From Nostoc sp. PCC 7524 (lineage in GTDB: Bacteria > Cyanobacteriota > Cyanobacteriia > Cyanobacteriales > Nostocaceae): a stretch of DNA of 64,000 nucleotides. Made by a program: the position numbers and the translations under genes. The DNA lies in the NCBI RefSeq assembly GCF_000316645.1, contig NC_019684.1, positions 124,001-188,000 of the forward strand, in the 5' to 3' direction. A model generated the notes under the pieces. The model had not been told where the DNA came from and ran no database searches. It saw only the letters and a program-made list of their open reading frames with translations. Shown in pieces: positions 1 through 64,000 of this stretch (positions are counted from its first letter, which is position 1; every line of letters begins with the position of its first letter).

Positions 1-2
1 AG

Positions 3-1382
3 GTTCAAAATACTGGGACTCAGTATTTACCTCAAAGGCGCAACCCAAGTACAAATATTTCGCCCAACCAGGAACTTTTACCTTTAACTGCCAAAGTTAA
101 TAGTGATGACAACCTGGAAATCGGTGGGTGTGATGTCACAACTCTAGTTCAGCAGTTTGGTTCACCTCTATATATATTAGATGAAGCCACCCTGCGAACA
201 GCTTGTCAACAGTACCGAGATAGCTTTCAAAAATATTATCAGGGTGCATCTCAGGTACTTTACGCTTCCAAAGCCTGGAATTGTTTAGCTGTTGGTGCGA
301 TCGTCGCTTCCGAAGGGTTAGGAATTGATGTAGTTTCTGGGGGTGAACTCTACACCGCCCTGATTGCTGGTGTTAGTCCTGAAAAAATTTACCTCCACGG
401 CAATAATAAATCCCGTGAAGAACTGACTTTAGCAATTGAATCTGGTGTCACCATTGTGGTGGATAACTGGTATGAATTGCGTACCTTGGTGGAGATGTTG
501 CAGGCTATGTCTTTGCCATCAACCCGGATTATGTTGCGCTTGACACCGGGAATTGAATGTCATACCCACGAATACATCCGCACCGGACACCTAGATAGTA
601 AGTTTGGCTTTGATCCCAACGATTTGGGCGAGGTGTTTGAGTTTGTTAGTCAGCAAGCAACTTTAAACTGTGTAGGCTTACACGCTCATATTGGTTCGCA
701 AATTTTCGAGCGTCAACCCCACCAGGATTTAGCGGCTGTGATGGTGCAGTGGCTCAAGGATGCAGCTAAGTATGGTTTGAACGTCACCGAATTAAATGTT
801 GGTGGTGGTTTGGGGATTAAATATGTAGAATCTGATGATCCCCCTAGCATTGAAGAGTGGGTGAAGGCGATTTGTGAAGTGGTGCAAACAGCCTGTGCAG
901 CCGAAAATCTGCCTCTACCCAAGTTACTTTCTGAACCTGGGCGATCGCTAATTGCCCCAGCCTGTGTGACTGCCTACACTATCGGCTCATCCAAAACCAT
1001 ACCAGAAATTCGTACCTACATCGCTATTGATGGCGGTATGTCCGACAATCCCCGTCCCATTACCTACCAGTCAGTTTATCGAGCAGTCGTTGCTAATAAG
1101 TTGTCTGCACCCATTACAGAAACAGTTACCATTGCTGGTAAGCATTGTGAATCAGGGGATATTTTAATCAAAAATGCCCAACTACCCAAAACAGAAGCTG
1201 GGGATGTTCTCGTAGTTATGGGAACTGGTGCGTACAATTACAGTATGGCATCCAACTATAACCGCTTACCCCGCCCGGCAGCAGTTGTAGTGGCAAACGG
1301 CGAAGCAAACTTAATTTTGCAACGCGAAACATATCAAGATTTAATTCGACAAGACTGCTTACCAGAAAGATTAAAAAGTTAG
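3..1382 (+). CDS. lysA: Diaminopimelate decarboxylase, 5' end outside window
   Basis: Converts meso-diaminopimelate to L-lysine and CO2, the last step of lysine synthesis, using pyridoxal phosphate. The frame is open from base 3, so the true start lies upstream; the ATG at 456 is internal. Visible family marks are the PLP-lysine motif YASKA (near base 265), the glycine-rich GGGLG loop, EPGRS, and the GKHCESGD motif that carries the active-site cysteine. The C-terminal GAYNYSMASNYN block is also typical of LysA. About 459 residues are visible, close to full length, so only a short N-terminal piece is missing. It is followed by a hairpin repeat and then by the diadenylate cyclase gene on the same strand. 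Confidence 0.96.
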   Translation, partial: VQNTGTQYLPQRRNPSTNISPNQELLPLTAKVNSDDNLEIGGCDVTTLVQQFGSPLYILDEATLRTACQQYRDSFQKYYQGASQVLYASKAWNCLAVGAIVASEGLGIDVVSGGELYTALIAGVSPEKIYLHGNNKSREELTLAIESGVTIVVDNWYELRTLVEMLQAMSLPSTRIMLRLTPGIECHTHEYIRTGHLDSKFGFDPNDLGEVFEFVSQQATLNCVGLHAHIGSQIFERQPHQDLAAVMVQWLKDAAKYGLNVTELNVGGGLGIKYVESDDPPSIEEWVKAICEVVQTACAAENLPLPKLLSEPGRSLIAPACVTAYTIGSSKTIPEIRTYIAIDGGMSDNPRPITYQSVYRAVVANKLSAPITETVTIAGKHCESGDILIKNAQLPKTEAGDVLVVMGTGAYNYSMASNYNRLPRPAAVVVANGEANLILQRETYQDLIRQDCLPERLKS

Positions 1383-1396
1383 TCATGAGTTCTTGG

Positions 1397-1509
1397 TCAT
1401 TAGTCATTAGCCAAGTACCAATGACTAATGTATGGGTGGGTTTACTGAGAACTCTCATAACCTTACAGATTATCTGGGTAAACCCGCCCCTACTGACTAA
1501 TGACTGTTG
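1397..1509. repeat. Palindromic dispersed repeat between lysA and cdaA
   Basis: The stretch is a nested inverted repeat. An outer pair of TAGTCATTAG / CTAATGAC-like arms encloses GGGTGGGTTTAC (about 1435-1446) and GTAAACCCGCCC (about 1481-1492), which can pair. The GGGCGGGTTTACC unit is a common dispersed repeat in Nostoc genomes. It may act as a terminator-like hairpin after lysA, but no U tract is seen. Confidence 0.55.
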
Positions 1510-1538
1510 ACTAAAGTTACAAGAGTAATCCAGATGTC

Positions 1539-2462
1539 ATGAGAGATTGGTGGAAGCAATGGCTGGTAAACCTGGGATGGTCTCAGTCCTTGCTGCTGGG
1601 GACTCTGGATATTGTATTGGTGCTGGCGCTGACCTACATGATACTGGTGATTATTAGCGAGCGCCGGACACTATGGATGGTGCGAGGATTTATTGTTTTG
1701 ATGCTAGCCTCGGCACTGAGTGGCAGGTTTGGTCTACCATTACTAAATTTTGTTCTGGAAAAGTTGGTGATTGGTTGTGCTGTCGCTATGGCAGTTGCTC
1801 TCCAGTCAGAATTCCGCCGATTTTTAGAACAATTGGGACGTGGTGAATTCCGGCAATTATTTCAACCATCCAACCTAACTATTCCTAAGTCTGATAGTGT
1901 AATTGATGAAATTGTGGAAGCGGTTAAAGAACTCTCGAAAAACCGAATTGGTGCTTTACTAATTTTGGAAACCACTGGCCCCATTGATGAGCGGGATTTT
2001 TCTGTGCCGGGAGTAAAGCTGAATGCGGATGTTTCTAAGGAACTGATACAGACAATTTTTCAGCCGAAAACCTTGTTGCACGATGGAGCAACCTTAGTTC
2101 GTGGTTCACGGATCGTATCTTCGGGTATAATCTTACCGCTTTCGGGACGCACAGCCTCGCGCCAGTTGGGTACACGCCACCGGGCAGCGATGGGAATTAC
2201 TGAGCGAGTCGAAAATTGTATTTGTGTCGTTGTATCAGAAGAAACGGGTTCTATTTCCCTCGCGGAACGGGGAACCCTAAATAGGCCACTGACGATTAGG
2301 AAGCTGAAAGAGTCTTTAGAGGCTCGATTATCCCCCAGTGTAGACCGGGAAGCTGTCGCCCCTGGTTTGTTAAGCTTGGGTCGTCAGATTGGTGGTAAGG
2401 CAATTGCACTGGTTTCACGTTTACTCGGATTACCCTCGACCGCTTCTCAAGACAAAAAATGA
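1539..2462 (+). CDS. cdaA: Diadenylate cyclase (CdaA/DisA_N family), membrane bound
   Basis: Makes the second messenger cyclic di-AMP from two ATP. The 307-residue protein starts with about 85 residues holding three hydrophobic segments, followed by a DisA_N domain. Both catalytic blocks are present: DGA (in LLHDGATLV, near residue 187) and RHRAA (in GTRHRAAMG, near residue 224). Size and layout match CdaA of Gram-positive bacteria and cyanobacteria. The gene ends in AAAATGA and overlaps the uppS start by four bases, so the two are translationally coupled. Cyclic di-AMP controls potassium and osmotic balance in other bacteria; this sequence shows nothing of its specific targets. Confidence 0.93.
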
Positions 2463-3208
2463 CAACACAACAAACTGAACTGCAAGAATTGCCCCTGGAT
2501 TTGAAACGAGAACTACTGCCCAAACACGTTGCAGTGATTATGGATGGCAATGGTCGCTGGGCTAAACGCCAAGGTCTACCCAGAATTATGGGTCATAAAC
2601 GAGGAGTAGACGCGCTCAAGGATTTGCTGCGTTGCTGTAAGGACTGGGGAATTCAGGCGTTAACTGCTTATGCCTTTTCAACGGAAAATTGGAAAAGACC
2701 ACAGGAAGAAGTGGAGTTTTTGATGACGCTGTTTCAGAGAGTTTTGCGTCAAGAACTGCGGGAAATGGTTGAAGAGAATGTCCAAATTCAGTTTGTCGGC
2801 AATTTAGCAGCACTGCCGCGATCGCTCCAAGAGGAAATTTCCCGTTCCATGGCAGAAACCCAGCACAATCGGGGTATCCGGTTTTCTGTGGCGACTAACT
2901 ACGGTGGTAGACAAGAAATTTTACAAGCTTGCCGGGCGATCGCCCAAAAGGTGCAGCAAGGTATATTACACCCTGATGATATCTCAGAAGAAGTATTTGA
3001 ACGTCACCTTTACACAGCCGGCATTGCTGATCCTGATTTATTAATCCGTACCAGTGGAGAAATGCGGCTCTCAAATTTTCTCCTCTGGCAGATGGCTTAT
3101 GGCGAAATATATATTACTGATGCCCTCTGGCCAGATTTTGATCGCACTGAATTTCATCGCGCCTTGTGTGCTTATCAACAAAGGGAGCGGCGATTTGGGA
3201 AGGTATAG
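2459..3208 (+). CDS. uppS: Isoprenyl transferase (undecaprenyl diphosphate synthase)
   Basis: A cis-prenyltransferase that adds isopentenyl units to farnesyl diphosphate to make the lipid carrier for peptidoglycan and other cell-surface sugars. The 249-residue protein has the family signatures: the catalytic aspartate in [13 protein letters not shown] (near residue 28), [11 protein letters not shown] (near residue 75) and the C-terminal [15 protein letters not shown] block. It overlaps cdaA by four bases. Directly after the stop lie short tandem repeats rather than an obvious terminator. Confidence 0.95.
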
Positions 3209-3337
3209 GGACTGGGGACTGGGGATTGGGGACTGGGGATTGGGGACTGAGGACTAGGTATTAAAGCATATATTCTCTCTTATCTCCCTCATCCCCCTCA
3301 TCTCCCTCATCTCCCTCATCTCCCTCATCTCCCTCAT
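3206..3337. repeat. Two short tandem repeat arrays after uppS
   Basis: From 3206 to about 3257 the 7-base units GGGGACT and GGGGATT alternate about six times. From 3283 to 3337 the 9-base unit CTCCCTCAT is repeated about six times. Such heptamer/nonamer arrays are characteristic of heterocyst-forming cyanobacteria. The second array runs up to the 3' end of the DUF3143 gene. Confidence 0.85.
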
Positions 3338-3606
3338 GGGCCAGAAAACACAGCTTGTTCAATATCTTCCCGACTGAGGGAATATTTAAAGGCACGTTGG
3401 ATATCTTGTCCATTTTCCCCTGCTTGGATATAGCGCACGACAATTTGCTCAATATCTAACCACAGTTCGGCTTGCCAATTAGGCTTTTGTACACGCCAGC
3501 AATGTAGCTGGGTTTCATCTTGTTGACAACCTTGCTCTTTTAACCACTGCTCAATGTGTGGCAGAGGATGACTGTATAAAGGGGTATCAGGGGGAAGATT
3601 AGACAT
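3334..3606 (-). CDS. DUF3143-type small cyanobacterial protein
   Basis: A 90-residue protein resembling the DUF3143 family, which is restricted to cyanobacteria and has no known function. The ATG at 3606 (MSNLPPD) is preferred to the one at 3624, because the upstream residues come from an AATTTTGAATTTT repeat. The protein is rich in W, Q and acidic residues, with no signal peptide or membrane segment. It is the last gene of a leftward set with J-domain, ferredoxin, ycf35 and DUF2997 genes; as I recall, parts of this set stay together in other cyanobacteria. Confidence 0.75.
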   Translation of the reverse strand: MSNLPPDTPLYSHPLPHIEQWLKEQGCQQDETQLHCWRVQKPNWQAELWLDIEQIVVRYIQAGENGQDIQRAFKYSLSREDIEQAVFSGP

Positions 3607-3609
3607 AAA

Positions 3610-3680
3610 AAATTCAAAATTCAAAATTGATTAGTCATTCGTTACTTTACTGTCACCTGTCACCTGTCACCTGTCACCTA
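3610..3680. repeat. AATTCAAA and CTGTCAC tandem repeats
   Basis: Two small arrays fill the gap between the DUF3143 and J-domain genes: AATTCAAA units at 3610-3630 and four copies of the heptamer CTGTCAC at 3650-3679. Confidence 0.8.
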
Positions 3681-4214
3681 TAACCTATTCCCCAAATAAG
3701 AAATTGGTTGTTGTAGTACAGCTGTTGGTTGTGGTAGCTGGGTTTGTAAGGCTCTATCTCCACGAGTTAAGCCAATGGTGATTGCTAATAGCAAACAACT
3801 AACAAACGTTAAGGCCAAAATAAATAAGGCAAAAATTTCACCAGACGAAAGAGGGCGATCGCTCGCATCCAAGTAAGCTGATTTTGAGTAGTCGTAACTA
3901 TAGGATACTGGGCGATTTAGATCAGATGGTACTTGAATTACCCCAAACCGAGAATAGCCAATTTTGATATCGTAGTTTAAACGCCGTTCGGGATTACTCA
4001 AAGTGGCATAGGCTTCGTTGATTCGCTGAAATTTTGGCGTAGCAACAACAGCAGGTAATTCTGTGGTGTCGGGATGATAGCGTTTGCTCAATTCCCGATA
4101 GGCGCGGCGGATGTCGATTACCGATGCTGAGGGATGCAGCCCTAGCAAAGAGTAATAGTTGGGTTCACTGCTTTGTCGCATGGCCCCGTTCTGATTCACA
4201 GCTGTTTGATTCAC
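3678..4214 (-). CDS. J-domain (DnaJ-like) protein with C-terminal membrane anchor
   Basis: A 178-residue co-chaperone-like protein. Residues about 19-85 form a J domain (YYSLLGLHPSAS, then the diagnostic HPD in KRYHPDTTEL) expected to stimulate an Hsp70 ATPase. A linker rich in Y, S and D follows, then one hydrophobic segment (about residues 130-150, FALFILALTFVSCLLLAITIG), so the J domain probably faces the cytoplasm from a membrane. It lacks the zinc-finger and substrate-binding domains of full DnaJ. The neighbouring ferredoxin gene upstream suggests a shared assembly or maintenance role, but that is inference. Confidence 0.85.
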   Translation of the reverse strand: MNQTAVNQNGAMRQSSEPNYYSLLGLHPSASVIDIRRAYRELSKRYHPDTTELPAVVATPKFQRINEAYATLSNPERRLNYDIKIGYSRFGVIQVPSDLNRPVSYSYDYSKSAYLDASDRPLSSGEIFALFILALTFVSCLLLAITIGLTRGDRALQTQLPQPTAVLQQPISYLGNRL

Positions 4215-4409
4215 CTTGCAATCAAGTTTTTTCTAATATTGTAAACCTGCTGGCCTATTCCACAGATGGAAAAATATTTGATGATGGACAAATGAAAACA
4301 GAAAATCAAATATTTTACTCAGGGTTATAAGTGTTTATACCCCTACACCCTCATCAAACAAAAAGACTGGTAGAACCAGCCCTGCATTTCATCAATTGTC
4401 AGTTCGATT

Positions 4410-4874
4410 TTAATAATGGGATTTTTTGATTTTTGAAGAGTTTTGCTTCTTACGCCGCTTTTGAGTTTTGATTACTGCCTGTTCTACCGGATAGCCAACA
4501 ACAGGGATAACTTGATATTTGCGCTCTTCTTCTAATTTTCTCAGATCCGTGTAATCCACCCAATGAATGCAATCAACTGGACAAGTGTCAATTGCTTCTT
4601 GAATAACTTCTTCCGCGTCCCCATCTTGGCGAATTACACGCGATCGCCCGTAATCTGGTTCAATATAAAAGGTATTACGGGCAACATGAGCGCAGTGCTT
4701 ACAGCCAATACAGGTGATTTCGTCAACATAAACACCCTTTTGGCGTAGCATTCCCCCCAATTCCGGCTCTAGTCCAGAACGTTCCGGCGCATCCCTTAAG
4801 AAGCCGCCTAGTTCTGGCTCGAAACCGGAACGATTATCTTCTTGTGCTTCCGGAGACGGCAGAAAATCAGCCAT
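4410..4874 (-). CDS. 4Fe-4S ferredoxin with duplicated N-terminal motif and basic tail
   Basis: A 154-residue ferredoxin. The cluster ligands lie in CIGCKHC (near residue 55) and CPVDC (near residue 98), a single-cluster arrangement. Before it, a motif of the form SGxEPELGGxLR occurs twice in tandem (about residues 16-44). After it comes a basic C-terminal tail rich in K, R and Q. Its start overlaps the ycf35 stop by one base (TAATG), so the two are translationally coupled. As I recall it, this ferredoxin-Ycf35 pairing is conserved in cyanobacteria. The redox partner cannot be read from sequence. Confidence 0.88.
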   Translation of the reverse strand: MADFLPSPEAQEDNRSGFEPELGGFLRDAPERSGLEPELGGMLRQKGVYVDEITCIGCKHCAHVARNTFYIEPDYGRSRVIRQDGDAEEVIQEAIDTCPVDCIHWVDYTDLRKLEEERKYQVIPVVGYPVEQAVIKTQKRRKKQNSSKIKKSHY

Positions 4875-5260
4875 TACGCACTCCAGCGTTGTACAACTAA
4901 ACGAATTGAACCATCTTCATTTTTTTGCTGTTCGGTGACTTGAAAACCAACACGAGATGTTTCTTTCACCACTGTTTGGAAAGCATAACGTTGGGTAATT
5001 TGGCGCAAGAAACCATCTACTGATAAATTTTGCTGCCAGTATTGCAAGTCGGCGACTAGCTCGTATTCTTTGCCATTCCATCTAAAGCCGATGTCATAAC
5101 CATTTTCCTGCTCAATGGTAATTTCCGCAGGATGGGTTTGACCGCGATAACCACGTACTTCTCTTGGGCCTGGTTTCCAGTCTATGCCCAAATCAGTGAG
5201 AGCATCTTGCAATGATTCTAAGTTCCGGATTTGAGTTTTAATTTGGCTAAAGTGTGACAT
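4874..5260 (-). CDS. ycf35: Ycf35 / DUF1257 family protein
   Basis: A 128-residue protein of the DUF1257 family, called Ycf35 in red-algal plastids. Family marks include SHFSQIKTQIRN at the N-terminus and a GYDIGFRWNGKEYELVAD block in the middle. It is cytoplasmic by composition. It sits between DUF2997 (upstream) and ferredoxin (overlapping by one base). No biochemical function is established that I know of. Confidence 0.9.
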   Translation of the reverse strand: MSHFSQIKTQIRNLESLQDALTDLGIDWKPGPREVRGYRGQTHPAEITIEQENGYDIGFRWNGKEYELVADLQYWQQNLSVDGFLRQITQRYAFQTVVKETSRVGFQVTEQQKNEDGSIRLVVQRWSA

Positions 5261-5301
5261 GGTGGTTGTAAATCTAATGACACTAAACTAAAGGTGAAAA
5301 C

Positions 5302-5523
5302 TTACCATTCGCTGTAAGTAGCTTGCGTATTCGCTACACCAGATTGCTGTACATTAGTGGCGAAAAATTCTGAGGTTGGCTCCTGACTAAGTACCTGCCC
5401 TAGCTGCGCTTCTATGGCTGCTGTAACCTCAGCACAAGAAGCTCCCACAATGCCAGTGACTTTCTCTTGTACCCGACCGTCTGGATAGATAATAAACTCT
5501 AATGTCTCCATGCTCTTGGCCAA
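5302..5523 (-). CDS. DUF2997 family protein
   Basis: A 73-residue protein; the second methionine (METLEFIIYP) may be the true start. It matches the DUF2997 pattern: a beta-strand ending in PDGRV, then VxGxxGxxC with a conserved cysteine (near residue 29) and an amphipathic helix. It is first in the leftward DUF2997-ycf35-ferredoxin-J-protein-DUF3143 cluster. The conserved cysteine next to a ferredoxin gene suggests a redox or metal role, but this is a guess. Confidence 0.8.
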   Translation of the reverse strand: MAKSMETLEFIIYPDGRVQEKVTGIVGASCAEVTAAIEAQLGQVLSQEPTSEFFATNVQQSGVANTQATYSEW

Positions 5524-6104
5524 CCACGATAGTACGCTTGAATTGTACTGCCCTAGCAGCAGGCTAAATACATAGCCGTAGGAACATTCTTACTTAGGAA
5601 CAAATTTGCCATTTTTAAACTAATGTTCCATCTCTCAAAATAAATATCTCAGAATGTTTACAAAAATTATTTTTTGAAAAAGTCTATACGTCTGTCATTA
5701 GTTAGTTTCTCTTAACCTAATTAATTAGTCAAGATGAAAATTGAGCTTGTGTAGTTAAGCTGCGATCGCCTCAAAACAGGTACTAGCGGTAGTATAGCGA
5801 GCTATGTGAGCAATAAAACTTCAAAAATTATTGAAAGATTTTATCATTATCATCAGATCAGACCTATCTATACCTCGCATCAAAACGCTGTTACTCTATG
5901 TATCTTGGTGTCTCGGTGGTAAAAGTCCATTCCACAGTCACAGCAGCACAGAGTATTTTCTAGCAATTGACACTCCCCTAAACCCCTACTCCCCACTCCA
6001 CTATTTTTAATGGTGTAAATTTTAAGATAAATTTTTGAATTGTTGCGATAAGTTAATGGTATTCAAGTTTGGTAAATAGCTATACCACCCTAGAAAAAAG
6101 ATGC
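5524..6104. other. Gene-free stretch upstream of the ycf35 cluster
   Basis: No credible reading frame is seen on either strand. The stretch holds the presumed promoter of the leftward cluster (left edge), one GCGATCGC site near 5762 and AT-rich filler. A CCCCTACTCCCCACTCC tract lies near 5983. Confidence 0.6.
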
Positions 6105-6465
6105 TAAATTAAGAGCAAGGTACAAAAAGGTTAAAAGTTCATGCAAACAAAACCTTGAAGTTAGAGCCTGTACCTCCTGCTCTAATACCTTAATGTTCGC
6201 AATCTTAAGCTCGTTGGTTGCATCCTGTAAAAGTGTTTTCGCCTTGAGTTTGTCGAGTTATTTGTGGAGGTTTTGAACTTACAGCCAGAAATGCCTGCCT
6301 ATTGGAATCAAGGATGCAAAGATTCAGAGGTAATGGTTGCGAAAGTTGTCCACCTTAGTTGAGTTGTTCTCATTCTGTTCTTTCAATCTTCTCTAAAGAC
6401 TATATTTACCAAACCGCCTCAAGCTAATGATATTTTTCGTTCTTAGCTTTAGGCGGTTATTGTCA
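6105..6465 (+). ncRNA. Candidate structured non-coding RNA
   Basis: No protein is encoded here, yet the sequence holds a set of nested complementary segments. AGAGCA+AGGTACA (6112-6124) pairs with TGTACCT..TGCTCT (6169-6183), and inside it AAGGTT (6127-6132) pairs with AACCTT (6151-6156). A second domain has TTCGCAA+TCT (6196-6205) against AGATT (6320-6324) and TTGCGAA (6337-6343). Within that, TTGCATCCT (6218-6226) pairs with AGGATGCAA (6311-6319), and CTGTAA pairs with TTACAG (6279-6284). A terminator-like hairpin closes the block at 6412-6458. The plus strand is favoured because the hairpin is followed by an A/T-rich run. I looked for RNase P, tmRNA, SRP and group II intron motifs and saw none. 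Confidence 0.45.
6412..6458. terminator. Strong hairpin, likely bidirectional terminator
   Basis: AACCGCCT-C-AAGCTAA pairs with TTAGCTT-T-AGGCGGTT: fifteen pairs with one mismatch and a 15-base loop. It lies 33 bases past the stop of the leftward metallophosphoesterase gene and also at the end of the candidate plus-strand RNA. The T tracts are weak on both sides. Confidence 0.6.
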
Positions 6466-6491
6466 TATTTAATAAACCATTTTGACTACAA

Positions 6492-7319
6492 TTAACATAG
6501 TGTAATTAAAGTCACTTCTGGGGGACAAAATAAGCGTCCTGGTCGATAAGTTCCTAAGCCACGATTGACGTACAATTGGTTTTGTGAAACTTGATGATAT
6601 CCTTGCGCCCATTCCCAATATCGGACTACTTTTGAACAGTCTCCTAACAGAAATGGTACCCAACGCCGCAGTTTTTTGGGAACTTGTTTGAGCAACTTTT
6701 TATAGTGGTAAACCACAGGCCCGATACCTGGTAAAACAATATGGCCGCCGTGGGTATGGCCGGATAGTTGCAAATCTACTCGCCATTGTTCCAATATTTT
6801 GGCAGTATCGGGATTATGAGATAAAACAATTCGGGGTGTTGCGGTATTAAGTTGTTGCATGACTGGTGTAGGATTGAATTCTTTTGACCAGTAATCAGCT
6901 AATCCTACGATGGGTAAGTCTTGTCCTAGGGGGTAAGCTATTTCATTCCAGAGAACATGAACCCCAATGTTAGTTAAAGCTTTAGTAACTTCTGCTTTTG
7001 AGTGGCTGTAGTGAATATCATGGTTGCCAAGTACAGCATAAATGCCATACCGACTTTGTAGATGTTTAAGTCTGAATGCCAGTTGATGAATTGGTGTTGG
7101 GTCATCAGTTACATAATCACCAGTTAATAATATCAAATCTGGTTCTGCTTCGTTAGTAGCTGCGATCGCTTCTGCTAGTAATTCCTCTGATAAACGCAAC
7201 CCATCGTAATGAAAATCCGACAATTGCACTAACTTTAAGCCTTGTAGTCTGGGGGGAAGTTCTGCAATCTTAACCGTTAGTTTATCTACACTTAAACGAC
7301 CTGTAAACAACCAGTGCAT
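6492..7319 (-). CDS. Metallophosphoesterase, YkuE-like (paralogue 1)
   Basis: A 275-residue calcineurin-like phosphoesterase. All metal-binding blocks are visible: LSDFHYDG (D-x-H, near residue 35), LLTGDYV (GD), LGNHD (GNHD, near residue 98), LSHNPD and LSGHTHGG (GHTH, near residue 186). These bind two metal ions. The substrate is unknown; relatives act on phosphodiesters or lipid A-type phosphates at the membrane. A close paralogue of equal length lies just upstream on the same strand, implying tandem duplication. The first strand, typically a membrane anchor in YkuE, is short here. Confidence 0.9.
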   Translation of the reverse strand: MHWLFTGRLSVDKLTVKIAELPPRLQGLKLVQLSDFHYDGLRLSEELLAEAIAATNEAEPDLILLTGDYVTDDPTPIHQLAFRLKHLQSRYGIYAVLGNHDIHYSHSKAEVTKALTNIGVHVLWNEIAYPLGQDLPIVGLADYWSKEFNPTPVMQQLNTATPRIVLSHNPDTAKILEQWRVDLQLSGHTHGGHIVLPGIGPVVYHYKKLLKQVPKKLRRWVPFLLGDCSKVVRYWEWAQGYHQVSQNQLYVNRGLGTYRPGRLFCPPEVTLITLC

Positions 7320-7542
7320 AACCTGCTAAGGACTCCTCATACCAGCGTTTACAGCTTATCAAAAATCAAAATATATCTTGAGAAAGTGTTAAAAATTATT
7401 GAAGTGGGCAGGAGGCAGGAGGCAGTTCGCACAGCGTCCCGTAGGAAAGGCAGAAGAGAAAAGCCTTGTTCCAAGATGGTTTTATAGGTTGAGATTTTCA
7501 ATTTGATTGTGTCTACTAACTTAACTAAATTATTCTCATTAA

Positions 7543-8373
7543 CTATTCTTTTTCTAGGGTAATTACTGTTACTTCTGGCGGGCAGAATATACGTCCTGGG
7601 AAATAAGTTCCCAAGCCACGATTGACATATAACTGATTATTGCCAATGGGATGTAAGCCCTGTGACCACTCCCAACGATGGACTATAAAATACTCTCTGA
7701 GCAGACATGGAAAAAACCTCCGCACTTGTACAGGGATTTTGCGGATAATTTTTTTATGGTAATGTAATGCAGGCCCCAGACCGGGAATGACAATTTGTCC
7801 CCCATGAGTATGACCTGATAATTGCAAATCTACCCGCCATGCTTGTAAATACGCAGCTGTATCCGGGTTATGAGCTAATACAATGCGTGGAATTGTGGGA
7901 TCTAACTGATTAAAAATCCCCGCAGGATGGAATTCCTGTAAGTAGTAATCTACTATTCCTACAACTGGTAGTTCTGTTCCCAAAGGATAAGCAATTTCAT
8001 TCCACAGGACACGAATTCCTATCTTAGTCAGCGCCTCAGTAATTTCTGATTTTGAGTGTCTGTAATACAGATCATGATTACCGAGGATGGCACAAATACC
8101 ATGATGACTTTGCAGTTTTTTTAGTCGCAGCGCCAGTTGATGAATCGGTTTAGGGGTGGTGGTGACGTAATCACCTGTGAGTAATATTAAATCTGGTTGT
8201 ACTTGGTTAGTGACAGCGATCGCTTCTTCTAACAATTCTTCCGAAAGCCGTAAACCATCGTAATGAAAATCTGATAGATGCACTAATTTCTTACCGTGTA
8301 GAGATGTAGATAAACCTGCAATCTTCACCGTCAATTGTTCTACACTTAACGGCCCAGATAAAAACCAGCGCAT
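7543..8373 (-). CDS. Metallophosphoesterase, YkuE-like (paralogue 2)
   Basis: A 276-residue tandem paralogue of the downstream gene, collinear along the whole length (LSDFHYDGLRLSEELLEEAI, LLTGDYVT, LGNHDLYYRHSK, HNPDTA, GHTHGGQI). All metal ligands are kept, so both copies should be active. They differ in the C-terminal third, around residues 195-240. The 223-base gap between them holds GGCAGGA repeats and a GC-rich dispersed repeat (about 7405-7455) but no gene. Confidence 0.9.
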   Translation of the reverse strand: MRWFLSGPLSVEQLTVKIAGLSTSLHGKKLVHLSDFHYDGLRLSEELLEEAIAVTNQVQPDLILLTGDYVTTTPKPIHQLALRLKKLQSHHGICAILGNHDLYYRHSKSEITEALTKIGIRVLWNEIAYPLGTELPVVGIVDYYLQEFHPAGIFNQLDPTIPRIVLAHNPDTAAYLQAWRVDLQLSGHTHGGQIVIPGLGPALHYHKKIIRKIPVQVRRFFPCLLREYFIVHRWEWSQGLHPIGNNQLYVNRGLGTYFPGRIFCPPEVTVITLEKE

Positions 8374-8499
8374 AACTTACCTTTATAGAGGGATTGGGGA
8401 GCAGGGGAGGCAGCCGCGTGGGCGGGTTTCCCGACTTGAGCGGACTGCCGTGAGCAGAGGAGAATAACTATTGCCTATTGCAAGAGTGCCTATTGCCTA

Positions 8500-9354
8500 C
8501 TAACTAATGACTAACAAATGTTTCTCTAGCCACTGTGCTAAATCAGCCAATACTTCCTGATAATTGAGATCATCTTGTAATTCGTGGTACGCGCCTGGGT
8601 ATTCAATGCGCTGTTTATCGGGATAAGAGACAAGCTGGTAGAATATTTCACCACCTGCTGGTAAAGCAACTCGATCTGCGCTGCCGTGAAGAATTAGCAA
8701 TGGTACTTGCCACTCTGGAGCATGATGATAAATCCAGGCGACGGTGGCAAAGTATTCTGTAGCTAAACGCGCACTCGCTAGCGTATGCCGTAGGGAGTCT
8801 TGGGCGTAGGCGGCTAAAATTTTTTCATCCCGTGTAGCTGCTGCTAAGTCAAGTCCGGTATTCAAGGTGAAACTTGGCCAGACTTGTGAGAGTAATTTGC
8901 CCAACAGTAGCCGGAATTTTGGTACACCAACTTTACCTATGGCCGGTGCTAGGGCAATTACACCGTTTAATGCAGATACTGCCTGTGGATAATGTAAAAC
9001 ATAGTCGAAGACAATCACTGCACCTAAACTATGTCCTAACAAAAAAATGGGGGATTGTGGCTGTTGGGTTTGAATTAACTGGAGAAAAGCCTTTAAATCT
9101 TCGCGGAACTCACTCCAAGAAATTATATGACCCCGGCGACCAGGCGATCGCCCATGACCCCGTAAATCTAAACCATAGATAGCATACTGTTTGGGGATAA
9201 GATGCTGAACTATATTATTGTATTTGTCACTGTGTCCTCCTAGTCCATGTACAATCGCTAATATGGCTTTAACTTTGCCTTCTGGAAACCAACTTTGATA
9301 ATAAAGTTTTAGATTCCCGATACCAGGAAAGATACCTTCACTGTGGTAAATCAT
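8500..9354 (-). CDS. Alpha/beta hydrolase, monoacylglycerol lipase-like
   Basis: A 284-residue serine hydrolase. The oxyanion region is HGLGGHSDKY (near residue 36), the nucleophile elbow is GHSLGA (near residue 106), the acid is in HGSADRV and the histidine in YHELQDD near the C-terminus. This matches the lysophospholipase / monoglyceride lipase group (Hydrolase_4). It has no signal peptide. It is divergently oriented to the acyltransferase gene 90 bases away, which suggests related lipid roles. A stretch near residues 185-200 is encoded by a GC-rich dispersed repeat (about 8768-8810), apparently absorbed in frame. Confidence 0.88.
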   Translation of the reverse strand: MIYHSEGIFPGIGNLKLYYQSWFPEGKVKAILAIVHGLGGHSDKYNNIVQHLIPKQYAIYGLDLRGHGRSPGRRGHIISWSEFREDLKAFLQLIQTQQPQSPIFLLGHSLGAVIVFDYVLHYPQAVSALNGVIALAPAIGKVGVPKFRLLLGKLLSQVWPSFTLNTGLDLAAATRDEKILAAYAQDSLRHTLASARLATEYFATVAWIYHHAPEWQVPLLILHGSADRVALPAGGEIFYQLVSYPDKQRIEYPGAYHELQDDLNYQEVLADLAQWLEKHLLVIS

Positions 9355-9444
9355 CGGGTTAATTTTTAAGATGTTGCCAACAAGCTGTTAACCTATCAAG
9401 GTATATTGTAGGGAATCCCTGAAAATTGCTCAGACTTAGCCAAA

Positions 9445-10389
9445 GTGTCATCTAGCGAGCAACAAACAAGTATTACAGAATCAGATATTTTGCCCCCTGT
9501 GACTACAGCGAGTATCAAGCGGGTAGAAGAAGGTGTTGCAGCCGCAAGCGATCGCGCTGTACGTCACATTATCACAACCACATTAAATCAGCTAGAAACG
9601 ATTAATCAACAGCATACATCACCGAAAATTAATTCTAGTATTCGGCGGTTGGTATTGCGATCGCTAATTCATTGTATTTTCCGAGTCCGCGTTGAACACC
9701 TCGAACACATCCCACAACAACCAGCCATCCTCGCAGTCAACCATCTCCATCATATTGATCCCCTATTACTACTCGCGGAACTTCCCACCCAACCCTACTA
9801 TTACATTCTGGGTGATGCCCGCACTCTCTATAACAAATTCTGGAAACGCCTGATTTTGAGCATTGCAGGGGGTGTGATTCCTCTAGCCAGGATATGGAAA
9901 GAAGAACTGGCTGTGATTCAAGCGGCAAAAACAGAACGCCCAGACTTGATTAACCTAGCTCAAGCTATAGAACAGACTGTACCCACAGGAGGAGATATAC
10001 AAACACTACGCCAAATAGACCGCATAGTTATGGGAATTTTGGCGCATGGAGATAGCTTGATTCTCTTTCCTGAAGGACGACTAGCGGACACCGAGGGTAG
10101 ATTACATTTACCTTTGAAGCGAGGAACTGTCATGTACGCTTTACGGGCTGGTGTGCCGATAGTACCAGTAGCGTTAATTGGGACACAAGACCTATATTGG
10201 GGGAAAGAATTAACGGTGCGCTTTGGTGAACCGTTGCACTTTAGCCACACCACTAGACCAAAGCGGAAAGAAATAGAAGGAGCTTTGGTAGCATTACAAA
10301 ATGCTATGGAGTCACTTTTACCCACTGACTATCAAGAACCAACAGGGCCAAAGCCTTTGCGGCATTTTCTCAATCATATGTTGTGGTGA
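9445..10389 (+). CDS. plsC: 1-acyl-sn-glycerol-3-phosphate acyltransferase (PlsC family)
   Basis: A 314-residue acyltransferase that would transfer a fatty acyl chain to lysophosphatidate in phospholipid and glycolipid synthesis. The start is GTG at 9445 (MSSSEQQT). The catalytic HxxxxD block is NHLHHIDPLLL (near residue 100) and the substrate-binding block is LFPEGRLAD (near residue 208). A long polar N-terminal extension of about 75 residues precedes the domain. The gene ends only 13 bases before the right end of the IS605-type element, so the insertion lies immediately downstream and does not damage it. Confidence 0.88.
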   Translation: MSSSEQQTSITESDILPPVTTASIKRVEEGVAAASDRAVRHIITTTLNQLETINQQHTSPKINSSIRRLVLRSLIHCIFRVRVEHLEHIPQQPAILAVNHLHHIDPLLLLAELPTQPYYYILGDARTLYNKFWKRLILSIAGGVIPLARIWKEELAVIQAAKTERPDLINLAQAIEQTVPTGGDIQTLRQIDRIVMGILAHGDSLILFPEGRLADTEGRLHLPLKRGTVMYALRAGVPIVPVALIGTQDLYWGKELTVRFGEPLHFSHTTRPKRKEIEGALVALQNAMESLLPTDYQEPTGPKPLRHFLNHMLW

Positions 10390-10401
10390 AGCGTTATTTT
10401 T

Positions 10402-10560
10402 GTGACATACTCCTACACTGATGCTTTCCTTCGGAACGCTCCGCGAACGCATACAGTGTAGGCTTCCAAGACAATCCGGCTATTGCGTAGGAGACTCTTG
10501 GCTTTAAGAACCGGATGCCCCTCGGCTCTTTTTCTTATTACGATGGCTGCATTATGATCA
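10402..10560 (-). ncRNA. Right end / omega-RNA-like scaffold of IS605 element 1
   Basis: In the IS605 family the 3' end of tnpB and the right end are also transcribed as omega RNA, which loads TnpB and takes its guide from the DNA just past the element. Here GCATCAGTGTAGG and its partner CCTACACTGTATGC (about 10411-10466 on the plus strand) form a hairpin. Most of this block is repeated at 52174-52320 where no tnpB remains, as expected if the RNA or end is under its own selection. The guide would lie left of 10402. Confidence 0.5.
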
Positions 10561-11657
10561 CGATCCAAAGAGCAACCGCAGCTACATTTATGCCATCGTT
10601 CATGTAGCTTTTTAGGTACTTTTACACCGCAGTTGGAACATTCTTGAGTTGTACCAGATGCTTTAACAGGTATTACCAACAAACCAGCATTTTCGGCTTT
10701 GTTTGTCAGGATTGACAAGAAGCTACCCCATCCAGCATCATGTACAGACTTTGAAAGTCTAGACCTTGAAAGTCCTTTGATGTTTAAATCTTCATGTGCA
10801 ATTACATCATATTTTTTAAGCAGATTATTAGCGGTTTTAAAGTGAAAATCTTTGCGCTTATCAGCAACTTTTTTATGTTGCTTACTTAATTGCTTAACAG
10901 CTTTCTGTCTACGTTTACTACCCTTTTTACGACGTGAGACACGTTTCTGTATTACTCGTAAACGTTTTTGAGCTTTGCGATAATGTTGAGGAATAGCAAC
11001 TGTTTCAGCATCAGCAGTTGTCAAAAACTCTTTCAATCCCATATCAATACCAGTTATTGATTCTGGATTAATATCGGGTTTGATTTCTGGAATCGTAGAA
11101 TCTTCTAGACTGAGAGTTAAGTAATAATCGTCAGCTTTTTTGGTGATAGAAGCAGTTTTAATTTTAAAACCATCAGGCAACGGACGATGCAACACAACTT
11201 TGACTTTACCTAGTTTTGGTAAATCAATTAAATTGCCCTGCAAACATCCATCTTTCATTTGTGGATAAGTGAAGGTTTTGTATCTAGTTCTAGATTTAAA
11301 CCTCGGCTTACCACTGCGTTTTCCGTTGCTATCACCCTTAAGAAAACGGTCAAAAGTTACCTTAACTCTTTTAACTACATCCTGTAAAACCTGTGAATAA
11401 ATATCACCATAATGAGGATGTGTTTTTTTAAGTTCAGGGAGTGTTTTCTTTTGCGAGTAATAGTCTGGATTGTCTCTTAACTCTGGAAGGTGACAAACAA
11501 GAGGACAAGCATTTACAGGACAGCGATTCTGCTCATACCAGTTAAATCTATCTGCCAACAAATAGTTATATTGTGCGCAACACATAGACAGCCATCTGTC
11601 CATTTCTGTTACTTGTTGTTTTGTCGGGCGTAATCTGTACTGGTATGCAGTCCTCAA
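10413..11657 (-). CDS. tnpB: TnpB (IS605 OrfB) RNA-guided nuclease, intact
   Basis: I choose the TTG at 11657 as start: it gives a 414-residue protein beginning [13 protein letters not shown], and the upstream AAAGGTGGTGA is an almost perfect ribosome binding site. Longer starts add residues unlike the family. The RuvC-like catalytic residues are all visible: D in [10 protein letters not shown] in HEDLNIKGL and D in LDRDHNAA. A four-cysteine zinc finger lies between the last two (CSNCG, then CSCGC). TnpB is an omega-RNA-guided DNA nuclease that helps the element persist. It is divergent from tnpA, 75 bases apart. Confidence 0.93.
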
Positions 11658-11732
11658 CTGTTTATCACCACCTTTGTAAATTAGTGCTATGTTTTTAGTA
11701 TACACTGATTTTGCTTTTTGGTCTATAATCCA

Positions 11733-12146
11733 ATGAAAAATGACTTTGTTTCCAAGGGGAGGTCTGTTAGCGACCTGAAAGCCCACCTTGTTTTAACAAC
11801 AAAATACAGGCGCAAAGCATTTAACTCAGCAATGCTAGAACGCCTGCATAATATCTTTGAGGAGTTATTGATAAAGTGGGATTGCAAACTTGTTGAGTTC
11901 AACGGTGAAGACAATCATATACATCTTCTATTTCAATATCACCCTGACTTAGAACTCAGCAAATTAGTCAATAATTTAAAATCCATTTCCTCTAGAAAAT
12001 TGCGGCAAGAATTTTCTGAGCATTTAAAAACTTTTTACAGTAAAGATGTCTTTTGGAATGGTTCTTATTTCATTGCCAGTTGCGGTGGTGTCACCGTTTC
12101 AACTTTGAAAAAATACATTGAAAATCAGCAACAACCAGAGGATTGA
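11733..12146 (+). CDS. tnpA: TnpA, Y1 HUH transposase of IS200/IS605
   Basis: A single-strand DNA transposase of 137 residues (start ATG at 11733, preferred to 11718). It has the metal-binding HUH motif HIHLL (near residue 64) and the catalytic tyrosine in LKKYIENQ at the C-terminus. The N-terminal [17 protein letters not shown] is typical of the family. Length and motifs look intact, so the element could move if its left end were not split by the Tn554-like insertion. Movement may now need excision of that insert or use of the hairpin in trans. Confidence 0.93.
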
Positions 12147-12240
12147 ATTTTGTTCGTTTCCTCCATGTTCCCATCCCTTTCTACGAGACGCTACGCGAAC
12201 GCCTATCGGCATTTGTCAGGGAACTGTCGTCAACTCACCT

Positions 12241-12268
12241 GCCATTCATCTCATCACTTCCGCTGAAA
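12241..12268. other. Left junction of Tn554-like copy 1 in the IS605 left-end hairpin
   Basis: The target arm CATCACTTCCGCT (to 12264) is identical to the arm at copy 2 and is followed by core GAAA. The matching arm GCGGTAAGTG lies at 16041-16050. The two arms are inverted repeats of each other with one bulged base. Confidence 0.7.
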
Positions 12269-12329
12269 TTATCTAAACCACAATGTACACAACGTTGACT
12301 GTATAAGCATTTAACATTGTGAATACTTT

Positions 12330-13259
12330 CTACAACGTTGACAGTGGATATTTTACCAACATCTCTTGGAAAGATATCCACTGCTCGTCCTGTGTGTAAA
12401 CAATGATACCGTCTTTGGTGTTTTGGCTGGCAAGAATTAATTTCTTCTTGTAGGCTAATGCGTACCATTCCTTAAAAACATCCAATTCAGATTGTTGTCC
12501 AATTTCTTCATTCTTGATCCAACCCTCTTCTATAGCTTTTTTAAGCCATGCACCTGGTTTTTCAATATTGCTACTAGCCATTGCTTCTTTAAAAGCTTTT
12601 ATTGCATTTAAAACAGTATCTTCCTCTGCTGACTTAATTGTTTTAGTTAAGGTTGGATTCAGTTTAATTCCAATTAAGTCAAGTTGCTGTTTAACATGAT
12701 CACTGATATCAGAACGTCCAGCCCTTTTCTTATCTAATGAAGTAACCTTTGAATTTTCAGGTAAAGTAACAGGTAAATTTGCTTGAGAAATACGAAATTC
12801 TTCTAATTGTTGCTTCAACTCTGAATTTTCAGATTTTAGTTGTGTATTTTCACTTTTGAGTCTTTCTGCTAACTCCTCAGCACCTTGTAGATGATAAACT
12901 CTACCCGCTAAACCTTCATTAACTCTACGAAGTCCCTCTACTTCAGCTTCTAGTTTCTTAATTCTTTCTCTAAGCTGATAAATAATAACAGCTTTTGAAT
13001 CATCCGATGCTTTTTGTGGTTGATTTGGTTTACCCGCTTTGAGTTGTTGCTTTCTTAAACTATCAATGCGCTCTTTAATCTCTGGGTATTTATAAAGATA
13101 GCTAACTGAAAGTCCCGCTTCCTTTGCAACATTAGCAAAGGTAATAGACTTATTCTCTTGAGTTAGTTTACGAATCGCTTTTTCTAAATTCTCTGCTGCC
13201 TGTTGTTTCTTCTGCTCCGCAGCAGACTTCAGGGCAGCTATCTTAGCATCATTGCTCAT
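12330..13259 (-). CDS. tnpC: Tn554-type TnpC (DUF6262), full length
   Basis: A 309-residue accessory protein of the transposon. Residues about 1-75 hold an HTH-like region (ITFANVAKEAGLSVSYLYKYPEI) typical of DUF6262. Residues about 85-155 form a long coiled coil rich in E, L, K and Q. The C-terminal half is a separate globular part that ends with a PLSTL tail. In Tn554, TnpC influences the frequency and orientation of insertion but is not strictly needed. Its start overlaps the tnpB stop by 11 bases. Copy 2 lacks residues 5-167. Confidence 0.85.
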   Translation of the reverse strand: MSNDAKIAALKSAAEQKKQQAAENLEKAIRKLTQENKSITFANVAKEAGLSVSYLYKYPEIKERIDSLRKQQLKAGKPNQPQKASDDSKAVIIYQLRERIKKLEAEVEGLRRVNEGLAGRVYHLQGAEELAERLKSENTQLKSENSELKQQLEEFRISQANLPVTLPENSKVTSLDKKRAGRSDISDHVKQQLDLIGIKLNPTLTKTIKSAEEDTVLNAIKAFKEAMASSNIEKPGAWLKKAIEEGWIKNEEIGQQSELDVFKEWYALAYKKKLILASQNTKDGIIVYTQDEQWISFQEMLVKYPLSTL

Positions 13260-14838
13260 TCTTGTTGCCCTCCAGAGTATTGATGATATTTTCTAGATTT
13301 TTTTTAACATCTTCATTAACTTGAATTTGACGTTGCCAACCATTAGTTTTAGCTACTTCGAGAACTTTATTAGTACGCTCTAAATGTTCCTTATGTTGGT
13401 CTAAAAACTCAATGGTTGTACGAAAATCACCGCAGGTTAGGCAGGCATTGCCCTTACTACAGGTAAGCTGTGCGGGTAGTCCACAATATCCATTTGCTAA
13501 AGTTTCAGCCAAAACTTTTTTCTTCATCCATTGCAGACCACTATCATTGTCTAATTCTGGATGAAGTGATTCAATAACTTCGCCATTAATATTGACTACT
13601 TTATTATCAAGATATTTGTCTATTTCTTTTCTTAATGTCGCATCATGAATATGAGCATAAACCATAGTCATGTGAGGTGAATCATGACCTAAATATCGTT
13701 GGACAATATGCTGTGGCACTCCATTATTAATCATTCTTGTCCCAACAGTATGGCGAAACTGATGAGTCTGAAAATTCCATCTCTTGCCCGTGCTATCGCA
13801 AATATTAAATTCCTCTGCCAAGTGTTTTAAATGATTAGCAAACGATTGGTCGGTCATAACTTTAGGTTCAGGAATAAATTCTGGCGATGCTTTTCTACCG
13901 CAGAAAAGATATTTATAGTCTTTACCAAAATGTTTTTGAATGTAAGCTTGCTGCTCTTTAATAGCCTGGGCAAGCTCTATAGATATAGGCAAGGTAGTTT
14001 CAAACTTCATCTTCCAACGCATAAATTGAATAAACCATCCACCTTTACTATCTTGCTTAAGGCAATCTAAAGGTAGTTGACATAATTCTCCTACTCTCAA
14101 ACCACATTCTTGAATAACCAGCACCATTCTTGTTATTGGCTCAGGTAAGGCATCTAGGTGTTCATTTAATTGACGAATCACTTCATCTGGAATATAACGA
14201 GGTAATGATTTTGGGCGACTAGGATAATCCTCTTTACGAATTAAGTAAGGTTCTACATTAAACCATTTATTAGTAACACCAGTTTCAAATAAAGAAGCTA
14301 TAGCAGAGATACGTTCACCTTTAGTTGCTGGAGCTAGATGTTTTTGATTAAGATAATCTAGGTAGTCGATAATTACAGAGCGAGTTATATCTTCTATTCG
14401 ATTTACTATTTTATTTTGAGATATAAATCTTGAAAAATTCCTGAAACAAGACAAATATTTTTGTAGCTTTTCAAAGCTAGTTGTTGTCGTAGCAATATAT
14501 CTAATAAATCTTTTAATATCTTGTTTTAGCCATTCCTGTTGAATAGAGGAAAAATTTAGTTTATCTCCATCATTATGGTGTGGGCTAACTTGTAATCCTA
14601 ATTCTGAAGCAGTCCAATAATCGTCTAGTATTTTTATATGACTAGCCGATGGATTTATTACAAACTTGTGTTGACATTGTTTGCAACGATATTTTTGTTT
14701 TCCTGTTGGATTAATGCCAGCTTTATGATAATCTATGCTGCCACATTTAGGACAATTTATAGTTGATTTTTTAACTGCCTGAAGTTGAGTCTTTTTTTCT
14801 TGAGTTTGTGGAATATAGTCATGATTCATTGAAGCCAT
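13249..14838 (-). CDS. tnpB: Tn554-type TnpB tyrosine recombinase, copy 1
   Basis: A 529-residue tyrosine recombinase. The N-terminus has a zinc ribbon (CPKCGS, then CKQCQHKF, residues about 29-54). The catalytic residues are R in CGLRVGEL (near 248), HxxR in HQFRHT (near 357), H in LGHDSPH and the nucleophile Y in MVYAHIHD (near 395). A cysteine cluster (CSKGNACLTCGDF, near 460) follows, as in other TnpB proteins of this group. It overlaps tnpA by 20 bases and tnpC by 11. Together with TnpA it is expected to cut and join the element as a heteromeric recombinase. Confidence 0.92.
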   Translation of the reverse strand: MASMNHDYIPQTQEKKTQLQAVKKSTINCPKCGSIDYHKAGINPTGKQKYRCKQCQHKFVINPSASHIKILDDYWTASELGLQVSPHHNDGDKLNFSSIQQEWLKQDIKRFIRYIATTTTSFEKLQKYLSCFRNFSRFISQNKIVNRIEDITRSVIIDYLDYLNQKHLAPATKGERISAIASLFETGVTNKWFNVEPYLIRKEDYPSRPKSLPRYIPDEVIRQLNEHLDALPEPITRMVLVIQECGLRVGELCQLPLDCLKQDSKGGWFIQFMRWKMKFETTLPISIELAQAIKEQQAYIQKHFGKDYKYLFCGRKASPEFIPEPKVMTDQSFANHLKHLAEEFNICDSTGKRWNFQTHQFRHTVGTRMINNGVPQHIVQRYLGHDSPHMTMVYAHIHDATLRKEIDKYLDNKVVNINGEVIESLHPELDNDSGLQWMKKKVLAETLANGYCGLPAQLTCSKGNACLTCGDFRTTIEFLDQHKEHLERTNKVLEVAKTNGWQRQIQVNEDVKKNLENIINTLEGNKNEQ

Positions 14839-15934
14839 CTCTCTTTGTCAAATATTTTTGATATTCTTTCTGTAAGTCATCATCTGTTAGATGAACATAA
14901 GTGTTAATAGTAGTTTGAATGTTTGCGTGACCCAATCGCTTTTGGACATACGCCATATCCCATCCAGACCTAATTAACTCTGTAGCATGAGTGTGTCTAA
15001 GTAAATGAGGTGTCGCTTGAATACCTGTTTTCTTGGCTAACCTTTTAAACAGTCCATTCACAGCACCATAATCCATCGGTTGACCTATTTCACCGTCCCA
15101 ACAGTTAACAAATACATAATCACAGTCAATATCGTCTGGATATTCTTCAATCAGATAATTAGAGTAGAGTTTCATCAAATCTTTGGAAACATGAATTACT
15201 CTTTCAAATCCTGCCTTTGCCCGACTAATATTTATATTGTCAGTTCTGGGTATTACATGAATTTCATTTACTCCTTGTGAACGAATATCCTCATGTCTTA
15301 GTCCTAATAACTCACCAATTCTCATGCCAGTTTCATAAAGTAAACAGATAATAAATTTATCTCTAATTCTTTTACAAGCATTAACTAATTCTTTAACCTG
15401 CTCCGAAGTTAAACATCCTGGGAAAGTTTTTGGTTCTTTAATTTTCAGTAATCGTGTTTTAACTTCCTTCCCTTTGCTTATGTGGTGTAAAAATGGCTTG
15501 TATTTTCGTCCTGGTTGCATCTGATAGCGATAAGCATTAACCCCTTCAGTTGCTCCCAATCGCTCATGAAATTCATAAAAACCACAGACAGTCGTTAGAG
15601 CATGGTTAATTGTCTTTTCTGACCGTTTAGACACTTGTGGTTGAATGGATACTACTCCTGGTTCTGGACTTCTTAGCCAGTGAATAAAATCCGATAACTG
15701 CTCTAGATTTATTTCCTTCCAATCAATTTGCTTATCTCGTAAAAACTCCCAGAATAACTTTAGGTTGTTGGCGTAAACCCTAACTGTGTTGGGTGACTTT
15801 TCTAAACTGTCTAAGTAACGTAGGTATTTTTGGATTGGCTCGATGGGTAAGTAGTCGTCATCTAGCACGATCCATATTGGGCGATTTGAATCCAGTAGCT
15901 GACCTTTTTGAACTAACATATCCTCATTGTACAC
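14819..15934 (-). CDS. tnpA: Tn554-type TnpA tyrosine recombinase, copy 1
   Basis: A 371-residue tyrosine recombinase, first gene of the leftward transposon operon. It has an N-terminal SAM-like DNA-binding domain and then the catalytic residues R in TGMRIGELLG (near 205), HxxR in HLLRHTHATE (near 311), H in RLGHANIQTT (near 334) and Y in TYVHLTDDD (near 343). The 120 bases upstream hold the transposon end and presumably its promoter. The protein is identical to the copy at 54800. Confidence 0.93.
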   Translation of the reverse strand: MYNEDMLVQKGQLLDSNRPIWIVLDDDYLPIEPIQKYLRYLDSLEKSPNTVRVYANNLKLFWEFLRDKQIDWKEINLEQLSDFIHWLRSPEPGVVSIQPQVSKRSEKTINHALTTVCGFYEFHERLGATEGVNAYRYQMQPGRKYKPFLHHISKGKEVKTRLLKIKEPKTFPGCLTSEQVKELVNACKRIRDKFIICLLYETGMRIGELLGLRHEDIRSQGVNEIHVIPRTDNINISRAKAGFERVIHVSKDLMKLYSNYLIEEYPDDIDCDYVFVNCWDGEIGQPMDYGAVNGLFKRLAKKTGIQATPHLLRHTHATELIRSGWDMAYVQKRLGHANIQTTINTYVHLTDDDLQKEYQKYLTKRDGFNES

Positions 15935-16037
15935 GTTGTGTAAAAGGTGTAGTTAGTATTAATATAGCTTAATAAAAAGAACTCATAAATAATCGTTGTT
16001 GTTGTTGTGTAAGATTATTTATGAGTTATAGATAACT

Positions 16038-16077
16038 ATTGCGGTAAGTGAGAGGCTTCTGTCAGTTCAAGCTAAAA
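16038..16077. other. Right junction of Tn554-like copy 1 and tip of IS605 left end
   Basis: Core ATTGC (16038-16042) is followed by the IS arm GGTAAGTGAGAGG and a tail ending GCTAAAA at 16077. Identity with 56019-56057 then stops, which marks the outer end of the IS605-type element. Confidence 0.7.
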
Positions 16078-16217
16078 TCAACTCTTTACGCGATTCAGTT
16101 TCTTAAACTTGCCCATTAATGAGCTTTTTAGGGAATGTCTTCGCAAGAGAGGATACGCTCAATTCGGTATTGAAACAACGTAAAATCAAGGGTTTTCAAG
16201 TATCTGCGTTACAAAAC

Positions 16218-16294
16218 TTTACAACGTGTCCCATTTTGCTGGTATCTCGGCGGCTACCCTATATTGGCAGATGCCATTTTGGGAACACTGTAAA
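16218..16294. repeat. Palindromic repeat, family A, copy 1
   Basis: The arms TTTACAACGTGTCCCA (16218-16233) and TGGGAACACTGTAAA (16280-16294) are inverted repeats around a structured middle. A relative with near-identical arms lies at 52026-52097, at the other end of the plasmid-like segment. The open frame across it (16119-16316) looks non-coding. Confidence 0.6.
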
Positions 16295-16353
16295 TAAATG
16301 TGTGGAATCTCTGTAAGCAATTAGAACAATACTAACAAAGCAGTACAAAAATT

Positions 16354-17904
16354 ATGTCTCAAATTCAATTGAACAATGATGCCGATGAGTTTAATGAACG
16401 AGGGATGTCCCGTGCAAAATTAGGAGATTTTGAAGGTGCAATTAAAGATTATGAGCAAGCAATTCGCATAAACTCCAACTTGGCTCAAGCTTACTATAAT
16501 AGAGGTATGGCTTTTGCTAAATTAGGTAATTTAGAAGATGCCATTGAAGATTATGATGAGGCTATTTATATCAATGAAGACTTTGCTGAAGCATACTTTA
16601 TGCGGGGCAATTTACGTGCTGGATTAGAAAAATTCTCGGAAGCACTTGAGGATTATAATGAGGCTATTGATATTAATCCATATTTTGCTGAAGCCTATTA
16701 CTGTAGAAGTATAGCTCGTTCCTATTTAGGAGATGTAGAAGGGGCAGTTAATGATTTTAATCAATATATTTTTAATAAAGATGATAGCTCTTGTTATAGC
16801 CATGTTAATAAACATCAAAATGATTCTAAATTGGCTGAAGCTTTTTTTAACAAAGGTTTATATTGTGCTGAATCAGGAGATTTAGAAGAAGCAATTCAAA
16901 ATTTCAATCAAGCCTTAAACATACAATCTCAATACACTGAGGCTTACTATAACAGAGGATTAATTTATGCTAACTTAGGAGATTTAAAAGAAGCAATTAA
17001 TGATTTTAACAAATCTCTTGTTCTTCAGCCTAAAAATTTTATTGCTTACTACAACCGGGGAATAGCACGCGCTGAGTTGGGATATTTAGAAGCGGCAACT
17101 GAGGATTTTACAAAAAGTATTTCTATTAATCCTAAATTTGCTGAAGCCTATAATAATCGAGGTGTTATATGTAGGAAATTGGGAGATATAAAAAAAGCAA
17201 TCAAAGATTTCAAAAAAGCTATAAATATTAATTCTAATTATGCTAATGCTTATCATAATTTAGCTTTTAGCTATCAGCAGTTAAGAGACATGAAAGGAGC
17301 AATCGAAGCATACACTCAAACTGTACTTATTAATCCTAACGATGCTCAAGCTTACTATAACCGAGGCATTGTCCGTGCTGATTTGGGAGATACAAAAGGA
17401 GCAATTGAAGATTTTAACCAAAGTTTGCACCTTAACCCAAACTATGCTAAGTCTTTCAATTATCGAGGTATCGTTCGCAATCAATTGGGAGATATAGAAG
17501 GAGCGATTGAAGATTTCAATCGAGCTTTATACATTAGTCCTGGCTTTGATGAAGCCTATTCTAACCGAGGTAATACTCGTAAAAAATTGGGAGATTGGAA
17601 AGGGGCAATTGAGGACTATAGCCAAGCCCTTCGCATTAATCCGAACTTTTATATTGCCTACTGTAATCGAGGCACAGCCTATCAATATTTAGGTGAGTTT
17701 CAAAAGGCAATTGAGGATTACGAACAAGCTATAAATATTAACTGTAACTTTCCTGAAGCATACTATAACAGAGGTACTATTTATAAACTTTTAGGAAACA
17801 AAGTCAGAGCGATCAATGATTTAATCAAAGCTGTTGAGTTATTCCAGAAGGAAGGTAGGATATCCAATGCACAAATCGCATTGGATTTAATAAAAGAAAT
17901 ATAA
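16354..17904 (+). CDS. Tetratricopeptide repeat protein
   Basis: A 516-residue protein made almost wholly of about 14 TPR units of 34 residues, each with the form YYNRG-x-x-x-x-x-LGD-x-x-x-AI-x-D-F-x-x-A-x-x-INP. TPR arrays form a curved scaffold for protein contacts. No signal peptide, membrane segment or catalytic domain is seen, so it is probably a cytoplasmic adaptor. One unit near residues 147-160 is interrupted by a less regular insert. High AT content and lack of neighbours in an operon fit the accessory segment. Its partner cannot be told. Confidence 0.85.
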   Translation: MSQIQLNNDADEFNERGMSRAKLGDFEGAIKDYEQAIRINSNLAQAYYNRGMAFAKLGNLEDAIEDYDEAIYINEDFAEAYFMRGNLRAGLEKFSEALEDYNEAIDINPYFAEAYYCRSIARSYLGDVEGAVNDFNQYIFNKDDSSCYSHVNKHQNDSKLAEAFFNKGLYCAESGDLEEAIQNFNQALNIQSQYTEAYYNRGLIYANLGDLKEAINDFNKSLVLQPKNFIAYYNRGIARAELGYLEAATEDFTKSISINPKFAEAYNNRGVICRKLGDIKKAIKDFKKAININSNYANAYHNLAFSYQQLRDMKGAIEAYTQTVLINPNDAQAYYNRGIVRADLGDTKGAIEDFNQSLHLNPNYAKSFNYRGIVRNQLGDIEGAIEDFNRALYISPGFDEAYSNRGNTRKKLGDWKGAIEDYSQALRINPNFYIAYCNRGTAYQYLGEFQKAIEDYEQAININCNFPEAYYNRGTIYKLLGNKVRAINDLIKAVELFQKEGRISNAQIALDLIKEI

Positions 17905-18058
17905 TTGGTATTGGCATAGAATCGAGATCCCTGCAAAAGCGAAAATAGAGGTTCTATGCCAAGTTGGGTTTAGGAAGCTTGTCGTACTTTGCCAACATTG
18001 AGCGCTCGCCTGTTGTGCTTTTGGGTGTAATTTCAGCTATATCTACCCAATTCCATCA

Positions 18059-20320
18059 CTAACTTTTGCTTTCTCGAAACGCCAACTCCAACGAAAACGG
18101 TAGACACCCAGGATTGGCAGTCGCCCACTCCTTAGCTTCTGCAATTAGAGTTTCGTTACCCGAATCGAGGTAGAATTGCATTTTGGCACGTTGCTCTAAG
18201 CGATCGCGTTCCTGAATGCTGAGAATATGTCCCGTGATTACGCAGTATTGGCGCACCTTAGCCCTAGCTTGGGTTAGAGCCATTAGCCGTAGTTTTGTCA
18301 CTCGCTTGAGTTCCTCGATGCGGTAGGAAACATCAGCAGCCTCTCCACCAACAGATACGCCCTGCAAGCCGTTGTTGGCATTTTGGAGTGATGATTCTGC
18401 TGTCACTCTAGCGGCTGTTGAATTACCCTCGGATGCACTCTGCAACCCGTTGTTGGCAATTTCCTGTGGTGATTCTGGTGCAACCGCAGCAGGTATCGAA
18501 ACTACACCCAGCCCGTTATTCCCCGTGTTAGATAAGTTTTGATTATCAACTTTTGACAACGTGCCGGAGCTACAGGGGTATATAAAATCCTGATGAAAAC
18601 TGAATTCATTTGGTTGTAAAATGTTTGTAGAAACTGAATTCTCTAATTGATTGCTGGTTTTATTTGAATTAATTTCAGCAGTATTAGAAGAATTTATGAA
18701 TGCAACATTTTCCGCAGACTGGATTACAGCTGAGTCTTTCTGAAAAACATCGGGTTGTTCAACTAACCCTGCTGACTCCAGCCCTTGGGGGGCTGTAGCA
18801 GCAGGAGGTAGACAAAAAACCTTCATATAGTAAAAATGCCCGTTGATGTCCGTCTGGTAAGGATTTTGGGCTTTTTGATTTTTTTCAGGGCTATGCGTTT
18901 TGTCAAAATGCCCGTCTTTGCTTATCTGGCAAGGGTTTGAGCTATTTTCTGCCCAAGGGTCAGTTATGTACCATTTGGGATGCCACAGATGTAGATGTTT
19001 CCGCAGTGTCTCTTGAGAAAGGGTTTTGTGAAAACGTTGCTTATATTCGTTGCTGATCGCTTTTGTACGGTCGGTTATGCCCTCTGGTAAGCCTGTACCC
19101 CATTCCAAGGCATTTACTGTCCACCGAATCCTTCTTTGGGCTTCTAGGCTGCGTTGCTGGTTTAAAGCTTGGCGACGATCAAAGGGGATGATGTTGTCTT
19201 TGGGTTTGATTATGCCCCTTATACCCGCGATCGCTCCTGCAAATGTGTTAGCAAATGTCCCCAACAGGCGTTCTGGATAGCTGGCATAGGGGGTATACCA
19301 ATGGTGTCGAATTGTGCATTCTATCCAATGCCGCACCCTAGCTTCGATTTCATGCTGGTGGCGGCAATATTGCATGTAACCAGGGGCGACTGTGGCGGTC
19401 TCTACGACGTATTTAACTAATGCTTCGCCCTTTAAGTCCAAAAAGACGATTCCGTAGCCTACAAGGATTTGTAGGAGGGTGTTGGTTTGTCCAAAGCTTG
19501 TCCAGCCTGTGGTGATGATTTCTTCCCAGTCGGCACGCCATTCCTCTACGTTGGCGGATGCTTTTTTGCGATACTGTTCTCGGTTGTGACGCTTTCTGGC
19601 TTTTTTGATGGCGCGTTTGAGTTGGGTTAAATCTTGACGTACTGCGGCGCGATCGCAATAATCGAGAAAAACGGAAACTGAGTCGCTGATTGGTTGCAGG
19701 TCATCATCTAGCAATAACGCACCGCTTCCTGGTTGCATGGGGCAACGGATGGCATTGTAGTTGATTATGCAGTTTTCACCCCAAGGTTTGGCATTGGGGA
19801 AGATTTCTAAATGCCCTTTGCGGGGGATAAATCCTGCGTCTCTTAAGGCATATTCTAGGGCGCAGGCTAGGTTGAAGGTGGGCTGGAGGGTGGTAAAGGT
19901 TATTATCAGGTGATAGCCACCGCTATGACTGGACTGGAGGATGATGATATCGACTATGCCGATGTCTTCGAGGGCGGACTTGATGCGGTTGATAGATTCT
20001 AGGTTATGGTAGTCGCCACCTGCATCGAGGTCGATTATGGCATAACGGGTATTGGAACCAAAACGAACGCCTACTAGCTGCTGGCTGTTTTGATGCAATT
20101 TCCACAACTGGGATGGCTGGAGGTAATAGTCGATAGTACGCCACGCTGGTTTGGAGACGAAAGCGGGTACTGGGGCGACTATGGCACTCCAAGGATGCCA
20201 GAAATATTTTACATAGCGTTGCCCCACTGGGTCTTTTGGCTGGTGGGGCTTGATTTTGGTTTGGGAAAAATGCGTCCGATTTGATTTAGCAAAATCGTCT
20301 GAGTTTTGTGGCAGATACAT
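18059..20320 (-). CDS. AEP-superfamily primase (PrimPol-like), probable plasmid replication protein
   Basis: A 753-residue protein with an archaeo-eukaryotic primase core in its first 250 residues: motif I AIIDLDAGG (near residue 95), motif II SSHSGGYHL (s-x-H, near residue 134) and motif III LEIFPNA. A basic linker and an alpha-helical middle domain (residues about 270-440) follow, then a low-complexity, poorly conserved region (about 460-680) with direct repeats (NNGLxxxSxG). Related proteins occur on cyanobacterial plasmids, where they probably prime replication. It is followed on its upstream side by a 1.3 kb gene-free region rich in repeats, a likely origin. The exact family was not checked. 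Confidence 0.7.
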   Translation of the reverse strand: MYLPQNSDDFAKSNRTHFSQTKIKPHQPKDPVGQRYVKYFWHPWSAIVAPVPAFVSKPAWRTIDYYLQPSQLWKLHQNSQQLVGVRFGSNTRYAIIDLDAGGDYHNLESINRIKSALEDIGIVDIIILQSSHSGGYHLIITFTTLQPTFNLACALEYALRDAGFIPRKGHLEIFPNAKPWGENCIINYNAIRCPMQPGSGALLLDDDLQPISDSVSVFLDYCDRAAVRQDLTQLKRAIKKARKRHNREQYRKKASANVEEWRADWEEIITTGWTSFGQTNTLLQILVGYGIVFLDLKGEALVKYVVETATVAPGYMQYCRHQHEIEARVRHWIECTIRHHWYTPYASYPERLLGTFANTFAGAIAGIRGIIKPKDNIIPFDRRQALNQQRSLEAQRRIRWTVNALEWGTGLPEGITDRTKAISNEYKQRFHKTLSQETLRKHLHLWHPKWYITDPWAENSSNPCQISKDGHFDKTHSPEKNQKAQNPYQTDINGHFYYMKVFCLPPAATAPQGLESAGLVEQPDVFQKDSAVIQSAENVAFINSSNTAEINSNKTSNQLENSVSTNILQPNEFSFHQDFIYPCSSGTLSKVDNQNLSNTGNNGLGVVSIPAAVAPESPQEIANNGLQSASEGNSTAARVTAESSLQNANNGLQGVSVGGEAADVSYRIEELKRVTKLRLMALTQARAKVRQYCVITGHILSIQERDRLEQRAKMQFYLDSGNETLIAEAKEWATANPGCLPFSLELAFRESKS

Positions 20321-21608
20321 AAATGGCGTTCCCTCGATGCACTAATAAAGGTCATCGGGTAGCCGCTAGTCGGCATCAAGCCTCTGTGTATGTAAAAAAC
20401 TGCTGTTGTGCTTAAAAAATCCTGATTTTTCTTTGTTTGCGGTTCTTGAAAAAGTTAGCTTTATTCTCAAAATGAAAGTAGCACAAGGGTTTCAGACCCA
20501 AATTGCAGGTTTTTACATTTATCTCGGTTTAATGCCTAGTTGGTCAACAAGAGGCTTATAGCCTAGAATGAAATCAAATTTAAAAATCTAACTTTTCTTT
20601 TTGTTGGGGATAGCTCCCCCAGTTGCTGAGATGATTACCAGTCATCTCGCGGTCTTCATTCTTAGGCTTTCATTCTTAGGCTTTCATGCTTAGGCTATGA
20701 GTCTTTGTTGAAACCAAGCACCTAGCGGACTACCCAGCTTTTTTTTTGGAAGTTGCGGCACTCCCCTGACAAAAGTTGATTGAGTAAATCCGGCAATTTA
20801 ATCTTTAAATCCATACACAAAATTCCTTGGTAAATGCAGTCCTTGTACGCGAGGTACTTACTCTAGTCAGATGGGCTTTTTCAAGCCCACGGCTAAAGCT
20901 GTGGGGTTTCTCACGCTGTCACCCACATTGCCAAACACAGAGCATTTGGCAAGTACACAAAAAAGCGTGATTTACCCCCTCGGCAGACAGTCGTATAAGT
21001 AATATTGCAAGATCATGCCATATCCGCAAGAACAATGTTTGAAAACTGATCTATCTTCTCCGAAGAAAAAAACCCTTATTTAGCAAGGGTTATAGCGACA
21101 GTTCATCCGGGGATACTAGAGTTTTTATCCTGGGATACTAGAGTTTTTGTTCTAAAGCTCAAAGCTATACAGGGCAAAGCTTTGAAGCCAATTTTTTCAA
21201 CTTTTTTCTTTAGAACTAAATTTTTCCTAGAACTAAACTAGAACAAGGGGTAAGATCACCGAAGCTGACGTTTACCGCTACATAACGGCTAAAACCCTTG
21301 CTGTACATGGCGGCAAATTATTTCTTCACTATTTTTACGCCATCTAAGTTTCACAGCAAATTAAGGTATATTAAAGCTTTTGGAAGCCAATGCTGTTTAT
21401 CGTTCTTGCGAAGTAATGGCTCGTCTCTCTGTGCATCTATTATGGCGGTGCGAGTTGCATAGATAATCGAGCGACTTGGTTAATCCGATACACGACATTT
21501 ATCAAGCGAACTGAAGAGCAATAGTAGTTTTTCTTGAATAGCTGTATTAATTTAGCGATCGCAACTGGGAACACTAAATATAAGTGGTGATCGTTTCTAA
21601 CGGAACTT
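20321..21608. other. Gene-free, repeat-rich region; candidate replication origin or control region
   Basis: No credible gene lies in these 1.29 kb. Direct repeats: three 14-base units TTCATTCTTAGGCT at about 20655-20697, with an inverted relative (GCCTAGAATGAA) near 20561; and GGGATACTAGAGTTTTT twice, at 21110 and 21132. Hairpins: GAGATGA/TCATCTC at 20628-20648, GGGCTT/AAGCCC near 20873 with CCCACGGC/GCTGTGGG beside it (this pair resembles the right ends of cyanobacterial TnpB elements), and a terminator-like hairpin at 21071. Iteron-like repeats upstream of a primase gene fit an origin, but no DnaA-box cluster was recognised. Confidence 0.4.
21066..21092 (-). terminator. Rho-independent terminator on the minus strand with no gene before it
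   Basis: Read leftward, AACCCTT-GCTAAAT-AAGGGTT is followed directly by seven T, a textbook intrinsic terminator. No reading frame of note lies upstream on that strand between 21092 and 21608, which points to a small untranslated transcript. Confidence 0.55.
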
Positions 21609-22493
21609 ATGAATTTTTTTGAAGGCGATCAAAAAAATAGAATAGCTTATCTCATGAAACTTCTTCTGAGGATATTCTTGAAATTCCCAGGATGGGCAAA
21701 ATTTTTAACAATACTCATAATTTTTAGCTTCATTCTCCAAGCTATTCAGGGAGTACAAAATAAGTTTATAGAACTTACACAATCATCGACCTCAGTAGTT
21801 AACTCCCCTGCTTCTTCTCAAGTACCTCCACCTGCAACTGATCCATTTTCAGATGGGGTTAGTAAGGCCACCAATGCAGCGAAATTAGCTCAAACTGCAC
21901 GTTCTTTAAATGAGTGGAACAAAGTAGCAGGTGAATGGGAAGCAGCTATCAATTTTATGAAGGATGTATCACCCACACATCCAAACTATCAAGTAGCACA
22001 ACAAAGAATAGTAACTTATCCAAAGAACTTAGCCTATGCCAAGAAAAATGTTGAAAAGTTGAAACAACAAAAGTCAAAAATTCAGAAAGCCCAAGTAATT
22101 CGTGGTCAGCAGGTTTTTAAAAGTCTAAAGGGAATTTATCAAGTTAGAGGTGGATTAACTCCTTTACCTGTCGTCAGCGTCATTATTCCAAAAACTGGAT
22201 GGGATAAGCTCTCCAAAACCGATAAAGTTGGTCTAACTATGTATACGCAAAGCCTTATTTCACTGGTTAAATCTAACCCAGCTAAATATGTTGATATTTC
22301 TCCATCCGCCCCTGCATACAATCTTTTATTAAGTAAAACAGCTAATCTTTGCGAAGACTGTTGGTCAATTATTTTAAGTTATAAAGATAGTCAACCTTAT
22401 GGTGTTGATACAACTGTGGTTCAAGGGGATACTCCTTGGAAGCAGGAAGATCCATGTTGTCGTGGAGTTCAGTCATCTGAATTTCGTCAATAG
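21609..22493 (+). CDS. Hypothetical membrane-anchored protein
   Basis: I do not recognise this 294-residue protein. It has one hydrophobic segment near residues 32-50 (AKFLTILIIFSFILQAIQG) after a basic N-terminus, then a proline/serine linker, then a soluble domain with helical, lysine-rich coiled parts (residues about 80-160) resembling the repeat region found before peptidoglycan or lipid-binding domains in other cyanobacterial proteins. The C-terminal part has a CEDCWS and a CCRGVQ cysteine pair. It is presumably exported or periplasmic with an inner-membrane anchor. The 106-residue gene follows on the same strand. Confidence 0.6.
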   Translation: MNFFEGDQKNRIAYLMKLLLRIFLKFPGWAKFLTILIIFSFILQAIQGVQNKFIELTQSSTSVVNSPASSQVPPPATDPFSDGVSKATNAAKLAQTARSLNEWNKVAGEWEAAINFMKDVSPTHPNYQVAQQRIVTYPKNLAYAKKNVEKLKQQKSKIQKAQVIRGQQVFKSLKGIYQVRGGLTPLPVVSVIIPKTGWDKLSKTDKVGLTMYTQSLISLVKSNPAKYVDISPSAPAYNLLLSKTANLCEDCWSIILSYKDSQPYGVDTTVVQGDTPWKQEDPCCRGVQSSEFRQ

Positions 22494-22630
22494 CAAAATG
22501 AAAGCGTCCACACTTTTTACTTACTTATGTTTTATAAAGCTAGGGAATTTTCTAGTCAGAACCCTATTTTTAATAACAAAAAATAATAATTAGCGACTGT
22601 CCACAGTTTACATCTTTTGAGTAGTCAGAT

Positions 22631-22951
22631 ATGAAAGCTCGTGATTTTATTAAACCTGGTGAAAGTATCATTGTTATTTTTACCGATGGGACACTATTTG
22701 AACTTGGTAATGATAATACAGGTTTAACAGGAGATTGGAAAATTGATCCAAATCGTTCAGTTGATAGAGTCATTATTTATCAGCGTGAACATCCGATCAA
22801 TAGGTTATACATTGCCAATCATGCTGGAGTGGAATTTGTTGAAGAAAATCGGTATAAAATTCAACTAGCTCATGTTCAATATATAGGGGAAACTGACTTG
22901 AATTGGAATGAATTTGCTGAAGGGGGAGCAAATCCTATTCGGTATCTCTAG
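22631..22951 (+). CDS. Hypothetical small protein
   Basis: A 106-residue, acidic, soluble protein with no recognised domain. Alternating hydrophobic strands (SIIVIFTDGTLFEL, RVIIYQREHPINRLYIANHAG) suggest a small beta-rich fold. The EETDLNWNEF-like C-terminal region is acidic. It lies 137 bases downstream of the membrane-anchored gene, so co-transcription is possible. Confidence 0.5.
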   Translation: MKARDFIKPGESIIVIFTDGTLFELGNDNTGLTGDWKIDPNRSVDRVIIYQREHPINRLYIANHAGVEFVEENRYKIQLAHVQYIGETDLNWNEFAEGGANPIRYL

Positions 22952-23085
22952 AAGCGTTACCCTTAGCTGGAATTGGGGTTCAACTGCATTAACAATTTAT
23001 ATGGAGCATTCTTGTTAGCTTAATGTCGTGATCATCCTGAAGTTGATAGTCAGCTGGTGGTCAAGATTTTTTCAAGTATTAATAC

Positions 23086-24693
23086 CTAAATTTTGATATC
23101 TAAGAGGATACGGACAAAGGCGGCTTGTTGTAGGCTGAGGGGGCGATCGCCTCGTTCAACTAGTGAGATAAACTTTTGGGATACACCAAGAACGCTAGCC
23201 AGCTTTGTCTGTGGCCACCCTTTGGCAATACGCGCTTCCCTCACTTGGCTGCCAGTCAATTTAATGTCTTCTGGCGTTGTATCCTTCGCTTTAGGCTGTA
23301 ATTGTTGTACCTTTGGCTTAACTTTGGATGCTATTAGTTCAGGAATAGGATGTGGGGGTTTGATGGTCAGCTTGGCATCCAGTAGTTTTTTAAAGTAGCC
23401 TTTAGGCTTTTTCTGCGTGTATTCTGGTCTTAGCCATTCGGGGTATGTTTCTGGGTCAAACACAATTTGCCAGTCCAAATTAAGCAGATGCTTCAGAGCG
23501 TTATCCCAGCGCTGTTTTAGGTCGTAAGCTCTACGGAAGTCTGATAAAGCTTTATCTATTTCTGTTTTGGGCAATACAATTTCTATTAGCTCCTGTACCT
23601 TGTAGCTTCCATCAAGACGAACCCGACTATCCAATGTCAAATATATAGCCAACCTTAGCGTGAGTTCTTCATGATATGGGTCAATTTTTAAGACATTCTG
23701 GGCTAAGTAGCCAAACTGATATAAAGCTTCCCGCGATTCGGCTCCCGCTTTGTTTAAAAAGTATTTAGTCCAAGTACCAGGTTGAACAATTATCTGAACT
23801 TCATCAGGCTCTTCTATTTTTCCAGATGTATTTACCTGACCATATGGCACAATCGTGATGTTCCACATGCGACCAACAGGGGTACTAGCATTTATACCAC
23901 CTTTTCTATTTCTCCCTTCTATCCATACTGTTTTAACTAATAAACAATCCAATGCAAATGCGGTTTTTGCTATTTCTAAAAGTTTTTGACATTTAGGTAA
24001 ATCAGTTCGCTTATCCCAACCAATTTTTTCTATCAAATCACTGCCTTTTACAGTAAATAAACTCTCCCAAGGTTTTTCCTGCTCCATTGTATAGGCAGCC
24101 AATATTAAATGCAGCTTGGCACTAGTAAACCCAAATTTATCGATAATCTGTTGGGCTTCATTCCAAGGAAGTAATGTTATATCACCAGGGGTACTAATAT
24201 AATGCTCAATATAATTTTGGGGATTGCCTTTAGCTTTGTGTTGTGCAACTGCTATCCCTTCTTCATTTTTTTGCCACGACTCTTCTTTTTTGATTTGAGA
24301 GTTGATGCTTGAAAGCATAAGTGCTGCTGTAGGAATAGCCTCAAATGGCTGTGATTTAAATAATGAGTTTTGGTGGCTGTCTCTATAGCCTTGAAGATTG
24401 TTATTTACTATATTATAGGAATTTTGCAGATTATTTTCATCAATTTTATGTTTTCCTGAAACTATCGAAGAAATAGTTCGATACAATACTTCATTAAAAA
24501 TAGCTTCAAACAAGTCAGAATTATCTGTCGCCTCTGACGCTTCTGATGCAGATAATGTCTTTTCACCTTGTAAATGTTGCGGTAATTTATCGCTTATAAC
24601 TTGTCTAACATTATCTTGTATTTCCAGCAAAATAGAGGGACTTAGTTCATCTATATCATTAGGATTAACGGATTCAAAGCTATTTTGATTCAT
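23086..24693 (-). CDS. Rep-like plasmid protein with C-terminal HTH (XRE)
   Basis: A 535-residue protein of a type seen on Nostoc plasmids. The C-terminal 60 residues form a Cro/CI-type HTH (TGSQVREARIAKGWPQTKLASVLGVSQKFISLVERG). The middle (residues about 170-420) reads like a winged-helix replication initiator: GSDLIEKIGWDKR, then a long domain ending in a WDNALKHLLNLDW block. It probably binds plasmid DNA for replication or its control, but this is inference from fold-like pattern and context. A small same-strand ORF lies directly upstream. Confidence 0.5.
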   Translation of the reverse strand: MNQNSFESVNPNDIDELSPSILLEIQDNVRQVISDKLPQHLQGEKTLSASEASEATDNSDLFEAIFNEVLYRTISSIVSGKHKIDENNLQNSYNIVNNNLQGYRDSHQNSLFKSQPFEAIPTAALMLSSINSQIKKEESWQKNEEGIAVAQHKAKGNPQNYIEHYISTPGDITLLPWNEAQQIIDKFGFTSAKLHLILAAYTMEQEKPWESLFTVKGSDLIEKIGWDKRTDLPKCQKLLEIAKTAFALDCLLVKTVWIEGRNRKGGINASTPVGRMWNITIVPYGQVNTSGKIEEPDEVQIIVQPGTWTKYFLNKAGAESREALYQFGYLAQNVLKIDPYHEELTLRLAIYLTLDSRVRLDGSYKVQELIEIVLPKTEIDKALSDFRRAYDLKQRWDNALKHLLNLDWQIVFDPETYPEWLRPEYTQKKPKGYFKKLLDAKLTIKPPHPIPELIASKVKPKVQQLQPKAKDTTPEDIKLTGSQVREARIAKGWPQTKLASVLGVSQKFISLVERGDRPLSLQQAAFVRILLDIKI

Positions 24694-24704
24694 GAGATTA
24701 TCAT

Positions 24705-24890
24705 TTACAAAAAAGTGGCGAACATTTCTACCCGTTGTTTGAACGATAGTTGGCGCAATCGGGCAAACAGGTAGATATCAGCTTCGATGCTGGTGTCGGA
24801 TGCTTGGGGGCGGTAGTTCAGTTTTGCGTTCGCAAGGATGCGTCGGAGGCATTTTTCATAGCGACAACTCCTAGAAAATAATAAACCCAA
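24705..24890 (-). CDS. Small ORF or gene fragment (61 residues)
   Basis: The C-terminal part (NYRPQASDTSIEADIYLFARLRQLSFKQR) resembles the start of a small cyanobacterial protein family with S-I-E-A-D and L-R-x-L-S motifs. The N-terminal residues look less family-like, and the end may be truncated. It lies 11 bases before the Rep-like gene and could be co-transcribed. Confidence 0.35.
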   Translation of the reverse strand: MGLLFSRSCRYEKCLRRILANAKLNYRPQASDTSIEADIYLFARLRQLSFKQRVEMFATFL

Positions 24891-25352
24891 GCATCTAATT
24901 GAGCTAGATGTTTTTATTACCTAATATCAATTCTATGTGAGGCTGCGCTTTATTCACGTAGGGGCAATTCATGTAGCCGAAGGCTTCCCGTTCGCGCTAG
25001 CGTTGCGTAAAGCCTATGGCATAGCTACGCTTAGGGCGCAGCCTCTCGTAAAGAAGCAAAGGGTATTGCCCCAGAACCTATGTAGTTTTGGGTAAGTCCT
25101 ATAAACGCATCTTCACAAATAAATGGTATAACTTAAATCAAGTTCAAATTCTACTCAATTTATATACAAATTTTGTAGTAATTATACAAAGATGATTGTG
25201 AATTGAAAAATAATTAATAAGCCCTAGAGCAACAGTTGAGTTGAAAGTACATTTCTTTAGAGTTTGATTTGAGTGTCTCAATAACTCAACTTAGTGCTTT
25301 CATTTAATTCCTTTTCGCAGCCGTTGCTTCCAGTCAAAAAGCCTCACTACTC
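24891..25352. other. Gene-free stretch with a dispersed GC-rich repeat
   Basis: Bases 24956-25075 hold a GC-rich block (GGGGCAATTC ... GCCCCAGAACC) with inner GCTTCCCGTTCGCG and AAGCCTATGGCATAGC inverted pieces, typical of interspersed repeats in Nostoc. The rest is AT-rich and probably holds the HU gene's downstream region. Confidence 0.5.
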
Positions 25353-25604
25353 TTACGCCTTGTAAGTAGACGACCAGCCAAACAACTTACGCAACCGTTG
25401 AGAGGGATTGAATTTAAAAACCCAACTTTCTCGTTCTACTCTTACGTAAAAAGTTCCAAAGTTACGTAAAGAAACACTGTCTCCCTGTTTGAGGGATTCA
25501 TAAATTTCTTCAAGCGTTGCATCAATGACTTCTTCCACAATGCCAGTTTCTTTGCACACTCGTTGGGACACACGGCGTACCAGTTCTTTCTTGTCGATAG
25601 ACAT
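25353..25604 (-). CDS. HU/IHF family DNA-bending protein
   Basis: An 83-residue HU-family nucleoid protein: MSIDKKELVRRVSQRV helix, a second helix through EEIYESLKQGD, then SLRNFGTFYVRVERE and a short arm with the conserved FNPSQRLRKLFGW-like proline-containing loop. It is shorter than typical HU (90 residues) and less basic at the arm, so it is probably a plasmid-borne variant. Such proteins bend DNA for replication initiation or recombination. Confidence 0.85.
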   Translation of the reverse strand: MSIDKKELVRRVSQRVCKETGIVEEVIDATLEEIYESLKQGDSVSLRNFGTFYVRVERESWVFKFNPSQRLRKLFGWSSTYKA

Positions 25605-25746
25605 CTTTACACTAATTCACTTTTTACAATCACCAATAATGCTGATTAGATATTACAGCATAAGAACAAATTATCATTATTAGAGTTGTAAAAATAGATA
25701 AAATATTATTAATTATTTCCAATCAATTCACAATAAATAAAATTAA

Positions 25747-26625
25747 ATGACTCGATTTATTCATGACCAATTCGCCAAGGATTATCTGGAAGAATTACTA
25801 AAACCTTATGGAGAAGTACAAGCCCCCAGTCGTGTAGCAGGAGAAGTGCGAGAAATTGATGTTTTCTTTTCTCCAGCAGCACAACAAACTACCAATTTAG
25901 CGACATTAGGTTTATTAGGAAAGTTTGCGACCAATCCTGCTATCTTTGAGCCATTCCGCAATGCGGCATCTAAAGAAGAAATTTGTGATTGTCTGTTGAA
26001 ATTATTAGAAGTTAGGGGTGCATTACAACGAGAAGCTAATAAAAATAAAACCCTTATTCAAGAATTAGAAATTCCCAAATTATGGATTCTCACCCCCACA
26101 GCATCCGCGACGCTGCTGTCAGGGTTTCGTGCAGTTCAAGGGGAAGATTGGTTGCCTGGAGTACATTTCATGGCAGACTATTTACGTGCAGCCATTGTAG
26201 TCATCCATCAGTTACCACAAACTCCAGAAACACTATGGCTGAGAATCCTGGGTAGAGGAAGGGTACAAGAGCAGGCAATTAATGAGTTAAAAGCACTACC
26301 ATCAAATCATCCATTCCAGAAAGCGACGCTAGAATTAGTTTACAACCTGCGCCAGAATTTGAGAGTAAATCAAAATTTAGAAGAAGATGATAGGGAGTTA
26401 ATTATGCGGCTAAAACCACTGTATCAACAAGACCGAGAACAAGCCAAACTGGAAGGAGAACGTCTTGTTGTCGAAAACTTATTACAAGTTCGCTTTGGTT
26501 CATTAGATAAAGAATTAAGCGCAATTATTGAATTATTATTAGCCTTACCACCACAAGAATTTACGCCATTACTCATGCAATTGTCACGGGAGGAATTAAT
26601 TGCTAGATTTGGCAGACAATCTTGA
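25747..26625 (+). CDS. DUF4351-type protein with PD-(D/E)XK (Rpn-like) N-terminal domain
   Basis: A 292-residue protein. The first 60 residues (MTRFIHDQFAKDYLEELL, REIDVFFSP) look like the Rpn/transposase-31 nuclease-like domain, with the acidic residue in REIDVFF; the second catalytic element is not clear. The C-terminal 60 residues match DUF4351 (RFGSLDKELSAIIELLLALPPQEFTPLLMQLSREELIARFG). Proteins of this kind are abundant in cyanobacteria and are linked to recombination or mobile DNA. An in-frame GC-rich patch near 26096-26130 derives from a dispersed repeat. Confidence 0.75.
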   Translation: MTRFIHDQFAKDYLEELLKPYGEVQAPSRVAGEVREIDVFFSPAAQQTTNLATLGLLGKFATNPAIFEPFRNAASKEEICDCLLKLLEVRGALQREANKNKTLIQELEIPKLWILTPTASATLLSGFRAVQGEDWLPGVHFMADYLRAAIVVIHQLPQTPETLWLRILGRGRVQEQAINELKALPSNHPFQKATLELVYNLRQNLRVNQNLEEDDRELIMRLKPLYQQDREQAKLEGERLVVENLLQVRFGSLDKELSAIIELLLALPPQEFTPLLMQLSREELIARFGRQS

Positions 26626-26628
26626 TAT

Positions 26629-27129
26629 TTATTCGCCGAGATTTTCCAGAGCCGAGGCTTGGTGCATAATTTGCACTTTCAATGAATCTGCCGCAACTGC
26701 TGCTATAGTTTCCCAATCTTCTTGTGTCAGCATTACAAGAATTAGTTCGCGTAGCACCTGTCGGTTGGAAATAAACTCTTCGCCATAAAGTTCATCCCTC
26801 TGTAAAATAGCCTCGATGCGTTCTCGTACTTGAGGGGTGGGCATTCTCAACTTTTGGAGCAGGCGCTCCCGTGCTGTAGAAGTTGCAACAGAAGTCGCAG
26901 TTCCCAAATTCCAATCGTTGAGTAGCGATCGCACTTCCCGGTTAAGCGAAACCCGTAAAGTAGTTAGGCGACTAAACAATCCGGGGTTGAGCATTAGTTG
27001 ACCGATGGCAGAACCCCAGTCTAAACCAGCACTGATGTTACCTCCTACCGCATCCTCAGCTTCGATACCCAAAAGCAACGATTCTTCATCAAACAGCAAA
27101 TCCATCGGACTGGCAAATTGTTCGCTCAT
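26629..27129 (-). CDS. Hypothetical protein (166 residues)
   Basis: I do not recognise the family. The protein is acidic and soluble, with a likely helical C-terminal part (RERIEAILQRDELYGEEFISNRQVLRELILVML). It converges with the DUF4351 gene, with stops three bases apart. The GC content resembles chromosomal genes more than its AT-rich neighbours do. Confidence 0.55.
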   Translation of the reverse strand: MSEQFASPMDLLFDEESLLLGIEAEDAVGGNISAGLDWGSAIGQLMLNPGLFSRLTTLRVSLNREVRSLLNDWNLGTATSVATSTARERLLQKLRMPTPQVRERIEAILQRDELYGEEFISNRQVLRELILVMLTQEDWETIAAVAADSLKVQIMHQASALENLGE

Positions 27130-27218
27130 GAACTTACTCTGCTATTGCGTTATCTTGACCTCGAATTAGCCGAACTTCCAATCGCACTTTTTATTCCAAC
27201 TAAGGCAATTTAACAAGT

Positions 27219-27261
27219 ATTTATTAAAATAAAATACCTGGTTGATATATTTCAACCAGGT
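27219..27261 (-). terminator. Rho-independent terminator of the hsp20 gene
   Basis: ACCTGGTTG (27236-27244) and CAACCAGGT (27253-27261) form a nine-pair stem. On the minus strand it is followed by a T-rich run (27219-27235), 50 bases past the small heat-shock gene. Confidence 0.8.
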
Positions 27262-27311
27262 TTAACATCATGTCACACTATTAGTTGAATACTTGCTTAC
27301 TAATATCAACT

Positions 27312-27746
27312 CTATGCCGCACCTTCCCCAAGGTTAATTTTGACGACTTTATTTTTTTCTTGCTCGGTTTTAGGTAGAGTCAAATTCAAAATCCCGTCTT
27401 TATATTCTGCCTTGACGTTGGTATTTTGAATGCGAGCAGTCAGGGGAATTACTCGTTGGAACTTGCCGTAGTAAAATTCACTTCTTGTTTTACCATTATT
27501 GTCGGTTTTAGTTTCAGATTTACGTTCGGCAACCACCTTAACTGCATTCTCGGTGACTTCGATATCTACATCCTTAGCCTCGATTCCAGGCAGTTCCAGC
27601 TTCAGGTGTATGGCTTCTTCGGTTTCGTGGAGTTCGGCTGCTATAGCTCTAGCCAAAGTGGGTGCTGGGAAATCTTCAAATAAGGAGTCGATTTGACGTT
27701 GCAGTGCGTTCAATTCTTGCCAGGGGTTGTAGCGTACTAATACCAT
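27312..27746 (-). CDS. hspA: Small heat-shock protein (Hsp20/alpha-crystallin)
   Basis: A 144-residue holdase chaperone. The ATG at 27746 (MVLVRYNPW) is chosen because GGAGAG lies six bases upstream; a longer start at 27758 adds four unlikely residues. The alpha-crystallin domain spans about residues 40-135, with LKLELPGIEAKDVDIEVTE and the closing GVLTLTLPK-like KDGILNLTLPKTE. The N-terminal NPWQELNALQRQIDSLFEDF is typical of cyanobacterial HspA. It protects proteins or membranes under stress. No CIRCE element was seen upstream. Confidence 0.94.
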   Translation of the reverse strand: MVLVRYNPWQELNALQRQIDSLFEDFPAPTLARAIAAELHETEEAIHLKLELPGIEAKDVDIEVTENAVKVVAERKSETKTDNNGKTRSEFYYGKFQRVIPLTARIQNTNVKAEYKDGILNLTLPKTEQEKNKVVKINLGEGAA

Positions 27747-27758
27747 AACTCTCTCCAA

Positions 27759-28439
27759 TTTGTAATTTTTTATTTACTTACTTCAGGATTTATCATTGCT
27801 TTGATTATTAGAATATGGCGAAATACAATGACTGAAAATACGGTTAATCTCACTTTTTAAATTCAGGATTACCGCACCAAAATTTTGACTGAATAAAAGG
27901 TAGGAAGAATACGAATTTATTAGGTACGGTTTTCCCGAAAATGTCTAGATCAAAAAGTGGGGTGATGCAGGCAGCGTGAAGCGCGATCGCCTAAAGACAA
28001 CTGGTACGTTGTAAACTTAAAATCCCACAAAGGTACGAAGATTTATCACAACTGTCGTCTACTCAATATCGATATACCTCCAAATCTGAGACAATATCAG
28101 TACAATCCCACAACTATGTCCAACAATTGAGAATTTTCTCAATAACTAGCTGGCAGTATTAATTATTTTGGATGAGAAGACAATAGAGAATTTGATCAAG
28201 TGCGACGATGCTCCGCCCCGTCTTAAGAGCGATGGCATAACCGCCCGCCGTAGGCGATCGCTTCTTCCCCTTCAAACTAAAAATTGACCTCTTCTACGCC
28301 CAAAACGTCACCTTGCAACGCTTTCATTTTGTCGATATATAACAATCCTGTAGAAATCAGATACAATTAATACTCAGTATATTTCTCTCATCCACCAAAT
28401 CTTCTACAATCAGCTGGTCGATATCGAAATTGATATCAA
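27759..28439. other. Stretch upstream of hspA with a possible gene remnant
   Basis: The right side of the hspA gene (27759-27990) is AT-rich and probably regulatory. Bases 27992-28131 hold an open frame without start codon, described separately. Bases 28200-28262 are a GC-rich dispersed repeat with a GCGATCGC site. No whole gene is visible. Confidence 0.4.
27992..28131 (+). pseudogene. Possible 3' remnant of a protein gene
   Basis: One frame reads KDNWYVVNLKSHKGTKIYHN, then an I-D-I-P-P-N-L-R block, and ends at TGA at about 28131. It has no start codon and a stop lies a few codons upstream. The composition looks protein-like, so it may be the tail of a lost gene. The family is not recognised. 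Confidence 0.25.
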
Positions 28440-28994
28440 ATGGCTGAACAAAAGTCCCCACCCAGCGAGATGATCCGCGTGCCTGTCCCACTAATTGGGA
28501 TAGTTCGGCAACTATCCAAGCTACATCGGCAGGGGCATACAATTGCCTTGCTGCAAGCATTAGAGGAGTTAGTAGCAAGATTTGATAGCAATATTGATAT
28601 CGATTTAGCTGGCAGCAAACAAGTTTTACAATTGCAGGAGAAGTTGGAGGAATTGGAGTCCCATCTTGCTGATAGAGATAAGTCGGTGGAAACCAAGCTC
28701 GAAGCAATGACCAAAAAACTGGAGTTAATCGAACGGGCTATTTTATCAACTCGATACAACAGTCAACCTAAACAAAGAAGACAATCATACCCATACCAAC
28801 AAACACAAGTTGAATTACAACCCAGGACAAACGAAAGTCTTGCCCCAAGACTTGGTGTTACCCCCCAAAGCTTAATTGCAGAAAGAGAAAAACTCAGTAC
28901 CAAAGAATTTCTTAGCTATACACGTAACCGCGATCCAATGAGCGTGGGTTGGGAATGGAATCCTTCGGACGGACTATACCACCCTCACAAGTGA
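28440..28994 (+). CDS. Cyanobacterial plasmid-type protein with coiled coil
   Basis: A 184-residue protein. The N-terminus (MIRVPVPLIGIVRQLSKLHRQGHT) resembles a common element in Nostoc plasmid proteins. Residues about 60-100 form a coiled coil (KLEELESHLADRDKSVETKLEAMTKKLELIERA). The C-terminus ends WNPSDGLYHPH. A role in plasmid maintenance is plausible but not shown. It converges with the helicase gene; an imperfect hairpin near 28990-29019 separates the stops. Confidence 0.6.
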   Translation: MAEQKSPPSEMIRVPVPLIGIVRQLSKLHRQGHTIALLQALEELVARFDSNIDIDLAGSKQVLQLQEKLEELESHLADRDKSVETKLEAMTKKLELIERAILSTRYNSQPKQRRQSYPYQQTQVELQPRTNESLAPRLGVTPQSLIAEREKLSTKEFLSYTRNRDPMSVGWEWNPSDGLYHPHK

Positions 28995-29035
28995 TTTTCA
29001 CGGAAATGGAGACGATAATCACTCTAGTGGTCACT

Positions 29036-32000
29036 TTATTGACGTGACAAAATCAGATTGAGAAGATTTAGGGAGCGAGAGTTAAGAAAGTAATTTGCTT
29101 TAAACAAACTACGACGAATTTGTGTCAAATCGTAACTTTTAAAAATTACCCAAGGAAAATCAGGGTAGCCATTACCAATAGGAAGAAAATCATTAGCAGG
29201 GTATAAAGCTTTAATATAACGCTCTAGTAAAATACGAAAATCATAACTCATAGGAGAATTTGCATCTCCTATGAATGAGGATTGAAGAATTTTATCCTTT
29301 AACAAAAAATGTAGGGGAATAGCTAAGTACTGATCGCTAAAATTACTAGAGTCGCTTATTTGCTGAGTGTTACCCTCATTTTGGAGCAGGTGTTCTATAA
29401 AATCAATGGCAAACAAAATTTCATTTTTGATATTTTCTGAATAATCACCTTGACTGATATTTTTTAGTGCATTCCTAAAGTTTGTTGTTATGGAAGAGCG
29501 AATTTGAGAATAAGGATCTATACTGTACCGTGATGTTACAGTGTGATTATTCATTGGGATAATCAATAATGAACCGTCCATGTAAACCTGTGGACTAATT
29601 TCTATTTCTAACAATTCAGCCATACAGGAACATTGGTCAAATAAAAAATCCACTCCTAGCTCCGATAAAGACAGCAAGCTAATTTTTTTTCTAGCTGGTT
29701 GCTGGACAACAGAAGAATTGGATATGCGAGGAGGTTGAATTAGAAACTCGGATGACTTAAATAAAGTAAACAGATTTTCAAAAACAAGTTTAATATCCTG
29801 GTCATCTGGATGTAGCCGCAGGTGACTTCGTAGTAACTGCATCAAAGATTTAATCCGAGTGCTGAAAGTCTCACCGCTTGAATATATCGCTTTACCACCA
29901 ACGGGAATCATGGCTACGTTGCGTCCACCTAAATTCCCAGCACCCAAAATTCGCGTCATTATCGCCGCCCGTAAGACGAGTAGAGAACCTATTAAATTCG
30001 CGGCGCAGGTACTTTTACTTTGTTGATTATTAGGTGCATTTGTAAAAACTTTTTCAATAATGTAAACTGTTATTTTCTTATGAGCGCGGTCATTATTTTG
30101 TCCCTCACCAAACTCACCTCTACCTCGATAAATTACCTGAATTATCTCCATCAGGTTATTTTCTATCTGAAATCTTGGTAGTTCAACAATTATATGTTTA
30201 GCAAGGGGAAAAGAAATACCGCGAGCCGCAGATGATGTCATAAACACTACCCGTACCTCATTCTTGCGTTTGAGCAGCATTTCCAGATCAGCTACTTGGG
30301 AATGTATCTCTAGATAAGTCTCATTTTTATCGAAGCCAGAAAGTCTCTTTTTGACTAGAGAAATTAATTGTCTTAGACGTTGTTTATCCTGGATATAAAC
30401 AATTAATTGTCCTAATTCTGGGTGATTAACATAGTGGATTATTTCGTTTATTAAAGACTCATCTCGTGCTGATTGACCAGGTGTAAATTTAATGGAACCA
30501 TCATCGTTGATTTTGTTCACTTCAAAAAACACTTGGTAAGTTAGCTCAATTTGTTTAGCTGGATATGAGTTAACATTAATAACAGCAGAATCAACATTAG
30601 CTGGCAGTGCAGAATAACCGCCAAAAGACAGATAACTAACTTCTAATGGTTCTTGCTTTTTATCAACAAAAGAACAATAGATTTTATCTGGTTCCGCTTC
30701 CTTTGTACCGAGATGTGGTTTAACAACATCAAGACCTGTAAGAGAAGCATCAGCAATAATCAACTTTGTATTAAAACCGTATGAAGGGTCAAATAACTCA
30801 AGTTTTTTTCCTAACCATTTCTTCATAGAGTGAAACCACTCAACTCCAGCATTGTCACCTGTTACTTCGTCAATCATGACAATGATATGCTTCAGGCGTG
30901 AAGATAATTCACTCATTAACTCCGGAATTACATCACCATTATTTGTAACTGAACGAAATAGTCTCTCGAAATTATCTAATGAGTCACCTCCACTATTCAA
31001 TTTGCGGAGGGATTGAGTTGAGCAGGTAATGACAATTTTATTTTTTTGCTGTTTGATGAGAATATGACCTGCGTCACATAAACTTCTAATAACTCCGGTT
31101 CCGGATTTGTTGTTGTAGCCGAGTGAAGAGCGGGACTGACGATTTATTAAATTCTTTCGGTTGGGGTTCCGTTTTTTATCATATTCTGCACCATGAAAAG
31201 TTACCCCTAAGCTTTCAAAAGTTTGATTATTGCCATTAGAATAATATCTCACTGTAGGCTGTTTATTATTGGCATTAATCAGAGCGTAATTCGTGGAAAT
31301 ACAATACAGGTCATCAGCGAACAAATTACCTGTTTTTTTATCTATAAATTTATTAATCGTGTCTTCGTTTACAGAGAGACGCGGACTAATGTAGAAAAAC
31401 AGGAAACCCTCATCAGCATGTTCGCGGATAAAATTCACCACCGCCGTTGTTTTACCAATACCCGGATTCCCGGTTAGAAACAGATTACGATAATTACCTG
31501 ACAGATGTTCCTGAATTATTTTTGCGTGGGCATTTATTAAAGAAATTTGCTCAGTTAGATGGTATTTTTCACTGATTGAAGTATCTAAAAAATCTGAAGG
31601 ATTATTAAAATTTGTAAGTGTTTCACTGAAACACACAGTTTTATCTTTTGTAACATTAGTATCACATAATGAGTCCACAAATTGGTGGACTTTTTGTTCA
31701 TGAGAAAGTTTATGTGGCTGAGCTCTTTCTATTAATTCTTCTTTTCCCGAAATTCCTACTTGTTCAAGCGAACGTGAAAGGCAATATACAGCATTTTTTT
31801 TTATTAAATTAAGCATCTTAAACAGCGCATTTTCATAAGTATTGATCGAATTTTCTCTATCCGACTTTTGCCGTCCCTTCATCGATTTATATGCCTCGGC
31901 GCAAAGGTCAAGAATGTGAAAGTCCTCCCGGCTAACATTTAAGGTGCTAATTCCTCGTGTAGTGTAACCTATTGTTGTCACTTGTACGGTCGCATCCTTG

Positions 32001-32899
32001 GGTATTCTATTTTCTGAATCAAGAAATTTGACGAAACTTGCTGAGTATGATGCTGCCTGTACCAACTTAACAAAATCTTTGTCGTAATAAGAAAAAGCTG
32101 TAAGATAATCCTGAATATATTGCCCTATTAATTGCTGATTAGTCCCTTTTTGGGTGTCAATTTTTAATTTATGATAAACACTTTTGGACATTAAATAACG
32201 CAGTTCTGCTTTTAAATATCCAAGAATAGACGAAGCACTTGATAAATTCCACAACTCAAACTGTTCTTGTTCATGCCTTGAATCATCATTATCTTGCTGA
32301 GAATTAAATTCATTATCCTGATTACTCTCTACAGTAAAGGCAGACAAATCAACACAGACAATGTAATATTCCTTGTTTTTTTCTCCGTCTTTCGACATCA
32401 GCATCAATGTATCCGCTTTTAAAAATTCTCCTGTCTCGGCATACTTATTTATATAAGGTGTAACCTTATCTGCGGTAATATCAAACTGCGAAAGAATCTG
32501 AGAATATCGGTCATGTTGATGTTTTTCTAGCGTTCTCATGCTGGCTTCATCTGAGAGGCAGCATTGCATATATAGTAGTTCCCAGTTTCTATTAGAAGCA
32601 GACGAAAACTCCAAAGAGTCCATCAATTCCTTCCATAAACCTAAACCACCAAGATGACCTCGTAAGAGTAAAAATTTACCCCATGCTGCCCATATTCTTT
32701 GACTCTCCGCATCAATAAATCCTTCTAACAGTTTCATCTCAACAAGTTTATTGACTACTCCTCGATGATTGATACGTTTCAGGTCATCAATGAATAAATC
32801 CATGTGGGCATATTTCATCCCTGATTGATGAATTGCTGTCAATATTCCTGCGTTGAATGCTAACTCGAAAAGATGTCCCTGAGCTTCTCTTATTTTCAT
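29036..32899 (-). CDS. Large SF2-type helicase/ATPase with unknown N-terminal domain
   Basis: A 1287-residue protein. Residues about 470-950 are a superfamily 2 helicase-like motor: Walker A GNPGIGKTT (near 476), Walker B/DE motif VMIDEVTGD (near 675), a motif III-like IIADASLT, motif V TSSAARGIS (near 891) and motif VI QVIYRGRGEF (near 923). The N-terminal region has the spacing KADTLM ... YIVCVDLSAF (about residues 160-190), reminiscent of a PD-(D/E)XK nuclease whose last lysine is lost; this is weak. The C-terminal third is unrecognised. It lies 91 bases after the 1167-residue gene on the same strand, so the two form an operon. I do not recognise this pair as a named defence system. Confidence 0.75.
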   Translation of the reverse strand: MKIREAQGHLFELAFNAGILTAIHQSGMKYAHMDLFIDDLKRINHRGVVNKLVEMKLLEGFIDAESQRIWAAWGKFLLLRGHLGGLGLWKELMDSLEFSSASNRNWELLYMQCCLSDEASMRTLEKHQHDRYSQILSQFDITADKVTPYINKYAETGEFLKADTLMLMSKDGEKNKEYYIVCVDLSAFTVESNQDNEFNSQQDNDDSRHEQEQFELWNLSSASSILGYLKAELRYLMSKSVYHKLKIDTQKGTNQQLIGQYIQDYLTAFSYYDKDFVKLVQAASYSASFVKFLDSENRIPKDATVQVTTIGYTTRGISTLNVSREDFHILDLCAEAYKSMKGRQKSDRENSINTYENALFKMLNLIKKNAVYCLSRSLEQVGISGKEELIERAQPHKLSHEQKVHQFVDSLCDTNVTKDKTVCFSETLTNFNNPSDFLDTSISEKYHLTEQISLINAHAKIIQEHLSGNYRNLFLTGNPGIGKTTAVVNFIREHADEGFLFFYISPRLSVNEDTINKFIDKKTGNLFADDLYCISTNYALINANNKQPTVRYYSNGNNQTFESLGVTFHGAEYDKKRNPNRKNLINRQSRSSLGYNNKSGTGVIRSLCDAGHILIKQQKNKIVITCSTQSLRKLNSGGDSLDNFERLFRSVTNNGDVIPELMSELSSRLKHIIVMIDEVTGDNAGVEWFHSMKKWLGKKLELFDPSYGFNTKLIIADASLTGLDVVKPHLGTKEAEPDKIYCSFVDKKQEPLEVSYLSFGGYSALPANVDSAVINVNSYPAKQIELTYQVFFEVNKINDDGSIKFTPGQSARDESLINEIIHYVNHPELGQLIVYIQDKQRLRQLISLVKKRLSGFDKNETYLEIHSQVADLEMLLKRKNEVRVVFMTSSAARGISFPLAKHIIVELPRFQIENNLMEIIQVIYRGRGEFGEGQNNDRAHKKITVYIIEKVFTNAPNNQQSKSTCAANLIGSLLVLRAAIMTRILGAGNLGGRNVAMIPVGGKAIYSSGETFSTRIKSLMQLLRSHLRLHPDDQDIKLVFENLFTLFKSSEFLIQPPRISNSSVVQQPARKKISLLSLSELGVDFLFDQCSCMAELLEIEISPQVYMDGSLLIIPMNNHTVTSRYSIDPYSQIRSSITTNFRNALKNISQGDYSENIKNEILFAIDFIEHLLQNEGNTQQISDSSNFSDQYLAIPLHFLLKDKILQSSFIGDANSPMSYDFRILLERYIKALYPANDFLPIGNGYPDFPWVIFKSYDLTQIRRSLFKANYFLNSRSLNLLNLILSRQ

Positions 32900-32990
32900 T
32901 TTATTATAATAATTTATTCAGCTTAAAAACAATAATTTGCTGAGATAATCAAGGTTTATATAAATCAAAATTATGTGTGTTATGGTTCAC

Positions 32991-35900
32991 TTAAAATTGA
33001 ATTTCGACATTACCGTTTTCAATCTCCCAATGCTTATTTTCTAGTATCAGGCAAATTCGTTCTTGCAAAATTGGGTGGTTGTAGTGTCTCACTAAGAAAT
33101 TATTATAATCTCTAGGGAGTTCTGTCGATGGGTCTTCTATTTCGTGTTTATCTAAAAAATCCTCAATCTCTTGAAGAAAGGCAAGTAGGGTTTGAGATGA
33201 ATTGGCAGAATCATTAATCACATCTTTTACATCTCTTGAGTCACTTAAGGCATTGTTAACTTCTGTCAACCATGCGAGATAATTCATTTGCACCCCAGGA
33301 ATGCAATGCTTACCTCTTGCCGATGATCTGCCGATTGCATTATCGCCAATTATATCGTTAAGTGGGTCAAGCTTAGGTAACAATTTTTCTGACTTGCTTT
33401 GTTTCTTTTCGTATCTTGAATAATGCAATAGTGTCAAATAAAACGTAATATCATTTTTTAATTGACCTTCCTTAATTAGACCATTCATAACCTTCGTCAT
33501 GTCGAGTGCATCACCTGGATGAGCATTCAAAAGTGTTGAATAAGTCGTTGCAGTGTTATAGAAAGTCCTATCTTTCTCTATGGTCTTTACTGTAAGCAAA
33601 TTAAAAAATATTACCTGGGAGCGATTGGGGTCATTAAATAAGTTACTTAGTTGTCGTACATCCTGAATATATAAGGTTTCTTCTTGAGTTTTATCGTCGA
33701 TGCACAAGGCACTGTAACTGTCATATAAAGCAGGATATATTATTAGATCATCTGCAATATTCTTGAGGAACTTTATTATATCCGGTGACATAAAAAATAA
33801 TTCATTTTGTTGGTCTGTCACTCGCAATTGTTCGGAAAAGGGAGTTTTAGCGATGTATAAAACATCCTTAAAACCCTTATGGTACATCTCATTAATTACA
33901 TCTCGAAGCACCCACGGAGTGCGATGCAATTCATCTACCCAGTAATTGCCTGCTAAAGTTTTAACTCGATTTATCTTTATACCAGTTTCGGTGTCCTCCA
34001 CCGCTACTATTTCACCTGTCAAATTCGCAATATAATTATCTTCCCAACGCGACGAACGCGCATCGCACTTGTTACTAGACACCATTACTATTAATAATTT
34101 TTTGAGTATCCGTTTATCGTTATTTTTGCTATGGTATTTCTGTGGTAATAAAGAGTACAGTGATTTCTTCGCATTAGGAATTTTAAAACGGTCAATTTTC
34201 GGTAACACTATCCCTTGAGAATTGATGAACATAAAGTCACTTAATAAATGATTCCATTCTTCAACCATTTGATGAATTAGTGCTTCCTGTTGTGTTGTTT
34301 CTTCTTCCGGTGTTTCATGCAGTATCCACTGGCCTACAAATAAACTTTTGTTTTTTTTCACCCTACTAGTGAGAAGTTCTAGGATTATAAATCCAAGGGT
34401 CTTTAATGTAAGCTCGTATTTGAAACGCCCTTCAACCGTAGCTTTTTCTAAAGAAACCTCCCCTATTTGAAACTCTATAATTGAGCCATAAAATACAACA
34501 CTGCTGAGGAAATCACTAGCTTCGTCAGCATTGTTAAGTGTATTAACTTTCTTCAGAAAATCAGGTTTTTTACCTAATAATTGTGCTAGCTGTTTTATAT
34601 TTTTTTTATCGCGTTCAAACTGTTGTGCATTATTAGATTGTACAAACTTATAGAAGACAGAGAGCATTTGTATATCGTCAGTTTGATAAGCCATATCAAA
34701 CTCACATTTTTTTGTTGCTCGATAGAAATTATCTGTCTCAAATTTCAGCTTTACTGGTAGCTGGATAATTGCTTCTTTTGTTACCCCCTGTTGGGAAATA
34801 AAGATATGCTTGAGACATTGTTTTAAATTACCTGAAGAAAGTTCTTCTCCAAAAAATCTATCTGTACTACTTATTTCTGTTAATTCAGAAACCAGTAATT
34901 TCTTTGATATCCCAATACTTACTTGTTTCTCATCAGATAATAAAATTTGTTTTAAATATTTTTGGATAAGTTTTACTATTGCTTTTAGGTTGTGTGAAAC
35001 CAAATCTTGATTAATATTACTAACAAACTCCGCCAAAAAGTTTTGTTTATGTGCATCACTCTGATTATCTGGGTTACTGAAAATAGGCAATACTTTGTCT
35101 GTGAAATCTTTAATTACATCAAATTGGATAACATCTTGATAAGAAGAATTTACTTCTGAAGGATTAGGACACGCAAATGCAAAATAATAAAGAATAAAAT
35201 ATTTAATTATTTTTTCAACCTGCCAATCTGTTTTTTGCGGGGGGTTTTCATCAATTTGTTGATTATTTAATTTTGAATTTGGGTTAATTATGTCAAGTCC
35301 GTAAGCGAATGAAGTACCGTATTTAACTGGATTATTGACGCGCCCATTGAATTTAAATTTTAATCCAAAAGTTATTGACGTTATACCTAGACGTGGGTCA
35401 TCTGTCTGCCCAATACAACCATTAATTTGCCCAATGATAGGCAATTCCGAAAAAGCATCCCTACGAGAAAATAATTCTTTAATATTTACAGTCACACCCT
35501 GATATACTACATCGTAATAACCATCAGCTTTCTTCGGGTCATTGATGAATTTTTCTAATAATCTAATGCGTCTACTGTAGTCTCTCAAATAAAATGATGC
35601 CTCATGGGATGATATTTGACGTGAATTTTCTCCTTTACCATCCTTATATATGACTTCTCTGTTTTTACTTAAATCGTTACATTCTTCACCAATCACTTCT
35701 GCCCAAAACTCTAAAAAATTTATCTCCGCTTCTCTTTTTAATCTTCCGATTGTTTCTTGATTAATTAATTTTTCAAGTAATGATAATTCCTGAGAACCAT
35801 GAATCTTGATAGACTCCAGATTAGTTCTTACATTGCCAATTACATAATCAGATATATCTGACTCATCATTCATCTTCAGACGAACATAGTTTTCTAGTGC

Positions 35901-36494
35901 CGTTAATACAAGTTCGCGGAATCTAGTTGCACTATTTATTTCTATGGTGACTTTGTGGTTTATAATCGCAGGATTATCAAACTCAGACTCCAAGGCTAGT
36001 TCTTGGCTACTTAATCCAGGCGATTGGGGGAAATCCCAGGTAAATAAGGAAGAGTCTTGAGGTTTTTTTGCCAAGGGAGTAAGCATTGAATCAATTAATT
36101 GCTCAATGATATTATCTGCGATTTGTGCATTGGAATTTAAACCTGTGCTATTCTTAATTTCATCTATTAAAAGTTTGGATAAAGTCGCTTTTATTGATTT
36201 AATTTTGTCTTTGAATACCTCACGACAAGCATCGGTCATATTTATTGTCGCTCGATATGCTTTTTCGTCTTTTGACAACGGTAATCTTATATCTTTAGCT
36301 TTAGCTATCTGGTAAGCAAAGGCATGAATATCAATGATTAACCTTAATCTCTCGTTATTAGAGTCTTTTTTTAAAGAAAATATTTTTCCTCCTGACTCTC
36401 CATTCAATTCTTCATCTATTTTTGAGAGCAAATCTCTATAATCTGGTCGCGGTAGTTGATTTCTTTCTTCCCTTAACTGATTCTGATTCTCCAC
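32991..36494 (-). CDS. Giant protein of unknown function, partner of the helicase
   Basis: A 1167-residue protein with GTG start at 36494 (MENQNQLREE) and AGGGG about 10 bases upstream. There is no signal peptide or membrane span. The first 300 residues are mostly helical. The last 380 residues look alpha/beta: a hydrophobic strand LLIVMVSSNKCD (near 805), LTGEIVAV, then VLRDVINEMYHKGFKDVLYIAK (near 870-885) and ATTYSTLLN (near 985). That order loosely recalls the RNase H-like PIWI core, but I cannot show homology. The downstream helicase is in the same operon. The pair is AT-rich relative to the chromosome. Confidence 0.7.
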   Translation of the reverse strand: MENQNQLREERNQLPRPDYRDLLSKIDEELNGESGGKIFSLKKDSNNERLRLIIDIHAFAYQIAKAKDIRLPLSKDEKAYRATINMTDACREVFKDKIKSIKATLSKLLIDEIKNSTGLNSNAQIADNIIEQLIDSMLTPLAKKPQDSSLFTWDFPQSPGLSSQELALESEFDNPAIINHKVTIEINSATRFRELVLTALENYVRLKMNDESDISDYVIGNVRTNLESIKIHGSQELSLLEKLINQETIGRLKREAEINFLEFWAEVIGEECNDLSKNREVIYKDGKGENSRQISSHEASFYLRDYSRRIRLLEKFINDPKKADGYYDVVYQGVTVNIKELFSRRDAFSELPIIGQINGCIGQTDDPRLGITSITFGLKFKFNGRVNNPVKYGTSFAYGLDIINPNSKLNNQQIDENPPQKTDWQVEKIIKYFILYYFAFACPNPSEVNSSYQDVIQFDVIKDFTDKVLPIFSNPDNQSDAHKQNFLAEFVSNINQDLVSHNLKAIVKLIQKYLKQILLSDEKQVSIGISKKLLVSELTEISSTDRFFGEELSSGNLKQCLKHIFISQQGVTKEAIIQLPVKLKFETDNFYRATKKCEFDMAYQTDDIQMLSVFYKFVQSNNAQQFERDKKNIKQLAQLLGKKPDFLKKVNTLNNADEASDFLSSVVFYGSIIEFQIGEVSLEKATVEGRFKYELTLKTLGFIILELLTSRVKKNKSLFVGQWILHETPEEETTQQEALIHQMVEEWNHLLSDFMFINSQGIVLPKIDRFKIPNAKKSLYSLLPQKYHSKNNDKRILKKLLIVMVSSNKCDARSSRWEDNYIANLTGEIVAVEDTETGIKINRVKTLAGNYWVDELHRTPWVLRDVINEMYHKGFKDVLYIAKTPFSEQLRVTDQQNELFFMSPDIIKFLKNIADDLIIYPALYDSYSALCIDDKTQEETLYIQDVRQLSNLFNDPNRSQVIFFNLLTVKTIEKDRTFYNTATTYSTLLNAHPGDALDMTKVMNGLIKEGQLKNDITFYLTLLHYSRYEKKQSKSEKLLPKLDPLNDIIGDNAIGRSSARGKHCIPGVQMNYLAWLTEVNNALSDSRDVKDVINDSANSSQTLLAFLQEIEDFLDKHEIEDPSTELPRDYNNFLVRHYNHPILQERICLILENKHWEIENGNVEIQF

Positions 36495-36884
36495 TCTATG
36501 TCGCCCCTTTTTTAGTTAAGTGAAACCGGGTTGTGTGTTGCTTACTTTCCCATGATTGGCTCAATATAATACAACTACTATTGCTAAAAATTCCCTTTAT
36601 ATTCACAAAAGTAGACCATTCTCAGGGACAGTACCGGGGTTGAAAATTTTAAGCAAAAACGAACAACATCATACTCAAACACTTCAACATCGGTATTCTT
36701 CGTGTCCATCACCCCCAATTTTTCTTACTTCCCTACCCAGTCAAATAAACAAAATTCATATTAACTAAAAAACAAAAAGCTAAAAAGCTAGTTTTATCTT
36801 TTTAGCTTTTTATAAAGCCCGGTGTAGATACTGTGTCAACTGTGTCATAATCAAAGTTCATCTAGAGAGTGGTGCTGCTTAACC
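36495..36884. other. Gene-free stretch between the large operon and the HEAT-repeat gene
   Basis: It holds the operon's presumed promoter region (36495-36600) and the terminator of the HEAT-repeat gene (36774-36811). An ORF at 36556-36768 has no protein-like features and is not called. Confidence 0.5.
36774..36811 (-). terminator. Terminator of the HEAT-repeat gene
   Basis: AAAAAGCTAAAAAG (36774-36787) pairs perfectly with CTTTTTAGCTTTTT (36798-36811). On the minus strand the stem is followed by GTTTTTTAG. It shares the AAAAAGCTAA motif with the repeats before parA. Confidence 0.75.
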
Positions 36885-37685
36885 TCACTTACGCTTTTTA
36901 CTTTTGTTGTTACTTTTTTTCTTATTCTTACTCGGTGTACTCGCAGTCTTAGCAAAACCACGGGGCTTGTGTACAAGTCCAAGCCCGTAATAATCAGATA
37001 TTTCCTCAAGAGAGAACCTGCGGAGCGGAACTTCCTCACGAGTTTTCAACCCTAGCGATACCTGTACCTCACCCCAATCTCCTACCAGAAACGGCATAAC
37101 CCGATTGGCAGCAAACGCACGCTCTATTACTGGCGCAGACTCAACCGCGTTTAAATCTATCAGTTCGCCAATTAAACAAGCGTTCATGTCTGGATCATTT
37201 TCCACAAAGCGTTCGAGTTGCTGGGTTAAAATCGTCACACATTGGTCGCGGACATCCAGGTGGTTTTGAGCAATTCGGGTCAGTGCGATCGCCGCATCCG
37301 TGCGCTCAAAGGATTCATGGGATAAATCTGCAACATATGCTTCGAGTGCGGGAATTGCAGCAGGCCCTATCATCCCGAAGGCATTAGGTAATTCGCTCCT
37401 CATCCAATCATCATCGAGTTCGTGAAACAGATTAATCAGCGGTGGAATTGCTTCGGACGCACGCAGTTGACCCAGCACGCGCACTGCATGAACGGGTGCC
37501 CAAACCTCCAAACTCTCGGTGTCCGTAGAATTTAACTCCATGTCAGTCGCCATGCGGATAAGGTCTTGAATATGGTCTGCACTAAAACCAAGTTCCTCGA
37601 CGTAATTTGGTACTTCCTGCATTTCACTGATGTCACCGTAGGTCAGCAACTTATCGACCGGAGATGGATAAGAAGACGCTGCCAT
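36885..37685 (-). CDS. HEAT-repeat protein (PBS-lyase-like)
   Basis: A 266-residue protein. Residues about 60-160 contain HEAT-like repeats of the kind AVRVLGQLRASEAIPPLINLFHE and GMIGPAAIPALEAYVAD. A lysine- and serine-rich tail (about residues 245-266) ends it. HEAT repeats act as binding scaffolds; a phycobilisome lyase role is not supported here. It lies upstream of the large operon on the same strand, separated by its own terminator, and is divergent from parA. Confidence 0.8.
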   Translation of the reverse strand: MAASSYPSPVDKLLTYGDISEMQEVPNYVEELGFSADHIQDLIRMATDMELNSTDTESLEVWAPVHAVRVLGQLRASEAIPPLINLFHELDDDWMRSELPNAFGMIGPAAIPALEAYVADLSHESFERTDAAIALTRIAQNHLDVRDQCVTILTQQLERFVENDPDMNACLIGELIDLNAVESAPVIERAFAANRVMPFLVGDWGEVQVSLGLKTREEVPLRRFSLEEISDYYGLGLVHKPRGFAKTASTPSKNKKKSNNKSKKRK

Positions 37686-37822
37686 ACCAAGTATCTCCTC
37701 CTATTGTCGTAATTATTATCTGATGCACTACACGCTCAGTTCCTCAATATTGCAACAAACCTTTTAGCGCGGGAATTGTATCATGCTTGTACGGATGTTG
37801 TCTCCCTGAACGCTATGAAATC

Positions 37823-38082
37823 AAAATTAGCTTTTTTAAAAAACTAATTTTCTAAAAAGCGACTTTTTAATCCTAAAGCTGAACACGAAGGCGAGCGCAA
37901 GCATGAACCAAAGAATTGCTACACATACCTTTGATTCAAAAAGCTAATTTAATAAAAAGCTAATTTTAACAAAAGCGGACTACAACAAGCACAATACACA
38001 GTAAGCTAAAAAGCTAATTTAATAAATTTATTTTTTGACAAAATGTTTAAATAAGCTTAAGTTAAATAGCTAATTAAATAAA
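37823..38082. repeat. AT-rich repeats before parA: candidate centromere/operator
   Basis: A 29-base palindrome AAAATTAG-C-T6A6-CTAATTTT lies at 37823-37851. Then the motif AAAAAGCTAATTTAATAAA recurs, more or less complete, at about 37937, 37953, 38009 and 38064. Iterated motifs directly upstream of parA are typical of parS or an autoregulatory operator, which is my inference. Confidence 0.55.
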
Positions 38083-38089
38083 TGTATAT

Positions 38090-38869
38090 ATGCTGACAAT
38101 CACCATTACCAGCCTTAGTGGGGGTCAGGGTAAGACGACAACCGCCCTGTTCCTCGGTCGGCTGCTATCACGCCAGGGTTTTCCTACATTGATGCTCGAC
38201 TCTGACCCCCAACACAATCTCACTACCTATTTAGGGTTCGAGTTAGAACTTAACCAACCAACGTTACTGGAGTTTCTCAAAAAAACAGTCGCACCAGAGG
38301 ACTGCATCTACCCCACCAAAGAAAACGACAATCTATTTCTCATCCCTGCTGATGACCAACTCGACACAGTACAGGATTACCTCTCCAATAGCGGAGTTGG
38401 CGCAACCTTACTGAAGCGCAGGTTAGAAGCAGTTGCCAAAATCTTCAAAGTCTGCATTATTGATGCACCACCACAGCGATCGCAAATTTGTTTGACAGTT
38501 ATTGGCGCAGCAGATTTTCTGGTCATCCCCGCAGAAGCATCAGTAAAAGGTTATGGTTCCTTGGTGCGAACCTTTGACTTACTCAATGGTTTGCGAGATG
38601 TCGGTGCAACGGATGCTGAAGTTTTGGGCGTTCTCCCATTTCGCGATCGCTGGTTTGGTAACACCCAAGCGCAAGAAAGTCGGGCTGCTGTAGATGGTAT
38701 GCGCGACGAAGTAGGCGACTCTTTGGTTCTACCCTCAATCCGGGAATCCGAACGCTACAAACAAGCCATCAACAAACGTACAACCCTCAGCGAGTTGGGA
38801 TACACCGACCTAGAATATCCATTTGAACTTTTAATCGAAAAAATTCGCACTTCTGTTGGGAGTAAGTAA
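38090..38869 (+). CDS. parA: ParA-type partition ATPase
   Basis: A 259-residue MinD/ParA ATPase that segregates low-copy plasmids. The P-loop reads SLSGGQGKTTTAL (near residue 10), the switch I region DSDPQHNLTTYLG (near residue 38) and Walker B IIDAPPQRSQ (near residue 122). The signature lysine of the deviant Walker A (KGGxGKT) is serine here, which is unusual. It lacks an N-terminal DNA-binding domain, so it is of the small, type Ib-like class. A small gene follows after three bases. Confidence 0.9.
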   Translation: MLTITITSLSGGQGKTTTALFLGRLLSRQGFPTLMLDSDPQHNLTTYLGFELELNQPTLLEFLKKTVAPEDCIYPTKENDNLFLIPADDQLDTVQDYLSNSGVGATLLKRRLEAVAKIFKVCIIDAPPQRSQICLTVIGAADFLVIPAEASVKGYGSLVRTFDLLNGLRDVGATDAEVLGVLPFRDRWFGNTQAQESRAAVDGMRDEVGDSLVLPSIRESERYKQAINKRTTLSELGYTDLEYPFELLIEKIRTSVGSK

Positions 38870-38872
38870 ACA

Positions 38873-39340
38873 ATGTCAGAATCAGAAAATGTACTTGACC
38901 AACTACGCAACAAACGCCATCGCCCGACTGTTCCAGCACGAGCTGATGCGCTTGTTCCCAAACCACCCGCCCAAGCGCAAGTGCAAGCTTTGGAACAAAA
39001 CCCTCCACAACAACCCACCCCAGTTACAGAACTTGCTTCCCCAACTGCTGTACCAGCAGACACACTCACCGAACTTAAAGTTGAACTCGAAAAATATCCC
39101 GAAACTCGACGACATTCGGCGATCGTTTTAGAAAAAGAACTCGACCAGGAATTAACCCGGTTCTGTAAAGACAGGGGCATTACAGTTGAAGTATTTCTAG
39201 AGGCAGCTTGGACGGTTGCAAGCGCAGATAGCACGCTCGTAGAAAAAATCACTACAGAAGCCAAACGTCGCTACGGCCAACGTAAACGGGTTGGTCAAAT
39301 TAAGCGACTGATCACCATGTTAAGTAACTCGCCCAAGTGA
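38873..39340 (+). CDS. Putative ParB-like partner (ribbon-helix-helix type)
   Basis: A 155-residue protein starting three bases after parA. The N-terminal 65 residues are proline- and alanine-rich and look disordered. The C-terminal 80 residues (RRHSAIVLEKELDQELTRFCKDRGITVEVFLEAAW) could be a ribbon-helix-helix or similar DNA-binding fold. Position and size match small ParB-like partners of type Ib systems, which bind the centromere repeats before parA. Not confirmed by homology. Confidence 0.65.
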   Translation: MSESENVLDQLRNKRHRPTVPARADALVPKPPAQAQVQALEQNPPQQPTPVTELASPTAVPADTLTELKVELEKYPETRRHSAIVLEKELDQELTRFCKDRGITVEVFLEAAWTVASADSTLVEKITTEAKRRYGQRKRVGQIKRLITMLSNSPK

Positions 39341-39443
39341 GTACACTCAGAAAAAACTTTGAGCTATGCCTACATACATACCGTCACACTCTTACATCAT
39401 AAAAATTACTTACGATTCGCTCATCAATATTTCCAGGTAGAGT

Positions 39444-40271
39444 ATGAGGATGACTAAATTATCAGCAAACAAAACCGCCGTTACCTCGAATGATCTAGGG
39501 CAACAACCACTCTCCCTTGAGTTGCCAGGAAGGAACATACGTGCTTTAGTGATTACCTCGTGTACGGGACAAAAGCGCCAACAGGCAACGAACCAGCTAA
39601 CAATAGAAGATTTTAAAGATCCTGAGAAGTTAAAAGCCCGTTCTCTCGAAATGCAGGAGTTCGCCATAACAGCAGGGCAGATGTACACTGGGCTACAGCA
39701 TCTGCGGGTTATGGAAGCTGTGGATATTATGCGTTGCCGACCGCATCTTGACGGTACACACTTAGCAAGAGAAGCAGTAGATGTAAAAATTCTTTCCGCC
39801 GGGTATGGGCTAATCCCAGAAGACAAAGTTATCGTTCCCTACTCTGTCACCTTTAATTCGATGAAAAACGATGAAGTCTATTCGTGGGGAAATTATCTCA
39901 GAATTCATGAAGATTTTCAACAAGCAATTATCGGATATGATTTAATATTTGTCTTACTTGGAGATAAATACCTGCGTACTTTAAGGCTGCCAGTTGAGAC
40001 TCATTCCAACCAAACTTTCATTTTTTTTGCCTCCAATAAAAGTATAAATTACATAGATTCAGGCAATGCCAAACTATTTACTTTAACTCTTTCCAATAAG
40101 TCGGCATCGCGTTTTGGCTGTGCATTAGTGGGATTAAAGGGGCATCTGCTAAAGCTGATTGCTACTGAAATCAGCAGATATCCACATTTATTAGAAAGTA
40201 TATATAACAATCCAGAAACATTAGAGTCACTTCTCAACAACCAACCTAATCCATCTTTATGTCTTCTATAA
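39444..40271 (+). CDS. DUF6884/YaaA-like protein of unknown role
   Basis: A 275-residue protein. The pattern LVITSCTGQK (near residue 38), a YTGLQHLR helix (near 80), then ILSAGYGLIPEDKVIVPYS (near 115) and LLGDKYL resembles the DUF6884/YaaA group, whose members are sometimes tied to nucleotide or 7-deazaguanine chemistry; that link is only suggestive here. The last 70 residues (from about 205) are unrecognised. It stands between the par genes and a nuclease on the opposite strand. Confidence 0.5.
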   Translation: MRMTKLSANKTAVTSNDLGQQPLSLELPGRNIRALVITSCTGQKRQQATNQLTIEDFKDPEKLKARSLEMQEFAITAGQMYTGLQHLRVMEAVDIMRCRPHLDGTHLAREAVDVKILSAGYGLIPEDKVIVPYSVTFNSMKNDEVYSWGNYLRIHEDFQQAIIGYDLIFVLLGDKYLRTLRLPVETHSNQTFIFFASNKSINYIDSGNAKLFTLTLSNKSASRFGCALVGLKGHLLKLIATEISRYPHLLESIYNNPETLESLLNNQPNPSLCLL

Positions 40272-40302
40272 ACAGTTTCAAAAATTATTAACTAACAAAT
40301 CA

Positions 40303-41460
40303 CTATATTAGAACCCAAATATCTTGTTCTGGTTTGTATCCTTTGGCAGTTGTACCACCTAATTTTGTATTATTCAAAATACCTGCATGGATAAGAATAC
40401 TTTTATATTGTTGAAACATTGTTGAACGATAATCTTCTCCTTTTGCTCTCTCCCAGTGGGTTTGTCCCTTATCATCTGTGAGTAATGCTGCTGCTCTTGG
40501 TTCCAGAAAAAATACTGGTGCGCGAGCATGGTCAATTTGGTCACAAGCTTTTGCTAAATCTGCAAAATTAGCAGAATGATTATCAAATTTTTGTAGTCCT
40601 TCAATTACTAATCGTGTCATTGAATTTTGTAAAATTAGTATTCGCAGTGCTGCGGCTGCTTGAGGTTGACAGTCTGCTAAAGTTATCCCACTTTTAGCTC
40701 TTGCTTTTACTTGCTCATGTACCTGTGTCCAAGCTGCTATTTCTGTCGGTAATAAGACCTTTACTGCTGCTCCAACAGGGGTAAGCTGAACCGATTTGCC
40801 CAAAATTCTCACTATTCCTAATTTTTGTGCGCCAGCCAAAGCCTGATTCCAATCCTTCGGCATAGGATAGCCTATCAATAAATTAGGAAGATTATCTAAT
40901 GAATAAGAAACATCTGGTTTTAAGACAATAGACCATACTAAGTAATGTGTTGGAACATTAAAGTAAAAAGTTTCACCTTTGGAAAACTGAATAACACTTT
41001 CCATCTGACGAGAAATAAACTTGAATCTTTCACGTAGAGGCATTCTTGCTTCAGGTGAATAGATGATTTTTACAGTGTCACTGACTGTTATCACTCCAAC
41101 ATTTTTACGACGCGCAAAGTCAATTAAGCTAGTTCCCCATGCAGTAGCATCTGCTGCTAGAAAAGAGTGATGAAACCCAGCTTGATACATTTCAGCTTGT
41201 GCTAAACCCTTAAGTAAATCATCATCTCCTTTAGCTTCTACTGCAAAAATTGTTTCTCCATCACTCAATTGACCAACTAGATCGGGATGAAGTACAAAGT
41301 CACCCATATCCAAAGTAAAACGCTGGAATGGCTCTAAAACTTTATGAGAAAGCAACGTGTGATGAGCGTCAGTATAAATTCTGGTTATATTTTGTTGATA
41401 CAATCCATGAGATTTTAGAAAATCATGCGTTTTAAGAATAACCTTTACTTCTTCAGTCAT
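40303..41460 (-). CDS. PD-(D/E)XK-type nuclease-like protein
   Basis: A 385-residue protein. HPDLVG (aspartate near residue 57) followed after 16 residues by FAVEAKGDDD (near residue 74) is the spacing of the PD-(D/E)XK nuclease fold. GLAQAEMYQ follows, a Q-x-x-x-Y-type helix seen in RecB-like nucleases. The C-terminal half has winged-helix-like segments (LGIVRILGKSVQLTPVGAAVKVL). It may be a restriction-type or repair nuclease. It converges with the DUF6884-like gene, 31 bases apart. Confidence 0.6.
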   Translation of the reverse strand: MTEEVKVILKTHDFLKSHGLYQQNITRIYTDAHHTLLSHKVLEPFQRFTLDMGDFVLHPDLVGQLSDGETIFAVEAKGDDDLLKGLAQAEMYQAGFHHSFLAADATAWGTSLIDFARRKNVGVITVSDTVKIIYSPEARMPLRERFKFISRQMESVIQFSKGETFYFNVPTHYLVWSIVLKPDVSYSLDNLPNLLIGYPMPKDWNQALAGAQKLGIVRILGKSVQLTPVGAAVKVLLPTEIAAWTQVHEQVKARAKSGITLADCQPQAAAALRILILQNSMTRLVIEGLQKFDNHSANFADLAKACDQIDHARAPVFFLEPRAAALLTDDKGQTHWERAKGEDYRSTMFQQYKSILIHAGILNNTKLGGTTAKGYKPEQDIWVLI

Positions 41461-41649
41461 CTTGACTTCTTTAGGTAGAAATATTGTTTATGCTCAATTA
41501 ATACATCCCTGCTTCTAACTTTGCATACATGATTACAAGGTGGTAAATAATATAACCTTACACTACTATGCTTAAAATAGTTGCTTAAGTATAAAAACTA
41601 AGTTGACAAAGCTTTGACATGATGTTTTTATGGTACTTCTCAGATTTTT

Positions 41650-42921
41650 ATGAGCAAAGTCAAACGGGTTGAACGGCATTTTATTAAAGCAAATCACAAA
41701 TTCTACAGTGAATGTGGCCGTCTCGCTTTAGCTTCAAAAAACTTATTCAATTACGCGCAGTATAATTGTCGTCAAAGTTTTATCTATGGTTATGATCTGC
41801 CCTCTTTATCCCAATTAAACACTCTGTTAAAAGATACACCACAATATCAAGCACTGCCAGCCAAAGTATCTCAACTTGTTTTAAAACAGGTCTGTGATGC
41901 TTGGCAGTCTTATTTTAAATCTCTGCAAGAATACAAGATTTCCCCCAGTAAGTTTACAGGTAAACCAAAAAATCCTGGTTATGCTCTGGAACGAAATTTA
42001 GTAAAGTTCAATTATCAAGCTTTATCTAAGACTGAGTTTCAAAAAAATAGATTACTCAAACCGTCAAAAACTAATATTTTTATTGGTGTAAGTGCCAATA
42101 TCAATTTTGATGATATCAATGAAGTGCGGATTGTTCCTAAAGTTGGAGGTTATGTAATTGAAGTAGTTTATGATGTTACTGAGTTTATCAATCCAAGAGA
42201 ATCAGGTATAGTAGCTGCCATAGATTTAGGTTTGGATAATTTAGCCACAGTCGCTTTTAATCAAGCTGGTTTACAGCCAATTATCATCAATGGCAAACCT
42301 TTAAAGGCTGTTAATCAATTTTGGAATAAACGCCGTAGCTTATTGCAAAGTTTACTTATAACCGGGATTGTTAAATCTCAGCAGTTAGATAATCTGACTT
42401 GTTACCGCAATAACTACGTTGATAATTACTTACACCAATCTACAAAAAAACTTGTTACAGAGTTTGTAAGGTTGGGTGTGAGTAAAGTGGCTATTGGAAA
42501 TAACAAAGGTTGGAAGTTTCAATCTAATATGGGAAAAAAGTCAAATCAAAAATTTGTACAAATTCCCCATCAGCGATTTATTGAAATTTTAACTTATAAG
42601 TGCCAGAATTTGGGAATTACAGTTATAGTCAGCGAAGAATCTTATACCAGTAAAGCCAGTTATTTAGATTGGGATAACATCCCAACTTACAATCCTAATT
42701 GCACTGAAAAACATATTTTTAGTGGTAAAAGGATTGCACGGTCATGGTATAAGAGTGCAGATGGAATTTTAATTCATGCAGATGTGAACGGTGCTTTAAA
42801 TATTGGTAGAAAAGTATTCCCAATGGACTTTGTTCGGAGGGATAGGGGATGTCTAGTAGTACATCCAAGGCGAATAACACCAGTGTCCGTTCCTGTTCGG
42901 GAAACAATCGGTGTTGCTTAA
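41650..42921 (+). CDS. tnpB: Solo TnpB of the IS1341 type with altered RuvC-II site
   Basis: A 423-residue IS605 OrfB-family protein without a tnpA. The first RuvC aspartate lies in AAIDLGLDNLAT and the last in IHADVNGALNIG. The usual RuvC-II glutamate block is replaced by VAIGNNKGWKF; a later EESYTSKASYLD block could supply a displaced acid. The zinc-finger cysteines are reduced to one, in NPNCTEKH. A hairpin after the coding part (ACACC near 42880 with GGTGTTG near 42911) could be the omega-RNA end. It is inserted next to a truncated nurA. Confidence 0.85.
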   Translation: MSKVKRVERHFIKANHKFYSECGRLALASKNLFNYAQYNCRQSFIYGYDLPSLSQLNTLLKDTPQYQALPAKVSQLVLKQVCDAWQSYFKSLQEYKISPSKFTGKPKNPGYALERNLVKFNYQALSKTEFQKNRLLKPSKTNIFIGVSANINFDDINEVRIVPKVGGYVIEVVYDVTEFINPRESGIVAAIDLGLDNLATVAFNQAGLQPIIINGKPLKAVNQFWNKRRSLLQSLLITGIVKSQQLDNLTCYRNNYVDNYLHQSTKKLVTEFVRLGVSKVAIGNNKGWKFQSNMGKKSNQKFVQIPHQRFIEILTYKCQNLGITVIVSEESYTSKASYLDWDNIPTYNPNCTEKHIFSGKRIARSWYKSADGILIHADVNGALNIGRKVFPMDFVRRDRGCLVVHPRRITPVSVPVRETIGVA

Positions 42922-42942
42922 ACCAGAATTGCTGATGACTGT

Positions 42943-43458
42943 CTATATTTGTCTATGTAATTCTGAACTATCGTAAGCTAAATACACTTTTGATAGTTGC
43001 ATTAAAAGCGTGTGTAACCCCGCAAGGTTTGTCTTTTCCAGGTCACTAACTGCAAAAGGGTCGCGTTCCTCTTCCAGCACATCCTCTAATTCGGCATACG
43101 GAATTGGTACTTGCGCTACTACCGAAACGTCTTGCTCTAACGACCACTTGTGATAACGTAAGGTTGGAGGTGTACCCTTGAGGTCTAAAGACCCTCTAGC
43201 ACCGTAAGCTCCGGCGTAAAACAGCAAAAATTGAGTTGTTTCCTCAGCCTTGCAAGTACCGTCAATCGCTACAAAATTAACTTCATCGCGTCCAAAGAAA
43301 TCCCGGATTTGGTCACGGAGGCGAACCAGCTTCATCTGCGAAGAAAATTCCGAGTTCCAGGGTTTTACCAAATCCTTGAGTTTACATTTGTAAAGTTCCT
43401 CAACAACTTCCAAGTGCTGGCGGTAGAGCGCCTCGTTTCGTTCCTGCCCAAAGCGCAA
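42943..43458 (-). pseudogene. nurA-like nuclease gene, 3' truncated
   Basis: 171 residues with an FVAIDGTCKAEET block like the first catalytic motif of NurA, the 5'-3' nuclease partner of the HerA ATPase. Full NurA proteins are about twice as long, so the C-terminal half is missing. The frame ends with LHRQI exactly where the TnpB element's right end lies, so the insertion probably cut the gene. No remainder was found left of 41640. The start is uncertain: TTG at 43458 is listed, but the frame is open further upstream to about 43520. Confidence 0.6.
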
Positions 43459-43828
43459 GCTTGATTCAAACCCTTTAAAAATGCCGGAAAGCTTAGACGT
43501 ATTTTTATCTCCGTACTACCTTCAAGGTTAAATTCTAAAATAACTTAATCTTGTAGTCTAGAAAATCAGCAAGACAATCAACATTCATGTTGCTCCCTGG
43601 CTGATTATACCCTCCCTTGAGTCCAGCAACAGGTTGATGCTTGAGTATCAGAAGTGGGCAAAAGATACTAAGTCTAAATTAACAAACATTTTCTTACGCT
43701 ACACACGCGACTTTCAGCCCAAATAGGTGTAGAGAACTCCTATTCTCGCAACATATCTTATCCTAAAATCAAATCGCTTCTAGGAATTTTGATTCAAACA
43801 TTCCATCAGGAGCTTTGAGTGCGCGGCT
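43459..43828. other. Gene-free stretch
   Basis: I see no gene, repeat array or strong hairpin. The left edge holds the start region of the nurA-like fragment. The rest is downstream sequence of the leftward TIM-barrel gene. Confidence 0.5.
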
Positions 43829-44644
43829 CTAATCATGGCAGCAATGCGATGGCGCACAGAGTGCCTGCCGTAGCCAATCGCACTCTTGCTGCACAGCTGA
43901 GACAGGCAACCGATTCAATCGACTCTCTAGCACGAAGGGAACCCCAGTTGGAAATTGAGCAATCTGCGATACCCACCAGGTTTTTTGTGTAATGCGGGAG
44001 TGGATGTCATGTCGCCCGTCATTGTCGGAGATGTGAATTTCTAAAAGTCTCCCTGGTGGGAGTTTCAACCATTGCAACTTTGCTTGCAAGCTGTGGTGAT
44101 GCCAGATGTTAAGGTGTGCCAAATCAAGAACTATCTTGACTTCCGGGGCATCTTGGCAAAACTGGGCAACTTCTGAGGCATTGTCCAAAAGGTTCTCTTT
44201 ACCGCTTGTGGGGAGTGTGGGATACATTGTTTCAACACCAAGAACAATACCTCGCGCCAGGCATTGCTGGTGGAGGCAATGGACGTTTTCGAGAAATGTT
44301 GCATAAGCTTCGGCGCGATTGGTGTCCATGGGAAAATGTCCCCCATGCACTGAGTAGGCTGTGATACCGTTATTTGCTAACCAGTCTGTCAGTCGCTGGA
44401 AATAGTTCCAATCTTGCGGTTGCGCTAGGTTGAAGGGATAATGGCGATCGCCCCAGACAAAGGCGTGGTGCGCTCGATAGACCATCCCTTGTTGCCTAAA
44501 ATCCTGGATTGCCTGCACTGCATCGGTATCAGGTTTCGGACCGATTGCCAGTTCAACATACCGAATTCCTGCCTCCCAAAACACCGTTAATGCTTCACGG
44601 GTTGACACTCCCCCGTAAGCAGACAAACTAAGATAGAACTCCAT
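43829..44644 (-). CDS. Sugar phosphate isomerase/epimerase family (TIM barrel)
   Basis: A 271-residue protein of the AP-endonuclease 2-like TIM-barrel family. Metal-binding blocks are visible: SVHGGHFP (near residue 94), VETMYP (near 146), VLDLAHLNIWHH (near 180), LEIHISDNDGRHD (near 215) and FVLESRL (near 246). The substrate is unknown; relatives isomerise sugars or cut abasic DNA. Its start overlaps the stop of the upstream coiled-coil gene (TGATG), so the two are translationally coupled. Confidence 0.8.
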   Translation of the reverse strand: MEFYLSLSAYGGVSTREALTVFWEAGIRYVELAIGPKPDTDAVQAIQDFRQQGMVYRAHHAFVWGDRHYPFNLAQPQDWNYFQRLTDWLANNGITAYSVHGGHFPMDTNRAEAYATFLENVHCLHQQCLARGIVLGVETMYPTLPTSGKENLLDNASEVAQFCQDAPEVKIVLDLAHLNIWHHHSLQAKLQWLKLPPGRLLEIHISDNDGRHDIHSRITQKTWWVSQIAQFPTGVPFVLESRLNRLPVSAVQQECDWLRQALCAPSHCCHD

Positions 44645-45345
44645 CAGTCCTCCCGTGTTGATGTATATTCAAAGATTGCAGTTCTGGGCGTGAGGGCAAA
44701 CACTTTTGTGGCATACCCCACCAACACGCTGATTTCAGTCGCTAACTGATTTCTTTGGGCTTCTGGGTATTCTATTTTTCTGAGCAAGTCTTCCACTTCG
44801 CCTGAAATGTAGTAGTCAATTTGTTCTTTTAAAGAAGACTCTCTGCACTCATTCAAGTTATAGATGCGTTTGTAAGGCACTTCAATCAAACGCTCAACCG
44901 AGCCTAACTTCAAAGACAGAGTATAGCTGTACAGGATATGGGTGCGTTCGTCATCATACGCATTACTGTCTTCCTGGGTCTGGTAGTTGCTTAAACCTAT
45001 TGGTAGTTCAAGGGTTGCCAATAACCAGGTAGTTGGGTTGTCTGCGATGGTAGACTCAGATTTTTGGTTATACCAGTAATCGCGCTTAATCTGTTTCCAC
45101 TCCTGCACAAATGCACTCAATTCCGGTGTTGGCAACAAACACCTCGCATCAGTAGCCAAGGCATCGGTGATACGTTTCAGTTCTATTGCCTGTGCTTCCA
45201 CAAGTGCCTGTTCCTGGCGACGAAGTTCTTGCATTCGTGCCTGTACTAGTTGTTGCAGGGCAGCAATCTCTGGGTCGAATTGGCTGGCATGATTTTGCAG
45301 CAATGCTTGGTAACTGGAAAGTAGGGAATCAGAATTTGTCATGGC
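44644..45345 (-). CDS. Hypothetical coiled-coil protein coupled to the TIM-barrel gene
   Basis: A 233-residue protein from the ATG at 45345 (MTNSDSLLSS); this start has GAGGAA eight bases upstream, so I prefer it to 45462. The first 80 residues are a coiled coil rich in Q, E, A and R (LQQLVQARMQELRRQEQAL). The rest is alpha/beta with no recognised domain. It shares an operon with the TIM-barrel gene. Confidence 0.55.
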   Translation of the reverse strand, partial: AMTNSDSLLSSYQALLQNHASQFDPEIAALQQLVQARMQELRRQEQALVEAQAIELKRITDALATDARCLLPTPELSAFVQEWKQIKRDYWYNQKSESTIADNPTTWLLATLELPIGLSNYQTQEDSNAYDDERTHILYSYTLSLKLGSVERLIEVPYKRIYNLNECRESSLKEQIDYYISGEVEDLLRKIEYPEAQRNQLATEISVLVGYATKVFALTPRTAIFEYTSTRED

Positions 45346-45721
45346 ATTCCTCACTTGACTGAGTGCGAATTGTGGCGGGACTGTTGCAGGAAAGCAATTT
45401 CTGCCAACCATTGTATAGTATTTTTGTACTAAAATAATATCATCGACCAATTCATGGGACAATCGCTACCGGGTGAGGTGGCATCATAAGGGTCTGAGAT
45501 CACTTGCCTCATCTGACTTATCCGCCTCATGCTGTCCTCAAGAAGGGGTGGACAAATTGTTCAACCGAAGCGTGAAAGCTATGTACGTTCATTCCGAAGG
45601 GTAAGAGAAGCTATAGTTATCTAATTGTTTTATTCACCTACAGAATTATTGAAAGGGGTGCATCATAAGGTGGAGGATATCTTAAGTAACTCCGCCCAAT
45701 TCGCTCGTAACCACCAATGCG

Positions 45722-46717
45722 ATGTCTGACGAGAAGCCGCAAAGCGTCTACGCAAATTCCAATTTTTCTCCGGAATCGCTGGCGTTAACCCAACCAGTAC
45801 CGCTAACTTTACACCCAGCTGAGGTTTACTTGCGGTCGTTGGGTGAAGGTTCTCGACGGACGATGCGGGAGGCTCTCAATAATATAGCGAAACTCCTCAC
45901 TAACGATACTTGCGATGCCTCAACTCTCGATTGGTCGAAGTTACGCTACCAGCATACTGCTGCGGTACGGTCGGTATTAATGGAAAAATACAGTCCCGCG
46001 ATGGCGAATAAAATTCTCTGTGCGCTGCGACGGACGTTGAAGGAGGCATGGCGGTTGGGCTTGATGTCCACTGACGAATACGGACGGGCGACTGATATTG
46101 AATCTGTGCGGGGTAAGAGTTTGCTGAAAGGGCGGGCGCTGGATGTAGAAGAAATTTCTGCACTTTGGGATGATTGTAGAGAGGATAATTCAACATTAGG
46201 GGCGAGGGATGCGGCGCTGCTGGCGGTTTTGACAGTCGGGTTGCGACGCAGTGAGATAACACACCTTGATTTAAGCGATTTTAAGCCGCGTAGTCGGTCG
46301 CTAACAATACGCGAAGCCAAGGGTCGGAAGGAGCGAATTGTATACTTACCTGAAGCTGGTGTACGGGCTGTGCAAGATTGGTTGCATCTGAGGGGTAAAG
46401 AACCGGGACCGCTGTTTTATCCGTTGGATAAGGCGCAAAAAATTATACCAAGACGGATGAGCGAACAGGGGGTATTGCGAGCATTGCAACGGCGTGGAGA
46501 ACACGCAGGGGTAGAAAATTTTACTCCCCATGATTTTCGGAGAACTTTTATTGGTAATTTATTAGATGCAGGGGCGGATATTGTTACTGTAGCAAAACTT
46601 GCAGGTCATGCGTCGCCAAGTACCACGAGTAAGTATGATAGGCGTGGGGAAGCGGCGAAGAAACGGGCGATTGATTTAATAGATGTACCGTACAATGGGC
46701 GGGATAAGCGTAGATAA
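45722..46717 (+). CDS. Tyrosine recombinase (XerC/D-like integrase)
   Basis: A 331-residue site-specific recombinase. Catalytic residues: R in GLRRSEIT (near 173), K in GRKERIV (near 202), HxxR in HDFRRTF (near 269), H in AGHASPS (near 292) and Y in SKYDRRG (near 304). The N-terminal core-binding domain spans about residues 30-130. It is unlike the Tn554 recombinases. It may resolve plasmid multimers or integrate the plasmid; no attachment site was identified nearby. Confidence 0.92.
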   Translation: MSDEKPQSVYANSNFSPESLALTQPVPLTLHPAEVYLRSLGEGSRRTMREALNNIAKLLTNDTCDASTLDWSKLRYQHTAAVRSVLMEKYSPAMANKILCALRRTLKEAWRLGLMSTDEYGRATDIESVRGKSLLKGRALDVEEISALWDDCREDNSTLGARDAALLAVLTVGLRRSEITHLDLSDFKPRSRSLTIREAKGRKERIVYLPEAGVRAVQDWLHLRGKEPGPLFYPLDKAQKIIPRRMSEQGVLRALQRRGEHAGVENFTPHDFRRTFIGNLLDAGADIVTVAKLAGHASPSTTSKYDRRGEAAKKRAIDLIDVPYNGRDKRR

Positions 46718-47774
46718 CCAGCAATCAAATTAATCTACTTCCACCGCTTCTATGCCGACTCCGCCACGGCACCGTGCTGATAACGCGGCAACAGGAGGGG
46801 CAGTACCTCGCTCTTTGTGGATTACTCAATTGCGATCGCCCTTTGAGAGCATCACCTACAGTGGGCGGAACGCCATCGCCTACTTATCCAACTCAAAATG
46901 TCGTACCATCCGCCAGATATGATTCTGCAATTGTTGGATACACCAAATCGCACATTCCCTTGCCCCAGAGCGATCGCCAAGAGCCTCCAAAACATAGGGC
47001 ATAAAAAACCATCGACTCGCGTTTTCAGTGCAAGCTTAGTCGCATTATCCCCAGCAGGATTAACCGCTTGGTTAGCTTCATAATCCATTAAAAATTTAAT
47101 TAACTTGCCAGCATCTGAATTCTGATTTCTACGTATGCGAAGTTCTACAACAGAGCGTGGATTTCATCTAAAAACTTTTTTCAGTATAAATAAGTGACTA
47201 TTATTACCATTTTACTCGGAGGGACAAACAAGGGGAGTAAGTAGGGAGTAAATGGGGGAGAATTACCATTTATTCCCCTTAAAAGTGGACAATTATCTCT
47301 ACAAATAAAAATTATTATTTTTTCCAGCAAAAGAATTGTCCATATTTTTGGTGAGAACTGGGTGAGAACTGGGGGAAAGTAGGGGAAGAATGGGAGGAAG
47401 CGAACACCTGCCTCTAATTCCAGCGCTTGCGCTCAAACCCCTACTGTACAAGACTTCCCGTGTTTGCTATACTTTTCGTATACCGTAGTCGCATTTTGGG
47501 TAGCGAGCAATGGCGGCGTATTACATTTCTTCATATAAATCCTAGTTTTTCGCGCCGCCAAGCTCGCCAAAGTGGGTTCCACCCCCTTTGTAAACCCCCA
47601 AAACTCGATAGAAAAACAGTGGATTTATATCACTGAACCACCTCGTAATGGATGCCTCTGGCTTCTAGCAGTGGGGTTGCTTACCAATATTAAGCGTGAT
47701 GATTATTAATTGCTGAGAAGTTTATCAATTTACCGTAGATTTAAATACTTCTTTGAAAAACCTCATTTATATAG
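46718..47774. other. Gene-free stretch before mobC: candidate oriT
   Basis: No convincing gene lies here; the frames at 46774-47088 lack protein-like features. Inverted repeats include TGGACAATT/AATTGTCCA (47286-47342), AGCGC/GCGCT near 47424, TATAC/GTATA near 47468 and CAAAGTGGG/CCACCCCCTTTG (47568-47590). A direct repeat GGTGAGAACTG lies at 47350-47372. Transfer origins usually lie just upstream of mobC, and the hairpins at 47424-47590 are the best candidates. No nic site could be matched. Confidence 0.4.
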
Positions 47775-48311
47775 ATGAATAGTAAGACCACTACAGCCAA
47801 AAAAGTTTTTCAAGCTGGACGGAAGTCAAAACCCAAACCAAAACGCACTTCACTTGTCAGCCTCAGACTAACCGAATCAGAAAAAGAAGATTGGGAAGCC
47901 AAAGCCGAAGCTGCTGGTATGGGGAAGAATCTCTCTAAATTTATCCGCTACTGTGTTGAGCGCGATCGCATCTACATTGCTCCCCCAGTACCCGCCATCA
48001 ACGAAGCGACATACGTAGAACTGGGTCGAATTGGCAATAACATCAACCAAATTGCCTATGCCATCAACCGAGCTGTAAAAATGGGAGAAGCGATTGCGCG
48101 GAGCGCAGTGCCGGAGGCAATCGCAGTTGACCCTCGCCCTGAAATTGAAGCCCTCAAACCATTACTGCTAGAAATAAAGCAGATATTACTGGGAATGCCG
48201 GAAAACCCTGAACTACCATCCTCCTCAGAACAATCTGCACCTGTGGCTAACCAACCCGAACAACCGGAACAACCTGACCAAGTAGTTGCTTTCCCCCTGG
48301 AGGACAAGTGA
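47775..48311 (+). CDS. mobC: MobC-like accessory protein
   Basis: A 178-residue mobilisation protein. Residues about 20-60 form a ribbon-helix-helix (TSLVSLRLTESEKEDWEAKAEAAG) and residues about 75-100 the conserved LGRIGNNINQIAYAINRA helix. MobC proteins open oriT for the relaxase. Residues about 104-120 are encoded by a GCGATTGC ... GCAATCGC inverted repeat (48090-48124), absorbed in frame. The stop overlaps the relaxase start by four bases. Confidence 0.85.
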   Translation: MNSKTTTAKKVFQAGRKSKPKPKRTSLVSLRLTESEKEDWEAKAEAAGMGKNLSKFIRYCVERDRIYIAPPVPAINEATYVELGRIGNNINQIAYAINRAVKMGEAIARSAVPEAIAVDPRPEIEALKPLLLEIKQILLGMPENPELPSSSEQSAPVANQPEQPEQPDQVVAFPLEDK

Positions 48312-49801
48312 TTGGCAATATCACCAAAGGAAATGGCTTTTACGGTTGTGTAGCCTACGTCCTCGGCAAAACTTCGGCGCGGCTGATCAATACTAATATG
48401 GCAGGAGAAACACCCGCCCAACTTGCTTGGGAGTTTCGCTCCTTTGCCAATAAAAACCAACGAGTTAAAAAACCCGTACTGCACCTATCGTTTAGTCCGG
48501 CCCCTGGTGATAGAAGCCTGGACGAGTGGGAATTATGCCAAATAGCGGAAGATTTACGAGAGGGGTTGAAACTGTCGAACAACCAATTTATTTTGGTGCA
48601 GCATAACGATGCGGAATATGACGGGCAAGTTCGACCCCACGCACATATGGTAATTAACCGGGTATCCTACGATGGCGAGTGCAATGACGATTATTTAGAC
48701 TATTACCGTACAGAAAAAATCTTACGTCAAATAGAAAAAAATTACGATTTAATTATTCAACCGTCCAGTTGGGAAGTCGATAAGAAAAAGGCTTACCCTA
48801 AACACGTACAACAAGCAGAAGAATCTGGAAACCAAAATATAGTTGAATGGTTGCAAAAGCAGATTGAACAAGCCGCAGTAGATAATCCTGCAATGCCAGT
48901 ATTTGTGGCCCGATTGTTAAAAGAAAATATCCAAGTTGATTGCAAGTTTACCCGTACTGGTAAGCTCAAGGGGATAAGCTACTGCTTGGATGGACAGCCG
49001 TTTAAAGGTGGGGATTTGGGGAAATTATATACTCATGTTGGCATCCGGGAACATTTAAAAGTTAGCTATCAAGAAGAATATCGATATCCAACTGAGTCAC
49101 TAATTGAGAGTTTTAAGCGAGGGCGAACAATTGACGATAAGCGGATTAATTATCTGGAAAGTTGGATTGAGTGGAATTTTAAACAAGATTCTTCATCCGA
49201 TGGAGCATTAGAAAAAACAGCAATTATCGAAGTATTAAGTACACAAGATAATTCAACAGCAAACTTAGAGCCAGCACTTGAAGAAGTTCCCACAATAGCA
49301 AATGAACCGTTCGCTAAAAAACAAACTGTGGTAGTGTCGCCACCCTCATTCCCTACAACAGTTGAAACGACGCAAAACCAAGAATTTAAAGAAGTACCAG
49401 CACTTATAACTGTTAGAGACGATAACGAAATTCTTCTTGGCGTTGCAGCAGAACCATCCGCACTCCCACAAGATAAACCAACTGAGCAACAGCCCGATAT
49501 CCCAGAACAAATTGCTCGGATGCGAGAAATTGCTCCCATCGTTGCGGAATATCTCTTGGTACTTAATAGTACAGCATTGAAAGGTAATAGATACTCGGCG
49601 ACAATTGAAAATAACCAACTAACCCTGATACGTAACAGTGATGGTATTCAGGTGATGAAAGCTTCCTATACCTCAGAAGAATGGCAACCCGTAGAACCAC
49701 CACAACTGGGTGATGAAGATATAACACAATTACAAAAACTCATACCTGTAATTCAACAATTGAAAAATAAACATCAGGAAGTCTCTTTAGCAGAGATATA
49801 G
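48308..49801 (+). CDS. mobA: Relaxase / mobilisation protein
   Basis: A 497-residue relaxase with GTG start at 48308 overlapping mobC. The N-terminal 250 residues form the relaxase domain: candidate catalytic tyrosines in GFYGCVAYVLG, HLSFSPAPGD, and the metal-binding RPHAHMVINR (near residue 115). It would nick oriT and pilot single-strand transfer. The C-terminal half is low complexity and without a helicase or primase domain. With MobC it makes the element mobilisable; no conjugation (type IV) genes are in the window, so transfer would need a helper. Confidence 0.88.
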   Translation: MIGNITKGNGFYGCVAYVLGKTSARLINTNMAGETPAQLAWEFRSFANKNQRVKKPVLHLSFSPAPGDRSLDEWELCQIAEDLREGLKLSNNQFILVQHNDAEYDGQVRPHAHMVINRVSYDGECNDDYLDYYRTEKILRQIEKNYDLIIQPSSWEVDKKKAYPKHVQQAEESGNQNIVEWLQKQIEQAAVDNPAMPVFVARLLKENIQVDCKFTRTGKLKGISYCLDGQPFKGGDLGKLYTHVGIREHLKVSYQEEYRYPTESLIESFKRGRTIDDKRINYLESWIEWNFKQDSSSDGALEKTAIIEVLSTQDNSTANLEPALEEVPTIANEPFAKKQTVVVSPPSFPTTVETTQNQEFKEVPALITVRDDNEILLGVAAEPSALPQDKPTEQQPDIPEQIARMREIAPIVAEYLLVLNSTALKGNRYSATIENNQLTLIRNSDGIQVMKASYTSEEWQPVEPPQLGDEDITQLQKLIPVIQQLKNKHQEVSLAEI

Positions 49802-50164
49802 GAATCTACTTGAATATTGCTAAGTATACTGAGAAAGAAACCTTTGTATAGCAAGCTTATAGTTACCTTGGTTTTTCCCAAATCAAATAGGAGTTTTCTA
49901 GAACTGGACTATATATTTAAACAATCCTCAATGCTAATTTTTAATCTCAAAAAATAAAGTCAAAAAACCCATTATTATCCGGAAATAGATGTGATTTTCC
50001 ATTAAATTAAAATCCTAAATTCAGTAATTTTAATTTCTATTTAAAACAGCCTTAATGCCACAATTTGAAACTATTTTTTAATTAAATTGATTTAAAATTT
50101 ACCGTATATATGGGCTTTAGTGGTATGATTTTAAAATCAGTAAAATTGGTGCTATTTATTAAGA
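49802..50164. other. AT-rich gene-free stretch
   Basis: It lies between the relaxase and the DUF6932 gene and is strongly AT-rich, with TTTTAATTT-type runs. It probably holds the promoter of the DUF6932 pair; no clear terminator is seen. Confidence 0.5.
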
Positions 50165-50608
50165 ATGATTCCTGAGTTTGATGAAAACGGTAATCTACCA
50201 CCAGGGGTACATTTTGGCGAGTGGCAGGAGTTTAAAGAGAGGTTTGGGTACACACCTAAAAGAGCCAAAATGATTTCAGGTTTAGAAGAGTTAATGAAAC
50301 AACTAAAAGCAGCAGAATGCCGTACAATTTACATCAATGGCAGTTTTGTGACAAATAAAATAGACCCAGGAGATTTTGATTGTTGCTGGGACAGAGACGA
50401 TGTAAATATAGATTACCTCAGACAAAATGCACCACTAATATTAAAATATTATGACAGTGCAGCACAGAAAGCTAAGTATAAAGGGGAAATTTATCCATCC
50501 GACCAACCCGTGGATGAGTCTACAATATCAATAGAGTTTTTTCAGCGCGATAGAAAACAAAATCGTAAGGGTATTGTAGCTATTAACTTATTGGAGTGGG
50601 AGCCATGA
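50165..50608 (+). CDS. DUF6932 family protein, probable nucleotidyltransferase-like toxin-antitoxin partner
   Basis: A 147-residue protein of the DUF6932 type. It starts MIPEFDENGNLPPGVHFGEW and has YINGSFVTNKIDPGDFDCCWD (residues about 57-76), a GS-x(n)-DFD pattern like minimal nucleotidyltransferases. The next gene overlaps it by four bases (ATGA). Such pairs are common in mobile DNA and are thought to be toxin-antitoxin-like; which one is the toxin is not known to me. Confidence 0.75.
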   Translation: MIPEFDENGNLPPGVHFGEWQEFKERFGYTPKRAKMISGLEELMKQLKAAECRTIYINGSFVTNKIDPGDFDCCWDRDDVNIDYLRQNAPLILKYYDSAAQKAKYKGEIYPSDQPVDESTISIEFFQRDRKQNRKGIVAINLLEWEP

Positions 50609-51123
50609 TTAAAGATGATAAACAACTGGCATATTCCAAAGAATGGGCAGAAAAGTTTGCTGAAGCCAACCGGAAATTAAGGGCGAATGAAGAAAAGCGA
50701 TTAAAAGACCCGGATGGCTGGCAGTTAATTCAAGATTCTAACGATGCGTTGCGGCAGAAACTTGTGGATGAAATTGTTGAGTATGAAATGTTAGCCGCCC
50801 ATAATCCCAACGAACCTATCACTCTACAAGTGGAGTGCATGAATAAAATATCCGACTTATTAATTAAAGCCAGAATTGCTTTTAAAATCACGCCAAAAGA
50901 ACTGGCAGCGTTATGCGGACACACGGAAGAACAAATTAAATTATTTGAAGATAAAGACTATCAAAATGCAACATTCTTGGATTTTTTAGCAGTTTCTGAT
51001 GCCTTGGGTGTTGAAATTATTGATGGTAAATTTATTGCCAAAATGGATGAATTTTACCTCAAACGTTTAGAGGCAATACGGCAAGCAGCAAGTATTAATG
51101 CTGAATTACAAACTGCATCTTAA
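50605..51123 (+). CDS. HTH/XRE-like partner of the DUF6932 protein
   Basis: A 172-residue protein starting at 50605 (MIKDDKQLAYSKEW), overlapping the previous stop. Residues about 45-120 hold the recurring DEIVEYEML and ITPKELAALCGHTEEQIKLFEDKDYQNATF pattern of an HTH related to XRE. The C-terminal helix may dimerise. It would bind the promoter or its DUF6932 partner. Confidence 0.7.
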   Translation: MIKDDKQLAYSKEWAEKFAEANRKLRANEEKRLKDPDGWQLIQDSNDALRQKLVDEIVEYEMLAAHNPNEPITLQVECMNKISDLLIKARIAFKITPKELAALCGHTEEQIKLFEDKDYQNATFLDFLAVSDALGVEIIDGKFIAKMDEFYLKRLEAIRQAASINAELQTAS

Positions 51124-51146
51124 ATATTGAAGCAACTCCACACCTG

Positions 51147-51929
51147 CTACAAAGAAGATTTACCCAACCGTTTGTACATCCACTCAATATCCGCATCACT
51201 CAATACTGGTGGGGGTGGAGGTTGGGTGTAGTCTATCGATAAATCATACCCAGCTTCGTCATAGATAGCATTCAGCACGGCTTGCAACTCCAGTACTGCA
51301 TCGGGGTCGCCTTCGCGCAGGGGAACGGGTATTGTCGGGAGAATATCTTGTAAGGTTACAGGCCACACGTCGATTACTCCAGACCCAGCCCGCGTTAAGG
51401 TAATTAAATAGGGAACATCTGGAAGGCGGGGGTGGTTAAATGGTCGATTTCCCCGACGCAGCAAGTCAATTTCAATTAGATGGACGTTGGCATTATATAA
51501 ACGCTGGCGTTTCTTACGGTAGTCAGTAATACCTGGTTCGCGTTTGTTTACGGGGGAGAGAATTTCGATACAGCTTACCAGTACGTTATTGGCAGTATCC
51601 CGAATTTCGACTGTGGGGATGCGGACTTCGACTGGTTGGATAACTGGAAGCGTTAGTGGTGCGGGGGTTGTGGCAATATTCGATGTGGGGGTAGTCGGAG
51701 TTACGTCGCGGCGTTGTCTTATCTGCAATACCTCGACATCTGGGTACAAAATACCAATTTCACTTGCAGGAGAAATATCTTCCACAACATATACTTCCAG
51801 CCGTGCGGCATATTTGGGACGCAGCTGTGGGACGAGGAAGGTACGAATTTTACTAGCAAGGGCGTTGTGTACGTCACTCCACAGGTAGCCTTCAAGATAA
51901 GGGTCCATACCGGGAAACGGGGAAGGCAT
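51147..51929 (-). CDS. DUF4058 family protein
   Basis: A 260-residue protein beginning MPSPFPGMDPYLEG, the hallmark of DUF4058, followed by RPKYAARLEVYVVE and the EILSPVNKREPG block. The function is unknown; the family is widespread in cyanobacteria and is often fused or near PD-(D/E)XK-like proteins. It converges with the DUF6932 pair, 23 bases apart. Confidence 0.88.
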   Translation of the reverse strand: MPSPFPGMDPYLEGYLWSDVHNALASKIRTFLVPQLRPKYAARLEVYVVEDISPASEIGILYPDVEVLQIRQRRDVTPTTPTSNIATTPAPLTLPVIQPVEVRIPTVEIRDTANNVLVSCIEILSPVNKREPGITDYRKKRQRLYNANVHLIEIDLLRRGNRPFNHPRLPDVPYLITLTRAGSGVIDVWPVTLQDILPTIPVPLREGDPDAVLELQAVLNAIYDEAGYDLSIDYTQPPPPPVLSDADIEWMYKRLGKSSL

Positions 51930-52025
51930 TTTACAAGCTCGCTTGACTGCACCTTTATTCTAGAACTTGGCGGCTCATTTCATCCCTGAACTTTTTGTTT
52001 CAAGCTTTTCAATCGCTTCATTCTA

Positions 52026-52097
52026 TTTACAATGTGTCTCTAGTTGCAGGTATATGGGGTTCAGCCGGGATACCTGCAATTTGGGACACGTTGTAAA
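52026..52097. repeat. Palindromic repeat, family A, copy 2
   Basis: The arms TTTACAATGTGTCTC and TTTGGGACACGTTGTAAA are inverted repeats; the centre also pairs, with GCAGGTAT against ATACCTGC. It resembles the 16218-16294 repeat. Both sit just outside an IS605/Tn554 composite on the plasmid-like side. Confidence 0.6.
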
Positions 52098-52173
52098 CAA
52101 ATGTTGCACAAACAGATTTTGCAATTTACTAACTTGCCCAAAAATGGTAATGGGGCATTCAAATTTTTGCACA

Positions 52174-52320
52174 GTGACATACTCCCACACTGATGCAAGC
52201 ATACAGTGTGGGCTTCTCATCCAATCCAGCTATTGCTTCTCCTGACGGAGACGCTACGCGAACGGAGGCGATGAGCTTTGTTTTGAGTCCACGAGATGCC
52301 CCTCCGCAGACTTGAACAAG
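52174..52320 (-). ncRNA. Orphan omega-RNA-like right end
   Basis: Read leftward, the block shares with element 1 GAGGGGCATC, GCAATAGC, GGATTG, and the closing hairpin from ACACTGTATGC to GCATCAGTGT, ending GGAGTATGTCAC. No tnpB precedes it. If transcribed, its guide would be the sequence just left of 52174. The open frame across it (52217-52435) looks non-coding. Confidence 0.45.
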
Positions 52321-52511
52321 TACAAAAATGTTCAATCCTTTGTACTGTCAGAGTTTTACCTACCCACAGAAGCGACAAACAAATGTCTGTTACTGGGTAG
52401 AACCCCATACTCTGAGTTGTCAAGGTTCGGCGCACAGGAAGCGGTTAGCTATTAATTTGATTAAACCTGTACGACTTAAGTATATCATGGTTACGGTGAT
52501 TTGTCGTAATT

Positions 52512-52670
52512 ATGTCAAGAAAACACAGGGTTGAAACAAGACTTAACGACAGGGAATTGGGACTTTTAAAAGAGTTCGCAGAGACTCTGGATATCCCGAT
52601 GTCTGAAGCGTTGAGAACCTTAGTCCAAAGTTTGGCGATTCGTCGCCCACCCCACTCCCTCAACGAGTGA
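52512..52670 (+). CDS. Small ribbon-helix-helix-like protein of the IS605-type element
   Basis: A 52-residue ORF starting ATG at 52512, with motif VETRLNDRELGLLKEFAETL and MSEALRTLVQSLA, the layout of a CopG-type ribbon-helix-helix. It lies inside IS605 element 2. Small genes like this occur in cyanobacterial IS605-derived elements. It may regulate the element; no other role is shown. Confidence 0.5.
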   Translation: MSRKHRVETRLNDRELGLLKEFAETLDIPMSEALRTLVQSLAIRRPPHSLNE

Positions 52671-52799
52671 TAGTCGTTATTGGTCGGGGGTGGGACTCCT
52701 CACCGCCCTGCCATTCATCTCATCACTTCCGCTATTGCTTATCTAAACCACAATGTACACAACGTTGACTGTATAAGCATTTAACATTGTGAATACTTT

Positions 52800-53240
52800 C
52801 TACAACGTTGACAGTGGATATTTTACCAACATCTCTTGGAAAGATATCCACTGCTCGTCCTGTGTGTAAACAATGATACCGTCTTTGGTGTTTTGGCTGG
52901 CAAGAATTAATTTCTTCTTGTAGGCTAATGCGTACCATTCCTTAAAAACATCCAATTCAGATTGTTGTCCAATTTCTTCATTCTTGATCCAACCCTCTTC
53001 TATAGCTTTTTTAAGCCATGCACCTGGTTTTTCAATATTGCTACTAGCCATTGCTTCTTTAAAAGCTTTTATTGCATTTAAAACAGTATCTTCCTCTGCT
53101 GACTTAATTGTTTTAGTTAAGGTTGGATTCAGTTTAATTCCAATTAAGTCAAGTTGCTGTTTAACATGATCACTGATATCAGAACGTCCAGCCCTTTTCT
53201 TATCTAATGAAGTAACCTTTGAATTTTCATCATTGCTCAT
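52800..53240 (-). CDS. tnpC: Tn554-type TnpC, internally deleted
   Basis: 146 residues: MSND is fused to ENSKVTSL and the rest of the C-terminal half of copy 1. Residues 5-167 (HTH and coiled coil) are missing. The join shows only two bases of shared sequence (CA), so it probably arose by illegitimate joining. The start and overlap with tnpB are kept, so a C-terminal domain protein can still be made. Confidence 0.85.
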   Translation of the reverse strand: MSNDENSKVTSLDKKRAGRSDISDHVKQQLDLIGIKLNPTLTKTIKSAEEDTVLNAIKAFKEAMASSNIEKPGAWLKKAIEEGWIKNEEIGQQSELDVFKEWYALAYKKKLILASQNTKDGIIVYTQDEQWISFQEMLVKYPLSTL

Positions 53241-54819
53241 TCTTGTTGCCCTCCAGAGTATTGATGATATTTTCTAGATTTTTTTTAACATCTTCATTAA
53301 CTTGAATTTGACGTTGCCAACCATTAGTTTTAGCTACTTCGAGAACTTTATTAGTACGCTCTAAATGTTCCTTATGTTGGTCTAAAAACTCAATGGTTGT
53401 ACGAAAATCACCGCAGGTTAGGCAGGCATTGCCCTTACTACAGGTAAGCTGTGCGGGTAGTCCACAATATCCATTTGCTAAAGTTTCAGCCAAAACTTTT
53501 TTCTTCATCCATTGCAGACCACTATCATTGTCTAATTCTGGATGAAGTGATTCAATAACTTCGCCATTAATATTGACTACTTTATTATCAAGATATTTGT
53601 CTATTTCTTTTCTTAATGTCGCATCATGAATATGAGCATAAACCATAGTCATGTGAGGTGAATCATGACCTAAATATCGTTGGACAATATGCTGTGGCAC
53701 TCCATTATTAATCATTCTTGTCCCAACAGTATGGCGAAACTGATGAGTCTGAAAATTCCATCTCTTGCCCGTGCTATCGCAAATATTAAATTCCTCTGCC
53801 AAGTGTTTTAAATGATTAGCAAACGATTGGTCGGTCATAACTTTAGGTTCAGGAATAAATTCTGGCGATGCTTTTCTACCGCAGAAAAGATATTTATAGT
53901 CTTTACCAAAATGTTTTTGAATGTAAGCTTGCTGCTCTTTAATAGCCTGGGCAAGCTCTATAGATATAGGCAAGGTAGTTTCAAACTTCATCTTCCAACG
54001 CATAAATTGAATAAACCATCCACCTTTACTATCTTGCTTAAGGCAATCTAAAGGTAGTTGACATAATTCTCCTACTCTCAAACCACATTCTTGAATAACC
54101 AGCACCATTCTTGTTATTGGCTCAGGTAAGGCATCTAGGTGTTCATTTAATTGACGAATCACTTCATCTGGAATATAACGAGGTAATGATTTTGGGCGAC
54201 TAGGATAATCCTCTTTACGAATTAAGTAAGGTTCTACATTAAACCATTTATTAGTAACACCAGTTTCAAATAAAGAAGCTATAGCAGAGATACGTTCACC
54301 TTTAGTTGCTGGAGCTAGATGTTTTTGATTAAGATAATCTAGGTAGTCGATAATTACAGAGCGAGTTATATCTTCTATTCGATTTACTATTTTATTTTGA
54401 GATATAAATCTTGAAAAATTCCTGAAACAAGACAAATATTTTTGTAGCTTTTCAAAGCTAGTTGTTGTCGTAGCAATATATCTAATAAATCTTTTAATAT
54501 CTTGTTTTAGCCATTCCTGTTGAATAGAGGAAAAATTTAGTTTATCTCCATCATTATGGTGTGGGCTAACTTGTAATCCTAATTCTGAAGCAGTCCAATA
54601 ATCGTCTAGTATTTTTATATGACTAGCCGATGGATTTATTACAAACTTGTGTTGACATTGTTTGCAACGATATTTTTGTTTTCCTGTTGGATTAATGCCA
54701 GCTTTATGATAATCTATGCTGCCACATTTAGGACAATTTATAGTTGATTTTTTAACTGCCTGAAGTTGAGTCTTTTTTTCTTGAGTTTGTGGAATATAGT
54801 CATGATTCATTGAAGCCAT
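53230..54819 (-). CDS. tnpB: Tn554-type TnpB tyrosine recombinase, copy 2
   Basis: A 529-residue protein identical in sequence to the one at 13249-14838. It has the same zinc ribbon at the N-terminus and the same catalytic R, HxxR, H and Y residues, so it should be active. The identity implies a recent copy or ongoing conversion between the two elements. Confidence 0.92.
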   Translation of the reverse strand: MASMNHDYIPQTQEKKTQLQAVKKSTINCPKCGSIDYHKAGINPTGKQKYRCKQCQHKFVINPSASHIKILDDYWTASELGLQVSPHHNDGDKLNFSSIQQEWLKQDIKRFIRYIATTTTSFEKLQKYLSCFRNFSRFISQNKIVNRIEDITRSVIIDYLDYLNQKHLAPATKGERISAIASLFETGVTNKWFNVEPYLIRKEDYPSRPKSLPRYIPDEVIRQLNEHLDALPEPITRMVLVIQECGLRVGELCQLPLDCLKQDSKGGWFIQFMRWKMKFETTLPISIELAQAIKEQQAYIQKHFGKDYKYLFCGRKASPEFIPEPKVMTDQSFANHLKHLAEEFNICDSTGKRWNFQTHQFRHTVGTRMINNGVPQHIVQRYLGHDSPHMTMVYAHIHDATLRKEIDKYLDNKVVNINGEVIESLHPELDNDSGLQWMKKKVLAETLANGYCGLPAQLTCSKGNACLTCGDFRTTIEFLDQHKEHLERTNKVLEVAKTNGWQRQIQVNEDVKKNLENIINTLEGNKNEQ

Positions 54820-55915
54820 CTCTCTTTGTCAAATATTTTTGATATTCTTTCTGTAAGTCATCATCTGTTAGATGAACATAAGTGTTAATAGTAGTTTGAA
54901 TGTTTGCGTGACCCAATCGCTTTTGGACATACGCCATATCCCATCCAGACCTAATTAACTCTGTAGCATGAGTGTGTCTAAGTAAATGAGGTGTCGCTTG
55001 AATACCTGTTTTCTTGGCTAACCTTTTAAACAGTCCATTCACAGCACCATAATCCATCGGTTGACCTATTTCACCGTCCCAACAGTTAACAAATACATAA
55101 TCACAGTCAATATCGTCTGGATATTCTTCAATCAGATAATTAGAGTAGAGTTTCATCAAATCTTTGGAAACATGAATTACTCTTTCAAATCCTGCCTTTG
55201 CCCGACTAATATTTATATTGTCAGTTCTGGGTATTACATGAATTTCATTTACTCCTTGTGAACGAATATCCTCATGTCTTAGTCCTAATAACTCACCAAT
55301 TCTCATGCCAGTTTCATAAAGTAAACAGATAATAAATTTATCTCTAATTCTTTTACAAGCATTAACTAATTCTTTAACCTGCTCCGAAGTTAAACATCCT
55401 GGGAAAGTTTTTGGTTCTTTAATTTTCAGTAATCGTGTTTTAACTTCCTTCCCTTTGCTTATGTGGTGTAAAAATGGCTTGTATTTTCGTCCTGGTTGCA
55501 TCTGATAGCGATAAGCATTAACCCCTTCAGTTGCTCCCAATCGCTCATGAAATTCATAAAAACCACAGACAGTCGTTAGAGCATGGTTAATTGTCTTTTC
55601 TGACCGTTTAGACACTTGTGGTTGAATGGATACTACTCCTGGTTCTGGACTTCTTAGCCAGTGAATAAAATCCGATAACTGCTCTAGATTTATTTCCTTC
55701 CAATCAATTTGCTTATCTCGTAAAAACTCCCAGAATAACTTTAGGTTGTTGGCGTAAACCCTAACTGTGTTGGGTGACTTTTCTAAACTGTCTAAGTAAC
55801 GTAGGTATTTTTGGATTGGCTCGATGGGTAAGTAGTCGTCATCTAGCACGATCCATATTGGGCGATTTGAATCCAGTAGCTGACCTTTTTGAACTAACAT
55901 ATCCTCATTGTACAC
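54800..55915 (-). CDS. tnpA: Tn554-type TnpA tyrosine recombinase, copy 2
   Basis: A 371-residue protein identical to the one at 14819-15934, with intact catalytic residues R (TGMRIGELLG), HxxR (HLLRHTHATE), H (RLGHANIQTT) and Y (TYVHLTDDD). It is the first gene of the operon, overlapping tnpB by 20 bases. Confidence 0.93.
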   Translation of the reverse strand: MYNEDMLVQKGQLLDSNRPIWIVLDDDYLPIEPIQKYLRYLDSLEKSPNTVRVYANNLKLFWEFLRDKQIDWKEINLEQLSDFIHWLRSPEPGVVSIQPQVSKRSEKTINHALTTVCGFYEFHERLGATEGVNAYRYQMQPGRKYKPFLHHISKGKEVKTRLLKIKEPKTFPGCLTSEQVKELVNACKRIRDKFIICLLYETGMRIGELLGLRHEDIRSQGVNEIHVIPRTDNINISRAKAGFERVIHVSKDLMKLYSNYLIEEYPDDIDCDYVFVNCWDGEIGQPMDYGAVNGLFKRLAKKTGIQATPHLLRHTHATELIRSGWDMAYVQKRLGHANIQTTINTYVHLTDDDLQKEYQKYLTKRDGFNES

Positions 55916-56046
55916 GTTGTGTAAAAGGTGTAGTTAGTATTAATATAGCTTAATAAAAAGAACTCATAAATAATCGTTGTTGTTGTTGTGTAAGATTATT
56001 TATGAGTTATAGATAACTTCGCGGTAAGTGAGAGGCTTCTGTCAGT

Positions 56047-56355
56047 TCAAGCTAAAAAATTCGTAACGTTAAAATTGGAAGTTCCTTCCCAACAATGATT
56101 TAAACAAGCATTTACTTGAGCATCAGCAGCATTAGCAGATTCTCTTGATGCGTTTAACTGCACTGCGGTCACAATATACTCAAAAATAATGACAAACTGT
56201 TTTTGAGTTGATATTCTTTCTACTACAATTGTTTCACCCACTTTCGGAATTTGTGGCAAGTTAACAATAAATGTCTCAATCTTTGGTTTATCTAGTGGAT
56301 TTTTAAAATTGAAGTATTTACAGTAAACAAGAATTTTCACGCAGAGAAACACCAA
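56047..56355 (-). CDS. Hypothetical protein truncated by IS605 element 2
   Basis: The frame codes for 102 residues of an unknown protein (core: NLPQIPKVGETIVVERIS, FEYIVTAVQLNASRES). The last residues and the stop (FLA, then TGA) come from the outer tip of the IS605 left end, so the insertion probably cut off the gene's 3' part. A start further in (KIETFIVNLPQ) is equally possible. The missing part was not found beyond the element's right end. Confidence 0.35.
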   Translation of the reverse strand: MVFLCVKILVYCKYFNFKNPLDKPKIETFIVNLPQIPKVGETIVVERISTQKQFVIIFEYIVTAVQLNASRESANAADAQVNACLNHCWEGTSNFNVTNFLA

Positions 56356-56445
56356 GGAAATTCAAAACACCCTATGGTAACTGATATCTTTTGCGATTAT
56401 CAATAACCGTAGTTTAGGCAATGCCCTCAAGGTAAAATAGTATTT

Positions 56446-58002
56446 TTACTTTCTGCGCCATAGGCTTTGTAGTCCCAGAAAAATCTTCACCAACTTTTCT
56501 TCTAGCCAGAGCATAGCACGATCCAACAATTCCAGAATTTGTTCTAGTAGATGCTTTTCATAGCCTACTGAAGTCGCTTTGGTTTCTATCCAGTCTGGTT
56601 GTGCTTCTACTCCAGTTTCTTGGTGAAGTTGCTGCCGTGAAAGTTCTGCTTTGGCATGACTATTTTCCCAGTGAGAAATACTACTTTCGCTGGGTTTATA
56701 AGCAGTGATTCTGCCAGACTTTGATTGAATTCGGGTGAGGTGACGGGGTTGTTTTTTTCTTGGCACTAAATTAGATTGGGCTTTTGATGGGGGAACATTC
56801 AATTGCTTGTGCCAAGATAACCCCACCGATTGACTAGGAACAAGAGCAGCTTCAGTTACCTTGTCAGTATCACCATATAAATCATGCCAATCCAGCCAAG
56901 TATCTGCGATATCACGATTTAATTGATTATTCTGAGGCAAAAATTGGTCAGGCTGACTGACTAATTGCTTATTTTTACCCACTCCAAAAAAGTAATTAAG
57001 AGCCGCTTCAATCAAAGCAGAAACATTTAATTCTGGAGTTGTTAAACCATCATGATTAACTGCTATTTCTCCTGTTCCAGATAGCTGTTCTTTGCCATAA
57101 AGAAAAATATTGACATGAGTCTGAACAACTCGCATCATTTCCTGGCTGTTTTTTTGTACAGGTACTATAGCTTTTGTTTCCAAGCTAGCAATAGATGTGT
57201 CTATAAATGAAATAATTTTACCTAGGTTGAATTTAGACAACCCTGCTGCTAAAACAGGATTTTCACCTGTATTTTTGCCAGTTAATTTTGCTATTGTTCG
57301 CTCGATTTGTGGTAATAACTTTCCTGGTTTTGGAGCTTCGGGTAATTGCTGGAAATGCCAATAATTAGCAACTTCACCAGTGATTCTGTCAGCTAATTTT
57401 GCTTGTTGCTGTGGTGTTAAAATATCCAAAATTGCATTCTCGACGCTGACAAGTACCAAACGCCGATGTACCAAATCTGTAGCAATTCCTCTCACAACTG
57501 GGAGGGAACGTTGGAGAACATCATTTTGGTTGACAGGGTTGGGACTATCTACCGTTTTATTGGGAATGGTTAAGGATTGAGAAAGATGATAGTTAGTTGT
57601 GGGATGATGGAAAAATTTCGACTTTAAGAACTCCCAAGGATTGAACCATGCAGATGTGTTTGCAGGAGTAACAGTTACTTCTTCAGATGTCAAATTCTGG
57701 ACTGCCTCTAGTACGTGCTGAATGGGGGTATCAGCAGGCGGGGGAGTGTCGGGAGAAAAATCAGTATGATTTGGTTGTAACTTGGGCTGGGGTGGTGCTT
57801 CTTGAGAATAAAGCGTTTTCACAGTTGCATCAGCTGATTGCAACAATAAAAACACCGGATAAAGTAGTGCTTCCACCCCCCACTGAGTCGCAACTTGTAA
57901 ATGCCGGAAGGTGCGTTCCCAATGTTCTGTCAACCGCCGAGATTGCTGGTGGACAAGGTTAAAGAGTCTGCTGTGATAACGACCAGAGGAACCAGAGGAC
58001 AT
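56446..58002 (-). CDS. Conserved cyanobacterial protein of unknown function
   Basis: A 518-residue soluble protein. Residues 20-65 hold a helix-rich segment (LTEHWERTFRHLQVATQWGVEALLYPVFLLLQ) that may bind a membrane. A long central region has helical blocks (LPVVRGIATDLVHRRLVLVSVENAILDIL). The C-terminal helices (LLEQILELLDRAMLWLEEKLVKIFLGLQSLW) are amphipathic. I do not recognise a catalytic domain. Proline-rich linkers (TPPPADTP) separate the parts. It is divergent from the alpha-mannosidase gene. Confidence 0.7.
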   Translation of the reverse strand: MSSGSSGRYHSRLFNLVHQQSRRLTEHWERTFRHLQVATQWGVEALLYPVFLLLQSADATVKTLYSQEAPPQPKLQPNHTDFSPDTPPPADTPIQHVLEAVQNLTSEEVTVTPANTSAWFNPWEFLKSKFFHHPTTNYHLSQSLTIPNKTVDSPNPVNQNDVLQRSLPVVRGIATDLVHRRLVLVSVENAILDILTPQQQAKLADRITGEVANYWHFQQLPEAPKPGKLLPQIERTIAKLTGKNTGENPVLAAGLSKFNLGKIISFIDTSIASLETKAIVPVQKNSQEMMRVVQTHVNIFLYGKEQLSGTGEIAVNHDGLTTPELNVSALIEAALNYFFGVGKNKQLVSQPDQFLPQNNQLNRDIADTWLDWHDLYGDTDKVTEAALVPSQSVGLSWHKQLNVPPSKAQSNLVPRKKQPRHLTRIQSKSGRITAYKPSESSISHWENSHAKAELSRQQLHQETGVEAQPDWIETKATSVGYEKHLLEQILELLDRAMLWLEEKLVKIFLGLQSLWRRK

Positions 58003-58240
58003 GGTAGTGAATGATTAATTTGAGCCTTGTTGATTTGCGAGACTCCCGCCCAACAATATCAAAAGAATTCAGAATACAGAATACAGGATTCAGGATTACT
58101 ATACCTACAGGCTGGGGGTTGAAAAGTTAAAAATTTATTGCTTTACTTCGCCAATAAATCCTCAGCCAGTTTACCAACTCTATTTTGACTGCCGATCGCT
58201 TGCTAATAACTATTGTAATTGCCCTAATTTTAGCGAAAAT

Positions 58241-61200
58241 ATGAACCCTCCCGTATCTCCATCCTATACAAAATTCATCTCGGATGCGATCGCCCAATTA
58301 CGCGGTTACTCCCAAGTTAATACCCAATCTACTTGGTTATATCAAGAATCCGAGCGAGAAATTACTGATGTTGTGGCATCCAATTTATCAGACTGGCAAC
58401 CTGTGGAGTTAAACGCTAAGGGTAACATTGCTTGGAGTGGTGGGCAGAAAGTGCTATGGCTAGCCCAAAAATTCAGAGTTCCCCAAAATCTACACGGGTA
58501 TCCTTTAGCGGGTTTGTCTTTGCGGTTGTCGTTGTTGTGGTGGGCAGACTCAGCCCAGATTTATGTGAATGGGGAATTAGTGCTGGAGGGGGATTTATTT
58601 GATTGTGCGCCTAGGGTGTTGCTGAGTCCAGAGGTGACACCAGAGGAAGAATTTTTTGTGGCTTTACGCCTAGTCAGCCCAGGACATTGTGACGGGGCTT
58701 TGGTGCGATCGCTCCTCATCCACGAGTCTAGAGATTATAATTATCCCGACCCCGGTTTTGTTGCCGATGAGTTGGCAATACTACAGCTATATCTAGAAAA
58801 ATGCGCCCCAGAAAAACTAGATATCCTAGCATCCATCATCAATCAGTTCCCCAGCCATACACCCGAAACCCTCATTACCCTACGTCAACACCTCATCAAT
58901 CATCTGTCTTCACCTGTATTTATCAATAAAATCTACCTACTAGGACACGCCCATCTAGATTTAGCATGGCTTTGGCCTGTGAGTGAAACCTGGAATGCTG
59001 CCCAAAACACCTTTGAGTCAGTCCTAAAGCTACAACAAGATTTTCCCGAATTAATTTTCTGTCATTCCACCCCAGCCCTGTATGCCTGGGTAGAAGCACA
59101 CCGCCCAGATCTATTTCAGGCAATTCAACAAAAAGTTGCTCATGGCGTGTGGGAAATTATCGGTGGTTTTTGGGTAGAACCAGATTTAAACTTGATTGCC
59201 GGTGAATCCATAGTCCGTCAATTGTTGTATGGTCAGCGTTATGTGCAAGAAAAATTCGGCAAGCAGACGAGTGTAGTTTGGGTTCCAGACACCTTTGGTT
59301 TTTGCGCCACGTTACCGCAGTTTTTTGCTAACGCAGGCATTAAATATTTTGTCACTCAAAAGCTGCGCTGGAATGATACTAATAAATTTGATTATGGCGC
59401 TTTTTGGTGGCGATCGCCTGACGGTAGCCAAGTATTTAGTTATATGTCTGCACCCATTGGCGAAGGCATTGATCCCATAAAAATGGCAGCCTACTCTTTA
59501 GAATGGCAAGCCCAAACTAATTTAACCACATCCCTTTGGCTTCCTGGCGTTGGCGACCACGGCGGCGGCCCCACCCGTGATATGTTAGAAACCGCCCGAC
59601 GCTGGCAGAATTCGCCCTTTTTCCGAGATTTAGAGTTTATCACTGCTGAGAAATATCTCCAGGAAATTGAAGCAGCAGAGAGGAGAGACAGGGGAGACAA
59701 GGTAGATTTTTTCCCAGTCTCCAATGCCCCAATACCCAATCCCCAGTCCCCAGTCCCCAGTCACTTCTTTCCCATTTGGAATGACGAACTATATTTAGAA
59801 TTCCATCGCGGTTGTTACACTACCCACGCAGACCAAAAACGCTGGAATAGGAGTAGCGAAAATTTACTATATCAAGCTGAATTATTTGCTACCTTAGCCA
59901 ATATGATTTGTGGCCTTACCTATCCCAAAGCAGAGATAGAAACAGCTTGGAAACAAGTATTATTTAACCAGTTTCATGATATTTTACCAGGTTCTTCCAT
60001 TACCCAAGTTTATGTAGATGCCCTACCCCAGTGGCAGCAAGTGCAACAAGTGGTAACGAAGATATTACAGGCATCATTAGAGGCGATCGCATCCCACTTT
60101 ACCCTACCAGAGCCACCAAATCCCGATAGTTTACCAATTTTTGTATTTAATTCTCTCAACTGGCAACGATCTGAGGTAGTATCTGTCACCTTACCCACAC
60201 CCCATCAACAATGGCAAATTTACGACACCACAGGTCAACTAATCATCTCCCAATTATCTGAACCCTCCACCCTCGTATTTCTAGCTACCGATATTCCCCC
60301 CGTAGGCTATCGCTTATTTTGGCTTTCCCCCACATCCTCCTCATCCCCCACATCCTCCCCATCCCCCCCATACCCAGAATTCATCCTAGAAAACGAATAC
60401 CTCCGGGTTATCATAGACCCCGACACCGGAGATTTATCAAGTGTCTTTGACAAAACCCATCAAAGAGAAATATTGAACGGTGCAGGTAATCAACTGCAAG
60501 GCTTTAAAGATAGTGGTCAATACTGGGACGCTTGGAATATTGACCCCAATTACGCCCAACATCCCTTACCCGCAACCCATCTTAAATCTATTGAGTGGCT
60601 AGAACAAGGATTAGTGCAAAGTCGTCTCCGTGTAGTGCGTCAGTTAGGTGAGTCAGAATTTTGCCAAGATTATATTTTGCAAGCTGGTTCACCACTATTA
60701 AAAATAGCCTCTCAGGTGAACTGGCAAGAAAATCAGGTTTTAGTGAAAGCCGCTTTTCCTCTCAATATGACAGCCGACTTTGCTACCTATGAAATTCCTT
60801 GTGGTGCAATTCGTCGCCCCACTCAACCCGAAACCCCACAGGAAAAAGCAAAATGGGAAGTTCCCGCTTTACGTTGGGCTGATTTAACTGAAACAAGCGA
60901 TCAGGGTATTTACGGTATTAGCTTGCTAAATGATTGTAAATACGGTTACGACGCTCAAGCCCAACAACTAAGATTAACACTACTACGCAGCCCTAACTGG
61001 CCAGACCCAGAAGCCGACCGAGGTTTGCACAAATTTATGTATGCTTTGTATCCTCACGCTGGTAGTTGGGAATCAGCCCAGACAGTAAGACGCGGTTATG
61101 AATTAAACATCCCGTTGCAAGTGATCATAAATCCTACTCTCCACTCCCTACTCCCCACTCCCTACTCCCCACTCCCTAATAGAGATAGACTAAGTGTCTT

Positions 61201-61456
61201 AAATTTATCAGCCGAAAACCTAGTCTTGATGGCTTTAAAACCATCTGAGGATGAACCCGATAAATTAATACTCCGGTGTTATGAATCCCAAGGAGCAACC
61301 GCAGAGTTATGCTTACAAAGTGATTTGGGATTAGCCCTAGGTGAGTCAGTAGATTTATTAGAGTGTCCCACTAATAATTTCTCATCTCAGCAACAAAAAT
61401 CCATAATCTCTCCTTGGAAAATAGCTAGCTTTCAGGTGCTGAGTAGTAAGTATTGA
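58241..61456 (+). CDS. GH38 alpha-mannosidase
   Basis: A 1071-residue glycoside hydrolase of family 38 that releases mannose from alpha-mannosides. The N-terminal 200 residues are a sheet domain. Zinc ligands lie in GHAHLDLAWLW (near residue 236), the nucleophile aspartate in VPDTFGF (near 348), and further metal-site histidine in NQFHDILPGSS (near 577). The C-terminal beta domains follow. Three low-complexity stretches (about residues 495-510, 697-711 and 968-981) translate heptamer repeats like those found between genes here. A secretion signal is not seen, so it may act in the cytoplasm. Confidence 0.93.
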   Translation: MNPPVSPSYTKFISDAIAQLRGYSQVNTQSTWLYQESEREITDVVASNLSDWQPVELNAKGNIAWSGGQKVLWLAQKFRVPQNLHGYPLAGLSLRLSLLWWADSAQIYVNGELVLEGDLFDCAPRVLLSPEVTPEEEFFVALRLVSPGHCDGALVRSLLIHESRDYNYPDPGFVADELAILQLYLEKCAPEKLDILASIINQFPSHTPETLITLRQHLINHLSSPVFINKIYLLGHAHLDLAWLWPVSETWNAAQNTFESVLKLQQDFPELIFCHSTPALYAWVEAHRPDLFQAIQQKVAHGVWEIIGGFWVEPDLNLIAGESIVRQLLYGQRYVQEKFGKQTSVVWVPDTFGFCATLPQFFANAGIKYFVTQKLRWNDTNKFDYGAFWWRSPDGSQVFSYMSAPIGEGIDPIKMAAYSLEWQAQTNLTTSLWLPGVGDHGGGPTRDMLETARRWQNSPFFRDLEFITAEKYLQEIEAAERRDRGDKVDFFPVSNAPIPNPQSPVPSHFFPIWNDELYLEFHRGCYTTHADQKRWNRSSENLLYQAELFATLANMICGLTYPKAEIETAWKQVLFNQFHDILPGSSITQVYVDALPQWQQVQQVVTKILQASLEAIASHFTLPEPPNPDSLPIFVFNSLNWQRSEVVSVTLPTPHQQWQIYDTTGQLIISQLSEPSTLVFLATDIPPVGYRLFWLSPTSSSSPTSSPSPPYPEFILENEYLRVIIDPDTGDLSSVFDKTHQREILNGAGNQLQGFKDSGQYWDAWNIDPNYAQHPLPATHLKSIEWLEQGLVQSRLRVVRQLGESEFCQDYILQAGSPLLKIASQVNWQENQVLVKAAFPLNMTADFATYEIPCGAIRRPTQPETPQEKAKWEVPALRWADLTETSDQGIYGISLLNDCKYGYDAQAQQLRLTLLRSPNWPDPEADRGLHKFMYALYPHAGSWESAQTVRRGYELNIPLQVIINPTLHSLLPTPYSPLPNRDRLSVLNLSAENLVLMALKPSEDEPDKLILRCYESQGATAELCLQSDLGLALGESVDLLECPTNNFSSQQQKSIISPWKIASFQVLSSKY

Positions 61457-61537
61457 GTAGGGCATGGGGCATTGGACATTGGACAAAGTTTTTTCCCAGT
61501 CCCCAATCCCCAATCCCCAGTCCCTAGTCCCCAGCCC

Positions 61538-61669
61538 CTAATCTTCATGATCCTCAAAAGGATCTGCCAATTCCTTGCTAGGAGGGCCAAAGGAGGTATA
61601 AACTCCATACCCAGTGATCCCAATAATGACGGCGGCTACAGAAATAATAAGAACTATTGCGGGTTCCAT
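61538..61669 (-). CDS. psbN: PsbN, photosystem II assembly protein
   Basis: A 43-residue single-span membrane protein: MEPAIVLIISVAAVIIGITG, then YGVYTSFGPPSKELADPFEDHED. It is needed for assembly and repair of photosystem II rather than being a stable subunit. It is divergent from psbH, the arrangement conserved in cyanobacteria and chloroplasts. The gene has no frame of its own in longer listings because of its size. The 3' side meets a heptamer repeat array (61490-61540). Confidence 0.96.
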   Translation of the reverse strand: MEPAIVLIISVAAVIIGITGYGVYTSFGPPSKELADPFEDHED

Positions 61670-61754
61670 AAGTGATTTATAGATGATGAGTGGTATTCTT
61701 ATAGAATATTACAGAAGATTAAAAAAAGCTTTGGCAACTAATCTTAGGTGAACT

Positions 61755-61958
61755 ATGGCACAACGGACTAGGTTGGGAGATATCCTGAGACCTTTAAATT
61801 CTGAGTATGGTAAAGTAGCTCCAGGCTGGGGGACAACTCCTGTAATGGCTATTTTTATGGGGCTATTTTTCGTGTTTTTGCTAATTATTCTGCAACTTTA
61901 CAACAAGTCAATCATGATTCAAGATGTCATGGTTGACTGGCGTAGTTTAGGTAGCTAA
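61755..61958 (+). CDS. psbH: Photosystem II protein H
   Basis: A 67-residue photosystem II subunit with one transmembrane span (near residues 30-50, [19 protein letters not shown]). The N-terminal [29 protein letters not shown] is the family signature. An AGGTGA ribosome binding site lies just before the ATG. It is divergent from psbN, 85 bases apart, and is followed by a strong terminator. Confidence 0.97.
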
Positions 61959-62000
61959 ATGAGCATACAGCAACTAAGCTGTTAAAGCTAACAAACACGT

Positions 62001-62024
62001 ACCCGGTTTATCCGGGTTTTTTTG
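62001..62024 (+). terminator. Rho-independent terminator of psbH
   Basis: ACCCGG-TTTA-CCGGGT followed by TTTTTTT, 43 bases after the psbH stop. Confidence 0.92.
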
Positions 62025-62171
62025 TGCCTTTGCTCCTGAAAAAGTTAGTCTTAATAAGTGGGGGAGTAGGGAATGGGGAATAGGGAAATATGGGAAAGAG
62101 ATTTAACCAATGCCCAATGCCCAATACCCAATACCCCATTGATATATAAATACTTCAAGAGGAGAAACCGC

Positions 62172-62444
62172 GTGAATATTTTTGGTATTGGTTTACCGGA
62201 AATGGCTCTGATTATGGTTGTGGCGCTATTAATCTTCGGCCCGAAAAAGTTACCAGAAATTGGCCGGAGTTTGGGGAAAGCAATTCGCGGTTTTCAAGAA
62301 GCTTCTAATGAGTTCCAATCTGAATTTAAGCGGGAAGCTGAACAATTGGAACAGGCTGTCAAAACTACTGCGGAACTTGAACCTAAGCAAATTGAGGGAG
62401 TTAAATCGGAGCAGGATAGTGCTGGTTCTTCCCCAGCCGCTTAA
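62172..62444 (+). CDS. tatA: TatA/E sec-independent translocase subunit
   Basis: A 90-residue Tat protein. The GTG at 62172 (MNIFGIGLPEM) is chosen because GAGGAG lies about 10 bases upstream; the ATG at 62073 adds a repeat-derived leader. One membrane span (residues about 8-22, EMALIMVVALLIFGPKKLPE) precedes the amphipathic helix (GRSLGKAIRGFQEAS) and a polar tail. It forms the pore for folded proteins carrying twin-arginine signals. It is followed at once by pth. Confidence 0.93.
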   Translation: MNIFGIGLPEMALIMVVALLIFGPKKLPEIGRSLGKAIRGFQEASNEFQSEFKREAEQLEQAVKTTAELEPKQIEGVKSEQDSAGSSPAA

Positions 62445-62474
62445 TTACCTGCTGCGAATTGATTGACAAAGAAC

Positions 62475-63110
62475 ATGACAGAAGTTGTTACGTCGTCGGC
62501 TTTAGTGATTCCTCAGCTCATTGTGGGCTTGGGGAATCCAGAGCCAAAATATGACCAAACTCGCCATAATATCGGCTTTGCGGCTGTGGAAGCACTAGCT
62601 CGTTCCTGGCAAATTCCCTTGGCTGAAAATCGCAAGTTCCAAGGAGAATTCGGCGAAGGTATAGCGCCAGGAGGTGTGAAAGTCCGTTTACTGAAGCCGT
62701 TAACTTATATGAATCGCTCAGGACAAGCAATACAGGCGGTGACAAGTTGGTATAAATTACCTGCTGAGTCAGTGCTGGTGATTTATGATGATATGGATTT
62801 GCCTATAGGTAAGACGCGCCTGCGCTTATCTGGTTCGGCTGGGGGACATAATGGCATGAAGAGTGCGATCGCTCATCTTAACACGCAAAATTTCCCCCGG
62901 TTACGTATTGGTATCGGTAAACCCAAAAATGCTGTTAATGGCGATAACTCAGATACTGTTTCCTATGTATTGGGAAAATTTACCACGACCGAAACTCAAT
63001 TAATGTCTCTTGTACTCCAGTTTGTTGTTGAATGTGTAGAACTAAGCCTCAAACAAGGAGTAGAAAAAGCTATGAACCGTTGCAATAGCCGCACTGTTGA
63101 GATTTCTTAG
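62475..63110 (+). CDS. pth: Peptidyl-tRNA hydrolase
   Basis: A 211-residue enzyme from the ATG at 62475 (MTEVVTS); a TTG at 62463 is also possible. It frees tRNA from stalled peptidyl-tRNA. Active-site blocks are visible: GLGNPEPKYDQTRHNIGF (N and H), YDDMDLPIGKTR (D) and GHNGMKS (N). It ends with a family-typical C-terminal helix. Confidence 0.95.
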   Translation: MTEVVTSSALVIPQLIVGLGNPEPKYDQTRHNIGFAAVEALARSWQIPLAENRKFQGEFGEGIAPGGVKVRLLKPLTYMNRSGQAIQAVTSWYKLPAESVLVIYDDMDLPIGKTRLRLSGSAGGHNGMKSAIAHLNTQNFPRLRIGIGKPKNAVNGDNSDTVSYVLGKFTTTETQLMSLVLQFVVECVELSLKQGVEKAMNRCNSRTVEIS

Positions 63111-63366
63111 TCTTAACCTGTCCCCTGTAGGCTGTCTCTTATTTTTAGGTGTTGATTTTTGGTTAATGGTCAGCAATTTTGCTGATTCCATCTAACCAGA
63201 TTAACACCTTTGATATATCAAACATCATGAAAAAAACGATATACTCACACCCCATCCGGGGTGCGGCACATCCTGCTTGATTCTTCTTAAAAATAATTAG
63301 TGGCAAGTCAATGTTGCTTTTCTAGGTGATTTTCCTCCAGCAACACACATACCAAACCGAATCGGT

Positions 63367-63546
63367 TTATTTAAAACGTCTCTTGCGTCTAGCTGCCACT
63401 GCCTTGCGTTTGCGTTTTTCTAACGGTGTTTCAAAGTGCCGATGATACTTAACATCAGCTAATATGCCTGCTTTAGATACTTGGCGTTTGAATCGGCGTA
63501 AAGCTGAATCGATTCCTTCGTTTTCTCCTAGAACCACTTGGGTCAT
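63367..63546 (-). CDS. rpsU: 30S ribosomal protein S21
   Basis: A 59-residue basic protein on the minus strand, starting [23 protein letters not shown] and ending [14 protein letters not shown]. This is the S21 signature. S21 sits on the small subunit platform and helps mRNA binding. A palindrome (AAACCG/CGGTTT, 63355-63368) at the stop may be a weak terminator. Confidence 0.95.
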
Positions 63547-63683
63547 CCGTTTTCCTCATTGATCAATTAGACTCCATTGTAATAGTAGCCTCAAACTTAG
63601 CCAAACTTCTTCAGATTGTAGGTGTAATCCCGTGGGGTTAATTTTCTCGCACAACCCGCACCAATCCCCCAACTAGCAAAATT

Positions 63684-64000
63684 ATGACTAAAAGCCTACC
63701 CTACATTACCGAAATTGTACCAATAGTATTGCAATTGCCGAGCGCGATCGCCATGAGTAACGACCAATTTTATGAATTTTGTCAACTCAACCACGATTTA
63801 AGTATCGAACGCAATGCTATTGGAGAATTAATTATTATGCCCCCAACTGGTTCAGAAACCGATGAAAGCAACTTTAACTTAATTGGACAGTTATGGCTGT
63901 GGACAAAACAAGATGGTACAGGCGTAGGTTTTGGTTCTAGTGGTGGGTTTACTTTACCCAATGGCGCGGTACGTTCTCCTGATGCGGCTTGGATAAAACG
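63684..64000 (+). CDS. Uma2/DUF820 family protein, 3' end outside window
   Basis: The first 105 residues from ATG 63684 match the cyanobacterial Uma2 (DUF820) nuclease-like family: MSNDQFYEFCQLNHDLSIERN, a LIIMPPTGSETDESN block, GFTLPNGAVRSPDAAWI at the edge. The family has a PD-(D/E)XK-like fold and no clear role. The C-terminal half lies beyond the window. The upstream 137 bases look free of other genes. Confidence 0.85.
   Translation, partial: MTKSLPYITEIVPIVLQLPSAIAMSNDQFYEFCQLNHDLSIERNAIGELIIMPPTGSETDESNFNLIGQLWLWTKQDGTGVGFGSSGGFTLPNGAVRSPDAAWIK

Follow-up and report, generated by a model that had tools for sequence, protein, structure and literature searches.

The window, a stretch of 64,000 nucleotides from the Nostoc sp. 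PCC 7524 contig NC_019684.1, carries in its open reading frame list two very long genes on the minus strand, the first coding for a protein of 1167 amino acids (A) and the second for a protein of 1287 amino acids (B); the two giant same-strand neighbors and their 91-base gap are as the sequence-only reading had described them. Because database homologues exist for each protein (at E<=1e-3, 19 proteins for A and 398 for B, 120 of the latter listed), the two are not a chance pair of open reading frames. They lie in a segment called plasmid-like in that reading, an assignment that holds: it encodes ParA, an integrase, MobC and a relaxase, is related to a Tolypothrix plasmid, and, being embedded within a 6.6-Mb contig, is therefore integrated. 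The features, in window coordinates, are:

18159..28987, no strand: left part of the plasmid backbone, ending beside the cassette; pieces 88-99% identical to the 46.8-kb plasmid of Tolypothrix PCC 7601
29036..32899, minus strand: gene B, second gene of the pair, 1287-aa SF2 helicase with a putative nuclease-like N-terminal domain
29045..36633, no strand: transferable A and B cassette, 96.4% identical (blastn) to Nostoc plasmid pNPM2, the flanks lying outside the match
30116..30139, minus strand: motif VI of B, QVIYRGRG, residues 921-928
30206..30244, minus strand: motif V of B, residues 886-898
30743..30751, minus strand: motif III-like DAS of B, residues 717-719, present in 26/26 sequences
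30854..30877, minus strand: Walker B (motif II) of B, MIDEVTGD, residues 675-682 (DE at 677-678)
31445..31471, minus strand: Walker A of B, GNPGIGKTT, residues 477-485
32045..32080, minus strand: B residues 274-285, DKxxxKLxQAxSY, candidate QxxxY motif on a helix (274-295); K274, K278, Q281 and Y285 in 26/26
32336..32431, minus strand: B residues 157-188, hairpin with a putative degenerate PD-(D/E)XK-like site (G157, D163, [DE]184, S186), from the 26-sequence alignment and the model strands
32900..32990, minus strand: A/B spacer of 91 bases, from the coordinates
32991..36494, minus strand: gene A, Argonaute-like, 1167 aa, GTG start (open reading frame, AlphaFold2 model, Foldseek and VIA matches)
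33246..34100, minus strand: PIWI/RNase H-like domain of A, residues ~799-1083, from strand/helix order and fold matches
34125..34436, minus strand: MID-like part of A, residues ~687-790, from position and secondary structure directly before the PIWI-like domain
34212..34217, minus strand: codons of A Q760-G761 (MID "QG"), invariant in 28/28
46832..51970, no strand: right part of the plasmid backbone with MobC and relaxase, 96-98% identical to the same Tolypothrix plasmid

B is an SF2 helicase with motifs I, II, III, V and VI and two RecA-like domains; Walker A, the DE pair and motifs V and VI were located where the earlier helicase call had put them, and the 16 helicase positions inspected do not vary across the 26 aligned sequences (26/26). 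The VIA matches listed for B are helicases and span residues 367-1156. The absence of any cysteine column at or above 90% in the 26 sequences indicates that B is without a DinG-type Fe-S cluster. A Pfam match to nSTAND3 (27.3 bits against a cut-off of 27.2) was rejected as the identity of B because it is short (just 52 residues) and bound to the P-loop, whereas relatives of B pass Helicase_C; one relative has a PADLOC match to mad8 (1e-4), also in the P-loop region. CyRepA, a cyanobacterial plasmid replication helicase and a candidate identity, was dropped with no NCBIfam match. The N-terminal stretch KADTLM...VCVDLS (residues 161-186), said from sequence to recall a nuclease, is supported in motif and topology only: G157 and D163 are found in 26/26 sequences, position 184 has D in 14 sequences and E in the other 12, and the model places strands at 164-170 and 177-186. 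At position 186, the usual lysine site, 15 sequences have serine, one has threonine and 10 have a gap in this alignment. By the motifs of RecB-like PD-(D/E)XK nucleases, D...[DE]xK and QxxxY, the N-terminus of B appears nuclease-like, of a putative degenerate RecB-like PD-(D/E)XK kind; its profile had no sequence match in PDB. Beyond residue 1000, the alignment of B has no column in which an acidic residue or lysine attains 90%.

The Piwi profile (PF02171), the usual means of finding prokaryotic Argonautes, picked up nothing in A when it was scanned against Pfam, and A of the window belongs to no Pfam or NCBIfam family (E<=1) and no PADLOC family (E<=10), in keeping with the earlier statement that the pair matches no named system. 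Weak partial matches of A relatives, e.g. to DUF2267 (0.008), ZorA2 (0.0018) and LeoA (0.075), were taken as chance. The AlphaFold2 model of A (pLDDT 84.1, pTM 0.80) was matched by Foldseek to Argonaute/PIWI in 11/11 hits at E<=0.001 and by VIA in all 50 matches listed, which reach residue ~1081. The model has the N/L-MID-PIWI arrangement, so that A is a member of the Argonaute superfamily by predicted fold, with whole-chain TM-scores that are low (0.14-0.21 in the top 18 Foldseek rows, normalized by query length). The PIWI/RNase H-like C-terminus suspected from the sequence thus has a confident model and a fold search in agreement, with the order E799-812, E822-834, E839-852, H861-872, E877-883, H904-911 and E918-931. 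A was aligned in two sets, one of 28 sequences from three lineages including four of Acinetobacter type, and one of 69 sequences from the window lineage and lineage II. Set against the DEDX catalytic tetrad of canonical pAgos, the expected first acidic slicer position (806-807) holds S/A/V/N and S/T and the third (884) T/A/S/H, 0/28 being acidic, with positions assigned by secondary-structure reading. By this reading A probably has no working slicer site, the loss of slicing being uncertain because two acids near the slicer region, D811 (22/28) and D925 (27/28), are nearly conserved. In the MID-like part, where canonical pAgos have the 5'-end motif Y/H-K-Q-K, Q is present in 69/69 sequences and Q760-G761 in 28/28, while Y-x3-K before the QG is found in 0/69 and in 4/28, the four being the Acinetobacter-type rows.

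The pairing of A and B is conserved across bacteria and the two proteins co-diverge; the sequence-only reading had named absence of the second gene as a point against it, and B is seldom absent beside A (5/78 named loci have sufficient DNA but lack B). Among 292 cyanobacterial genomes, A and B are present in 41, a Piwi-domain match in 25 and pPIWI-RE (PF13032) in 8; the count leaves out weak or decayed matches (A in G051, G143, G188 and G277; B in G051, G165, G217, G223 and some second fragments). The A family escapes three profile libraries (Pfam, NCBIfam, PADLOC), and it occurs in more of the sampled genomes than Piwi-domain proteins. The purQ gene lies in the fetched flank of 19/78 named loci and of 7/15 further loci, and a second recurrent neighborhood is found in Oscillatoriales (counted without loci L046-L099). 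Neither of the two outcomes that the earlier reading would have taken as refuting it came about, since no clear profile match was found and B is seldom lacking, but the recurrence of purQ is partly housekeeping-like. At 12 purQ sites without the pair, relatives carry a TIR-NLR gene (1/12), a pAgo (1/12) or weakly restriction-like proteins (7/12, including the pAgo genome), and 4/12 have nothing recognized beside purQ; as the HSDR_N_2 matches do not reach the curated cut-off and PADLOC finds nothing in one of these proteins, clear immune genes are counted at only 2/12. Company of defense genes, which the earlier reading had proposed to look for, was seen in several places; many of the loci are syntenic. 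No relative of A or B was found in viral contigs, and none of B in phage records.

Since the pair stays together across bacteria and occupies sites of immune genes in relatives, it is probably an unrecognized immune system, and we favor, with some confidence, the view that A and B work together as a two-component defense against DNA that enters the cell, namely plasmids and perhaps also phages. This view is built on the two genes, the helicase motifs, the Argonaute fold of the model, the pairing and co-divergence, the near-identical cassette on another plasmid, and the presence at sites where relatives have immune genes. What follows on the guide, the lost slicing, the recruitment of B, its nuclease activity and the target is inference. 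A, a long and divergent Argonaute-fold protein probably without a working slicer site, would bind a short nucleic-acid guide or a hybrid via its MID/PIWI lobes; on recognition of a target it would recruit or release B, a translocase/helicase of SF2 that would unwind the target and run along it; and cutting would be carried out by the N-terminal RecB-like domain of B or, should that domain be inactive, by nucleases of the host that attack the DNA once it is unwound. The purQ locus (Nostocaceae) and the plasmid slot would be two exchange sites in which to search for unknown cyanobacterial immune systems.

The closest comparison is DdmDE, which in the available text of PMC12409362 consists of two genes for an Argonaute-like protein without slicer activity and an SF2 helicase with a nuclease domain, located in defense regions. 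A helicase and a presumably inactive Argonaute-like protein in a putative operon, conserved as a pair, are also seen here, the helicase being nuclease-like only; however, DdmD carries its PD-(D/E)XK nuclease at the C-terminus, whereas the nuclease-like residues of B are N-terminal with serine in place of lysine. A C-terminal PD-(D/E)XK domain on the helicase, common to DdmDE and ApsAB, is not found in B, and profiles of A and B searched against the PDB sequence set retrieved no chain named DdmE or DdmD (judged by chain name). ApsAB, which according to the portion of PMC11096173 available reaches beta- and gamma-proteobacteria and cyanobacteria in its wider group, shares the combination of helicase and Argonaute-like protein and the QG in a MID-like motif (Y[X]3K...QG...K), and the four Acinetobacter-type members of A also share its Y[X]3K. 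By the descriptions of ApsA and ApsB given there, the present pair is set apart: ApsA has Walker A at 218, DELH, QAVGRVER and a C-terminal D...DVK, and B has Walker A at 477, DE[VI]TGD, QVIYRGRG and its degenerate motif at the N-terminus; no sequence of the window lineage or lineage II has Y[X]3K (0/69); and the Argonaute-like gene comes first here, while apsB homologues were sought downstream of apsA. In that paper ApsAB had no effect on any of eight phages. The pPIWI-RE triad resembles the pair in combining a PIWI-fold protein, an SF2 helicase and a restriction-endonuclease fold, but in the available part of PMC3702460 it comprises three genes (in the order REase, DinG helicase, pPIWI-RE) in contrast to two with the Argonaute-like gene first; RNaseH_pPIWI_RE (PF13032) had no match in the window genome. 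Canonical pAgos share the overall Argonaute fold of the A model and differ in the Piwi profile, which matches nothing in the window genome. The pAgo of genome G030 is hit by 17 PADLOC models for pAgo/PIWI, the scanned A members by none of them; neither A nor B of the window matches any PADLOC model. When A was compared profile to profile with cyanobacterial pAgo and pPIWI-RE there was no match, nor did the positive control, in which pAgo was set against pPIWI-RE, produce one. It is quite possible, and we propose tentatively, that the pair represents the first members of a new, ancient class of Argonaute-based immunity, in which a long Argonaute that lacks slicer activity and has a changed MID pocket (QG everywhere, Y-x3-K only in the Acinetobacter-type branch) directs an SF2 helicase with a permuted N-terminal RecB-like nuclease; if so, no other Argonaute-fold system would be as common in the sampled cyanobacteria.

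The pair might instead remove rival plasmids for its carrier and not protect the cell, which we consider rather unlikely. DdmDE and ApsAB, the nearest working analogues, do act on plasmids in the available text of PMC12409362 and PMC11096173; all six of six plasmid records that match A are classed as conjugative, and in the window the pair sits on an integrated element related to a plasmid that carries relaxase and MobC. Many copies, however, adjoin ordinary chromosomal genes. The purQ-flanked loci indicate that the pair can settle stably in chromosomes and might then serve the cell itself, and together with the Oscillatoriales neighborhood they would suit a genome-maintenance machine, in which A and B clear R-loops, stalled forks or catenanes and the defense neighbors are incidental; cyanobacterial Argonautes reportedly help E. 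coli to divide when topoisomerases are inhibited (PMC10269773), which counts in its favor. We regard this as unlikely, given the patchy spread over 41/292 genomes and the absence from four listed genomes of the same genus (G019, G024, G042, G191), the proteins that relatives carry at the purQ sites, and the carriage of the pair on conjugative plasmids.

It is equally improbable that A resembles Argonaute in structure but no longer binds guides, as may be the case for Med13, and is only a scaffold for B: the non-acidic slicer positions, the lack of Y-x3-K in 24/28, the Mediator kinase-module chains at Foldseek ranks 15-16 and a putative nucleic-acid interface of Med13 that is strongly diverged (PMC12477606, in the text available) would fit, but with QG invariant over very divergent sequences and Y-x3-K kept in the Acinetobacter type, a retained binding pocket is the easier explanation. 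If A is guided, it would represent a new kind of guide pocket, with B as a helicase effector.

The A-B pair, in which A is an Argonaute-like protein and B an SF2 helicase with an N-terminal nuclease-like domain, is a new Argonaute-fold/helicase pair. The sequence-only reading had described two large same-strand genes 91 bases apart, the second with the helicase motifs Walker A, DE, V and VI. The ORF coordinates confirm the arrangement, with A first, and at every position tested the B motifs listed below are the same in all 26 sequences:

32991-36494, minus strand: gene A, ORF of 1167 aa with a GTG start
29036-32899, minus strand: gene B, ORF of 1287 aa, second, after A
B residues 477-485: Walker A
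B residues 677-678: DE motif
B residues 717-719: DAS
B residues 886-898: motif V
B residues 921-928: motif VI

In Pfam, B gave partial P-loop matches, among which nSTAND3 was barely above the cut-off, and also a Helicase_C match under it. A HEAT-repeat protein (36885-37685, same strand) is encoded immediately upstream of A and is not part of the cassette common with plasmid pNPM2.

In a census of 292 cyanobacterial genomes with profiles A6 (A) and A7 (B) at E<=0.001, A was matched in 45 genomes and B in 46; after seven genomes with solely weak or decayed matches were left out, A was found in 41 and B in 42, with 41 in common (Fisher p 2e-49), the sole B-only genome carrying a 129-residue remnant. 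B lies on the same strand within 300 nt downstream of A at 36 of 46 A places and within 5 kb at 41; for the remaining five, B is on a separate contig in three (G131, G155 and one piece of G207) and 7.5 kb away in G187, and the A place of G262 is a truncated, overlapping copy. The 78 named loci are the best of 151 confirmed relatives; 65 of them have B behind A in the same orientation, at distances up to 5.7 kb. In eight of the other 13 the sequence runs out within 0.8 kb of A, and the remaining five extend for at least 3.7 kb without B, one of them retaining a 29-residue B stub. The conserved pairing that the sequence-only reading proposed to look for is upheld by these counts, those five being the ones among the 78 with enough DNA and no B. 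Distances for A and B correlate at 0.935 over 58 lineage II loci (permuted maximum 0.152), a value that owes part to shared host ancestry, and remnants of A and B lie side by side in two genomes (G030 and G051). Both the fold of A and the pairing are well supported, and A and B very likely form one functional unit. Tandem A-B-A arrays, with a second A after B, occur at L060, L068, L072 and L080, and short repeated ORF-like stretches separate A from B at L050, L052 and L061 (Okeania, a Microcoleaceae genome).

Distant B matches on plasmids of Cupriavidus and Acinetobacter, and in ten genomes of cyanobacteria, led to a third lineage; in all 13 of its loci an A homologue sits immediately upstream of B. 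These homologues match the lineage I/II profile with HMM E values of 4e-27 to 6e-3, and profile-profile comparison against the Acinetobacter alignment gave E 9e-8. Four Acinetobacter-type A sequences (L127, L128, P0146, P0147) have Y-x3-K sixteen residues upstream of the invariant QG; their full MID-type motif is missing from the cyanobacterial members. An Acetobacter persici plasmid (L227:7874-11997) encodes an intact A followed by B as two overlapping ORFs, which reflect a genuine split or else gene decay, and a Stanieria plasmid has a truncated B only. Every plasmid record that matched A, six in total, was typed conjugative.

According to the published accounts, DdmDE removes plasmids by means of an inactive DNA-guided Argonaute that recruits a helicase with a C-terminal nuclease (PMC12409362); ApsAB comprises an SF2 helicase with a C-terminal PD-(D/E)XK nuclease and an Argonaute-like protein that carries Y[X]3K...QG...K, is active on plasmids but had no effect on the eight phages tested, and reportedly has cyanobacterial relatives (PMC11096173); and pPIWI-RE has the gene order REase-DinG-PIWI (PMC3702460). 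The C-terminal helicase nuclease of DdmDE and ApsAB is not seen in B, and neither PF13032 nor the gene set of pPIWI-RE is present in the A-B pair. Each of these systems has one or more defining features that were tested for and are lacking here, so the pair was not filed under any of the three; from ApsA/ApsB and DdmD/DdmE it is set apart by their described features, not by sequence. The earlier failure to match it to a named system stands; A has no family match in Pfam, NCBIfam or PADLOC. The ApsB MID motif is kept in the Acinetobacter-type branch of A, so that a distant tie to ApsAB is possible, and the A-B family may or may not be among the cyanobacterial relatives reported for ApsAB. Full-text searches of an open-licence literature library listed no paper on the pair. 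We think that the pair works like these systems; its guide, target and cutting we infer.

The plasmid-like segment in the window is related to a 46.8-kb Tolypothrix plasmid and is integrated; 18159-28987 and 46832-51970 match that plasmid piecewise at 88-99% identity. The block with the pair (29045-36633) shares 96.4% identity with pNPM2, a plasmid of a lichen Nostoc, and this match does not reach into the flanks. On pNPM2, DISARM genes (drmA, methyltransferase, drmD) are located about 9 kb from the pair on one side, and a DncV-like CD-NTase, E2 and Mov34 gene set, which we read as CBASS, about 10.5 kb away on the opposite side. The backbone match of the Tolypothrix plasmid likewise ends at window position 28987, past which it carries an integrase, an 855-aa protein, two unmatched proteins, DruE (E 2e-232) and then ParA; this operon is called Druantia-like because DruE is the sole strong Druantia match. 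Since the right-hand insert ends of the window and this plasmid are not collinear by blastn, they indicate a variable region common to both and do not prove a clean swap. Plasmid C of Trichormus encodes a DrmD (2174 bits) 8.5 kb past B, three genes downstream. Judged by genomic context, A-B is probably immune in role.

On chromosomes, purQ (identified by its GATase_5 match) is within the fetched flank of 19 of the 78 named loci, and in 17 loci it ends about 0.15-1.1 kb ahead of A. As the pair can thus persist at one chromosomal site, a maintenance role in the cell is retained as a rival to the immune role. We compared the purQ site in 12 Nostocaceae genomes that lack a lineage II pair, one of them the genome of the window itself, where an HSDR_N-like gene follows purQ (G000:C2:61063-61731). 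One has a TIR-NLR gene there (PADLOC E 3e-197), seven encode a protein of 640-670 aa that weakly matches HSDR_N_2, and in four no gene beside purQ was recognised as immune; G030, among the seven, also has a class II pAgo (PADLOC 1094 bits; Piwi E 5e-15), bringing the tally to clear immune genes in 2/12 and possible ones in 7/12. The post-purQ interval in Nostocaceae (loci L207-L218) is variable and can hold the A-B pair or an HSDR_N-like, TIR-NLR or pAgo gene. The HSDR_N-like family is represented by:

L211:5989-7974: member of an unnamed family of 640-670 aa whose start weakly matches HSDR_N_2; homologues at L208, L210, L212 and L214-L216

Three of its proteins were scanned (HSDR_N_2 E 2.7e-5, 0.0045 and 7.7e-4, all under the curated cut-off), and each of the remaining four shares 51-76% identity with one of these. 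A PADLOC scan of one member gave no match, so this may be an immune protein family that has itself escaped recognition.

Over the same 292 genomes, the A-B pair is found in 41, a Piwi-domain (PF02171) match in 25 and pPIWI-RE in 8, a rough ranking only, since the searches differ in sensitivity.

Elsewhere in the window, a three-integrase element, a recombinase trio, is present in two copies (12269-15950 and 52739-55931, the second without about 490 bases); the genome has four copies in total, near 100% identical, two of which carry the ~490-base deletion. Two TnpB-type genes of the IS605 family (10413-11786 and 41650-42921) and a 535-aa protein (23086-24693) were also observed; the latter has an HTH at its C-terminus and weakly matches CTD7, an ABC-three-component C-terminal domain.
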